From Jacaranda mimosifolia (Eukaryota; Streptophyta; Magnoliopsida; Lamiales; Bignoniaceae), in assembly GCA_018894105.1 (NCBI GenBank), contig CM032117.1, positions 37,180,501 through 37,244,500 on the forward strand: a stretch of 64,000 bases of DNA, given 5' to 3'. Every line of letters begins with the position of its first letter. The stretch's first letter is position 1. The translations under genes and the position numbers were made by a program. This document shows, one piece after another, positions 1 to 64,000 of this stretch. The notes under the pieces were generated by a model. The model had not been told where the DNA came from, did not search any database, and was given only the letters and a program-made list of their open reading frames with translations.

Positions 1-179
1 GATGGTATTTACAATTTACGATATCATTTTAAAATTTATATATATAAAGATAATGGTAAAGATATATATATATATGTTATAGGTTAGTTCAAATGCAGTA
101 CATTTGCATATGTATATGGTATCCATATTTACATAACTAGTATTGAGATAAAAAAAAAATGGTACCAAGTATAAGGAAA

Positions 180-1392
180 TACGAGTACAAAAGTAAGTAG
201 AAAAACATGGAAAACAAGTATAGAACAAGGGAAGATTCAATACAAAGCTACATAGATGAAGTATAAAAATCCCAAAAATTAGTATATTTTTTGTTGATTT
301 TCAATATCATTCTTAGTACATTAGAGATGAAGTTGAATTTTTCTTAATCTGGCAATTCCACAATTATTAAATCATGATATATTAGTCCTAGGACTAATAT
401 AGTCATGAGAGGTTTATTGGTTTTCATCTTTTCGATGGTGGTGTTGAAAGGATTCATTTATAAGCTCAAACATGAATGGTTTATGCTAGTATGAATTAGA
501 ACACAAGTAGTTGGATGTGGGCATTTGGGTTCCCAACCATTTAAACACGTGCTATTATGACCACTACTTGAAGAAAAGATAATTTTATTATATTAAAAGG
601 CTTTAAGTGTTGTTCCATCCATTGAATTGAGGTAAACTCAATTAGAGAAAAAGAAAGTGCAAAAACACGCAAAATAAGTTCATAACAAGGACAAATTCAA
701 TACAAAACTGTAGAGATGAAGTATAAAAATCCCCCAAATCAGTATTTTTTGTCGATTTCTAGTATCATTAGTACATTAGAGATCAAGTTGAATTTGTCTT
801 AATCTGACGATTGCATGATTATTAAACTATGATGTACTGGTCGACATGATTCATTTAGCTTACGCATGAATAGTTTATACCAGTATGAACGAGAGCACAA
901 GTGGTTGGATGTGCGTATTTGTGTTCCCAACCATTTGAACACGTGCTATCATGACTATCAGTTGAAGAAAGGATTATTTTATTATATTAGAGGGTCTTAT
1001 GTATTGTTCCACCCATGGAGTTGAGGTAAACTTGGCAGAAGGAAAAGTAAGTATATAAACATGCAAAATAAGTACATAACAAGGGTGAATTCAGTATAGT
1101 ATTGTAAAGATCAAGTATAAATATCTAAAGAAACTGTATTTTATTTTTAGATTATGGTATCATTCTGAATACAAAAAATGGTATTTTTTTCCCTCAATTT
1201 AAGGTATCTTTTTTAGTACATGAGAGTATTTTTCTAAAATGAGGTATTACTTTTCTGTTGCCAATATCAATTATACATATTTGAACTATCGTTCAGTTTA
1301 AGTATTTTAGACCTTTAGATGTTAGTGTAGCCACGAAATCCTATTTCTCCTTACAATGTTAACTTCTAAATGAAACATTTACCGCCTACGAT
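180..1392. repeat. Degenerate tandem repeat, unit about 390-460 bp
   Basis: Three consecutive units can be aligned by eye. Each starts with an A-rich stretch near 191, 651 and 1041, followed by a shared phrase close to gatgaagtataaaaatccc (near 252, 714 and, diverged, 1108), then an AT-rich part and a shared motif around ttcccaaccatt. Units 1 and 2 are clearest; unit 3 decays after about 1150. The array continues beyond the solo LTR at 4004. No coding potential is visible; the short minus-strand ORF 16-240 is low-complexity Phe/Tyr/Ile-rich translation of AT-rich DNA. Confidence 0.75.
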
Positions 1393-3998
1393 TGTGACAT
1401 CCCACTCCGAGTAACCCAAAGCTGAGATATCAAAACATTCCAATCATTAATTCTTAACCCAAAATACAAGCAATAGCCCATGATTAAACTCTTAAGCTTA
1501 TCGGAAAGAGTAGCAAATTCCAACTTAAAGAAACCTGTAACAATACTGTAATATACAATACATAAACTAAATACATTCCACAAAATCTCAAATTCATCTT
1601 ATTAGAAGCAGTGGAATTTCAAACTTAACAAACTCGATAAACTATAAAGCAAACGCCAAGATTCACTTTCTTTCATAACAAAATATTTATAATCCTTAAA
1701 TCATCTATATCAATATAACGTTTCATATGCCTCAACTCCATACTTAACATTTAGACGATTTCCATATATACATGCAACATCTGATATATTACAAAACATA
1801 CTCCCGTCCTGGCTGGAGTCTAAATTCCTCGCTTATTCCCTATCTGAGAGAATCAAAATAAATTTGGGGGGGGGGGGGGGATAAGTCCAAAGGACTTAGT
1901 AAGGGATAACTGTAAGCATAACAGAAAGATTCTATTGAGGAAGAATCAACTCAACAGACTGTAAATCAACAGTCAATCAGAACATATCAGAATACTGTCA
2001 GACAATCAAGCAGAACATATCAGAATACCGACAAGCAGTCTATGACAATCCAACAAAGTAGAAATCATTCAAATAAACAAATCAGATCAAAATGTATTTT
2101 CCAATCAGACTAAACTTTCCCAAGCATAGTAGCTTGGTACCGAACTTAACTTTACATAAAACAGACTAAACTTACCCAAGCGTGATAGCCTAGTATGAAC
2201 TTACCCAAGCACAACAATCTGGTACAAAACTTACCCAAGCGTAGCTTGGTACATAACTTACCTACACATTACAGCTTGGTACATAACTTATTGCTGACAA
2301 AACGATCAGTACCAACAGTACAGATAGAAAACAGATAATTGGATATCAGATCGAATAGATAACATACGGTCGGATAACAAATTGAACAGATAACAAACAA
2401 AATGTTCTTGGCTAGAACGAACATATAATATAATCAATCAAAAGATAACCATCACAGGGGCATACATGTCAATTGACAGATAAGAAACAGATTCTGAACA
2501 ATTAATCGATTTCAATAACATAATTCAGTGCAGTACAGAAACAGAAACCCACATAGGGGCGTGTCCAAATATCAAAAAATTGAAAGGAGTGCCAGGTTGG
2601 CAAACCCTCACCTCTGTAGTCTCAAAAGTACTGCCACAGTCAGCAGCCTATTGGTCCGTGGGACCCACTTCTTCGTTACCTAACCAAAAAGTAAAATTTA
2701 TAATCAAAATCCATACATAATCCTATTAATCACAATTATACCATTAATAATCCATAATCACTAAGTTATTGATTGATAAGGTATCTCATTCTTATTTTCA
2801 AGGTCATGGTCACAATCCTAAATCACGCAATGTGGTTAACCCTAACATAATCAATTCCTAATCAAATGCCATTTAATCTTATTATATAACCCTTAATACT
2901 ATTTTAAATCCAAGTTTTGGCATTTTGCATAAGTCCGGGTCCACTTATTCCATACTCCTTGCATAGGGATCAATATACGTATATATAAACATATCATCTC
3001 TTCCCATATTCCTATTCTTGGCAAGGCACAATGCTAAATTAGGAAAGGTACAACTAAATCCAAATGCCAAAGCTTGCCACTGGAGTATCAAAACCACAAA
3101 TCGATTACATGGTTGCGATCATCGCATCGAGGAGATGAAACTGTCTCTTCATCATCGCCGGCCGCCGCTGCCGGAAAAATCTCAATGCCACCACCATTCT
3201 GCTCCTCTCGAGCTCCTGAACCTAATGGCCCCTTCAGTTTCAAGTTTCACAGCCTGTAGCACCCTCAACCGACCTCAATAGCCTTAAAAATGGGTTTTCA
3301 CCATTGAGCTCCGATCATTATTCCCTATCGCCGCCGCTGTATTTCACCGCTATGCATCGCCTCTATGGTGTTCTGCCTGACGAGTATTGCCCAGACCACC
3401 CTTTAGGGTCGACGTTGGTCACTGAAAAATAGCAAACCTACTTGCCCCGCCGTGAAATGCTCCTCGGTCTCTCTCTCGCGGTGGCTCGCCGGTGGTTGTT
3501 CAGCCGAGCATGTGGTCTTTGGTGGTTACCGGAGGTGTGGGGAATGTTTTGGTCGGTTCAGTTTGGTGATAGGGTCGCTGATGGTGGGAGATCACTGGTG
3601 GTTGGGTGGTTGCTGGTGAAGGAAGGAGGAAAGGAGAAGAAAGGAAAGGAAATGGTGAAGGAATGGAAAAGAAATCCTGCTCTCCGTTTTCTTAAAAAAT
3701 CCAACTTTCCAATTTTGCAATTCAGTCCCAAAAGATTTCCAAAAGACTCAATCAAGCCCCTTGAATTCCTTAAAAACTGCAGTTGACCCCATTGACCAAA
3801 GTACTTATATGCAAACCCCAAAAACTTCCTAAAATGTTAAATCAAGTTCTTTAAAATCATAAATCTGACCCTAAAACTTTTCAATTTCTCGCAATTGAGT
3901 CCTTTTATATTTTCTTTCCGGGCCTTAAAATCCAACCAATAATTCTCTTAATTTCTAAATTCTTATTTCCGAAAATACTGAATTTCAGGGGTGTTACA
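1393..3998 (-). mobile_element. Solo LTR of a Ty3/gypsy-type retrotransposon
   Basis: The block begins TGTGACATCCC and ends GGGGTGTTACA, i.e. TG...CA ends that are imperfect inverted repeats. It is flanked by a perfect 5-bp duplication ACGAT (1388-1392 and 3999-4003). Removing it and one ACGAT rejoins the flanking tandem repeat, which reads through a near-identical site at about 4405-4415. Read on the minus strand it starts TGTAACACCCC and ends GGGATGTCACA, the end pattern commonly seen in plant Tekay/Del-type chromoviruses; lineage is inference. At 2606 bp with no internal domain, primer site or second LTR it is best explained as a solo LTR left by LTR-LTR recombination. A 15-bp G run lies at 1866-1880. 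ORFs inside (3018-3281, 3442-3786, 3558-3821) are LTR translation. Confidence 0.8.
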
Positions 3999-4003
3999 AC
4001 GAT

Positions 4004-4620
4004 GGTCCTTCACTCTAGTAGTTTGTGTTCCCAATCATTCCAACACATGTGTATCCCAATTGTTAAATGAAGAAAGTATGATTTTATGATTTTTGGATGG
4101 TCTTATATGTGGTTTCACTAGTAATTTGAGGCAAATTAGGCCTTGCGATAGCTAAGTATAGAATCACTTTAATGCAGTACTAGATGCTGAAGATGAGATA
4201 TTTTTCTTCTCTAATCAAGTATTCTATTGCAAACATGAGGTATTATTTTTGCTAAAATGGGGTATTACTTTTTTGTTATCTAGTATCAATTATACACATT
4301 TTAACTGTCGTTCAACTTAAGTATTTTAGACCTTTTTATGTTGGTATAGCCACATGAAAACATGTTTATCCTTACATTGTTGATTTCCAAATGAAGAATT
4401 TTACCACATACGATGGTGTTTCACACTAGTATTTCGTGTTCCCAACTAATATAAAATAAATCTAATGCAATACTAGATACGAAATATAAGGTATTATACT
4501 ATTAAGGACCAATATATACATAAGAAAATGAATTATTACCTTACTAACATGAGGCATTATCTCTTTGATAAAATAAAAAATAAATTTGGACAATAGTTCC
4601 AACATAAATCTTCCCAATAG
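4004..4620. repeat. Continuation of the 5' tandem repeat after the solo LTR
   Basis: Positions 4004-4160 carry the same phrase order as the units at 480-650 and 890-1030 (a gtgttcccaa-type motif, a ttgaagaaag-type motif, a gaggtaaac-type motif). Positions 4190-4400 match 1150-1390 closely, including the phrase around aagtattttagacc. This shows the solo LTR landed inside an existing array. Confidence 0.65.
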
Positions 4621-5889
4621 TTTAAAAAGAATACTTGTTCATGATTCCTTTCACACTAAAATAATAGTACAATATGTCTATATTTTACAAATCATACAAT
4701 ACAAATAATTTTATAAAAATTCTCCAATTGAAATAAAGTACAATACAAATATTTCAACTTAACATGCCCTCCAGACAAGGATGAATTTAGCAGTTGTCAT
4801 AAGCACGTGTACATAGTCTATTTCTAATCTAACTTTTTTTAATTCTTTGCCTTTTTCACATTTTCTTTTCCTAATTGAAGAGAAATAAAATCAATCAAGT
4901 TATTAAATGTAATGAAAAATGGTAATACAAGTACAGATATACAATAAAATGGTAAGCAAACCATTATCGTATCAATTTGCACTAAAGGGTAAGAAAGTGA
5001 GTTTTACTTAATAGAAGCGTAAGCTTGCTTCCAAAGTATTATATCATTTTGCAATATGTTCTATCATCTTGCTCTACCCTACAACTCCAACTCTGTAAAT
5101 CCACAACATACAATTTATTATTATCAATCATTTCAAAACTCCAACCACTACTAATATGCAAATTGAGCAAAAGTATTGCAGTATCAGTGTGGACGTCCTA
5201 AATTGCACTAATGTCATACTAATCATTGAACTACTAAATGTGATAATGTATAAATAAAGTATCTTATAAAAGGAACAAAACATATAACAGTTAGTTACTA
5301 ATTGTAACACATCGGAAGTACACCAAAGAATTAATGCAATACTCATATTGAAAATATGAAGAACTTGCCAATATGTATAGCCGATTTTCCTTCCACATCC
5401 TTTCGGTGAATTTTTTGTAAGACCATCATAACAATAATGGCCATTTTCAGGCAAATATGTAACCTAATCGTATTGAAAATCTAATTATCAGTACCTAAAG
5501 TGACATACTTTTTTTTTTTGAGGTGGAGTGAAATATTGCAATGCGGTGAACTCAAAACTAATTCTAGATCATCTTTTCCCAATATGAAACAATAACTTTA
5601 TCAAACTCATACCTTCATAAATTGAAAAAAATGTAGAGTTTCCCATTGTTGACACAACTTTCCAATAGAGTTTGAGCATATTGGCCACTCGAAGATATTT
5701 TAATTAAGCTCAAATTGACGACGACTTACCTTCTTTTTCCTATTGTTACACAATTATTAAACTCCAACTTATAATAGAATACAAGAAATGAGGTTAGTGA
5801 TCTTTGGATTTTTCCTGCTGAAATAGTTTGAGAATAGTGAAAAAATGAAAAAAAACCAATCTTTAGGTGTTTGCAGTAGTGAGCCATAG
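4621..5889. other. AT-rich DNA, no gene recognised
   Basis: Nothing beyond short ORFs. One minus-strand ORF at 5128-5454 (108 aa) has an uneven, partly protein-like start followed by hydrophobic Ile/Leu/Cys-rich sequence. It has no motif I recognise and could be an exon scrap or chance. Confidence 0.4.
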
Positions 5890-5912
5890 TAGATAGATAG
5901 ATAGATAGATAA

Positions 5913-5955
<43 letters not shown>
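5890..5955. repeat. Compound microsatellite (GATA)n-(GA)n
   Basis: About five GATA units (5890-5912) run into an uninterrupted GA tract to about 5955. The 91-aa minus-strand ORF covering it (Ser-Leu repeats) is repeat translation. Confidence 0.95.
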
Positions 5956-5959
<4 letters not shown>

Positions 5960-7089
5960 TATTAGCTAAAAGAGAAGAGAAAATAAGATATTTGGGGGTT
6001 ATTTCGATCAAACCAAGTGAATGGATAGTGAACTCAAAACACAATATTAAAATGGGGAGTTAAAATTGAAAAATGGTGGATAAGGACTGGCACCTAAAAT
6101 GAAAATGGGAATTCGTGCTTTTGAATAAGATCCAGTCATAAAAATGCATATTAATTAAAGAAGAAAAATGATGGCAACTAAATGATTCAACCAAAAAATC
6201 TATAAATTGTATGTATTGGTAAAAATATTACTATTTATTGCATATGAATAAAATCATAAGTCATTGTTTGAATATAAAGCCAATAGATGCATATGCAGAG
6301 AGATAACAGAGAAAGCAAGTAAGCACTCATGTTATAACATGTCGATTTTGGTGCATTATTGGAATTCTACCCTTGAAATGTTGACAAAGATGATCATCTT
6401 TTGTGTTGCTTGAAAGTGGAGTTAGGGTGCTTCATGAAAAATAGCTAATTTGAGAAGATTTTTGCTTCAGAATGTAGAACTTGAGATTTTAAATAAATGA
6501 TTTTTTGTGTCCATTTTGACTTTGGGAGTCGATATTTATATTGACTAAGTGCTTAGTGGACTTTAGGCCACTTGGATAGGTGTATCTATCTTGATGGGCT
6601 TAACAAATTGGGCTTATTAGCATTTCACTTAACTATGGGCTCTTTTATTTATTCTTTTACATTTTTTTTACCTTCAAGGCCTTTTTTTTTCCATATGATC
6701 AAGCCCCTACTTTCAATTTGAAAACATAATTACATATTGAAAGTATATTATAAGTTTTAATTTTAATTATAGTTTGTCTCAATTAATTAATTAAATTTTG
6801 ATAATTTATTTTTTTAATTTTGACTATGAAAAATTTGAAGAATTTGATGGTTGATTAAGTTGAGATTCTTAGGTTTCCTTATTTGGTTGTTCTTAGGAGA
6901 TGTCTTGTTAGGCACTTTGTATTCACCTAAGGACATAGACAGATTTTGGCAAGTTTGGACTTTCAAGAAATAGGCCTTGTTAGCGATGTAAGATAAGTTC
7001 CCATGGTAATTTCTTTTCATTTACCTCACTTTATTACCTTGCAATTATTTTCTAACTCCTTAGAGTCAATAAAATTTTCTTGGGATATG
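5956..7089. other. No gene or known repeat recognised
   Basis: AT-rich sequence with a 68-aa minus-strand ORF (6814-7020) lacking recognisable motifs. Confidence 0.35.
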
Positions 7090-9210
7090 TTAGCTTAGGA
7101 GTGAGACATGTCTAGCATCGAAAGCAGGATATCGAGTAGGGGACTAATTTCAAATTAAAGTCCAATTCTAAGTTGAAGTCAGAGTTCGTATGTCTGATAG
7201 AGGCTAGCTGCGGGATCGCTGAGGCTAGGCACTAGTGCACCAAATGCCAGCAGGGCCTGGTGTCTCTTGTTGGGGGACGCTTGGAGTAGACACCCTTGTG
7301 CTACGCAGACGCCCTAGCACAGGCGACCATGGTCATATTAAGGTTGTCAGAGTTCGTGGGGGTTGTCCTACACATGGTGTCATTGTATTTTTTGACTTTG
7401 TGAACCGATTTGGACACAAAATCTAGTCTAGTCTTGTGTCTTGAGATTGCGCATCAAGAACGCTTTAATTAGTCCTTGGTTTTGAGCTCTCTTCTTCATT
7501 TAAGTTTGATTCTCAGTCTGAGTTTGGAGAAGAGGATTATGTTGAGGAAGGGTCCAAGGTTGCTCCAAATGTTGCTTGTAGTTTCGTCACTATTGATGCA
7601 ATACCTTGTTCACTTTCGTTGGGTGAGGTAAAAATTCTAAGGCGTGGGTTCTCCAACTTTGACTAGTATGTTTGGTTTTTCTTTTTTTGGAGGATCGCAT
7701 TGTATTGCCTCCTTCAAGGTATTCACTATTTTCAATGATTATATTAGTAGTAGGTTTTTTCTTCCTCTTGATCTTTTATTGTTGGAGCTAATAAGGAAGT
7801 TACAATATGTGTTTGAGTCAATTTACTCTAAACTCCTTTGCATATTTTATAGGATTTCAACCCTGCTTTAGGGAATTAGGTCTTCTTATCTCTTTAAATA
7901 GTTCTAATTCCTTGTTCGAGTGTGGAATGAACCAAATAAAGCTTTTTTGCACATTTTCCTAGACTAAATCATAAATTCCCAAGTGGTTTCATTATTTTAG
8001 AGGGCCTTGGAAGAGTGGATTTTTCTTTGTGTGAGATGAAGATTAGGAGTTACCAGTGTTTGCACTAGCTCATTGTCTCTAGTGCACATGTGAAAGGTTC
8101 ATCGCAACCTATGCTAGTGCTTTGAGGACGCAAGATTGTTCCTTTCTTTGTTACCTATATGTTTTCTGAGGATACTTAGTTAATTTTGTAGCTTTTATTC
8201 TGCTTGTGTGCTTATTACTATAGTCTTGTTTTCTTCTTAGTACTTTCTTTATTTTTGCCAATTATTTGTTGGATTGTTGAACGTAACCCACTTCACGTGT
8301 TCTTGACAGGAAAGAAGATTAATTTGATGAGGATCTAGGCTAGGAGGGTAGATGGAGGTTCTTGTGAGAGGCGCACGGTGGAGCAGTACAGAAGGAGGCA
8401 TCACTTGTACCGGGCGGCATCTAAGCTCTTCACAGCTGCATTTAGGGAGATTCGTGCTTTGTCTTCTTGTAAAGCACCTTAAGCTGGCACTGGTTTTGAT
8501 TTTAAGCCGGTGATTTTAGGATCAAATAGAAAATGTGCTTGGAAATTAGTTCTAGGAGGTACTTGTTTGAAATCTTTTTGCCTTTTCCATTTTGGTAAGG
8601 GAAACGGTTTGTTTCGCTATAGTCTACATTGAAGTTGTGGTATTAACTCACATTAGGATGTCAACGAGATTGCTTTTAGCACAAACAACCTATGGAGCGG
8701 GGTTAGGAAGTATGATTTGGAAAAGTTTGAGATATCTCCTTTTTTCAATTGAGTAAGTTAGCCTCTGGAGACTTAGTTTGGGTTAGGGATTTCCTCCTTA
8801 ATTTATTTTGATTGTATACTATATTCATGGTCGTGCATACTTATTTGACCATTTTGTTTATGATTTTCACCAAGGATTTGAATTTGGTTGTGTAGATATC
8901 TCGCCAAGCAATAGGGACTAAAACTAGGATAATTCTACTTAAGGAGAAGGACTTATGACTCTCTTAGTAGCATGCTCAGAAGATTGAGGAGTTTACAAAG
9001 TTGCTAAAGGAACATAAGCAGCTGAAGGCGTGGTATATTAAGTAGGTGAAGGCAAAGAGGAAATTCTTGGAGTCTCTCATTGAAAAGCTACTTGTGTCTA
9101 CTGTGCGCAATAAGGTAGTAAAGGAATTTAAGGGCTCTGACAAATTTTTTGAGGTAAAGGCTTCTGTGATCTATGAGCATACCAACTAGGATTGTTGTAG
9201 CTTGCTTTGT
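7090..9210 (+). pseudogene. Decayed 'putative gypsy-type transposon' domain gene
   Basis: Base composition changes from AT-rich to mixed, and fragments of protein-like sequence appear in shifting plus-strand frames. Near 7500-7640 there is an acidic stretch. Near 7745-7860 a hydrophobic stretch containing PLDLLLLELIRKL, continued in another frame by SQFTLNSF, follows the pattern of the plant domain called putative gypsy-type transposon (PF04195-like), where a 'FPLHPF...L...QL.PN.W' arrangement is usual. Downstream, 8335-8480 (Arg-rich) and 9000-9190 (Lys/Glu-rich, coiled-coil-like) resemble the C-terminal half of such proteins. Many stops and frame changes rule out a working gene. The family match is by eye and tentative; a generic gag remnant is the alternative. 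Confidence 0.4.
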
Positions 9211-9694
9211 AAAACTTGTTGCTACTTGTTCTTAATATTCCAATCAACCTTTCTATTAGAGCTTTAGAGGTTAGCATTGATGCTATGATAGTGAATCCGA
9301 TGGTTGCGGCTCCATAAGAGTATATTAGAACCTAGACTAGGAGTTGATGATTTTTCCTTTTTCTTTTGTTGAGTACTACTTTATTTATTTATTTATTTTT
9401 ACTTTCACAAAAGTAGTATGTTAGGTAGTTTCCTTTCTAGTGGCCAAGTGTAAGCAGGACACTGATATACATATTTGCACGCTTTGGTATTGTTAAGCTT
9501 TACTCTTTTTGGTTATGGAGATTTGATCAACTTGGTTTTCTTTCCCATACCTAGTCGTTCAGACGACTTCATATTTTCGTGCTTTACTTCTCTCGTGTGT
9601 TGTTTGCATGTCATGGCATGCTTACATTTTTTCTTCTTCTTTTGTCTACTTCTTGAGACTTTATCATGATGAAGAGTCATAGGGGGTAGACATG
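9211..9694. other. No gene recognised; short (TTTA)n tract
   Basis: A small TTTA-type simple repeat lies near 9380-9403. The 64-aa ORF at 9475-9669 is Phe/Leu/Cys-rich and unconvincing. Confidence 0.4.
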
Positions 9695-10115
9695 ACTATG
9701 AGCCCTCTTAGGGGTCTTACTGCGGCTTAGTTTTCATGAGCCCTCTTTAAGGGGTCTTACTATGATATTCGTGGTTAGTGTGCATCTCCTTAAAGGTGTT
9801 GCTGAAGTTGTGGTAATTGTCTTTGTGGGCCACCATGGGGATGTAGGTGTAATTGTTATCACTGCCCCCTCTCTTGGATCTTATAACAACTTTTGTTTGC
9901 CACATTCCCTCATGGAGGTCTAATAGTGGTCTTTTGTATGTTTTCCACACGCCCTTTTGACGGTCTTATAATGGTATTCTCCCAAGTGCCTCTTTGAAGG
10001 TCTTATAGTGGTCTTTTGGCACATGCCCCCTTGGGGGGTCCTATAATGGTGTTGATGTCAACTGCCACCAACCCTTTTGGGGGTTTTACAATAGTCTTAA
10101 TATGGTGTACTTGCC
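9695..10115. repeat. Irregular minisatellite with a C-run/G-run core
   Basis: At least seven copies of a core close to CCCTTTTGGGGGTCTTATA recur at about 9700, 9740, 9905, 9950, 9990, 10028 and 10072. Each is followed by an ATGGT-like tail and separated by variable linkers, so spacing runs from about 35 to 165 bp. The core is itself semi-palindromic. Linkers are unrelated to one another, unlike a normal head-to-tail satellite. Confidence 0.7.
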
Positions 10116-10610
10116 AATAACTATGTAGAGTCATTCATTTCTTACTTGATGTTGTGAATTTGCTATTATGTGTTCATTTTCTATATGTGAGGTCTTATGG
10201 TGAGTCATATAATTTTTATTTGCAATAGTCATTGTGCAACAAAAAAATGAACACAGTCGTGAGGAAACGTTAAAGAACTTCAATTAAAATAAGTAAAGGA
10301 TAGACATCATTTCTTGTCTAGGATGGTCTTTTATTCATAACTTTTGGGATAATACCTAACTAGTTAAAAGTGAAAACTTAGAACTTAAAACAAGAAATCC
10401 TAACTACTAGAAAAAAAGAAAGGCTTTAATGTGAAGGAATAGGCGTGCTTGTTCATTTTAAAGGGCTCTCTCCTCTTTTTGTTGCAAGGGTTGAGTAGTT
10501 GAAACAATTTCTTCTTGGTAGAACGTTTCCTAAAGTTTGATTTTGGACTACGTCGATTCCTTCTCTTGGATGTTGATTCCTTGTATAAGCATTATAGCGA
10601 TGCTGGCTTC
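10116..10610. other. No gene recognised
   Basis: AT-rich sequence between the minisatellite and the protease remnant. On the minus strand it lies downstream of the protease scrap, where reverse transcriptase would be expected, but no such motif is visible. Confidence 0.35.
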
Positions 10611-10890
10611 TTATATTATGCCTTTAGCTTTATCTTTCAACTTGCTTTCTCGACATCTCTTTGCATCGTTCAAGATGGCATTAGGAACCTTTATTCCTTT
10701 CAAGATGATTGTTTTGCATTCTCTGGTAGTGCGCTGGAAGTAGACAACTTCTCCTATTTTACTAGGTGTAAGGAACTTTATCTTCATGTGGTAGGTTGTG
10801 AGAACCACTCAAAAAAAGTTTAGGGTTGGTCTTTCTAGTATCACGTGGCACATAGATTGGGTCTTGACAACTAGGAATTTTTCCACAAGA
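10611..10890 (-). pseudogene. Ty3/gypsy polyprotein remnant, aspartic-protease C-terminal part
   Basis: On the minus strand from about 10,885 the translation contains VILERPTLN, then a stop, then VVLTTYHMKIKF, IGEV and TTRECK. This order matches the C-terminal half of plant Ty3/gypsy retropepsins, where an ILGRP(T/F)LN motif (here Gly to Glu) is followed by STYH.KLKFPT, a (V/I)GEVRGDQ-like segment and ARECY. The DTG active site would lie upstream and is not seen. At least one in-frame stop and the missing reverse transcriptase make it a dead fragment. Nothing links it to the solo LTR at 1393. Confidence 0.6.
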
Positions 10891-11263
10891 TAATAGTATT
10901 GTCGTGAGAGTAATGTCAATAGTGGTTGTGGTTCTGTGGTAGAGATGGGGAAGGGTATTTAGAGTATGGCAATAGTGGTAGGCTTTCTCCCTTTTTTCTT
11001 AGGCAGTCATTGGATGAGTCACGAAGATGTAGTAAATAATACACTATTTTCCTTTAATTTCATTAGTACATTATAAAGAAAAGCAAATAAGCTTGCTAGA
11101 GGATAACAAATAGGCTTGCAAATCCTCTCGCAGATAAAATTTTTCCTAATCAGCAACATATCCTACTTGTTGTTGCCTCCATCTGCATCTTCCTAACACT
11201 TTCCCTTCCAGCTCATCTCCTCCTTGATAGATACCTCTTCATCCTCCTTCATATTATTTCCAT
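10891..11263. other. Unassigned flank of copia copy A
   Basis: Minus-strand frames here are Lys/Glu-rich in places (11,150-11,260) and may belong to the same decayed element as the protease scrap, but no motif is certain. Confidence 0.3.
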
Positions 11264-12227
11264 TACAATGTTGGAATAGTGCCCCACAACCAATTAGATT
11301 AGCATACAAACTATTTCACTTGTGTACAATCTTGATTGAATGATATTCAAATATAATGACCATCTTCATCTTATGCTTAATTTTCTTCACTAGATTTTGT
11401 TGGAGCCCTAGATCACACATGACTACAACACTTGGTTGCATATTAGGCGGTGATCATGAAATAAGTCTTACACGGTCGGATCTTAAATATTCCAAGTCAA
11501 AAAATCTTATGAGACATGGCATCTAAGATTCAGATAGACTTGCGCGAACGATGCATAATCCAAGGAGTTGAATATTGCTCCGTTTCATGAGCAATCCATG
11601 TTAGACATGGGTGCATGTTAGCAGGTGCTTGTTAGAGAACAAGTTCACTAAAGATCCTCACAGAGAATCCACTAGACAACCGAAGTAGTAAGTCAATAGT
11701 GACAAGTTCTCCAGATTAAGCTAATGTATATAATTAGCCCTTTGACCTAAGGATCCATGGTAACCTTGTATTTAGGTCCTTACTCTTTGACTCTTTCTTG
11801 ACCACATAGCGGGTCTTTCTGGTTGAGATCGGGTATAAACTACTTAGACATGGAGGTTTTTGAGATCCTAGATGGGATCCATCTCCCCGTCGTTGTGAAG
11901 GGCGAGTGCATCTCCTATGTATTTTATAATAATCAATTCTAGGAGTCCTTGCGCAAAGCCATATGATAATTTGGAAAAGGCATTTTCCAAAGATGAGGTC
12001 ATAAAAGAAAATCGAACATTGGCATTAGAAACATAGTTATTAAGACTATTTGGGAACCAACAAATATCTTGCCCTAAGCCTCTTTGGGAGATAGGAGACG
12101 GAAGGACCGTATTTGCATGGCAAGCGTAGAGCTAGAATGTTTCATCAAGAGCATATTCATTTTCACTAATTAGTTGGGCTCTGTGGGCTTGAGGCTAGAC
12201 ATCGACCACGGAGATTGGATACTCTTG

Positions 12228-12722
12228 AATTAATAGAGATTAATTGAATGAGTTATTAGTTTAAAGGAGTTTAAACTAATTCGAATATTTCAATATTCAA
12301 CATATCATAAAAGTTGTGAGCCCATGTCCAATGAATAGGAGAACCTAATGGGTCACACATAAAAACCTAAAGAAAGTTATATTTGTTGGGAGGAATTTTC
12401 TAAAGAGTTAGAAAATTTATTCTAGCGATTTTTTGTGGAGAAAATCGGTTGGCTAGTTTTTAAGTCATTTTGGCTTGATTAATTTAATTGTTAAATTAGT
12501 CAAAATAATTTAAGGAGTTAAATTAGACCAATTAAATTAAGAAGTTAATTGTTTTTAGTCAAAATAGTTAAGGAGTTAATTTAATTGGTGCCATATGACA
12601 ATTATTAGTCAAGTTAACTTAAAAAGTTAAGTAGACACCTTCTAACTTAAAGTGTTAAGTTAGTTGACTTAAGGAGTTAAGTCAAGACCAATTAATTAAA
12701 TTAAAGAGATAATTTAATTAAT
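12228..12722 (+). other. Hairpin array in LTR of copy A
   Basis: Separate short inverted repeats follow one another: 12,228-12,245 (AATTAAT, loop AGAG), about 12,259-12,282 (TTAGTTTAAA, loop GGAG), 12,478-12,502, 12,507-12,524 (AATTTAA, loop GGAG), 12,642-12,663 (CTAACTTAA, loop AGTG), 12,664-12,685 (TTGACTTAA, loop GGAG) and 12,691-12,722 (13-bp stem). Most stems are perfect. The same array, with partly different stems, is in every other LTR of the family. Confidence 0.85.
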
Positions 12723-12900
12723 GAGAGAAATTAATTTGGAAAGAAAATTCAAATGAAGGAGTTCATTTGAGGTGTATTTAAAATTAATTTGGATGACGTT
12801 TCATAAGATGAAATGAAGATTCAAATTAAATTCAAATGCAAGTGATATTCACATTTTACATGCAAGTGACTTGCTTGTTGGCAAACCACCTCATGGACAG

Positions 12901-13373
12901 TAAAGCTGTAAACGAGTCGAGCTAACTGACGAGCTTCGCGAGCTGAGCTCGAGCTAGCTCGACTGGAGCTCGAAATGATTCGAGCTCGAGCTTTACCTCG
13001 AGTCGATCTCTAGCTATTTTTATATAAGCCAGGCTTGCAAGCTGATTTATATTTTTAATATTATTAGTATATAATATATTATTAATAATATATCTTATAT
13101 ATGAATATTATATATATTCTAATATATATATATACCAAAAAGAAAAATAATATATTACTAGCCTAAATTCAAAATAAAAAAAAAAAACTAAAATGTTTTA
13201 ATTTATAAATGTTAATCATTAAATATTTACCAATTTATTAAAAAAATTCGAGCTCGAGCTTACAATATTTCATAGTTTATTTACAAATTCAACCTTAATC
13301 GAGCTGAGCCAATCGAGCTCGAGCTAGTAAAATTTTCCCAAGCTGGGCTCGGCTCGGCTTATTTGTAGCCCTA
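12901..13373. mobile_element. hAT-like MITE inserted in the LTR of copy A
   Basis: A 473-bp insert absent from the other LTRs starts TAAAGCTGTAAACGAG and ends with the inverse of TAGGGCTACAAATAAG, giving imperfect terminal inverted repeats. It is flanked by ATGGACAG (12,893-12,900) and ATGGACGG (13,374-13,381), an 8-bp duplication with one mismatch, as expected for hAT transposons. The ends are rich in GAGCTCGAGCT motifs and the middle is very AT-rich. It has no coding capacity, so it would be a non-autonomous element mobilised by an hAT transposase elsewhere. Confidence 0.85.
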
Positions 13374-13413
13374 ATGGACGGTGCAATGCCAACTTGCATC
13401 ACACCTTCAACTC

Positions 13414-13421
13414 TATAAATA
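13414..13421 (+). promoter_or_regulatory. LTR promoter TATA box, copy A
   Basis: TATAAATA followed by GAGG, in the same place in the LTR as TATATATA in copy B. Transcription of the element would start some 30 bp downstream, marking the start of R. Confidence 0.6.
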
Positions 13422-14020
13422 GAGGAGTGGCTAGCCATAGCAATCAATGTATGTGATGCTAGATTTCATTTTTCCCTACAAAAAGTGTGATCCACTCATG
13501 TGTTGAAGTTTCACACAATCCTCACCATTTCTCTCCACATTTTCAGTCCTCCTAAACCTTGTTCTTCTAGTTCTCTAGCTGATTAAATGAATATTGGATT
13601 CCTCCTTGGGTATGTGGGTCATAGTATTAGAGGCTTCACATTTGGGGAGCTTTGCTCTTGAAGATCCACTGTGGTGCAGAATCTTTCGAGGCTGTTTTGG
13701 AGGCCTTTTCAATTTTGGATTTTGTTGAAATTTTTACTAGAGATCCTAAAGTATGTTGAGGTGCTGCTATCCAAATTTGAGCTTAGTTGGAGTTGATTTG
13801 CTTGAGCAATTGTTGCCATTTCTCTGTTGTGCCAGGATTGACAGTTTTGAAGAGTTCATTAGTGTCATCTTTCCTACCTTTGGATTTAAGCGATCAAGGT
13901 ATTTTTTTGCCTTTAATCCATTTTAATAGCATGATTAGATCGTTAGATGAGGAATAGTCAAGTTTTATTTAGCTATTTTTGCTTTATAATTTGGATCCTT
14001 GTGCTATTCCTTACTTCAAG

Positions 14021-14033
14021 TTGTATCAGAGCC
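14021..14033 (+). other. Primer-binding site, copy A
   Basis: TTGTATCAGAGCC, two bases after the LTR end, differs by one base from TGGTATCAGAGCC, the usual plant copia site complementary to the 3' end of initiator Met-tRNA. Confidence 0.8.
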
Positions 14034-16017
14034 TAATTCATACTTTGATTTGAATTTTATTTGATTGATTCATGTGATAAATTGATCTATATCACCAAAT
14101 AATTGATCCAATTCATGGATTTGAGTGTTTGGTTGATGTTTCTTGTGGCTCCTTTGTTGATGAATTGAAATATGCTAATATATTGATATATTGAATCAAG
14201 TGTTAATTCATATGTTAGTATGATTTTGATTCATGGATGATTATGTTAAATGCTTATTTAGCATAGGATAATGTTATATGTTGGTATAGCATGTTTAATT
14301 TGTCCTTAAGGTATTTTAGTCATTTTTGGATCTAACTGGATTGGAATTAATTGGAGATTTTTGAAGAATGTTGATTCTTACTTGAACTTATTTTTTGAAG
14401 CCTGTTTGAGCACTTGAATTTTCACATTTAAAAGGTATTTTAAATCTGGAAATTTGTCTAATATGTGTGATTTAGTGTTGTGGAGGTGTCCACAATTTTT
14501 TTGGTGCGCAAAACTAGACCACATTTGGGCTTGACTTGGTCCTTAAGAGAAAACAGGGCAGCTACCGCCTATGCCTGGGTGCTGGCAGAGTCCAACACGC
14601 CCGCGGCATGGTCATGCGGCCTGGCTAGGCAGCAATGTTCGATTAAGGTCTTAGATGAGTTTTAAGCCTCTAACATGTTGTTTTTGTGCTCAAAATTAAT
14701 CTAAATCATGCTAATTAGATGCACAAGTGTTGTGCAAGTTCTCAAAATTATGTTTTGACATTTTTTCAATGCTTTTAAATCTTGTTCAAGTTAATCTTCA
14801 ATTTTGTGCAAAAATGAGATGCATAGTTGTTATGTTTATTTTTGCTAGTTAATTAATTATTTATGAGATAAGCATTTAATTTGTGGAATTGAATGTCAAT
14901 TCTTATTTATTGTTCATTTGACTGTTGAATGAATGATGAATGAATGGAGATGAACAAGAGTCTTTAATATTGATTTTATTTGTTTCAAGTTGCTGAAAAA
15001 AGGTTGTATTAAATTGGGGCTTGCACGTCTCTTAATTTCTATCTTGTAAATATTATGAGAGTAGAATCATTAGGAGGATTTCCTTTCTCATATAATTGTT
15101 GCAAGGAGATAAGAAGACCATTGGAGGCATGAAGACCCATGAATGTATGGGATGCATTTATATAATAGCTAGATTTAATCAACTCACTTAAAATCAACTA
15201 AGTAGTGCACATATGGCTCTAAAGTGCACTACTTGCTTAAGGCTCATGGTCATTCCACCCTAGGAGCATGCTATACGCATTTACTTATTTATGCTTTCTT
15301 TATCCTATTGTTATATGAGATGCATGGTTAGGATATAGAAAACCTAACTAAGAGAAGATAAAATTGATCAAATCTTTGCAAGCAAGAAAATCCATCCACT
15401 TGGAGAGTCTAAGTGTTTTCAAATATTAAGTCAAAATGGATACAAATTAGAAGGAGTTTTAATTAAACCATGCCTTCTACTAATACTATGAGACAAGATG
15501 ATGCTACTACATTTGTGTGATGTCTCACGAGTCATGGGTCACGCTTATAGTGGAAAGCTATGATCACATACTCAGCATACGATGCACCTTTGGTTTGACA
15601 CTTCTTATGCATTGTCTCACGAGTCTTGGAATGCTATAGTGCGGTTTCGAATCAAAACTTGATTGGTAGGTCTGACTTAACACCTGGTAATGTAGATGTC
15701 GCATGAGTCGTGGGTCTATATAAAAAGTGACGCAAAATATATCAAGCGTTGCATAGAGATGCAATTAGTAAAAGTTGCTTATTTTTCGATTGTTTGTGGA
15801 TGTATCACGAGTTGTGGGTCCGCTATAAGTCCTTAGGGCCTTGATTCTCACTAGGAAATGAGATTTGCCAAATTCCTTATGGGAGTGAGGAATTTGATAA
15901 AATAATGGGAGAAAAATATACTTGAAAGTCCATGAACATGTTTTCCAATATCAATATTCAATCACATGCTTATATTCTCTTTTTCATATTTTGTTGATTT
16001 TTGAAATCTCAAATCAA
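14034..16017 (+). other. Long untranslated leader, copy A
   Basis: About 2 kb separates the primer site from gag, with no credible ORF; the 61-aa ORF at 14,480-14,665 is a translation of a GC-rich island (about 14,545-14,645) that is not conserved in copies B and C. Just before gag, four copies of a motif close to TCACGAGTCGTGGGTC occur at about 15,523-15,540, 15,615-15,630, 15,698-15,716 and 15,803-15,820. Long leaders are known in several plant copia lineages; the two features are discussed as findings. Confidence 0.65.
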
Positions 16018-16296
16018 ATGGCTAGAAATCCACTCAACGCTATTTTGGAAACCAATAAACTCATTGGGCCTAGCTTCCATGATTGGCTAAGAAACCTCAA
16101 GATAATTCTTGATTCCAAAAAGAGGACCTATGTGTTTAATCAAAGTCCGCCGGACACCATTGGTGATGATACCGATGATGAGGCACATGAAATGTTCACG
16201 AAGTGGGTGGATGATGATCTACAAACACGATGTCTCATGATGGCTTCTATCACTAATGAGCTGCAGAAGTCTCAATAGCACATAAAAATTGCTCAC
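16018..16296 (+). pseudogene. gag N-terminal fragment, copy A
   Basis: The reading frame starts at ATG 16,018 (MARNPLNAILETNK), and this start is conserved in copies B and C. It runs through the W-L-R-N-L-K-I-I-L segment typical of the copia gag (UBN2/retrotran_gag-like) N-terminus to a stop at 16,276-16,278, where related copies have a codon. Gag forms the virus-like particle that packages the element RNA. The frame is then cut at 16,296 by the insertion of copy B; its continuation is at 27,132. An upstream in-frame ATG at 15,922 lies in the leader and is unlikely to be used. Confidence 0.8.
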
Positions 16297-16541
16297 TGTT
16301 GAAATAATGCCCGGCAAGCCAATTAGATTGGCCTCATAAAAGCTATTTCGTTGTAAAACAATCTTGATTGAATGATATTCTTTATATGGCCACCTTCATC
16401 TTATGCTTTTTATTACTTCACTTGCATTTGGATGAAGCCCCTAGATCACTTATGACTATGGGACTTGGTTCGGTGACCATGGAATAAGTCTTACACGATT
16501 GTGATCTTAAATTTTCCAAGTCGTAGGATCTCATAAGATAG

Positions 16542-17366
16542 GGATTTGGGAGAAGTATCGTACATATTGAGAATACATATCTCTAAAAATGGATCTAAGA
16601 GGATGCTGGGGATATCCCAGACCCTGTACATTGATAAGATACTAAAGAGGTTTAGTATGAAAGAATCCGAGAAGGGATTTCTTCCCATGGGACATGGCAT
16701 TCGTCTCTCCAAGTCAATGGCCCCCAAGATAGAGGAAAAGAAACGAAGGATGTCCTACATTCCTTATGCCTCCACCATTGGTAGCATAATGTATGCAGTT
16801 CCATATACAAGACTGGACGTGGCATACTCGCTAAGTGTTACGAGTAGGTTCCAATCCAATCTCGATGAGAGTCACTGGATAGCCATTAAAGCAATCCTTG
16901 AGTACTTGAGAAGGACTAAGAACTTGTTTTTGGTATACGCTAATTGAGAATTGAAACTAGAGGGGTTTTCGGATTCAAGTTTCCAATCCAATATAGATGA
17001 CCTAAGATCCACCTCTGGATGTATATTTTGCCTCAATGGTGGCACAGTGAGTTGAAAGAGTTCCAAACAAGATACCACGAACGATTCTACCACAGAGGCA
17101 TAATATATTCTGGCTTAAGAAGCTGCAATGGAAGGTGTTTGGATGAAAAACTTTATTCAAGAGTTGAATGTAGTGTCTAGCATTACTGAGCCAGTGGTTG
17201 TCTATTGTGACAACAACGAGGCAGTGGCATAAGACAAAGAGCCAAGATCTCATCATAAATCTAAGCACATTTTGAGGCGATATCATTTGATCCAGGAGAA
17301 CATTGCTAGAGGCGACATCCGAGTGGAGAGAGTTGCCTCGGAAGAGAATATAATAGATCCACTAAC
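16542..17366 (+). pseudogene. RT-RNase H fragment grafted inside the 5' LTR of copy B
   Basis: The translation opens inside the RT C-terminal part (a GEVSYILRIHI segment, then YIDKILKRFSM), continues through FLPMGHGIRLSKSM and the thumb/connection region, and reaches the RNase H end (a DNNEAV-like metal-binding stretch near 17,205-17,225, then HHKSKHILRRYHL and RGDIRVERV). Frames break at 16,945 and 17,104. It aligns with 24,036-24,860 of the same element and 48,100-48,950 of copy C. The left joint is at about 16,541 and the right joint at about 17,359-17,370, where CCACT is shared by the RNase H and LTR parents. Confidence 0.85.
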
Positions 17367-17780
17367 AAGTCTTTCAGGTTGAGATTGGGTATGAGCTACT
17401 TGGCATGGAGGTTTGTGAGATCCAAGATAGAATTCGACTCCTCGATTTTATGAAAGGCGAGTTCATCTCCTATGTATTATATAATGATTGATTCCAAGAA
17501 ATCCTTGCATAAGGTGGTGTGACAATTTAGAAAAGGAATTTTCTAAAGATGAGGTCACACAAGGGAATTGAACATTGGGAATAGAGACATAGTATCGATA
17601 CTATTAGGAAGCCGACAAATATCTTGACCTAGGCCTCTTTCGGGAGATAGGAGACTGAAGAACCGTATTTGCATGGTAAGCATAGAGCTATATTGGTTCT
17701 CCAAAATATTCATTTTGGCCAATTAGTTGGGCTCCATGGGCTTGAGGTTGGACATTGACCCTAGAGATTAGGTACTCCTC

Positions 17781-18234
17781 AATTAATGAGATTAATTGAA
17801 TTGAGTTGAATAGTTTAAAAGTGTTTTAAACTAAAATGAATATATGATATTCAAAAGTCACAAGGAGTTGTGAGCCCATGTCCAATGAATGGTAGAACCA
17901 ATTGGGTCACACACAAAAGCCAATTAGCTTCGCAGTTGATGGAGCAATTTTCTAAGAGTTAAAGAATTTCTCTTAGTGGATTGATTTTGAGGAGTCCAAT
18001 TTAAAGGTCAATTTTGACTTGATTAATTTAAGTGTTAAATTAATCAATTAATTTAAAAGGTTAAATAAGACCATTAATTAAGGAGTTAATTAATTCGTGC
18101 CAAAGTGACCATCAATTGGTCAAGTTAACTTAAAGAGTTAAGTTAACAAAATTAAGCTTAAGAGTTAAGCTTGTTTGACTTAAGAGTTAAGTCAAAGGTT
18201 AATTAATTAAATTAAAGTGTTTGATTTAATTAAT
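17781..18234 (+). other. Hairpin array in 5' LTR of copy B
   Basis: Perfect or near-perfect short hairpins: 17,781-17,797 (7-bp stem, loop GAG); 17,812-17,832 (9, GTG); 18,021-18,045 (11, GTG); 18,073-18,094 (9, GGAG); 18,106-18,122 (6, TCAAT); 18,124-18,147 (10, AGAG); 18,154-18,172 (8, GAG); 18,175-18,195 (9, GAG); 18,202-18,234 (15 with one mismatch, GTG). The last six lie almost end to end. Confidence 0.9.
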
Positions 18235-18443
18235 GGAAAGAATACATTTTGGAGGGAAAGTTAAAATGAAATTTTCATTTGAATTAGCATCTTAATTAGC
18301 TTGAAATTAGATTTCAAATGTAATTAAGATGCATATGAAATTCAAATTGGATTTGAAATTGCATTTGCCACCTTGGCAATGCTAGTTGGTTGTCCACCTT
18401 GAGGAAGGTTTGATGCCAACTTGGAATCACACCAATATCACCC

Positions 18444-18451
18444 TATATATA
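18444..18451 (+). promoter_or_regulatory. LTR promoter TATA box, 5' LTR of copy B
   Basis: TATATATA followed by GATA, at the same LTR position as in the other copies. Confidence 0.6.
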
Positions 18452-18545
18452 GATATATTGGGTGTAAGGATAGGTCATTGCTGAAAGTGTGAAAGAATTA
18501 GATTCTTTTGCAATTCTCTCCGAAACAACTTGCAAGCATTATCAT

Positions 18546-18580
18546 TCTTCTTCTTCTTCTTCTTCTTCTTCTTCTTCTTC
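18546..18580. repeat. (TTC)n microsatellite in R/U5 of copy B
   Basis: About 11-12 TTC units in the 5' LTR; the matching place in the 3' LTR (26,628-26,640) has about four. The Ser-rich ORF at 18,489-18,728 is its translation. Confidence 0.95.
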
Positions 18581-19072
18581 CCTACCTCAAAACCGCCTCC
18601 ACCATTATCATTCTCCTCTCTTATTCCAGCTTATAGTGAGGAGATTTTGGAAGTTTTATTGGTGTGTGGATCATATCAATAGAGGCAAACAAGTTAGTTT
18701 GCTACGGTTTGGAGATCCACTTGTGTAGAGCACCGATTTGGCGAATTGTTACAGGGAGATACAGAAATATTTTTGATCCAAATTTTTTATTGTGTTTCCT
18801 CCAAGGTGTTGGAGGTTTCGGTATTTTTTTTGTGAATTTTGGAGGAGTTTTAATGCGGTTAGAAATCGCTCCCTCCCTGCTGCGTAGTTTCTGGCAGATT
18901 TTGGATTGGTGAAAGGTTCACCACTTTCTCCTTGGATATTTGCATTTCAAGGTAACACTCTATATAAATCTTGATTTTAGGCATGATTTGATCCTAGTTA
19001 GCATGTAAGCACTATTTTATTTATCTTATAAAGTTTTTATAATTGGATCCTAGTGTCTTACTTGCTTTCAAG

Positions 19073-19085
19073 TTGTATCAGAGCC
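19073..19085 (+). other. Primer-binding site, copy B
   Basis: TTGTATCAGAGCC, identical to copy A and two bases after the LTR end; complementary to initiator Met-tRNA with one mismatch. Confidence 0.8.
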
Positions 19086-21023
19086 TAAATAATGCTTAGA
19101 TTTTGATTTTTTGTTGATGATTGATTCATGTGATGGATTGATCAAAATCACCAAATTCTCGATTCATATTATGGATTGGAGTGTTTGGATGATGTTGTGC
19201 GTGGCTCCTTGATTGATGAATTGAAAGTATGCTAATATGTGTTTTAAGTGTTGATTCATATGATTAGTATGTTTTAATTCAGAGCTTTTAATGTTAAATG
19301 TTGTTTTAGCAATTGATGTTATATGATGATATAGCATGTTAAATCTAACATTAATGTGTTTTGGTCATTTTTGGATCCAATTTGATTGGAGTTTTGTTGG
19401 AGATTTTTGACGAATGTGATTCTTACTTAAACTAGTTTTTTGAAGCTTGAAAGAACGCTTGAATTTCCACTTTTAAAAGTTGTTTTGAATCTGGAAATTC
19501 TATCTAAAATGTGTGATGGCATGTTTAGGAGGTGTCCTAAAATTTTTGGTGCATAAAAGTTGAGCTGAAAATAAGGTAATTTGGTCCTTAAGCGAAATCA
19601 TAAAGCCTGCCGCGCATGGTCTGGCGTCGATCGGCTAGCCTGCACACGCCCAGCCCGTGCGCAGGGGAACTATTTGCCAAGGATGAGTTTTAACCTAAAT
19701 TTGTGTTTCCTTTAATGCTCAAAATAATTTTGCATCACACATAGAAGATGCAAAAGTATTGTGCAAGTGTTCAATAAAATGTTTGACATTTTTTCAAGCT
19801 TCTTAAAAATTGTTGAAGTTAATCTCCAAATGTTGCATAAGTTTTATGCATGACCAACTATTTGTTAATTTGATTAGCATTTAATTGATGAAATTAATTA
19901 TTAATTCTAGATTTATTTATTGTTCATTTAATTGTTGAATGGATGATGAATGAATGAGGATGATCATGAGCTTTTAATATCGATTTTATTTATTTCAAGT
20001 TGTTGAAATGGGTTATATTAAATTGGGGCTTGCATGCCTCTTTATTTCTACCTTGTAAATGTGATGAGAGTAGAATCACTAGGAGTGAGGATTTCTTTCT
20101 CATGTAAAAGTTACATGGTGCAAAGGAGACCATGAAGGCATGGAGACTTTTGATGATCCATGAATGTATGAGATACAATCATGCAATAGCTAAATTTAAT
20201 CAACCCACCTAAAATCAACTAGGTGGTGCACATATGGCTTTAAGTGCACCACTTGGTTAGGCTCATGGTCATCCCACCCTAGAAGCATGCTAGGCGCATT
20301 TACTTATTTATGCTTTCTATATCCTATTGATGTATGAGATGCATGTTTAGGATATAGAAAACCTAAATAAGAAGATAAAATGATGAAATCTTTGCAAGCA
20401 AAAACCCTCAACTTAGAATGTCTATGTATTTTTCAAATATGAAGTCGAAATGGATACAAATTAAAAGAGTTTTAATTAATCTAAGCCTTCTACCAATAGT
20501 GTATGCCATGACGATGCAGCCAATTTTGTGTGATGGCACTCGTACGGTCACACTTAGGAGGAAAGCTATGAGCATGCATTTAGCATAAGATGCACTTTGA
20601 CTTAGGAATGTTCACACATTAGCAATCGTACACGAGGGACGATGCGGTGCCCATCTTGAGTCAAAGATTGATTAGTAGGCATGACTTAATGCTTAGTACC
20701 ATAGATGGCACACGTATACGTGGGTTTATGTCAAAAGTGAGGCAAAACATATCGAGAGTTGCATGAGATGTAATTAGAAAAAGTTGCTTACCCTTCGATT
20801 GCTTGTGGATGACACTCGTACACGGGGGTCCACTTGCAAGTCCTTGGGATCTTAATTCTCACTAGGAAATATGATTTCTCGAATTCTTCTGGGAGGTGAA
20901 GAATTTGATAAAATAGTGGGAGAAAAACATGATTGAAAGACCATGAACATGTTTTTATATCAATTCAATCAAATGCTTATACTTTTTTTCGCCTATTGTA
21001 GATTTTCCAAATCTTCAAACAAA
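19086..21023 (+). other. Untranslated leader, copy B
   Basis: Collinear with the leaders of A and C. It holds a GC-rich island at about 19,605-19,680 unlike that of A or C, and four copies of a CACTCGTACACGGGGGTC-like motif at about 20,535-20,550, 20,623-20,640, 20,707-20,726 and 20,812-20,830. Confidence 0.65.
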
Positions 21024-21662
21024 ATGGCTAAGAATCTAATCGCATCTATTTTGGAAACCAATAAACTCACTGGGCCTAACTTCCAAGATTGGTTGAGAAA
21101 CCTTAAAATAATTCTTGACTATGAAAAACGAACTTACGTCTTTGATCAAAGTTCCATGGACACACTTGGTGATGACGCCAGTGACCAACAACGTGAAATG
21201 TTCATGAAATTTGTACATGATGATCTACAAGTTAGATGTGTCATGATGGCCTTTATGTCCAATGAGCTCCAAAAGACTCATGAGCGCATGAAACATGCTC
21301 GAGAGATCTATGTACACTTACAAGAGTTATATAGTGTACAAAATAAACACGAAAGGTTCTCTTTGTCCAATGAGCTCTTTAGGACAAAGATGAGTGAATG
21401 GTCGAATGTCCATGATCACGGCCTCAAGATGATAGGACTCACTGAGAAGCTTGGACATTTAGATATGGTCATGGACAACGACCTTTACGTGGATTTGATC
21501 CTACAGTCGTTGCCGCCATCATATGATCAATTCGTTATGAACTTCAATATGTCCAAGCAAGAAGTTACAATTAGCGAGTTGATCAATATGCTTGTGACCG
21601 TGAAGGCGACTATGAGAAAGGAGAAGCCCCTTATGGGAGGTAAAATGAAGAAAAGTTCATAA
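21024..21662 (+). pseudogene. gag, copy B
   Basis: The longest open gag in the window. From ATG 21,024 (MAKNLIASILETNK) it encodes about 212 residues to a TAA at 21,660-21,662. It covers the N-terminal W-L-R-N-L-K segment, an ELQKTHERMKHAREIY helix, and the conserved ILQSLPPSYDQFVMNFNM motif typical of the copia UBN2 gag domain. The zinc knuckle lies past the stop, in another frame, so gag is split from its RNA-binding part. ATG 20,943 is also in frame but lies in the leader; 21,024 is preferred because the start is conserved in A and C. Confidence 0.85.
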
Positions 21663-24600
21663 AAGTTGCATCCTCCTACAAGTCAAAGGGCTCTAGGGTT
21701 CATAGAAATGGAGGTAAGAGGAAGAAAAGTTCTTTCTCGAAAGGAAAGCAAGTCGAGAAGAGTTCTGGGAGGGTTAAGAAGAAGGCTAAAACCAAAGCTA
21801 GTTGTTTTCATTATGGCGAGAAGGGGCATTGGAAGAGAAATTGCAAAGCTTACCTTGCAACCCTTGAGAAGGGTATGTACTTTATTGAAGTGCACATGAT
21901 GACTAATGCTTCCACATGGGTATTTGATACCGCATGTGGTTCTCACTTTTGTAATTCGTTACAGGAGATAGAAAGAAGAACGAGTCTTCATGAAGGGATA
22001 TGATCCCCCACTTAGGAAATGGAGCGAGAGTTGCGGCCATTTTCCAAGGCGTTATCAAGTTGGACTTGGGGAATGCTTGCATTGTACTTGATCCGTTTAT
22101 TATGTACCCCGTCTTGTTAAGAACATTATTTCAATTCCCGTTCTTGATAATGAAGGATTTGATTTTTCTATTTCGAATGGGATGTTGAAAGCATTAAAAA
22201 ATGGTTCTTTAATTGCACAAGGTATATTGATGAACGGATTGTACATACTTGATTATCAACCTTCACTAATGCACATTCAATCAAGTAAAAGAAAGTTAGA
22301 TAACCAAGATGATGCCATGTGATAACATGTAAGACTTGGACATATTACTAAAAACAGGATGAACAAGTTAGAAGCCCTCAAAGTACTAAATGTTAGTGGC
22401 ATTGAGGGTCTTCCTACTTGTGAATCTTGTTTAAAAGGAAAAATCACCAAGGCTCCTTTTGTAGGACAAATGGAGCGCTCAAAAAGTCTTTTGGATTTGA
22501 TCTATACGGATGTTTGTGGTCCATTAAGGGTTAATGGAAAAGGAGGCTATTCCTCCTTCATCACCTTCACCGATGATTATAGTCAGTACGGACACGTGTT
22601 TCTTATAAAGAACAAATCTGAAGCCTTTGAAAAGTTCAAAGAGTATGGAATGAAGTGGAAAAGAAATTGGGGCTAAGTATTAAAGCTCTTCGATTGGATC
22701 AAAGGGGAATACTTAAGCACTGAATTCTTGGATTATCTAAAAGAGAATGAGATTCTCTCTCAATGGACTCCTCCTGGCACACCCCAACATAATAGAGTAG
22801 CCAAGAGGAGAACCATACCCTGTTAGACATGGTATGTTCCATGATGAGCTTTTCCAATGTGCCCATATCCTTTAGGGGATACGCCTTAGTCATGGCAATG
22901 AAGCTACTAAATATAGTACCTTCAAAGTCAGCGCCTAAAACACCATATGAGATATGGCGTAGCAAAGCACCCTCTTACCAATATCTCAAGGTTTTGGGGA
23001 TCTCTTGCTTAAGTGAAACGGACGTGAGATGGACAATGGGAGATAAGTTGGATAGTGGATCCACCTTGTGCAAGTTTGTGGGATACCCTAGAGAGTCTAT
23101 GGGTTACTACTTCTATGATCCCTTGGAACAAAGGGTGTTTATTTCAAGGAACGCCCACTTTTTGGAAAAGGAATTTCTATTAGGTAGAAATGGAAATGTC
23201 GTTGAATTTGATGAAGTGCAAGATGATCAAGAAATCCCACAAGTAGTGGAAACAAATGAGCAACAAGAGCCTCACACACAATCTCTAAGAAGGTTGGACC
23301 AAATCAAGAAGCAACCCGAAAGGTTCAGATTCTTTCATGAAATGGGCCAATCGGATAATGATCATAAGACCTATGAGAAAGCTATGTTGGACATAGATTC
23401 GGGATGTTGGCTTGAAGCCATGAGATCTGAAATGGACTCCATGTATTTAAACAAAGTATGGACTTTGGTAGATCCAATAAAGAGAATAGTTCCCCTAGGT
23501 TGCAAGTGGATTTATAAGCGAAAGCTTGGAGTAGATAGAGAAGTGGTAACTTTTAAGGCGCAACTAGTGGCAAGGGGTTACACTCAAAGACCCGGTATTG
23601 ATTTCGAGAAAACCTTTTAACTAGTCACAATGCCTAAGTTTCTTCGGATTCTACTTGCCATAGCTACATATTATGATTATGAGATATAGCAAATGGATGT
23701 TAAAACCGCTTTCTGAATGGAGACATTAAAGAAGAAATCTATATGGGGCAACCACAAAGTTTTACATCTAAAGGGAGTGAGCAAAAAGTTTTCAAACTCC
23801 TAAGATCTATTTATGGAATCAAACAAGCATCCTGAAGTTGGAACATACGTTTTGACAAAATGGTCAAATCAATTGGCTTTGTCAAAAATGTGTATGAACC
23901 CTGTGTGTATAAGAAGGCTAGTGGGAGTAGTGTATAATTTATTATGCTTTATGTCGATGGCATCCTTCTAATTGGGAATGAGGTAGGAATGTTAGAGTGT
24001 ACTAAATTGTGGTTATCTACACAATTCTCCATGAAGGATTTAGGAGAAGCATCCTACGTGTTAGAAATACGTATCTATAAAGATAGATCTAAGAGGAAAT
24101 TGAGCCTATCCCAAATCCCATACATTGACAAGATACTAAATAGGTTTAGTATAGAAAAATCCAAGAAGGGATTTCTTCCCATGGGACATGGCATTTGTCT
24201 CTCCAAGTCTATGGCCCTCAAGACAGCGGAAGAGAAACGAAGGATGCCCCACATACCTTATGCCTCCACTATTAGTAGCATAATGTATGTAGTTCAATAT
24301 ACAACACCAGATGTGGCACACTCGCTAAGTGTTACGAGTAAGTTCTAATCCAATCCCGGTGAGAGTCGTTGGATAACCGTTAAAGTAATCCTTAAGTACT
24401 TGAGAAGGACTAAAAACTTATTTTTGGTATACGACAATGGAGAATAAAAACTAGAGGAGTTTTCGGATTCAAGTTTCCAATCCGATGTAGATGACCTAAA
24501 ATCCACATCTAGATTTATATTTTACCTCAATGGCAGCGCGGTGAGTTAGAAGAGTTCCAAACAAGATATCACGGCTGATTCTACCATAGAGGTAGAATAT

Positions 24601-24938
24601 ATTATGGCTTAAGAAGCTGCAATAGAAAGTACTTAGATGAAAAACTTCATTCAAGAGTTGAATGTAGTGCCTAGCATTACTGAGCCAGTAGTTGTCTATT
24701 GTGACAACAACAGGGTAGTGGCATAAGCCAAAGAGCCAAGATCTCATCAGATATCCAAGCACATTTTGAGGCGATATCATTTGATCTGGGAGATCATTGA
24801 TAGAGGCGACATCCGAGTGGAGAGAGTTACCTCGGAAGAGAATGTAACAGATCTACTGATAAAACCCTTAAGCAAAAGGTCTTTGAAGAACATCTTGGGA
24901 AGATGTGTCTCAAGGCCATGGGAAATTGGCTTTAGGGC
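21663..24938 (+). pseudogene. pol, copy B (zinc knuckle, protease, integrase, RT, RNase H)
   Basis: Remnants in order. Zinc knuckle near 21,805-21,850 (CFHYGEKGHWKRNC; second Cys is Tyr). Protease near 21,915-21,955 (WVFDTACGSHFC; DTG is DTA). GAG-pre-integrase near 22,340-22,450 (CESCLKGK). Integrase core 22,480-23,000 with TDVCGPL holding the first catalytic Asp. Linker with Pro/Gln-rich part at 23,200-23,340. RT from about 23,390, with YVDGILLIG at 23,950-23,991 in place of YVDD. RNase H to about 24,900. At least eight stops or frameshifts (for example 22,676, 23,618, 23,940, 24,346) make it non-functional. The longest open piece, 22,829-23,620, spans the integrase end to the RT start. Confidence 0.85.
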
Positions 24939-24949
24939 AAGTGGGAGAT
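24939..24949 (+). other. Polypurine tract, copy B
   Basis: AAGTGGGAGAT immediately before the 3' LTR; purine-rich plus-strand primer site, matched by purine-rich sequence before the LTRs of C and D. Confidence 0.65.
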
Positions 24950-27131
24950 TGTTGGAATAGTGCCCGGCAGGCCAATTATATTGGCTTTGTAAAATAATCT
25001 TGATTGATTGATATTCTTTATATGGCCATCTTCATCTTATGCTCTCTATTACTTCACTTGCATTTTGATGAAGCCCTTAGATCACTCTTGACCGCGGGAC
25101 TTGGTTTGATGACCATGGAATAAGTCTCACATGGTTGTGATATTAAATCTTCCAAGTTATAGGATCTTACGAGATGGGGCATCTAAGATCCGGATAGACT
25201 TGCACTAACGATGCATAAATCAAAGAGTTGGATATTGCTCCATTTCATGAGCAACCGTATCAGATATAGTTTATGTTAATGGGTGCTTATTAGAGAACAA
25301 GGCACTGAAGGCCCACCGGAGAATCTACTAGATAGCCGTAGTGGCAAGTCGGTAGTGGCAAATTCTCCAGCTTACGCTAGTGTATATTATTAGTACTCTG
25401 ACCTGAGGATCTATGGTAACCTTGTGTCTGGTCAACTTGCTTTGACTCTTCCTTGACCACTTAGCAGGTCTTTCAGGTTGAGGTTGGGTATGAGCTACTT
25501 GGCATGGAGGTTTTTGAGATCCAAGATGAAATTCGACTTCTCGATTTTGTAAAAGGTAAGTGCATCTCCTATATAGTCTATAATGATTGATTCCAAGAAA
25601 TCCTTGCGCAAGGTGGTGTGATAATTTAGAAAAGGAATTTTCTAAAGATAAGGTCACACTAGGGAATCGAACATTGGGAGTAGAGACATAGTATCAAGGC
25701 TATTAGAGAGCTGGCAAATATCTTGCCCTTGGCCTCTTTCGGAAGATAGGAGACTGAAGGACCGTATTTGGATGGTAAGCATAGAGCTCTAATGGTTTTC
25801 CAAAACATTCATTTTGGCTAATTAGTTGGACCATGGGCTTGAGGTTGGACATCGACCTTGGAGTCGAATAGTTTAAAAGTGTTTTAAACTAAAATGACTA
25901 TATGATATTCAAAAGTCACAAGGAGTTGTGAGCCCATGTCCAATTAATGGTAGAACCAATTGGGTCACACACAAAAGCCAATTAGCTTCCTAGTTGATGG
26001 AGTAATTTTCTAAGAGTTAGAGAATTTCTCCTAGTGGACTGATTTTAAGGCGTCCAATTTAAAGGTCAATTTTGCCTTCATTAATTTTAATGTTAAATTA
26101 ATCAATTAATTTAAAAGGTTAAATTAGACCATTAATTAAAGAGTTAATTAATTGGTGCCAAAGTGACCATCAATTAGTCAAGTTAACTTATAGAGTTAAA
26201 AGTTAACAAAATTAAGCTTAAGAGTTAAGCTTGTTTGACTTAAGAGTTAAGTCAAACGTTAATTAATTAAATTAAAATGTTTGATTTAATTAATGGAAAG
26301 AATACATTTTGGAGGGAAAGTTCAAATGAAATGTTCATTTGAATTAGCATCTTAATTAGCTTGAAATTAAATTTCAAATGTAATTAAGATGCATGTGAAA
26401 TTCAAATTGGATTTAAATTTGCATTTGCCACCTTAGCAATGCAAGTTGACCGTCCACATTGAGGAAGGTGTGATGCCAACTTGGAATCACACCAATCTCA
26501 CCCTATATATAGACATAGTGTGTGTGAGGATAGGTCATTGCTGAAAGTGTGAAAGAATTAGATTCTTTTGCAATTCCCTGCGAAATAACTTGCAAGCATT
26601 GCATTCATGCGTTGAAAGTTTTGCTCTCTTCTTCTTCTTCCCTACCTCAAATCCGCCTCCACTATTATTATTCTCCTCTCTTATTCTAGCTTATAGTAAG
26701 GATATTTTGGAAGTTTTATTGGTGTGTGGATCATATCAATAGAGGTAAACAAGTTAGTTTGCTATGGTTTGGAGATCCACTTGAGTAGAGCACCGACTTG
26801 GGCTAATTTTTCTGGGGAGATCCAGAAAGCTTTTTGATCCAAATTTTTATTATGTTTCCTTCAAGGTGTTGAGAGGTTATAGTAATTTTTTTTTGAATTT
26901 TGGAGGAGCTTTAAAGCAGTTAAAAATTGCTCCCTTCCTGCTGTGTGGTTTCTGGCAGATTCTAGATTGGTGAAAGGTTCACCACTTTCTCCTTGGATAT
27001 TTGCATTTCGATGTAACACTCTATCTTAATCTGGATTTTAGGCATGATTTGATCCTAGTTAGCATGTAAGCACTAGTTTATTTAGCTTATGAAGTTTTTA
27101 TAATTGGATCCTAGAGCCTCACTTGCTTTCA
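24950..27131 (+). repeat. 3' LTR of copy B
   Basis: 2182 bp, starting TGTTGGAATAGTGCCC and ending GCTTTCA, followed by the target duplicate CTCAC. It has the ordinary family structure without the RT graft, a TATA box at 26,504-26,511 and the hairpin array at about 26,090-26,300. ORF 25,328-25,657 on the minus strand is LTR translation. Confidence 0.9.
26504..26511 (+). promoter_or_regulatory. TATA box, 3' LTR of copy B
   Basis: TATATATA in the conserved LTR position. A working 3' LTR could drive transcription outward into 27,132 onward, but activity cannot be judged. Confidence 0.5.
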
Positions 27132-27792
27132 CTCACAAGATTCACTTGCACATACGAGAGTTGTGCGGCGTGCAAACTAGGCTTTGAAGGAAGACAAACC
27201 TCTTATACTTGCTTCCTCCTCCAAGTGTAAGGGCCTTAGGGGTGCTAGAAAGGTAGGTAAAAGGAAGAAGAGTTCTTCATCTAAGGGAAAGCAACCATTG
27301 AAGCCTCAAGCGAGGTCAAGAAAAAGAAAGAGGTGAAAGCCGATGCAACTTGTTTCTACCATGGCGAAAAGGGCTATTGGAAAAGAAATTGCAAGAAGTA
27401 TCTTGCAACATTTGGGAAGGGTATGTACTTTATTGAAGTGCACTTGATGACAAATTCTTCTTCATAGTTATTTGATACCACATGTGATTCTCACCTTTGT
27501 AATTTGTTATAGGGGATGGAAAGAATGAGTCACAATGATGGGGACATGATCCTATGCCTAGGCAATGGAGCAAGAGTTGTGGCCATAGTCGAGGGCATAA
27601 TCAAGTTAGACTTAGGGAACTCCTTTATTGTACTTGACCTTTCCTATTATGTATCAAATCTTGTTAAAAACATTATTTCTATTCCTGTTTTAGATAATGA
27701 AGGATATGATTTTTTTATATCTAATGGGAATTTGAAGGCATTAAAGAATGGTTCTTTAATTACACAAGATATATTAAACAATGGATTATACA
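27132..27792 (+). pseudogene. gag end and protease region, copy A (second segment)
   Basis: Directly after the CTCAC duplicate the translation KIHLHIRELCGVQ continues gag of copy A at the residue where it stopped at 16,296. An internal deletion then removes roughly 300 bp of gag compared with B and C. The zinc knuckle (about 27,349-27,393) reads CFYHGEKGYWKRNC, having lost a Cys and the His. The protease motif (about 27,470) is DTT instead of DTG. A 118-aa open stretch (27,516-27,872) covers the protease flap region and reads into the CACTA element. The segment is cut at 27,792 by the CACTA insertion. Confidence 0.85.
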
Positions 27793-28545
27793 CACTACGA
27801 CAAATTACACTTTTAGTATCAACGCATTTCGTTACCATAACACTAAAATTCATTAACTTATCATATTGGTAACAAATTTTTCGTTATTGAAGTTTCATGT
27901 GGTAAAACCCATCGCTAAAAGTATTTGTAATGAACATTTTGGTTCGTTACAAATGATGACCTTATTGCGACGAAATTTATCATCACCAAAAGTTTGGTAT
28001 TATTAACATAACAATGTTAGTTACAAAGTTACAATAGATTTCTCTAGCTTAACAAAATACTTAATTACTAAAACATTGGCAGTTTTGTCGCGTTTTATTT
28101 TTCGTTACCAATGCATTATAATGATATTATTTATTTAATTTAGTATCGTTACAAATTATTTTTGTAACAAAATATTTGGTTATGATTAGTTAAATAATAT
28201 TTTAATTTGAATGAGCTTCTCGTTACAAATAGAATACATAATTAACAATTTTGTTACAAAAGATATTAAAAGTTTTGTTACAATTAGTATATGCAAATAA
28301 ATTTTTCGTTACCTATGGCTTATAAAATTATAATATTTTGTTACAAATAATCAATGCATTGGTTACAAATAATTAATTTCTAGATTAAGAATGACCAATT
28401 ATTTGTTACGAATTAGTAAATAATTCATTACAAATATGGCAAATTAGTTTGTTACAATTAAGAAAAGTGACAAACAAATTTTGTTATCAATAAATTGTTT
28501 TTGTAACAATATACTTTCGTTACAAAAAGTGTTTTTTCCACCCTG
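27793..28545. repeat. Left terminal and subterminal repeats of CACTA-1
   Basis: After the 20-bp inverted repeat, a dozen or more copies of TTCGTTACAAAT, TTTGTTACAA and TTTTGTAACAAA-like motifs recur in both orientations up to about 28,530. In En/Spm elements such subterminal motifs bind the TnpA protein; here that role is inferred from position. Confidence 0.8.
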
Positions 28546-29555
28546 TTCAATAGCTCAATTTGGATATGCAATTGTAGAAGAAATTCAAATTTAAAGTGTA
28601 CCAACATCCTAAATATAAGTAATTCATAGTCATTCCTTCAATAAACAAAAGATGAAGCACATCCATCCATCCATAAACATAACACTAACCACACTCATCT
28701 ATCTATAGACATAAGTATAATTTCAAAACATTAATCCCAAATTCAAGCTACCAACCAAAGCCATGGTAACCAAATGGGTATATCAATCAACCAAAAGTGT
28801 CAAGTTTTGAAGAAGTATTATCGTTCAAGTAACAAAAGAGATCTCCAAAACATGTTCCTTAATTCTCGTCAACTTCATCAGAAAGAGGGCTACTTCCAAC
28901 AATATGCAAATAATGATTCCACGACGCAATGTGAATATGAAGAACATCAAGTTAGATATTGCATATGTTTAACCAATCAGTACACGTATATTTTTTCTTA
29001 GATTGGATAAGTATGATACATAGGAAAAACAGAGGTTTAATATAACATCAAAAAAGCTTCACAAAATAATAGCACAATTTATGGGAGGAAATTACAATAA
29101 AATATTTGTATGTTATCATCTGTTATCCAACATAAAGTACACAAAATATTATAGAAGATAATGTTGAATATAGAAACACATTTCATTTAATTTGTTAGCT
29201 ATATTACCAAATGAGTTTAAATAGTATGTATCATATCTTAATTTTTTTCTAATAACACAGCTTTAAATGGAAAAACCCATAATAATCTCCAAATTGAAAG
29301 TTCTCCCAATTATTTACATATATGAGAACTCACATGTTGAAATAAAGCACGGTGAAATTATGAAAATTATAATTCTTGTAACTTAATTTAACTCAGCTAA
29401 TCATTCTACACATGACAAGTGACAAATAATCAAATAAAACAACAATATAAGGCCTCAATGTTCATAACTCTAAATTTGTTATTCTTAATTTTGATTATCA
29501 CATATCACAAAATTCCATATATGCAAAATTTGTTCGTTTGATTCAGAATAAGCTT
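28546..29555. other. CACTA-1 interior, no gene recognised
   Basis: The 75-aa plus-strand ORF at 28,774-29,001 has no recognised motif. On the minus strand, where a transposase should continue, no TNP2-like motif is visible, so the catalytic part seems deleted. Confidence 0.4.
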
Positions 29556-29559
29556 AAGA

Positions 29560-29950
29560 AAATCCCACATCTCTAATTTCCCCTATCATTTCAGGGAGTT
29601 CATCATTCCCATCACTATCGCTTTCATCACATTCTTGAGATGACCACATACTATCATTTTCAAGAGGATCACTACTTTGAGTACTTCGACTATAAGAAAC
29701 AGGTCGATCTGATTCATGCTCCCCGTGACATATTCAATGTCGATAGTATGCATAAAACCCCTTATATGCAAATCTTTTTTAACCTCAACAAGACTTTTTC
29801 TTTTAATATTTCGACATGTATTGCATGTATATAGAATTTTATTGTCTAAGTCAATTGCATTTTCCCTTGTAAACTCAATAAATTAGTCAATGCCAGCAAT
29901 GTACTTCAGACTGAATCTATCTTTCTCATCTATCCAACTTTTATCCATAT
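29560..29950 (-). pseudogene. CACTA transposase N-terminus (Transpos_assoc domain), truncated
   Basis: The minus-strand ATG at 29,948-29,950 opens MDKSWI, the usual first residues of plant CACTA transposases. It follows a splice-acceptor-like ttctattgcag, as if the first coding exon follows a 5' UTR intron. The next residues include FIEFTREN, a CNTCRN zinc-binding-type pair, and VKKDLHIRGF, in the order of the transposase-associated domain (PF13963). A TAA stop interrupts at about residue 22, and a frameshift near 29,740 moves the acidic Ser/Asp/Glu-rich tail into another frame. Nothing resembling the catalytic Transposase_21 domain follows. In an active element this protein would bind the ends and cut DNA in the nucleus. 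Confidence 0.75.
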
Positions 29951-32900
29951 CTGCAATAGAAAAATAAGTTTGGGATTATTTGAATCATATTCTTATTTTA
30001 AGGAGCTTAATTTCCACATTTTTATATTTCAATACCTAATTTTATTTGGTTATTAATTTTTACATGGAAATAACATGTGTTTAGATCAATGATTTAAAAA
30101 TATTTACTTATAGAATTAAAAGTGATATTTTGATATAAGAGTGATAACTTTTTAATCTAAATATGTTCTTTTACATCAAATCAATCAAATAATATTGTGA
30201 TATTATTGTTGATGTTTTTATTTTCTTTACGTCCCTCTATTGAAATTATGTTGGGATAAAATTTATTGAAACTTTAGTAAGAATATAAAAGAAATTACAA
30301 TATAATTATTTAATAAATTTTAATGTTTTTTAAGTTAGTTAAATATGGATTACTTGATAAGTAGGTGCATTAGATTTGAAAATGATAGTTAGATGTATGA
30401 AGAAGAAAAAAATTTGTTCAAAATGGTAAAAAGGAAGACATTTTTAAAGTTATAAACTGTAAAATAAAGCAAAAAAAAAAATGAAAATAGAACAAAATAT
30501 ATATATATATATTTATATCAAGTGGGGTTGCTCACCATGAAAATGAAAACATAAAAGAACTCAAGGCAAATAATATGAAAAACAATGAGGGACACTAATT
30601 AATTTTTTGTAAAGTACATAACTAAAGTTACATTAAATTAATACTAAAAGACAAAGAAAATTAAAAAAAGTCTTTTTAATATATTCAATTACTTTTGTCT
30701 CTTTGTCTCAATCATTTTAAAGTCAAAAAGATGAATCTAATTGTTTTGCAAGTTCTTAAGGTTCTTTTTAACTAAACCCCTATACATTTTTCTCACACAA
30801 ATAGAATGAAAATACTCTAATGGGTCTAACCTAGTTACAACATTCATTTGATTACTTGATATAGACTTAAAAATTTATTTTGAGTTTATAACATTAAATT
30901 AATTAAATTAATTTTTATCGTTAATTAAAAATCAATTAATTTAATCCAGCAAATGTAAATAATTATTTTTTTTATTTAAGATCCAACAAGAAAAGTTAAA
31001 TCTTTTAAAATTAATGGATGTTAATTAAAAAATAATATTTTAATTATTAGTATTCTTTTAAAATTTAAACTTAAATTAACTATTATTAAAAACATTTTAA
31101 TATATATATATATATACACACACACACAATATAGACAAGTAGCGAAAGCAAGTGACCATAACACGCCAGCAAAATGGTGTAATTATTTGTACCACCCATC
31201 TTGGACAGCAATAAGTGAGTCTAAATTCATTTGAATGTTTTATGAGATCCTCCTTCAATTACATCAAACTCGATCTAACCTAATGCTACTCCTAATGCAC
31301 ACACATGTACAATGGACACCAAAATCAAAAAATTATTTTTGAGCAAATAATTGTGTTAGTGTTTTCATATCAAAAAGTAGAAATTATAGCAGACATACCC
31401 AAAGGAAACTATGTTGAGAAGAAAGATTTGAGGGTCGCCTCAGAGAGGTCAAAAAGATGATTCTCAGGTGATCTGTCCTTCTAGACAAATCGGAGAACCT
31501 GCTGATATAGAGAGACTAGATTGATTAATGTGGCTAAACCATGAAGATTGCATTTTGGATATGAAAATTATGCAATTATGGCTTTATGAATTAATGAAAT
31601 ATGCCTCCATGGATTTATGAGAAACTTTACATTCTAATGCATATGTTACGTAGGAGTTGGGGGCAACCCGTACATAGAAAAGTTCTATGTTCTCTTCTAA
31701 TTTTTATTAGCTATTAGGTGTTTTTTAAGGTAAATTTATATATGTACATGTATTTGGTGCCTTTCATATTTGAATTTCAAATCTCATAAAGATGGTATCA
31801 CTTGATCAATTGATCGAAAATATATTAATTAATTAACAGGTGTTGAAGGTGTACATAATACTAAAGCTAGTTGAATAACACAACAATCAAATCTAGCTAG
31901 CTCAATCAATCTTAATTACCTTAATTCAATATTTAAAGTGTAATAATCAAACCTTTAAGCTATTCCACCTAGCTAATAATATATTATCCATTACTTAGCT
32001 AGACATTGTGAGCCTTATATAAAGACATTAATGGCATTCACACTAGATTTGATCAATATGTATACAAAACTAATTTACTACCCATTTGCTTCATCTTTAA
32101 AATTGAGAGAGAAAAAGTAAAAAGAAAAACCGGAATCCATCATATATATATATATATATTAAAGTTGCATTAAATGCGGACACCCAAAATGGAGTCACTC
32201 CAATTGAATTAAAGTCACTTAAAAGCAGCACACAATAGGAGTCCTCAGTAAATTCTTCATTATCAACATTTTTTCCAAAAGACACCATCGCTCAAAAGAC
32301 TTCAACCAACCCCTGTGACTCTGTGAAATATCTACTTCTTTTCATGTGACACCTTCACATCTCATACTCTTTATGGAGTCTAATTAATAGGTTGTCGAAT
32401 ACACTACACATGAGGTGAACTTTATGAGTCTTAAATGTATTTCAGAAACTCAGAATTTAGCCACAAATTTTTCTTCACCTATTAGAAGACTATGGAGACA
32501 TCACTAAACCAGAATGAGGTTATTAAAACCATGTGGGTCAGTTAAAACTCAAGCAAGAAGAAACTGCTCATCAACAAAAATTCACTCAACTTTATGAGCA
32601 CATACACAAAAATTGACACCAGCCATGTAGATCAGAGCAATCAACGAGGGTCTGGAAACTTAAACATCCAATAAGACATTTTAAAGCGTTAAATTGAGCT
32701 TATAAGCTCTAAGCATAAGATATTGAGCTTGTGAAAAGTAAGTTACCGAGATCCCATTTTCTTTTCTAAATAATAACAAGCTCTTTTAATTCGGCGTGTA
32801 AATTACAAAATGTTCACTAACATCATCTTATTTTATTAAATACTATTACTTCTATGATCTACTAAAAATATATAACAATTATGAGCTCTAAGAATATATA

Positions 32901-33589
32901 CCATACAAAAGCTATCAAAGTATCTAACATAAGGATGTATCAGAGAAGTTTCACCATATGTTGTTTTTCCTAAGTTCATGATCCACCAACTATTTTCTAT
33001 TATATATCATCTTTCATATATGAATCGTAAACATAAGATATTGTCCATCCATCTTTTCTTCCATAACCAAGAAGCAATCAGTAAAAGCAAGAAAATTAAC
33101 CACTAGGCCACTACTTCATATATTTGATACTCAACATTTCTAGTTTGCCTATTCAAGCATCTACAAAATGCAAACTCCATCAACTGTTCACTTGAAAACA
33201 ATCAACCACTAAAATAAGCCAACCTAATAGAAACCACAGAGATGGAAAGATAAGAATAGAGCAAAGATGCTAAATGTAGATATACAGGCTTCTCTTATAC
33301 CACGGATGAATGCCAACTTTAATATGTAGGCCTAGCAGGCATCTTGAGTTAAGAAATAAAACACGAGCTTGTCTTGGAAAAAAATATCATATGACTATCT
33401 AGTGCAACTAACTGTTGAAGAGCCAAGAGAGAAGGAAAAGAAAGAAAGAACTCACACAGAAGCAAAAATAAGTTCACTTGATATTTGAATTCCCTATCTG
33501 AAAAAAGAAGAAAAAGGAAAGGAGCAGTATTGACCCGAAAAGGAAGCAGAGAGCATATAACTTAAAACAGGATAAGAAATGGAATTTAC
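29951..33589. other. CACTA-1 interior, AT-rich, with microsatellites
   Basis: Simple repeats: (AT)n at about 30,498-30,512, (AT)n-(AC)n at 31,100-31,128, (AT)n at 32,143-32,159. Minus-strand stretch 32,150-32,288 (63-aa ORF) looks somewhat exon-like but is not recognised. Otherwise nothing definite. Confidence 0.45.
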
Positions 33590-33666
33590 CACTTTCAATT
33601 TCTTGAGAATACTATCAAATTGAGTGGTATCAAATGTCCATGCATTTGGTTTCTCTGTGCCTATGC
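33590..33666 (-). pseudogene. Possible captured exon of unknown gene
   Basis: On the minus strand a 77-bp open stretch is bounded by an AG acceptor (gtgcatatag) and a GT donor (gtaaattcc). It reads GTEKPNAWTFD followed by TTQFDSILKKLK. The amphipathic, gene-like composition is unlike its AT-rich surroundings. I do not recognise the family. It lies 3' of the methionyl-tRNA synthetase exons on the same strand but does not resemble the C-terminus I know for that enzyme, so it may come from a different gene. Confidence 0.35.
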
Positions 33667-33839
33667 CTATATGCACCAAACAAGTTAATGGTTACATAAA
33701 ATATCCCATTCTATCAAAAAATATTCCTCTATTATTAAATTGAAGGTCACAACATTCATTAGAGTATTATGAAAGGCTTTTGATAGCTTTGTCAAAATAT
33801 ATAGCAAGTTAAACTATTCAGCTTGCTCGTATGCATATG

Positions 33840-33840
<1 letters not shown>

Positions 33841-33896
<56 letters not shown>
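33841..33896. repeat. (GA)n microsatellite
   Basis: About 27 uninterrupted GA units directly abut the 3' edge of the captured synthetase exon; on that strand they read as (CT)n, replacing the codons that should follow. The RE-repeat ORF at 33,831-34,037 is its translation. Confidence 0.95.
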
Positions 33897-33898
<2 letters not shown>

Positions 33899-34012
33899 GA
33901 ACTGGTCCTCAAAGAAGCCGAGCTGGGTGTATATTCTCAAAGATAAACTTGGACTGGTTGGGGATAAAGCAATCCCTACAATTATTATTGCTTCCAGAAT
34001 AATTACTAGGTC
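33897..34012 (-). pseudogene. Captured exon of organellar methionyl-tRNA synthetase (second)
   Basis: After a splice-acceptor-like ttgtatag the minus strand reads DLVIILEA, then GIALSPTSPSLSLRIYTQLG and FFEDQFNS. This is the anticodon-binding-domain helix region of plant chloroplast/mitochondrial Met-tRNA ligase, where DLVIILE..R.IA.ALSPV.PSL..RIY.QLGY is conserved. The enzyme charges tRNA-Met in organelles. The reading frame starts in phase 0 exactly where the upstream exon (34,327-34,482) ends. The exon then runs into the CT microsatellite, losing the downstream codons. No catalytic HIGH or KMSKS part is seen, so it is a gene fragment. Confidence 0.8.
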
Positions 34013-34326
34013 CTATACAACAAATAAAAGAACTTAGTCAAGCAATTTAGTATTTACACAACAAAAAGAAACATTAAAAGTTCTTCATGTTCACACAAAC
34101 AAATATGAGTACTGAATGGGATTAAGGTAACTTCTAATCTATTTGACTTAATTTTAAGTGTTTAAGCACCTAACAACCTAAATATGTTATTTTACATTTC
34201 CTATTTTATGCCACATAAGTTTTTATATATGCGAATGTGAAAACAACCCATTGTTATACAATGTAAATATTTCATGTTAGTACGCGCCAAAAAAAAAAGA
34301 TAGAAATGAGTCGAAGGAAAACATAC

Positions 34327-34482
34327 ATTAGCTGTAGTTTCAAAACCAGACTCCCTTTACTTAAAAAGAGACCATGGTGCTTTTTCATCAATATATACAT
34401 TCTGAGCACTAGCAATCTCTAATATGGCCTTACAAGCTGATGACAGATCGAGATTTTCATAGTGCCACCTGACTTTCTCAAC
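34327..34482 (-). pseudogene. Captured exon of organellar methionyl-tRNA synthetase (first)
   Basis: A 156-bp minus-strand exon lies between caattgtag and gtatgttt. It encodes VEKVRWHYENLDLSSACKAI, then LEIASAQNVYIDEKAPWSLF, matching the start of the anticodon-binding domain of plant organellar Met-tRNA ligase, where HYE.L.LSSACEAVLEI.NAGN.YID.RAPW.LFKQ is usual. A TAA replaces the expected Gln codon right after SLFK, so the copy is dead. Exon length is a multiple of three and joins the next exon in phase 0. Intron between the two is about 315 bp. Presence of introns points to capture from genomic DNA, not from an mRNA. Confidence 0.82.
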
Positions 34483-37129
34483 CTACAATTGAGTGGGACC
34501 ATACGATCCATATCTTAGTTTCAACAATAAGATCCATCATAATGAACATGAAATATAATATTAAAAAATATAGTAGTGGTGGAAATTTCATAGGTTTGGA
34601 TTTTCTTTGGATAGATGGATCTAAATAGGTGGTTGATTAAAGGGTTGGATAAATGCATCAGCCCATTTAACAATTTTGTCAATTTATTAAACCCATCTTT
34701 TACATCTGGACTTCCATAATACAAACTGGGTAATCAACTTCTTCTTATCCTTGATCACTTAGTCCCAAATCCTATATATATAAAAAAAATTCCACATATT
34801 GAAGTCCAAGACTACTGTAGCATTAATGCAACATAACTGAAACAGGTTGGCGTAATTCAAAACTGTACAATAACCACTAAGCAGCAGAATCGGCATAGAA
34901 TCTAAACAAATCCTTATCACCACAACATATGCCTCAAAAGCACGAGTTGCTTTAATTTCTCAAAGCAACTCACTTTCTGACAATCTTAAAATCAAAAATA
35001 CAAATGCAAAGTAATTTATACCCAAACCCAATAACTATAATAAAAAATACGGTGGGGAAAAAGGAAAAAAACCCTTTAAAATTAATCAAAAATCCACTCA
35101 AAGAGATGGGTTTAAATGCTCTTCAGATTTTCCACAAAATACCTTCAAAATGAAGTGCTAAAATGGTGTTGTTTTCCTTCTGCTCGTTCTCGTTGACTTT
35201 AAACTCCTCAAGTGCTATGGGGCATTTTCGATTTCATGGAGGGGATGGAATGGTGATTTTTGCTGAATCCTGTTTAGTGTGCTAAGAATTTAGGGAGCAA
35301 AATCCTCTTGCACAGAAGAACTCATTTGATTGCTGTGAAAAGACTTGGGAGAAAAATCTTATCATGTGCCTTCTTTAACCCGGTGTGCCTTTCTTTGTTA
35401 TTTACTAAATTTAACTTATTTTTTAAATGATTTTTTTTATAACTAATAATGTTTGAAATTTATTTTTAAGGTAATTAGTATTAATAAAGTTATTTAATTT
35501 GAGATAAATTTTAGGATTTTTTTTTAACAATAAAATTCTCATTACTACCAATGTTTTGATTTTGGACAAATTTTAGAGATAAATTTTGATTCAAATGAAT
35601 TATAAATTAAAATACAATTTTATTGTAATGGGTGTAAGAATTTGATGGAGATATTTTTCATGAAATTATAATACATGCATAACGGGTTCGAATTATCAAA
35701 GTGCAGTCAAGATAATGAATTTTGATACTACAAGAATTTTGAAAGATTTTGTGTCCTTAAAGATTAATTTCCATCCTTTAATGATTTTTCCTAAATTTTG
35801 TGGAGATCTATGTCCAGGAGAATGGCAAGAAAGAGCGTGAAGTTTGGTGTGTGAAAATAGGAAGATTTTTTTCCTTCATTTCTTCACCACCCTTGTTTCT
35901 ATTTTTAATTATAAAATTATGAAATACCTAATATTCTATTGTTTCATGTAAAAAAATATATGGTGAAATTGGAGTTGAATGATGAAATTAGAGATACTGG
36001 ACATAAAATGAAAAATATTTTATGATGATGTAACTAAAGATATGGGGGTATAAAAAACTTTTAGTACCTCATCGTCAATTTTTAGAGAAGTTTATACATT
36101 TTTATTATATGGAAGTAGTAACATATGAAGATTAACATATATATATATATATATGTAACTTAATTATAACCAACTATTTAATTGGAGAGTTACAATAATA
36201 GGAAGACACATGAAATATGTCAATTTTAATTAATTAAAACAAAAGCTCATCTATTGTATACAAATAGAGGTTATCATTTATTGTATACAAACAGAGGTTA
36301 TCATTTATTCAATTTCCAGCTAACATATATCTTTGCATATGTTAATGAATTTCTTATTATGTATTTAAGTATATTTTTTTGCAGAATTACGAATATCTAG
36401 AAATTTAAAGTAGACATTATAATTTCATATTTCTTTTTATTTTTATTTAAAACAAAGGGGTGGGGGTGGGGGTAGTACATTAAAATAGGTCTCTTTCCTC
36501 TCTTTTGCTATTTAGGTATATTATATATCCATTTATCTTAGTTGTCCCCATTAAACATTTATTTTAAGAAGCTTTTAGTAATATTCCTAAAAGAATATTA
36601 AAATAAATTATGATAAAAAAAATAAAATTTATAAGCACCAAAATTTACAACTCCAAAATTTACTACTACTTTAATTATAATATAAAGCCATTTAGCAATT
36701 CAAAAAATTAATTATGTTAATTTATCTTATAATCTAAAATAAAAGAAATTAAGTTTGGTATAGATTATTTGTACCAAAGAAAAAAAAAAAAAAGTTGGAA
36801 GGAGGAGCTAAAATTTGGGGGGAATAAAAAAAATGAATGGAATTCATTTTGGAGGGAATTAAATTTTTGGGAAAAATTAAATTAAATTGTTATGTAGAAC
36901 TAATAGAAGAAAAAATTGTTAGCTTTTAATCTATCCCAAATTTTGGATGGAATACAAATTAAGTTGGAGGGAAACTAAATTACATTTTCATCTAAAATTG
37001 GTAACAAAAAAATTGGTTACTATTTGTATTCAGCTAACTTTTTGAATCAATACATTTTTGGCAGGGATATAAATTCAATGTTTTAGAAAATTGGCAAGCA
37101 GAAATTTTTTTACCATTGGTGAATCCCTA
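34483..37129. other. CACTA-1 interior, mostly unassigned
   Basis: 35,150-35,400 is less AT-rich and may be another captured fragment (on the minus strand it would lie upstream of the synthetase exons), but no protein motif is certain. (AT)n at 36,134-36,153; a G-rich tract near 36,458-36,474; an A-run at 36,779-36,793. Confidence 0.4.
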
Positions 37130-38345
37130 TTCTTCAAAAGAGATTAGTTGAAGCCCACAAAGAAGCCGAATTTATTAATTTACTGAAAAATTGGTCAAGC
37201 ACATTAAGGGAAAAAAAAAAAAAAAAAAAAAAGTTAGCAAAGTCCAATTGACGAATTTTATAGATTAATATGAAGCCCATTTCATTTAAAAATTTGTCAA
37301 GCTCAATTTCAAAAAAAGAAGTTGATAAAGTTAAATTAATTAATTCTTTAATTAAGAAAGACAAATTCTTAAACAAAGTCCAACCACGATTTCATTAAAA
37401 TATTTGTAACCCAATTCTTAAATGAAGTCTAATTCATCAATTTACTAAAAGATTTGGTGAAATACAACTTTTAATTAGTTGGAGAAGCTCAATTAACCAA
37501 TCTTTAAATTAATGTAAATCTCAATTCACCAATTTACTCACCAAGTTATAATTGGTGAATTCCAATTCTTAAACAAAGCCTACTAACTAAATTTCTAAAA
37601 CATTTTGTGAAACTCGGTTCTTAAGAATAAATTAGAGAAGCACAATTAACTAATTTTTTAAATTAATGCCAAGCCCAACTTTTAAAAAACGACACTAATT
37701 CATTATAAAATTAGTGAAGCCAAATTAATTAAAAAGGAGTTGCTAAAACCCAATTAATCAACTCTATAATTTAATGTCAAATCCAATTCATATAGAATTC
37801 CCAATTCACTAATTTACAACGACAAATATTGAAGCCCAATTAATAAAAAGGAAGTGGGTAAAACCCAATTAACGAATTCTTCAAATTAGTATGAAACCCA
37901 ATTTGCCAATTCACTAAAATATTAGTTAAGCCAATTAGTAAAAAATAAGTTGGTCAACCTAAAATAATCAATTATTTAAACTAATGTGAAGCCCAATTAA
38001 TAAAAAATAAGCTTAGCTCCTCAAAGAAAGTCTAATTCACCATTTACCTCACTTCAAATTTGTTCAAGACAAACTCTTAAAATGAAGCTTAATTCGCCAC
38101 TTAATTTACTATAAATTTGGTCAAACCTATTTCATAAATGAGAACTCCCAATTCAATGAATAATTCACAAAAAATTTATAAAGCCCAATGTTTTAAAGAA
38201 ACTGGCCTAACTAATGGATTATTCACTTCAAATTTCTTCAAGCTCAATCCTTAAAATATAACCTGATCCAACAACAATTAACCAATTCTTTACATTATTG
38301 TGAAGCCCATTTCTTGAACAAAAGCCAATCCACAAGTATTTGTAA
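37130..38345. repeat. Degenerate repeat region built on AAGCCCAATT
   Basis: Motifs close to AAGCCCAATTAACCAATTCT, ATTAATGTGAAGCCC and CACCAATTTACTAAA recur every roughly 100-150 bp (for example near 37,270, 37,512, 37,662, 37,783, 37,888, 37,982 and 38,294). Units are strongly diverged and interspersed with poly-A (37,208-37,232). Confidence 0.65.
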
Positions 38346-38776
38346 AAATTTAATTTAATATCCATTTATAATTAGTAACGAAAATCATTGTTACCATATG
38401 TGTACAATTGATATTTGAAAGGAATGAATTTTGAAGGGAAGTTAATTGAAGTTTAGTAACTAAAAGCTTTGTTACAATATATTTTATTTGTAATTTTTTT
38501 TTTTTGTTACAAAAGGTACCAAATTTTGTTACAAATATAGCTTCCTATATGACAAAAAAGGTTATATCTAACAAAATAACATTTTCCATAACTAATTATT
38601 ATTTAGTTATGAACATAAAAAATTTTAAGGTAACAAATTTGAGCTAAAAGTAACAAGACTTTTACTTAGTTACTCAAGAAAATTTTATTTGTAACAAAAA
38701 ATCAATTTCATTACAATATATCTAACATTTGTATCGAATTTTACTTTTGTTACATGAAGTGCAATTTGTTGTAGTG
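38346..38776. repeat. Right subterminal and terminal repeats of CACTA-1
   Basis: Dense TTTGTTACAAA/TTTGTAACAAA motifs, mirroring the left end, precede the terminal inverted repeat 38,757-38,776. Confidence 0.8.
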
Positions 38777-40591
38777 ACATTTTGGATTCTCATCTATCAT
38801 TAATGCACATTCAACAAAGTAAAAGAAAATTATATAATCAAGAAGATGCCATTTTGTGGCATGCAAGACTTGGACATATTTTCAAGAATAAGATGAACAA
38901 ATTAGAAGCCCTCAAAGTACTAAATGTTAGTGGCATAGAAGATCTTCTTACTTGTGAGTCTTGTTTAAAAGGAAAAATGACAAAGGCTCCTTTTGTAGGA
39001 TAATCGGAGTGAACCACAAGTCATTTGGATTTGATCCATACGAATGTTTGTGGACTATTAAGAGTTAGTGTGAGAGGAGGCTATTCATACGTTATTACCT
39101 TCACTGATGATCGTACTCGGTTTAGATATGTGTATCTTATGAAGTACAAGTCCGAAGCCTTTGAAAAGTTCAAAGAGTATAAGAATGAAATAGAAGAGCA
39201 AAAGGGGCTTAGTATTAAAGCTCTTCGATCAGATCGAGGGGGAGAATACTTAAGTATCGAATTCTTGGTTTATCCAAAAGAGAATGAAATTCTCTCTCAA
39301 TGGACTCCACCAGGCACACCCCAATACAATGGAGTAGTCGGGAGGAGAAACCATACCTTGTTGGACATGGTACGTTCCATGATGAGCTTTACAGATGCGC
39401 CTATATCCTTTTGGAGATATGCCTTAGAAACTGCGGTGAGGTTACTAAATGTAGTACCCTCAAAGTCGGTGCCAAAGACACCGCATGAGATGTGGTCTGG
39501 TAAAGCACCTTCTTACTTTTTTTTAAGAGTTTGGGGTTCTCCCACTTACGTCAAGCGGCTAGTAGGAGACAAGTTGGATGCGAGATCCACCTTGTGCAAG
39601 CTTGTGGGATACCCAAGAGAGCCTTTGGTTTATCATTTTTATGATCCCTAGAAACAAAAGGTGTTTGTTTCAAGGAACAAAAACTTTTTGGAAAAAGGAA
39701 TTTCTATTAGATAGAAATGGTAATGTTGTTGAACTTGATGAAGTCCAAGATGATCAAAAAATCCCACAAGTGGTAGAAATAAGTAAACATCAAGAGCCTT
39801 ACACACAACCTCTGAAAAGGTCGGATCGAATCAAGAAACAACTCAAAAAGTTCTTCATGAGATGGGTGGATCGGATAGTAATTCGAAGACCTATGAGGAA
39901 GCTATGTTGGACATAGATTCAAGACATTGGCTAGAAGCCATGAAATTCAAAATGGACTCCATGTACTCCAATAAAATATGGACTTTGGTAGATCCACAGA
40001 AAGATATAGTACCCATTGGTTGCAAGTGGATCTATAAGCAAAAGCTAGGAGTCGATGGAGAGGTCATGACCTTTAAAGCATGACTAGTGGGAAAAGGTTA
40101 CACTCAAAGACTCGATATTCATTTCAAGAAAACCTTTTCACCGATCGTTATGCATAAGTGCATTTGGATTTTACTTGCCATAGCCGCATATTATGACTAT
40201 GAGATATGGCAAATGGATGTGAAAATCACTTTTCGCAATGAAAATATTGAAGAAGAAATCTATATGGAGCAACCACAAGGTTTTACATCCAAAGGGAGTG
40301 AGCAAAAGGTTTGCAAACTTGAGAGATCCATTTATGGACTCAAACAGGTGTCCCGAAGTTGGAATGTTCATTTTGAGAAGACAATCAAATCGTTTGGATT
40401 TGTCAAAAATATGTATGAACCTTGTGTGTACAAGAAAGCTAGTGGGAGTAGCGTATAGTTTATTGTGCTTTATGTCGATGACATTCTTCTAATTGGGAAT
40501 GACAGAGCTATGTTGGAGTGTACTAAAGCATTGTTATCTACACAATTCTCCATGAAGGATTTAGGAGAAGCATCCTACGCATTAGGAATAT
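38777..40591 (+). pseudogene. Integrase and RT part of pol, copy A (third segment)
   Basis: Pol resumes right after CACTA-1. GAG-pre-integrase near 38,855-38,995 (WHARLGHI and CESCLKGK, the HHCC-type zinc motif). Integrase core 39,010-39,650: first catalytic Asp is Asn (HTNVCG), second is kept (RSDRGGEY), and the third, Glu, is Gly (NGVVGRRN). Linker 39,650-39,900 with a frameshift. RT from about 39,915 (WLEAM, then GCKWIYKQK), PQGF segment near 40,270, then YVDDILLIGND at 40,471-40,503 with both catalytic Asp intact. Stops occur at about 39,001, 40,081 and 40,456. Sequence ends inside RT at 40,591. Confidence 0.87.
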
Positions 40592-42329
40592 TTAGTGGCA
40601 TTTTATAGTATAATAACACACAAAAGTAATATAGTAATAGTCGAAACAAATGTCACTATAATAAAATATTTAATGGCATTTGATTATTAGATGCCATATA
40701 AAATAATGGCATTTGATCACGAATTTCAACAAAAATTTAATTTGAAGGCATTTAATTACTGCCACTAATTTTTCTTAAAAAATGCTACTCATACTTATTT
40801 ATGGTGTCATCTATAAAAAGTGCCACAAAATATTTAGTGACACTAAATTAGTGGCATCTATAGTTTGATGACACACAAGAGTAATATAGAGATAATTGTA
40901 GAAAAAAGTCACTATAATACAATATTTAGTGGCATTTGATTAATAAATAATAAATAAAAATAATGACATTTGATTAAAAATGCCAACATAAATGTATTTA
41001 CAAGACATTTAGTAGTGTCATTGATGATTTCCTACAAATGTCGTTAATATTTATTTATGGTATCAATTGTAAAAGATACTGCAAACTATTTAGTAGCACT
41101 AACATCATTTTATAGAATAGTGTCACTTTAAAGTAATATTGTAATAGTAATAAAAAAATACTACTATAATATAAACTTATTGGTAATTGATTAATAACTA
41201 TTAAATAAATATAATTTCTTAAGAAAACTAAAATAACTATATGTTAAAGGAGTTTAACTAGTATCAATATCTTTTTTTTAAAAGAATACCTCACATAATT
41301 TAGTTATGGCTTGACATGAAATAAATATTTCATAATTAGATAAACTATAGGTATTTTAATAATTGTAAAAATTTATAAATTTATATCCTATCATAATGTA
41401 TTGATTAAATTAACTACTTGATATATTTTTAATGTATCAACTAAATTAACTATATTTTTAAAAAAAATAAAATTTAAGCTTTTGCCCATTTTCCTCTCTT
41501 CTATACATTATGCTTTTGCTAAATATTTTCTATCTCTAAATTTAATCTCTCACATATTTTCAAATGTGATATTTAATATAATACGTTTGATTATATATTA
41601 AATAATTCAAAAAATAGACTTTTAAAGTATAATAATGAATTAATATTTTTGGCTGTATATATTGAATATTTGATATGTAACTTAATGGTAAACTCATATC
41701 TTTGCAAATAGATAGTTTTAGGTTCGAGTCTTATGAAGAATAATTGGGACATGTTGGAGTCTCATATATAAAATACTAGATGTAGATTAAGATGTCATTC
41801 AAAATAATCTTTTGTGGTATTTAATTTAGCATGTTTGTTAATTAATTTCTTATGGCATGTTAATTAGTATGTTATTTAAAGGAATCTTTTATAGTATTTT
41901 AACATCATTATATGTATTTTCTATGGCAAGTTAACGTGTCATTTAAAATTATTTTTTTGATATTTTAACATGTCATTTATTGTGCTTTCCGTGGCGTATT
42001 ATTTTGTCATTTAAAAGAATTTCAGTGGCATTTTAACATGTCACTACATGTATTTTAATAGCATATTGGTATGTCATTTAAAAGTATCTTTAGTGGCACT
42101 TTGAAATGTTATTTACTGCATTTTTAGTGATATTTTAATACATCATCTAATACATTTTTTGTTGTATTTTATTAATGTCAGAATAGAGGTAAAGTAATGG
42201 CATTTATACCTTTAGTTACACCACCACAAGTGGTCATTTTAAAAAAAAACAATTAAATATAAAATTGCCGCTGTAACACTATTTAAATGTTACTTTTTAA
42301 TGCCACTTAATGCAATTTTTCTTGTAGTG
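40592..42329. mobile_element. CACTA-2, one-ended CACTA-like fragment
   Basis: The right end is the inverse of CACTACAAGAAAAATTGCA (42,311-42,329), the canonical plant CACTA terminus. Repeats of TTTAGTGGCATTT, TGTCATTTAAAA and related motifs fill the whole segment and look subterminal. The left edge at 40,592 abuts copia RT with no CACTA sequence and no matching 3-bp duplicate (ATA to the left, AAT at 42,330-42,332). It has therefore lost one end, probably together with the 3' part of copy A. No coding sequence is seen. Confidence 0.7.
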
Positions 42330-45059
42330 AATGGGGAATGTGCTGTCATGTTTGATAATATTTTGGGAGATGAAAAATATTTTGGCAAAACGTAAACAAA
42401 CAAGATGTAGATATTTTTGCTCAGTTTGGATTGTGAGTTTGATGTAGAAGATCATGTCCTACCAATTTGGAAGCTGTTTGGGGGACGAGAATAATAGAAT
42501 AAGAAAGTTGTTATGAAATTATTTGTGCTTCTATGCAAATGCTCATGCAAGTGAGGAAACATAAGAGAGAGGTATCATGTTCCTGTTTAAATTTGACTTC
42601 CTACTAAATGCTGACTCATCATCACTAACTATATGCAGTTCTATTTAATAACACTAATTATTTTGTTGAATAATCATAAGGTACTAAATTTGTGGCTTTA
42701 GACTATAAGTTGCCCTTCTCTGCCTGCCTACCTATCTTGTTTTCACTTAACCCTGTATGAATATATACAAGTTGGATTAGAAGTCAGAGTAAAATTTTCC
42801 GCATACCTCTAAGTAAGGCACACGTAACTTGGTGATTTAGCTCTTTCAAAAATAACAAAGTTGTGTTTCCCTATCAGAACATAAGAGATAGAACTGATTA
42901 TATATTTATATATGAAAGTTCATTATAGAAAACTATAAAATCAACCTGTGTGTAAAGAAAATCAGTAATTGCAGCAACATACACTAAAGAGGCCATGGAG
43001 GTCTCTATGAGAACTGAAGTGATCCTCCTTGAAGCCTTCATCTTTACAATGGAGTGTATTAGTTTTATGGTATATTTGATTCAGAGCATGTTTTGTGTGT
43101 GAAGATCGGCACAGACATCACAAGGAATGATACAAGTTGGTTTTTTGAAGTAGTTGAATGTCAAGGTCTTCAACAATATTTTTTCAACTCTTCCCTTCTC
43201 TATTTAATTCCATTTATTTGTCATTTCGCTTTCTTTAGCAAGGCCACAACCCTCACCTCATGAGAAATGTCTACACTAATAACCTAAGTATATAATAAAG
43301 TGTTCTTCGATTCGACAAAAGTGCTCCAAGAATGAAACATGCTCTAGCCATTGTCACATATATAGTGATGTTATTAACCAAAAACATTGTTATCAAGTTT
43401 TATTTCATCTTGATAAGGATGCGTTCTCTTCTTCTCTAAGCTCTCTAGACATTCTTTTTGCTCATTGGTAACATAAGCTGCCAAATAATTTCTCTAGGTA
43501 TATTTACTTTCTAATAGTAAAGTTGTACGGATCTAAACTTTAAAACATCCCTGAATATTCTAGCACAAATGCCCAGAAGGTAGTTGAGTAGATGACTATT
43601 GAAACAAAATGGTAGACTACCTCTAAGGCCCTAAGTATGTTAAATTATAGGTTATACATGCAAAGAAATCCAAAAGAAAAGTCAGTACTTAAATGAAATA
43701 AAAATTATATTAGTTTATATAAATTATAGTAATGTGTGTAACAAAATATATTAAACTCTGGTAATTTGTGCAAGAAAATATTACTATATCTATGGGATAA
43801 ATTTCTTAACTCACCAATTTGAGAGAAATTCGAGGACTGCAGTAGAATACCTTGACTTGAGGGTTGAGCTTTTTTTTCCCCCCAATTTAGACAATAACAC
43901 TTAATGAATCATAAAATATTTATATTTATATATTTAACTCACTTTTTTGTGCAAAAGATAGAGCAAGAGCTTGATTTTGAGTTTGACGCAAATCTTATTC
44001 AAAAAACAATAGTTATATTTAAATAATTGAATGCTAAAATATTCAAATTTTATTTATGATATAAAATTTTTACTTGCTTTTCGCAGTGGACTCTGGGGGA
44101 GAAGAAGGATGCGATGGAGATGCTTTGACTAGGGTTTGAATCAAACCTTTTCAAGATACAATAATAATACTTTAATGTAAAATTACTTAAACAAACTAAA
44201 GTAAATGGCGAGTACAGTAACAATTACTTGGAGTAAAATAATTAAATTTATGATGATGTAAAATTTTCAGTTACCTTGTTCTTTAGTAGAATTCATTTGG
44301 ACTGTGAAAAAGAAGAAGAAAGAAATTTAGAGTTAAAAAATCTATCTAATAATTCAATCAATCATATTTTCCTTTAAAGCCAGATTTGGCTATCTTATTA
44401 TTTAAATATTCCAAACTTGACTAAACAATACTCATATATTAATATTCTAATTTCTAGATAGTAATTAATTAGCAACCAAAAATATAAACTAAGAGAATTT
44501 GATAGACTTAGGAAGAGCTTGCATGTAAATTCAAAGCAGGATGCAACATCTAGAATTTGTTTATGTTGGACTACCTATTGGTGTCTCAAGTCTTGGCATT
44601 CTAAAGGGTAATAGTTTATAAAGGTGTTTCTGTGGAACAATCGGGCGGAACATTTTCTTCAGTATTTCAAAAAGAAATTCTAATCTCCAAAGATTGTATG
44701 AAATAATCAATTATAGCCCCTATAAGATAACAAGAAATTATTCTTCTTTTTGGGTACAAGAACCACCGGCTATATTGTAAACCAAATAATCATTTGAGAA
44801 TATGTTTAATAGCAGTAGGGCATCTCCCTGTTCTCCAATAATATAATAAGGAAAATAAGTAATAAATTATTATTACTCCAAATTATCTTGAAATAAAAAG
44901 AAATCAATAATCTTATGATGTTTGTTTGGCATGGCATTACGCTCTATAATCTGTTCTCCCTAGATACTCATGGAGGGGGCATTCTAGCACCTTCAACACC
45001 AATATCTCCATAGACAATAATAGCACTCTTCTCCTATGAGATATATATTTCGCATTTAA
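42330..45059 (-). pseudogene. Exon-like scraps of a decayed minus-strand gene
   Basis: Between long AT-rich stretches, short minus-strand segments have exon character: about 44,085-44,150 (SPSHPSSPPESTAKSK followed by a GT donor) and about 44,280-44,300 (bounded by cag and a gtaact-type donor). They lie 3' of the acidic/basic coding region at 45,060-45,886 and may be its later exons. I do not recognise a catalytic domain; a Ulp1 protease C-terminus would be expected if the gene is of that type, but its His/Asp/Cys motifs are not visible. Confidence 0.35.
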
Positions 45060-45886
45060 AACAATAATATGCAATGTTCTTTCTCAATAAATCCAATATT
45101 TAGAAAAACTTACACACTATTACTTGTACATAAGTCTGGTGTTTATATAAAGAGATGAAATACTAAATATTAGGCTTTAGAGTATTTAAACTCACTTCTA
45201 CAGTATCAAGAATTTCCTTTCTAGCATCTTCAGCCACTTCTTCAGCATTATTAGTTAACCTAGCAGTACTTGGATTCACCTCTACAAAATTTTCCTTAAG
45301 CTCTTTCTACCTCTGCCACGGCATCTACTAGTACAAACTTTTATTCTCTTTAATGGTGTGAAAGGGGACGGTGTAATAAAGTCTTCATCTTTTCTTTGTT
45401 TCTTCCTATTATTTCTTGTTCTTACACCTCTGACAATATGATAGGTGGTATCATGCTTTCTTTTGCTTCTTTCTTCACGTGGACTGTCATCACCAACACC
45501 ATCACCATCGCCATCATCATCACCATCATCACTTAAGCGGGAGCTCAACCTCATCAACAACACCCTTAACACTACATGCCTCATTTCTAATATCCTCAAC
45601 ACTAGCAGCAGTAGGCTTAAGACCTGCCCTCCACACCACCATCATCAACATCATGATAGGGCTTCTACTGTGGTTCCACATAGTTGTCCCCAGTACTAGT
45701 AGCAATATTAGCATCCTCCTTGTCCTCATCAACTTTTTCATATTTTTCATCTTCTTCTTCCTTGTCCTCGTCAGCTTTTTTGACTTTTTCATCTTTTTAA
45801 TCCTTGTCCTATTCATTCTTCTTGTCTTCATCATCTTTCTTTTCCTCATCATCGATATGGGCAGTGAATGCTTTACTCTCCAACAA
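45060..45886 (-). pseudogene. Acidic/basic low-complexity coding region, split by copia copy C
   Basis: Read on the minus strand this continues an exon that starts at 56,204: after a heptad-rich KEKIKELDSLEQRIALLESK (split by copy C after the Ala) come long Lys/Asp/Glu runs, then ERSKRKHDTTYH, then RKKQRKDEDFITPSPFTPLK and an Arg-rich RGRGRKS. It has several in-frame stops and at least two frameshifts. The layout (coiled coil, acidic linker, basic nuclear-signal-like part) recalls the middle of DUF1985/Ulp1-type proteins linked to plant transposons; that call is inference. ORFs on the plus strand here (45,445-45,901) are shadows. Confidence 0.5.
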
Positions 45887-45891
45887 GGCAA

Positions 45892-48048
45892 TGAAAGCTA
45901 GCAAGGCACTAGGATCCAATTATAAAACTTCAAAAGCTTAATAAACTAGTGCTTACATACTAACTAGGATCAAATCATGCCTAAGATTTAGATTTAGATA
46001 GAGTGTTACCTTGAAATTGCAAAATCCAAGGAGAATGAGGTGAACCTTTCACTAATCCAAAAACTGCTAGAAGATGCGCAGCAGGAGTGGAGCGATTTTT
46101 ACTACTATCAAATCACCTCCAAAAATCACGAAAAAATTACTGGAGCTGGTCAACACCTTGGGAAGCTCTCAGTAAAAAATTCAAACCACAAAATTTTTTG
46201 GATCTCCCTAGAGAAAATTGCCAAATTGAACTTTGCATAAGTGGACTCCAAACCATAGTAAACTCACTTGTTTGCCTCTATTGATATGATCCACATACCA
46301 AATAGATCTTACAAAATCTCTGGCCTATAAGCTGGAATAAGGCCAGAGATTAAAAATGGCGTGGGCCGAACTTTGGTAGGGAAGAAGAAGAAGAGAGCAA
46401 AACTTTCAACACATGAATGCAATGCTTGCAAGGATTTTGGAGGGAATGGTGGAGAATCTAATTCTTCACACCTTTTGAAATAATTAACTAGCCCTTTCTA
46501 TCTATATCTATATATAGAGTCTGAAAGGTATGATGCCAAGGCCTCCCATGAGGAAAATGGGTGGTCAACTTGCATTTTGCCAAGGTGGCAAATGCAAATT
46601 CAAATCTAATTTGAATTTCATTTGAAATCAAATTTCAAGTTAATTAAAATGCTAATTCAAATGAACATTTCATTTGAATTTTCCCTCCAAAATGTGTTCC
46701 TTCCATTAATTAAAGTAAGCACATTAATTTAATTAATTAACCTTTGACTTAACTTTAAGTTAAACAAGTTCAACTCTTAAGCTTGCATTTTGTTAACTTA
46801 ACTCTTTAAGTTAACTTGACCAATTGGTCATATTGGCTCCAAATAATCCACTCCTTAATTATTGGTCTAATTTAAATTTCTAAATTAATTGATTAATTTA
46901 ACACTTAAATTAATCAAGCTAAAATTGACCTTCAAAATCGGCACCTTAAAATTGGTCCACTAGGAGACATTTTCTAACACTTAGAAAATCTTTTCTCCAT
47001 CAAATAGAAAGCTAATTGGTTTTTGTGTGTGACCTAATAGGCTCTACCATTCATTGGACATGGGCTCACAACTCCTTGTGACTTTTGAATATTATATATT
47101 CAATTTAGTTTAAAACACTTTTAAACTAATCAACTCAATTCAATTAATCTCATTAATTGAAGAGTACCGAATCTCCATGGTCGATGTCCAACCTCAAGCT
47201 CATGGAGCCCAACTAATTGGCCAAAATTAACGTTCTGGAGAACCATTATAACTCTACACATACCATGAAAATACGGTTCTTTCGTCTCTTATCTCCCAAA
47301 AAAGGCATAAGGCCAAATACTTGTCGGCTCCCTAATAGCCTCAATGCTATGCTTCTATTCTCAATGTTTGGTTCCTTTGTGTGACCTCAGATTTGGAAAA
47401 CTCCTTTTCCAAATTGTCACACCACCTTGCACAAGGATTTCTTGGAATCGATCATTATAAAATACATAGGATATGCACTCGCCCTTAACAAAAGTGAGGA
47501 GTCAAATTCCATTTTGGATCTCACAAACCTCTATGCAAATAGCTCATACCCAACCTCAACCCGAAACACCCGCTAAGTGGTCAAGGAAGAGTGAAAGCAT
47601 GAGGACCAGACACAAGGAGAACTTGCTATTACCAACTTGCTACTACGGTTATCTAGTAGATTCTCCAGTGGCCCTTCAGTGCTTTATTCTTAACAAGCAC
47701 CAAACATGCACCCATATCTCATACGGTTGCTCATGGAATGGAGTAATATCCAACTCTTGTATTTATGCATCGTCAGTGTAAGTCTATCCAGATCTTAGAT
47801 GTCTTGTCTCATAAGATCCTATGACATGGAAGATTTAAGATCACGACCGTGTGAGACTTATTCCATGGTCACCAAACCAAGTCCCGTAGTCATAAGTGAT
47901 CTAGGGTCTTCATCCAAATGCAAGTGAAGTAATAAATAGCATAAGATGAAGATAAACATATAAAGAATATCATTCGATCAAGATTATTTTACAAGGAAAT
48001 AGCTTATACAAGGCCAATCTAATTGGCTTTTCGGGCACTATTCGAATT
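45892..48048 (-). repeat. 3' LTR of copy C
   Basis: 2157 bp. Its inner edge (minus-strand start) reads AATTCGAATAG where the family has TGTTGGAATAG, so the first bases have mutated. TATA box at 46,509-46,516 and hairpin array at about 46,700-46,920, including a perfect 10-bp stem with a 4-base loop at about 46,794-46,817. Confidence 0.88.
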
Positions 48049-51000
48049 ATCTCCCATTTACACTAAAGCTAATACCCAATGGCCTTGAGACCTATCTTCT
48101 CAAAATGTTCTTCAAAGACCTTTTGCATTAGGGGTTTGTTCAGTGGATCTGTTATATTCTCTTTTGTGGCAACTCTCTCCACTCGGATGTCGCCTCTATA
48201 AATGATCTCTCAGATCAAATGATATAACCTTAAAATGTGCTGGGATTTCTGATGAGATCTTGGCTCTTTGGCTTGTGCCACTGCCCTGTTGTTGTTACAA
48301 TAGACAACCGCTAGCTTAGCAATGCTAGGCACTACATTCAACTCTTGAATGAAGTTTTTCATCCAAACACCTTCCTTTGTAACTTCTGAAGCTGCAATAT
48401 ACTCTGCTTCAATGGTGGAATTAGCCGTGGTGTCTTGTTTGGAACTATTTCAACTTACCGTACAGCTATTGAGACAAAATATAAATCCAGAAGTGGATTT
48501 GAGGTCATCTACATCGGCTTCGAAACTTGAATTTGAAAACCCTTCTAGTTTTAATTCTCTATTGCCGTATACCAAAAATAAGTCCTTAGTCCTTCTCAAG
48601 TACTTAAGGATTGCTTTCACGGCTATCCAGTGACTCTCATAGGGATTGGATTGGAACCTACTTGTAATAATTAGTGAGTGTGCCACATCCGGTCTTGTAC
48701 ATTGAACTGCATATACCAATAGTGGAGGCATAAGGTATGTGAGACATCCTTCATTTCTCTTTCTCTGTCTTGGGGGCCATAAACTTGGAGAGACGAATGT
48801 CATGTCCCATGGGAAGAAATCCCTTCTCAGATTCTTTCATACTAAACCTCTTTAGTATCTTGTCAATATACGGGGTCTGGGATAGCCCCAACATCCTCTC
48901 AAATCTATCTCTATAGATACGTATTCCCAATACGTAGGATACTTCTCCCAAATCCTTCATGGAGAATTATGTAGATAACCATACTTTAGTACACTCTAAC
49001 ATTCCTACCTCATTCCCAATGAGAAGGATGCCATCGACATAAAGTAAATAAATTGTATACTACTCCCACTAGCCTTCTTGTACACACATGGTTCATACAC
49101 ATTTTTGACAAAGCCAAACGATTTGACGGTTTTACCAAAATGTATGTTCCGACTTTGGGACGCTTGTTTGAGTCCATAAATGGATCTCTGGAGTTTGCAA
49201 ACTTTTTGCTGACTCCCCTTGGATCTAAATCCTTGTGGTTGCACCATTTAGATTTCTTCTTCAATGTCTCCATTGAGGAAAAAGGTTTTCACATCCATTT
49301 GCCATATCTCATAGTCGTAATATGCGGCTATGGCAAGTAGAATCCGAATGTACTTAGGCATTGCGATTGGTGAAAAGGTTTTCTCAAAATCAATACCGAG
49401 TCTTTTAGTGTAACCCTTTGCCACTAGTCGTGCCTTAAAAGTCACAACTTCTCCATCTACTCCAAGCTTTCTCTTATAGATCTACTTGCAACCAATGGGA
49501 ACTATTCCCTTTGGTGGATTTACCAAAGTCCATACTTTGTTTGAGTACATGGAGTCCATTTCGGATCTCATGGCTTCAAGCCAATGTCCTAAATCTATAT
49601 CCAACATAGCTTCCTCATAGGTTTTTAGATCATTATCCGATTGGACCATCTCATGAAGGAATCCGAACATTTTGAGTTGCTTCTTGATTTGGTCCCACCT
49701 TCTTAGAGCTTGTGTGTAAGGCTCTTGTTGCTCTTTTATTTTCACCGCTTGTGGGATATATTGATCATCTTGAACTTCATCAAGTTCAATGACAACGCCA
49801 TTTCTATCCAATAGAAATTACTTTTCAAAAAAGTAGGCATTTCTCAAAACAAACACCTTTTGTTCCAAGGGATCATAGAAATAGTAACCCATAGACTCTC
49901 CAGGGTATCCCACAAACTTGCACAAAGTGGATCTACTATCCAACTTATTTCTCATTGTCCGTTTCACGTAGGCGAGAGATCCCTAAACTTTGAGATAACT
50001 GTAAGAGGGTGCTTTGCCATGCCATATCTCATATGGTATTTTTGGCACCGATTTAGATGGTACTATATTTAGTAGCATCACCGTCGTGTTCAAGGTGTAT
50101 CCCCAAAAGGATATGGACACATCGAAAAAGCTCATCATGGAACGTACCATGTCCAATAAGGTACTATTTCTCTTATCGGCTACTCCATTGTGTTGTGGAG
50201 TGTCGGGTGGAGTCCATTAAGGAAGAATCCCATTCTCTTTTAGATAACCTAAGAATTCAGTGCTTAAGTATTCCCCCCTTGATTCGATCGAAGAGCTTTA
50301 ATACTTAGGCCTAATTGCTTTTCCACTTCACTCTTATATTCTTTGAACTTTTCAAAGGCTTCAAACTTGTTCTTCATAAGAAACATGTGTCCGAACCGAC
50401 TATAGTCAACGGTGAAGGTGATGAAGTAGGAATAGCCTCCTCTTCCACTAACTCTTAATAGTTCACAAACGTCCGTATGGATCAAATCCAAGAGAGTTGT
50501 GGAGTGCTCTGTTTGTCCTACAAAAGGAGCCTTGGTCATTTTTCCTTTTAAACAAGATTCAAAAGTAGGAAGATCCTCAATGTCACTAACATTTAGTACT
50601 TTGAGAGCTTCTAACTTATTCATCCTATTTTTAGAAATATGTCCAAGTCTTGCATTCCACAACAAGGCATCTTCTTGGTTATCTAACTTTCTCTTCATTG
50701 AATGTGCATTAGTGAAAGTTGTGAATCAAGTATGTACAATCCGTTAATTAGTGTATCTTGTGCAATTAAAGAACCATTCTTTAATGCATTCAACTTCCTA
50801 TTCGATATAGAAAAATCAAATCCTTCATTATATAGAACAAGAATTGAAATAATATTTTTAACAAGATGAGGTACATAATAAATCGAATCAAGTACAATGC
50901 AAGTATTCCCTAAGTCCAACTTAATAACGTCTTGGAAAGTGGCTATAACTCTTGCTCCATTTCCTAAGCGGAGGATCATATTCCCTTCACGAAGACTCTT

Positions 51001-51120
51001 TTTTCTTTCCATCCCCTATACCGAATTACAAATGTGAGAACCACATGCGGTATTAAATACCCATGTGGAAGAATTAGTCATCATGTGCATTTCAATAAAG
51101 TACATACCTTTCTCAAAAGT
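48049..51120 (-). pseudogene. pol, copy C
   Basis: Minus-strand order: protease near 51,030-51,060 (NTACGSH; DTG lost), GAG-pre-integrase 50,560-50,700 (NARLGHI, ESCLKGK), integrase 50,000-50,550 (HTDVCE keeps the first Asp; RSNQGG has Asn for the second), linker 49,480-49,850, RT 48,750-49,480 with YVDG at 49,030-49,041, RNase H 48,100-48,650 with the chromodomain-free end usual for copia. Stops and frame changes at several places (for example near 49,482, 49,820, 50,220). The purine-rich GTAAATGGGAGAT next to the 3' LTR serves as polypurine tract. Plus-strand ORFs in this span are shadows. Confidence 0.87.
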
Positions 51121-51926
51121 TGCAAGGTAAGCTTTACAATTTCTTTTCAATGTCCCTTTTCGCCACAGTGGAAACAACTAGCCTCAGTTTTAACCTTCTT
51201 CTTAACCCACCCGAAACTTTTCTCGGGTTGCTTCCCTTTCGAGGTAGAACTTTTTTCCCTCTTATCTCCCTTTCTAAGACCCCTAGGGCCCTTCGACTTT
51301 GAGAAGGATGCAAGCATAAAGGGCTTCTCCTTTCTCATAGTCACCTCCGCAGTCACAAGCATATTGATCAATTCGTTAATCGTAACATCTTGCTTGGACA
51401 TATTGAAGTTCATAACGAATTGATCATATAATGGTGGCAATGATTGTAAGATCAAATCCATGTAAAGGTCATTGTCCACGACTACATCTAACTATCCAAG
51501 CTTCTCGATGAGTCCAATCATCTTGAGGTTGTGATCATGGACATTAGACCCTTCACTCATCCTTACCCTAAAGAGCTCCTTGGGCAAAGCGAGCCTTTCA
51601 TGTCTACTTTGTACACCATACAACTCTTGCAAGTGTACATAGATCTTTCGAGCATGTTTCATGTGCTTATGAGTCTTTTGGAGCTCATTAGACATTGATG
51701 CCATCATTACACACCTCACTTGTAGATCATCATCTACAAATTTCATGAACATTTCACGTTGTGTGTTGGTGGCGTCGTCACCGAGTGTGTCTGCGAGACT
51801 TTGATCAAGGATGTAAGTCCGCTTTTTAGAGTCAAGAATGATTTTGAGGTTTCTTAATCAATCTTGAAAGTTTAGCCCAGTGAGTTTATTGGTTTCCAAA
51901 ATTGATGCGAGTGGATTCTTAGCCAT
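51121..51926 (-). pseudogene. gag, copy C
   Basis: Starts at ATG 51,926 (MAKNPLASILETNK), like A and B. It contains the LRNLKIIL segment after an in-frame stop, ELQKTHKHMKHARKIYVHLQ, LILQSLPPLYDQFVMNFNM, and a Lys/Ser-rich linker leading to the zinc knuckle CFHCGEKGH near 51,150-51,180. This is the only copy in which both knuckle Cys and the His are kept, but the next residue is a stop. Stops also occur at about 51,490 and 51,860. About 260 codons in total. Confidence 0.87.
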
Positions 51927-53852
51927 TTTGATTGAAGATTTCGAAAATCTACAAGAGGTGGAAAAAGAGTATAAACATGTGATTGAGTTTGATATTTAAA
52001 ACATGTTTATGGTCTTTCAAGCATGTTTTTCTCCCACTATTTTATCAAATTCTTCACCTTCTAGAAGAATTCGGGAAGTCATATTTCCTAGTGAGAATCA
52101 AGATCCCAAGGACTTGCAAATGGACCCCCATAACCGAATATATATCCACGAGCAATCCAAAGGTAAGCAACATTTGCTAACTGCATCTCATGTAATTCTT
52201 GATATATTTTGTCTCATTATTTCATGTAGATCTCTTAATGGACGACCTCTAATTACGCGGTGTTAAGTCAAACCTACCAATCAAACTTTGATTCAAGACA
52301 GGCACCACAACATCCACTGTAATCGAATGTATCATGTGTGGGCATTCTTAAATCAAAGGTGCATCTCATGTAAAGCATATGGTCACAGCTTTCCACCTAA
52401 GTATGACCCCCATAACTAGATGTATATCATACAAAAGTGGTAGCATCATCATGCCACATACTATTGGCAGAAGGCTTGGATTAATTAAAACTTTTTTAAT
52501 TGTATCCATTTTGACTTAATATTAGAAAAACACTTAGACATTCTAAGTGGAGGGATTTTGCTTCCACATATCTCATCATTTTATCTTCTTATTTAGGTTT
52601 TCTATATCCTAAATATGCATCTCATATATCAATAGGATATGGAAAGCATAAATAAGTAAATACGCCTAGCATGCTCCTAAGGTAGGATGGCACCACCTAG
52701 TTGATTTTAGGTTGGTTGATTAAATCTAGCTATTACATGAGTGTATCCCATACATTCATGGGTCTTCAAAAGTCTCCATGCCTCCAATGATCTCCATTGC
52801 TCCATGCAACAATTACATAAATAGGAACTCCTCACTCCTAGTGATTCTACTCTCATAACTTTTACAAGGTAGAAATAAGAGGCATGCAAGCCTCAATTTA
52901 ATACAACCCATTTCAAAAACTTGAAACAAATAAAATCAATATTAAAGGCTCATGATCATCCCTATTCATTCATCATCCATTCAACAATTAAATAAACAAT
53001 AAATAAATCTAGAATTAACAATTAATTTTAACAATTAAATGCTTATCTCATAAACACATAATTGGTCATGCATAACACTTATGCAACTTTTGGAGATAAA
53101 CTTTAACAAGATTCAAGGAGCTTGAAAAATGTCAAACATTATCTTGAGAACTTGCACAACACTTGTGCATCCATAACATATGATTTAACATCATTTCTAG
53201 CCACTAAAGGAGCCAAAAAAATAGCTCAAAACTCACCCAAGTCAATACCAAGCACTGCTGGCCGAGCAAGGCACACTGCTAGGAAGTGGCGCTCGAGTAC
53301 TGCCCTACCAGTTTGTGCCAAGGTTGCCGGCAACCCCTGTTTTGGGCTCAAAGGTAAGTTAAGCCAATTTTAGCTCAAATTTTGTGCACCAAAAATTCTT
53401 GAACTCTTTCTAAACATTAAATAACACATTATGGACCAATTTTTAGATTGAAAACACATTTTAAAATTGGAAATTTAAGTGATCAATCAAGCTTCAAAAA
53501 TCAAGTTCAAGAAAGAATCGTATTCTTCAAAAATTTCCAATAAAAATCCAACCACATTGGATCCAAAAATGACCAAAACTATTTTGATCAAACAACAACA
53601 TGCTATATCATCATATAACATCAATAAATGCTAAACCAACATTCAACATTTATCACTATGAATTGAAACATACTAAAACATGAATCAATACTTAAAACAT
53701 ATATAGCATGCTTTCAACTCATCAATCAAGGAGCCACACACATCATCAACCAAACATTCCAATCCATCATATGAATTGAGAATTTGGTGATCTAGATTAA
53801 TCCATCACATGAATCAATCATCCAAAGAAAATCCAAATCTAAGCATGATCTA
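51927..53852 (-). other. Untranslated leader, copy C
   Basis: Collinear with leaders of A and B. GC-rich island at about 53,225-53,345. Motif positions before gag (minus strand): about 52,403-52,430, 52,310-52,335, 52,228-52,255 and 52,122-52,147; units 1 and 4 read close to ATATTCGGTTATGGGGGTC. The 83-aa ORF 53,122-53,373 is an island translation. Confidence 0.65.
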
Positions 53853-53865
53853 GGCTCCAATACCA
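53853..53865 (-). other. Primer-binding site, copy C
   Basis: TGGTATTGGAGCC on the minus strand, two bases from the LTR end. Initiator Met-tRNA complement is TGGTATCAGAGCC, so two bases differ, and not the one that differs in A and B. Confidence 0.8.
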
Positions 53866-53867
53866 CT

Positions 53868-56112
53868 TGAAAGCTAGTAAGGCACTATGATCCAATTATA
53901 AAACTTCAAAAGCTTAATAAACTAGTGCTTACATGCTAACTAGGATCAAATCATACCTAAGATTCATATTTGGATAGAGTGTTACCTTGAAATTGCAGAA
54001 TCCAAGGAGGATAAGGTGAACCATTCACCAATCCAGAAACTGCCAGAAAATGCACAACAGGAGTGGAGTGATTTTTACCACTGTCAAATTATCTCCAAAA
54101 ATCACAAAAAATAATGGATCTGCTCAACACCTTGAGGAACTCTCAGTAAAGAACCTATACTGAAAAGATTTTTGGATTTCCCTAGAAAAAATCGCCAAAT
54201 CGGATTCTGTGCAAGTGGATCTCCAAACCTTAGCTAACTCACATGTTTGCCTCTATTTATATGATCCACTCACCAAATTAGATCTTCCAAAATATCTAAC
54301 CTATAAGATGGAATAAGGCCAGAGATTAGCTATGGTGGAGGTCGAATTTTGGTAGGGAAGAAGAAGAAGAGAGCAAAGCTTTCAACACGTGAATGCAATG
54401 CTTGCAAGGATTTTGGAGGGAATGGTGGAGAATCTAATTATTCATACCTTTTGACATAATTAACTAGCCTTCTCTCTCTATATCTATATATAGAGGCTGA
54501 GAGGTATGATTCCAAGGTGGCATCACACTTCCCATGAGGAAAATGGGTGGCCAACTTGCATTTTGCCAAGGTGGCAAATGCAAATTTAAATCTAATTTGA
54601 ATTTCATTTGCATTTTAATTACATTTGAAATCTAATTTCAAGTTAATTAAAATGATAATTCAAATGAACATTTCATTTGAATTTTTCCTCCAAAATGTGT
54701 TCTTCCCATTAATTAAATTAAATATTTTAATTTAATTAGTTAACCTTTGACTTAACTCTTAAGTCAAACAAGCTCAACTCTTAAGCTTGCATTTTGTTAA
54801 TTTAACTCTTTAAGCTAACTTGACCAATTGATGGTCATATTGGCACCAAATAATTAACACCTTAATTATTGGTCTTATTTAACTCCTTAAATTAATTGAT
54901 TAATTTAACACTTAAATTAATTAAGCTAAAATTGACCTTCAAAATTGGCACCTTAAAATCAGTCCACTAGGAGACATTTTCTAATACTTGGAAAATCTTT
55001 TCTCCAATAAATAGGAAGCTAATTGGCTTTTGTGTGTGACCCAATAGGTTTTACCATTCATTGGACATGGGCTTACAACCCCTTATGACTTTTGAATATC
55101 ATATATTCAATTTAGTTTAAAATACTTTTAAACTGATCAACTCAATTCAATTAATCTCATTAATTGAAGAGTACCCAATTTTCATGGTTGATGTCCAACC
55201 TCAAGCCTATGGAGCCTAACTAATTAGCCGAAATGAATGTTCTGGATAACCATTATAGCTCTACTCATACTATGCAAACACGGTCCTTCTGTCTCCTATC
55301 TCCTGAAAGAGGTTTAGGGTAATATCTTTGTAGGCTCCCTAATATTGTCGATGCTATGCTTCTATTCTCAATGTTTGATTTCCTTGTGTGGCCTCATCTT
55401 TGGAAAACTCCTTGTCCAAATTTTCACACCACCTTGCGCAAGAATTTCTTGGAATCTATCATTATAGAATACATAGGAGATGCACTCACCCTTCAAAAAA
55501 ATAAGGAGTCGGATTCTATCTTGGATCTCACAAACCTCCATGCCAAGTAGCTCATACCCAATCTCAACCCGAAAGACCCGCTAAGTGGTCAAGAAGGGGT
55601 CAAAGCATGAGGACCAGACACAAGGCTACCATGGATCCTTAGGTCAGAGGACTAATAATGTGCACTAGTGTAAGTTGGAGAACTTGCCACTACCGACTTG
55701 CCATTACGACTATCTAGTGGATTCTTCAATGGGCCTTCAGTGCCTTGTTCTCTAACAAGTTCCAACTAACATACACCCATATCTCATACGGTTGCTCATG
55801 GAATAGAGCAATATCCAACTCTTTGATTTATGCATCGTTAGTGCAAGTCTATCCGGATTTTAGATTGCCTATCTCATAAGATCCTATGACTTTGAAGATT
55901 TAAGATCACGACCATTGAGCCTTATTCTATGGTCACCGAACCAAGTCCCGTAATCATAAGTGATATAGGGGCTTCATCCAAATGCAAGTGAAATAATAAA
56001 GAGCATAAGATGAAGATGGCTATATAAAGAATATCATTCAATCAAGATTGTTTTACAAGGAAATAGCTTATACAAGGCTAATCTAATTGGCTTGCCGGGC
56101 ACTATTCCAACA
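53868..56112 (-). repeat. 5' LTR of copy C
   Basis: 2245 bp, minus-strand start TGTTGGAATAGTGCCC at 56,112, end CTTTCA at 53,868. TATA box 54,485-54,492. Hairpin array about 54,700-54,925, including TTGACTTAA with loop GAG. Confidence 0.92.
54485..54492 (-). promoter_or_regulatory. LTR promoter TATA box, copy C
   Basis: TATATATA followed by GATA on the minus strand, in the conserved position. Confidence 0.6.
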
Positions 56113-56640
56113 GGCAATTCTTTGCTCCAATGAGTCAAGTTCTTTAATTTTCTCTTTCAATTGACTTCGAATGATAGAACATCATAGGTTGACACTGAAG
56201 GAACCTGTAAAAAGGGTATAAAATTATTAGTAAAATAAGAATATGAACTTCAATAAGTAATCATGTGTACCTAAATGATTACGTGTATTGAAGCTACTAG
56301 TTTTTCCTCAAGAAGTGGATTGATAAGAACAACTTATTACAAAAAGAATTTACGCATTTCTTTCAAATATTAAGCTTATAATGAAGTATTATAAACATAA
56401 ACAATAAACTTTTACCTTGTATTTCTTAATTAGCATAAGTGGTTCCTCTGCAGCAACTAGATTTTAGGGATATTGATGTTGGCTCATTGAAAGAATAGTA
56501 GGCATGCATATAGTAAAGCATTGGATTTTCCCAAAGGAGGGATGTTCTCATACACTGATGACTATCATTGGAAAATGTAATTTTATAGTTGTTTAAAGAC
56601 GAATGACAACAGTTTTATAATTTGCACATTAAAATTACTC
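56113..56640 (-). pseudogene. Upstream half of the exon split by copy C, plus intron
   Basis: A pyrimidine-rich tttttacag acceptor precedes an exon starting at 56,204 that reads VPSVSTYDVLSFEVN, a stop, then KEKIKELDSLEQRIA, ending at the copia target site. The remainder continues at 45,886. 56,205-56,640 is AT-rich and intron-like, ending at a GTGAGT donor at about 56,650. Confidence 0.5.
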
Positions 56641-58050
56641 ACCAACATGCCTATCAAGCACCCATCAAAATATTTCTTCCTTTGCTCTTCCCTTGTTTCA
56701 CCTTTTAGATGATTGATCATTTCTTCAACAACAAAATTGTATGTAGCCTTTCCCTATGCATACAACCTAATAGAAACTGGATCATCGACGTAAGAAATCA
56801 CAAACTGAGATTTGCAATGATTGCTCATCCTGAAGATAATATAGTTAAAAGTGAAAAATATATACACTCTAGCAAGGTAAACTATATCTTGATCACTATG
56901 TCTATCCACCTAATGTCCTAATTTTTTTTTTAAAAGAAACGATCAACTATTTTTGATTTCATCTTTAGTTATACATCCACAAGTTGACTTACACGAGACA
57001 ACCTAACACCATAGAGAACTTCGACCCCTTAAATAGAACTTCAATGTCTTCATTGAAGATAAATGAGGTAGTTTGTACTTTGAAATGCCATAAGATTGCT
57101 TCAACTCGACTAAAGCTACTATTTAGCTATAGCATATCATAATATTGTGGAATATGGTTCTGTTTCTTGCTTGGAGGTGTCAGAATCCAATTTGGATTTT
57201 AACTTGTCATTGCCATATAAAAGTTTTGAGATGAGTAACAAGAATATGAGCCTGATTCGTTTCTTGCCATTTTTGCAAAAATAGAAAGAATATGAATAAG
57301 TTTTAGAAATATTTCAACATATACATGTATTTAAGGTTTTGATACTACAATAACCACTATAAATACTAAGTTGAAGTCTTTTTACCAAAAATATTTGCAT
57401 ACAATACTAAAAAAAAGTTAATGGTTTTCCCCCCCTCTAAATGAACAATAGGAAAGGATTAAGCATAATCTGCACTCTTTAAACAGACTATATTTTGAAT
57501 AGAATTCCTAAAATTAAGTTGACAACATACCTAAGATTAATTTTACTTTAAACCAAGTCTATCATTACAAAATTCAAGTATTATTTAATTGAATAAAGTA
57601 TAAAAAGGTATTAAAACAAAAAAATAAAGGGCAAATTATCTTCAATCAAGTATGGTAGAACTTAAAATTAGGGTTCTGAATATTGTTCAACCCATTACAT
57701 AATAACTAACTTTACATATATAAACATGAAATTAAGTAGGTATTTATTTAAAAAGCGTATACATTTAAAAAATTCAGGAAAATTTTCTATCTTTGAAGAA
57801 TAATTACATAAGCCAGCATTTCATGAGAAATTACCTTCTCAATTTTGATGGATGTGGACGAAAATGAAAAATAACTACTAATAGATAGGAAATAACGACA
57901 ATGCAGGTGCTTCAAACCTTTGACATGAGAATGCAAACCTTTGAAATGTTGGTCTACTATTATAGCAGCTTGAGACGAAGTGGGAATTGAAGGAAATTTA
58001 GCTCTTATTCTCACCATTTAAAAAGAGAAAATGTTCTTCATTTTTTTTTT
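56641..58050 (-). pseudogene. DUF1985/Ulp1-type gene fragment, left arm of inverted repeat
   Basis: Minus strand. First exon from ATG 58,017 (MVRIRAKFPSIPTSSQAAII) to a gtaatt donor at about 57,835. A middle exon near 57,000-57,130 contains DIEVLFKGSKF. A later exon at about 56,650-56,825 reads FVISYVDDPVSIRLYA, a stop, GKATYNFVVEEM, then EEQRKKYFDGCLIG. The last part follows the DUF1985 pattern in which a ..DL..F..YPWGK.S.. segment is followed by a helix and a GFP.AL-like stretch. Function of such proteins is unknown; many are carried by CACTA or Mutator-like transposons together with a Ulp1 protease. Family call is by eye. Confidence 0.5.
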
Positions 58051-58214
58051 TTTAAATTTCCCTTGAGAGTCAAATGTAGCTTAGCAAGAATATGTGTAGC
58101 TTCAATTTCTTAAAATTAATTAATTTAAAAAAAAGGGTAAGTTGGAGATAATTAGTTAAAGCTACTTTAAATTTATGATTCAGTCTCCATTTGAAATTTA
58201 TTGGCCTGCACTCC
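58051..58214. other. Spacer between the two arms
   Basis: About 160 bp of AT-rich sequence with no match between strands; the arms could fold back across it. Confidence 0.6.
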
Positions 58215-59689
58215 CCAAATGATCTTTTTTTTTTTGAATCAATTCCCACTTAATTCATAAGTCCCAAGAAAAACACATTTCCCTCCAATCTCCTCTTTGT
58301 CTCAAGCTACTGGTAACTGTGGATGACCATTTCAAGCATTTTAGTCTTGTGTTGAAGGTTTGAAGGTTTGCATTCTCATTGTTTCTCGTTTGTCGGTGAT
58401 TGTTTTTTTTTTAATTCGGACATTCATCACAATTGAAAAGGTATTTTCTTGTGAACTTTCGGGTTATGTAAATTTTTTCTTGAAATTTTCTAGAAATATT
58501 CTTGAAATTGTTGTGTGTATTTGCTTTTTTAAATGAATACGTACTTGATTTCATGATTTATATACCTAAAGTTAGTTGTTATGTACTGAATTGAATAGTA
58601 TTCAGAATCCTAAGTATAATTTCCTTTATACCTGATTGAAGGTAATTTATTCTCAAATTTTCTATTTTAATACTTGTTATATTTATCAAGTTAAATGATG
58701 CCTAAATTTTGTAATGATTTAGTTGGTTTAGAGTATGATTAATGTTGGTTATGTTGTTAAACCAATTTTAGGGATTCTATTCAAAATAAGATCAATATGA
58801 TGGGTATCGAGTACGTTCGATCACTTTTTATTTTTCATTCATAAAAACATACCATTAATTTATTTTAATATTGCATGAAAGTATTTTATGTACAAAAGAC
58901 TCTACTTTAATATCTATAGTAATGTTTGCAGTATCAGAACCTTAAATATAAGTATATGTTGAAATGTTTCTAGTATTTATTTATATTCTTTCTCTGTTTG
59001 TAGAAATGATAAGAGATAAATTAGACTCATATTCTCTTTATTCCCGGTAACATTTTTATAAGGCAATAAAGGAGTTAAAATTGAAAATTGAGTTGCAACA
59101 ACTATAGGCGATAAACAAAACCCCCATTCCATGGCTGTTATGATTTGTCACAGTTGAGTTGTTACTTCAACCGAGTTGAAGCAATCTTATAGTATTTCCA
59201 AGTGAGAGCTACTTAATTTGTCTTCGGTAAAGACATTGAAGTTCCATTTAAGGGGTCAGAGTTCTTTTTTGTGTTGGGGTTGTCTCATGTGGGGCAACCT
59301 GTGGATGTAGGACCAAAGATGAATGCAAAACAATTGTCTGTTTACTTTTGAAAAAATTTAGGAATGCTAACAGTGTGAAAATATTTAAAAAGTTAAAAGT
59401 ATTGGTCGATAGATATAGTGATCAAGATATAAATGATTTTGCTAGGTTGCACATATATATATATATATATATTGTATTCTCTTTTTAATGAGCAATTATT
59501 GCACACTTTAGTTTGTTATTCCTTACATCAATGATTTATCTTCTATTGGGTTGCATGCATGGGAAGAGAATGCATACAACTTGTAGTTGAAGAAATAATT
59601 AATCACTAGGAGGTAAAACAAGGGAAGTGCAGGAAAAAAATATTTCGATTGGTGTATGGTTGGCTTGCCGGTGATGAAGGATGTAATAT
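58215..59689 (+). pseudogene. Same gene fragment on the plus strand, right arm of inverted repeat
   Basis: Plus-strand order of matches mirrors the left arm: GTCTCAAGCT and a GGTTTGCATTCTCAT segment (58,300-58,385), an intron with the same landmarks, CATTGAAGTTC (59,234), GATATAGTGATCAAGATATA (59,411-59,430), and a DUF1985-like end at about 59,510-59,680 (SIGLHAWEENAYN, then KKYFDWCMVGLPV). Introns are duplicated along with exons, so duplication was at DNA level. No first-exon ATG is preserved. Frames are broken. It is cut at 59,689 by copia copy D. (AT)n at 59,452-59,471. Confidence 0.55.
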
Positions 59690-61858
59690 TGCAAGGATAC
59701 AAAATAATTTCAAAAATTAAGCCAAAATTAAACTTGAAATATCACAAATCAATGATCTTATTTCATGCCATAAATACAAATTTAAAGCAGGCGAAACTAC
59801 CTTGAAATAAAAACTTGAATTTAAGGTGGAGATCTTTCACTAAAACCTCTTCTATGAATGATCAACCTCTCATTTCCCTTAGATCTTCTTCTCCATACCT
59901 TAGATCACCAAAGGCAGAAACTTTTGCTCAAGAAAACTCCAAATTGAGGCAAAAACAGCAAAAAAAATGTGCCAAGAGCACTATGGCCGCGCGGTGAAGC
60001 AATCTTCCAAAAATTGTGTTCCAACAATGGAAACTCTTCTCCAAATGCAAGATCCAGTTCACCAACACGTAGCACCCCAATTGTTGTGCCTCTAAAGATG
60101 ATCCACACACCTAGATATACTCTAGCTCCTCACTCAATATGCTAGAATATGGATGAGGAAGAAGAAGGAAGAAGGGAGATGGTGAGAGGAAGTGGGAAGA
60201 GAAAGAGAGGGTCGTTGGAGAGAACCTTGGGGAGAGGTTTTTCTCAACACATGAGGTAACCTATTTTGGGAGGAAAAATGGGAATCGTTGGCCAACCATT
60301 GTGAGAGATGTGTGGTATATTTATAGTGTGATTTGGCTGTTCTTTGAAGCTTCCATCATACTCTCCTTACAATGCCAACTTCTACGCCCAATTGCATACT
60401 TAGTTGGAATTTTAATTTGCAAAACTAAAATGCCAACTCATTAATTTAAAATGGAATCTTCCATTTTAATTTTTCCTCCAAAATTAGATTCTCTTTTTAG
60501 TTAAATAAATAAACTCCTTAATTTAATTAGATTAACTTAACTTCTTATGTTAATTATATCAATCCTTAAGTTGACCTTGACAAATTAAATTTCCACAAGG
60601 CACCAATTAAATTAACTTCTTAAATTAATTGATCTAATTAAGTTCTTAACTTATTTTGATTAGTTTAAAAATTAAATTAATCAAGCCATTGTGACAAACT
60701 ATTAATTTGTCAACTTGGTCTTTTCCAAACTTGACCACTTTAATTATCTAACTCTTTAGATCATTTCTCTAATATATTAATTAGAGTGATCTAGGCTCTT
60801 GTATGTGGCTCTTTAAGTTCACCAATTGATTAGACATGGGCTCACAAGTCTTTGTGATTTATAGAATATCAAATATTCTGATTAGTTTAAACTCTTTCAA
60901 ACTAATCACTCTATCAATTAATCTCTATTAATTGAAGAGTACCCAATCTCTATACTCGATGTCTAGCACAAGCCTCTGAGCCCAACTAATTGAATGAATT
61001 AATTTGAGGGTAAACCATTACCAACTATGATTGCCATGCAAATACGGACCTTTCATTTTCTATCTCCTGAAAGAGACATAAGGCAAGATATATGTCAACT
61101 TTGTAATAGCCTTGATAACGATATATTTGTTCTTGATGTTCGATTCCTAATTATGACCTCAACTTTGGAAAAATCCTTTTTCCAAATTGTTATACCACCT
61201 TTCACAAGAATTTCTTGGAAGCGGTTATCAGAAAATAGATAGAAGATTAACCTATTATTTATAGATGGGCGAAACGGATCCCATCTTGAAACTCACCAAC
61301 CTTCATACTTAGGTGGTTTGTGCCAAACCTAAGCTCTGGGCAATCGGCTATGTGGTTAGAGCAAAATCAAAGCACAAGGACCTAAATACAAGGTTACCAT
61401 GGAACCTCAATGCAAAGGACTAATTTATATGCACTATCGTAAGCTAGAGAATTTCTCACTATTGACGTGCCACTTCAGCTACCTTGTGGATTCTCTAAGC
61501 GAGTCTTTAGCATTCATGTCTGACATATATTGCCTATGGAATGGGGCAATATCCAACTCCTTGGAGTATGCATCGTTAGTGCAAGTGTATCCGAATCGTG
61601 GATTCCCTATCTCATAAGATTCTATGACTTGAAATATTTAAAATCATGACCATAGAGACTTATTTCATGATCACCATCATATGCGTGACCAAGTCCCATA
61701 GTCTTGTATGATTTAAGGGCTTCAACAAAATGTATATGAAGAAAATCATAAATGCATAGCTTGAACATGGCCATTTTATTGAATATCATTCAATCAAGAC
61801 TGTTACATAGAATAGTTATGCATGCCAATTTAATTGGCATGTGGGCACTATTCCAATA
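59690..61858 (-). repeat. 3' LTR of copy D
   Basis: About 2.17 kb, beginning (minus strand) TATTGGAATAGTGCCC where the family has TGTTGG. It keeps the TATA position (60,318-60,325, TATAAATA), the hairpin array (about 60,500-60,690, more eroded) and the conserved blocks around 61,050-61,640. Outer edge at 59,690 is estimated. Confidence 0.75.
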
Positions 61859-64000
61859 ATCTCTCACTTGCCTTAAAGCCAATTCCCCATAGTCTCTAAG
61901 CCTATCTTCTCAAGATGCATTTAAAGACCTTTTTGCTTTTAAGGGGTTTAGATAGTAGATTTGCCATATTCTCTTCTGATGCAACTCTATCCACTACAAT
62001 GCTGCCTTTATCAATGATCTCACAGATCAAATGATAATGCATTTATTTGTGTTTGAATTATTGATATAGATCTTGGTTCCTTTGCTTGCGCAATGGCTTC
62101 ATTGTTGTCACAAAATACAACTACTGGCTTTACAATGCTAGGCACTATATTCAACATTTGGATGAAGTTTTTCATCAAAACACCTTTCTTTGCAATGTCT
62201 AATGTTGCAATATATTCCACTGGGTAGAGTTGACCATAGTTTCTTGTTTGGAATTTTTCCAATTCACCGTCTGCTATAGAGGCAAAATATAAATCTAGAA
62301 GTGGATTTGAGGTCATCTTCATCGAATTGGAAACTAAAATTCGAAAAGCTCTCAAGCTTTAATTCTATATTGCCATATAATAGAAACAAATTCTTCATTC
62401 TTCTTAAGTACTTGAGGATTTTTTCATGGCTTTCTAGTGACTCTTATTGGGATTGGATTGGTAGCGGCTCGTAAAATTTAAAGTGGGAGCTACATCCGGT
62501 CTCATACATTCAACGGCAATATGCTTCCTATAGTAGAGGCATAAGGTATGTGGTACATTCTCTTTCTTTCCTCAGTCTCAAGGGCCATAGACTTGGAGAG
62601 ACGGATGCCATGTTCCATCGGGAGGTATTCTCTCCCGATTCCTCCATACTAAACCTCTTTAGTATCTTGTCAATCTACATGGATTGGGAGAGCCCAACAT
62701 CTTTTTTAATCTATCTCTATAGATCCATATTCCAAATACTAAGGATGCTTTTCCCAAATCCTTCATGAAAAATTGTGAAGATAACCATGCTTTAGTGAAC
62801 TCTAACACCTCTTTCTCATCCCCAGTGAGAAGGATGCCATCGATACAAAGCACAATAAATTGTATCGAACTTCTGCTAGCTTTTTATACACACACAATTC
62901 ATACACATTTTTGGTGAAGCCAAACGATTTAATCGTCTTATCAAAACATATGTTCCAAGTTTGGGAGTTTGCAAACTTTTTGCCCACTCTTTTTTTATGT
63001 AAAGCCCTATAGTTGCTCTATATAAATTTTCTTATCAATGTTACCATTGAGAAATGTGGTCTTTATTCCATTTGACAAATTTCATAGTCATGGTAAGTGG
63101 CTGTGATAAGCATAATCCTTATGGACTTAGGCATAGGGATCGATGAAAAGATTGCCTTGAAGTCAATACCAAGTCTTTGAGTATAACTTTTTGCCACTAG
63201 TCTAGCCTTAAGATCGTAACCTCTACATCAACTCCAAGCTTTTGCTTATAGATCCACTTGCAATCGATGGGTACTATACCTTCCAATGGATGTAACAAAG
63301 TTATACTTTGTTGGAGTACATAGAGTTCATTTCGAATTTCATAGCCTCAAGCTAATGACCCGAATCTATGTCCAGCATAGCTTCTTCATAGATCATTGGA
63401 TCACTATCCGTTTGGCCTATCTCATGAAGGAATTCAAACCTTTCGAGTTGCTTCTTGATTCGGTTTGATCTCTTAGGAAGTTGTGTGTTAGGCTCGGGAT
63501 GCTCTTTTGTTTCTATCACTTGTGGGATAAGATAATTGTTTTGAAATTCATAAAGATCAATGACAACACCTTATCAATCTAATAGAAATTATTTTTCCAA
63601 AAAGGTGGCATTCCTCGAAATAAATACCTTTTGTTCTGAGGAACCAAAGAATTAATAACTCAACAACTCTTTTGTGTATCCCACAAACTTGCATAATGTG
63701 GATCTCGAATCAAACTTGTCTCCTACTAGTCTCTTATCATAAGCGGGAGACTCCCAAACTATTAAATAAAAGTAGAAGGATACTTTGCCAAACCACATCT
63801 CATACGGTGTCTTTGTCACTAACTTTGACGGTACTACATTTAGTAACCTCGCTGCCATCTCTAAGATGTATCACCAAAAGGAGATAGGGACATCAATGAA
63901 GATCATCATAGATTATACCATGTCAACAATGTAGGGTTTCTCTTTTCATCTACTCCATTATATTGGGGTGTGCTAAGTGGAGTCTATTGTGAGAGAATCC
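61859..64000 (-). pseudogene. pol fragment, copy D (integrase end, RT, RNase H)
   Basis: Minus-strand order from the right edge: integrase C-terminal region (63,650-63,990; ARLLNVVPSK, TPYEMWFGK, RLVGDKFDSRSTLCKFVGY), linker 63,400-63,650, RT 62,640-63,390 with CIDG at 62,836-62,847 where YVDD is expected, and RNase H 61,890-62,400 (VVFCDNNEAIAQAKEP keeps the usual DNN metal-binding Asp). A purine-rich AAGTGAGAGAT borders the LTR. Several frameshifts and stops, and a deletion in RT near 62,985-63,000. Confidence 0.83.

Follow-up and report, generated by a model that had tools for sequence, protein, structure and literature searches.

A covarying array of small hairpins in the LTRs of a copia retrotransposon family

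Introduction

Several copies (A, B, C, and D) of one copia family lie inside a 64-kb stretch of the Jacaranda mimosifolia genome, which is referred to here as the window. The 5′ LTR of copy B carries a row of short hairpins with small purine-rich loops. The locus raises the question of whether the pairing of these hairpins has been kept while their sequences changed, and if so, whether it matters as RNA or as DNA. We examined the array in the window and in related copies throughout the genome.

Results

The copia element and its copies in the window

Element B is of the Ty1/copia type, with a PF14223 gag domain (E = 3e-19) and RVT_2 in two pieces (E = 2e-10 and 4e-11). Downstream of gag lies a CCHC-like knuckle, imperfect in this copy. 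The LTRs of the family are approximately 2.2 kb long and start with TGTTG, and self-comparison revealed paired LTRs in both B and C. The 5′ LTR of B consists of approximately 2.2 kb plus a further segment (16,542–17,368). By self-comparison, this 827-bp segment resembles interior sequence at 24,036–24,857 and 48,955–48,136, and it reads, as far as the sequence indicates, as a nested or recombined structure. The features are listed in Table 1.

The motif TATCAGAGC at 19,076, after the 5′ LTR of B, is taken here to be the primer site, and TGGGAGAT before 24,950 is likely the polypurine tract. We take the sequence at 18,444–18,450 to be a TATA-like box. The array is located approximately 210–660 bp upstream of this box at 18,444; therefore, it lies in U3. 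A (CTT)n run is found at 18,545–18,581 in the LTR of B, approximately 100 bp downstream of the TATA-like box.

Table 1. Coordinates of the element features, arrays, and hairpin slots in the window
Feature	Position	Strand	Basis or occurrence
Array, copy A (extra duplicated hairpin stretch; LTR from 11,269)	12228..12722	+	hairpin scan
5′ LTR, element B	16297..19070	+	TGTTG-type start; self-comparison
s0, upstream of array	17525..17547	+	slot in A, B and C
s1, 9 bp, loop GAG	17779..17799	+	slot in A–D
s2, 10 bp, loop GTG	17811..17833	+	slot in A–D
s3, 7 bp, loop ATG	17837..17853	+	slot in A–D
s3b, 6 bp, loop GGAG	17858..17873	+	slot in A–D
s4 slot, imperfect in B copy; perfect in many A, C, D copies	17947..17967	+	
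s5, 13 bp, loop GTG	18019..18047	+	slot in A–D
s6, loop AAGG in B; GGAG or AGAG elsewhere	18049..18068	+	
s7, 9 bp, loop GGAG; both arms differ, A/D versus B/C	18073..18094	+	
s8, 6 bp, 5-nt loop TCAAT	18106..18122	+	
s9, 10 bp, loop AGAG; one pair mostly C-G in D, T-G in A, T-A in B and C	18124..18147	+	
s10, 8 bp, loop GAG; both arms differ between subfamilies	18154..18172	+	
s11, 10 bp, loop GAG; D without typical hairpin at slot	18174..18196	+	
s12, 15 bp with one T-G pair, loop GTG	18202..18234	+	
s13, just beyond 18,234; paired differences D versus rest and within B	18264..18280	+	
TATA-like box, B 5′ LTR (presumed)	18444..18450	+	read by eye
gag open frame, element B (PF14223, copia-type)	20937..21659	+	domain match
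RVT_2 pieces, element B, frames interrupted	22796..24345	+	domain match
Purine stretch TGGGAGAT immediately before B 3′ LTR	24942..24949	+	sequence reading
3′ LTR of B, array at ~25,868–26,300	24950..27131	+	self-comparison; hairpin scan
Array, C 3′ LTR (LTR ~45,892–48,048)	46690..47161	-	self-comparison; hairpin scan
Array, C 5′ LTR (LTR ~53,868–56,112)	54690..55168	-	self-comparison; hairpin scan
Decayed array, copy D	60480..60935	-	hairpin scan

Hairpins are concentrated in a part of U3

Between 17,781 and 18,234, the 5′ LTR of B contains 12–13 hairpins with stems of 6–15 bp, where the original prediction had counted nine. Eleven of them are perfect and non-overlapping, s12 has one T-G pair, and s4 is imperfect. 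Related hairpins extend up to approximately 250 bp upstream and 190 bp downstream of this interval. In B and C, slots s14–s17 (loops TAG, TGG, CCT, and ACT) continue to the TATA-like box, at 18,280–18,440 and the homologous C positions. The stem sequence differs from slot to slot, and a TTAA core is repeated at many slots. The array starts approximately 900 bp into the LTR, has a GC content of 0.29, and contains two CG dinucleotides in 490 bp.

Hairpin number was far above that of shuffled sequences in five of the six window copies. Stems of at least 8 bp with 3–4-nt loops number seven in the 5′ LTR of B, compared with 0.07 per dinucleotide shuffle; the count is also seven in the 5′ LTR of C, and it is six in A, in the 3′ LTR of B, and in the 3′ LTR of C. 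None of 500 dinucleotide shuffles reached the observed count in any of these five. The array had been predicted for every LTR of the family, and it was found at the expected places in A, in both LTRs of B, and in both LTRs of C, the latter on the minus strand. The hairpin scan detected no perfect stem of at least 8 bp in copy D (60,480–60,920), though at least 8 of 12 slots there still have 80% standard pairs.

The hairpin density is 16.3 per kb in the array and 2.5 per kb (one hairpin) in U3 before it, and it is zero both in the 180 bp after the array and in R-U5. The interiors have 0.47 (B) and 1.27 (C) hairpins per kb, counted over stretches that include approximately 0.5 kb of LTR. The interior of C (47,570–53,867, minus strand) contains eight perfect hairpins, with a shuffle mean of 0.4 and a maximum of 2. 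Two other copia loci had one hairpin each in the 3 kb scanned downstream of RVT_2, where the 3′ LTR was possibly not reached, and two loci are too few to judge family specificity. An Rfam search of 17,300–19,200 gave no match at the curated score; the only hit was DicF, below the cut-off (E = 0.18) and outside the array.

Copies of the array in the genome

Each genome search with an array gave 40–42 matches, only the best 40 of 4495–7142 first-look candidates being scored; therefore, the family is larger than counted here. The analysis covered 159 copies in four subfamilies (A, 39; B, 29; C, 51; D, 40), and some tables were based on 91 of them. The window's own copies (L001, L009, and L039) and further arrays in flanks were left out, and LTR pairs of one insertion and duplicates were counted separately. 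We used per-subfamily alignments with loop-anchored slots; a single MAFFT alignment misplaces arms where the loop length differs between subfamilies (3 versus 4 nt). The slots were taken from hairpins that are perfect in some copy of each subfamily, the exceptions being s10 in C and s4 in B, with a G-T pair or mismatches. No s8 or s11 slot was defined in D. Changes were mapped by simple parsimony on one FastTree tree with a midpoint root.

A typical hairpin is present at 12–14 slots in each subfamily. In each of the 159 copies, which were gathered by their similarity to the array so that its retention is partly ascertained, 8 or more slots retain 80% or more standard pairs. The arrays of A and B diverge by approximately 30% with their pairing kept. 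Whole hairpins have also been gained or lost, as copy A and one genomic copy (L025) carry an inserted hairpin-like stretch, another copy (L034) is without s10, and D is without s11. The insertions, at 12,530–12,580 in copy A and in L025, are located near slot s7. From their sequences, both gains seem to have arisen by local duplication.

Both arms of the stems change together

The two arms of each stem were mapped independently. On internal branches leading to at least four tips, there were nine same-branch double changes, eight of which gave Watson-Crick pairs. Six slid registers gave 0–2 such changes (0–1 Watson-Crick), and random partners gave a mean of 0.48 with a maximum of 5 in 500. Paired substitutions across the genomic LTRs are thus in excess of both slid and random pairings. 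Because both arms change together beyond these controls, pairing is kept within the replicating lineage of the element.

The paired change proposed in the original prediction was confirmed, and its example, CTAACTTAA with loop AGTG in A and AAGCTTAA with loop GAG in B at the matching position, is correct. At 11 of the 15 variable positions, both arms differ and the pair is Watson-Crick in either state; these positions are distributed over s4, s7, s9, s10, s12, and s13. The other four comprise two-sided changes at s2-12 (T-G) and s8-2 (A-A in A) and one-sided changes at s10-3 (T-G) and s3-7 (C-A).

Changes that end unpaired make up 780 of 1177 at the tips and 12 of 61 on internal branches, under a parsimony rule that favours paired states at ties; this bias is absent from the same-branch double-change test. 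At the tips, 22 Watson-Crick double changes were found at true pairs versus 3–11 in slid registers. This small excess possibly reflects events before insertion that fall on the tip branch, or template switching.

Stems are constrained relative to spacers

Within subfamilies, the ratio of shared changes (clades of at least four tips) to private changes on the tree was 44:1270 (0.035) in stems and 110:1594 (0.069) in spacers (p = 1e-4). A comparison of stems and spacers by frequency gave p = 0.002 for A/T columns; for G/C columns, it gave p = 0.44 with 159 copies and p = 0.008 with 91. In the union of stems, 522 of the 560 commonest states are Watson-Crick pairs, 11 are G-T, and two are A-C, and the remaining 25 are located mostly at outer ends. 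The nine same-branch double changes, exceeding the slid registers and the random maximum, together with the lower ratio of stems than of spacers, support the predicted selection on structure.

The description of stems that change around a fixed loop did not hold. The commonest pair is identical across the compared subfamilies at 126 of the 141 stem positions that could be compared, and a given slot can have different loops in different subfamilies (GGAG, AGAG, GAG, GTG, ATG, TTG, and TTCA). No constraint on the loop G positions was detected on the tree: their shared-to-private ratios, 7:119 (0.059) and 12:141 (0.085), are similar to that of spacer G (52:643, 0.081). Shared changes are scarce only at the middle loop base, which has 57 private changes and no shared one (p = 0.046). 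A frequency test of the loops in G/C columns gave p = 0.009 with 91 copies and p = 0.50 with 159. Of the 54 typical loops, 42 end in GxG, and 1250 perfect hairpins (stem of at least 7 bp, overlaps included) comprise 743 GNG loops, 507 others, and no CNC loop. Loop orientation is therefore fixed, by descent or by function.

RNA or DNA as the selected form

A selected RNA structure tolerates G-U pairs but not A-C pairs. Departures from Watson-Crick pairs toward G-T and A-C numbered 320:324 at the tips, 27:40 in clades of two or three, and 22:5 on internal branches (p = 0.0013). When the states were instead sorted by frequency, interior ones at 25% or more gave 8:0 versus 132:136 for singletons (p = 0.007), and 10:2 when the outermost pairs were included. 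Stepwise series were observed at s9 (C-G, T-G, and T-A) and at s10 in A (A-T in 13, G-T in 14, and G-C in three). A-C intermediates occur at s0 in B and in the outermost s3 pairs of A and D.

The G-T excess was downgraded because shared spacer changes are biased toward A>G over T>C. The shared spacer spectrum (A>G, 29; T>C, 8) predicts a G-T to A-C ratio of approximately 57:29 in stems, and 24:10 was observed with the same mapping. Against this spectrum, the excess gave p = 1.0 for A-T pairs, p = 0.013 for G-C pairs, and p = 0.09 for both combined. Folding energies failed to separate the strands in four copies with 25 shuffles each, and in the same comparison, antisense folds were more prominent by z-score than sense folds. 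Of the two forms originally proposed, RNA in U3 and a DNA cruciform, sense RNA is weakly favoured, and we infer it as the selected form only at that strength.

In the 159 copies, the strand bias of shared spacer changes (29:8) is less marked among private ones (182:121). It may represent the spectrum of reverse transcription or of editing, or else parallel G>A changes may have been misread.

Discussion

The array had been thought to be without a described equivalent in copia LTRs. However, copia elements of the Sirevirus group have palindromic repeated motifs clustered in the LTR upstream of the TATA box, with at least eight copies per element in the 13 elements having them, and the symmetric halves of these motifs are separated by a short spacer or none (PMC2829016). 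In maize, structure is concentrated in Copia LTRs, and small RNAs are in excess at the Sirevirus palindrome clusters; the authors ask why the palindromes persist and suspect a cis-regulatory function that outweighs the cost (PMC10760457). The array in this study likewise forms a palindrome cluster in a copia LTR upstream of a TATA box. The differences concern its composition and organization. In most Sirevirus elements, copies of a single palindrome built on a CGG-CCG core recur; these copies are often more than 85% identical and form CpG islands, Tnd-1 lacks the core, and the clusters begin 200–400 bp into the LTR. In contrast, the array is AT-rich, lacks the CGG-CCG core, has its own covarying stem at each slot, and starts much deeper in the LTR. 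No covariation analysis of Sirevirus palindromes was found in the available parts of PMC2829016 and PMC10760457. Another hallmark of Sireviruses is multiple identical polypurine tracts before the 3′ LTR, four on average (PMC2829016). When a repeated purine tract of this type was looked for, TGGGAGA was found twice in 23,401–24,955 of B. We do not file this family as a Sirevirus, and on sequence grounds, the array may be regarded as an AT-rich counterpart of the Sirevirus clusters. Palindrome clusters in copia LTRs are therefore already known, and it is the AT-rich, slot-specific, covarying form that is new.

Short hairpins with exposed purine loops are also found among the packaging hairpins of HIV-1, whose nucleocapsid reads the second and fourth bases of GGAG and GGUG loops, although replacement of the GGAG loop has little effect on packaging (PMC7599994). 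Many loops of the array are GxG-ended in the same manner. However, the HIV-1 hairpins are placed in the 5′ leader and the array in U3, where the loop Gs are without constraint on the tree. The CCHC zinc knuckles of Lin28 read GGAG or GGAG-like motifs, often in terminal loops (PMC3759924); these sites belong to an animal regulatory system, and the likeness is limited to the motif.

In LTR elements, the full-length RNA contains U3 close to its 3′ end. The best explanation, to which we give about an even chance, is that a row of approximately 14 small hairpins in the U3 of this high-copy copia family is kept by selection, most likely as an RNA domain. During the replicating life of the element, a change in one arm would be matched by a change in the other, selection keeping the pairing, and after insertion the array would decay in most copies. 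Most likely, the array would work in the RNA as a domain of hairpins strung like beads, situated after the polypurine tract and before R.

The role of such a domain can be addressed by analogy. Our tentative first choice, though doubtful in itself, is that the domain compacts the genomic RNA or binds protein, perhaps engaging Gag or a host CCHC protein via the purine loops. Next, and somewhat less likely, the hairpins may hide AU-rich 3′-processing signals in U3 so that transcripts run into R, as suggested by the polyadenylated transcripts without R of the barley element BARE (PMC3735527). A more specific form of the first role, a multivalent U3 RNA element in which approximately 14 GxG-loop hairpins recruit the element's own Gag or a host CCHC protein as a packaging-type signal, appears improbable; the lack of constraint on the loop Gs on the tree argues against a reader of GxG loops.

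Other explanations account for parts of these observations. Cis-regulation at the DNA level, in which each palindrome is a symmetric protein site or a cruciform in the promoter part of the LTR, is rather unlikely, but it is consistent with several features. The array lies upstream of the TATA-like box, the Sirevirus clusters, for which a cis-regulatory role is discussed, are placed similarly in the LTR (PMC2829016, PMC10760457), the TTAA core at many slots and the stem constraint suit binding sites, and the G-T test is non-significant after the spacer correction. However, the stems vary so widely between slots that no single site is shared, half-site binding does not need complementary two-sided changes at outer stem positions, and a cruciform does not need a single loop orientation. 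We consider it distinctly unlikely that template switching, namely foldback copying by a polymerase or reverse transcriptase, produced the hairpins and their paired changes as structure without benefit. In RNA genes, a single event of this process can yield perfect stems as well as paired changes of several bases (PMC8794818), and both are seen in the array, where several differences are adjacent pairs or changes in arm length (s7 and s10) and where the private copies have a small paired excess. Foldback growth, as originally proposed, can thus give two-sided changes, and foldback copying, also during reverse transcription, may be a contributor. By itself, however, it does not predict a lower rate of change in stems than in spacers. 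The paired changes are moreover concentrated on internal branches, and the frequent unpaired outcomes at the tips indicate that host replication does not keep repairing the stems. Furthermore, arm switching can invert spacers (PMC8604942), but CNC loops are absent.

A neutral origin, in which an AT-rich LTR has inherited an old inverted-repeat array with nothing maintaining it, is the least probable explanation. It agrees with loop Gs that evolve like spacers and with a likeness of the subfamilies that is largely inheritance, as shown by the shared commonest pairs. However, the same-branch double changes and the stem constraint contradict it, unless the controls are flawed, for example in slot registration, and pairing has been kept despite the divergence between the A and B arrays.

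A hairpin array kept by selection thus remains our preferred explanation. The comparison of private and shared changes separates mutation from selection in repeats, with dead copies serving as the neutral baseline. Since the stems are specific to their slots and covary, the selected thing is the pairing and not one sequence motif, and the question shifts from which protein binds the palindrome to why this stretch must fold. If the array is a packaging-type signal, it and the known ones would occupy opposite ends of the RNA. An RNA domain, if true, would also provide a reason at the RNA level why copia LTRs keep palindrome clusters despite the small RNAs that they attract.
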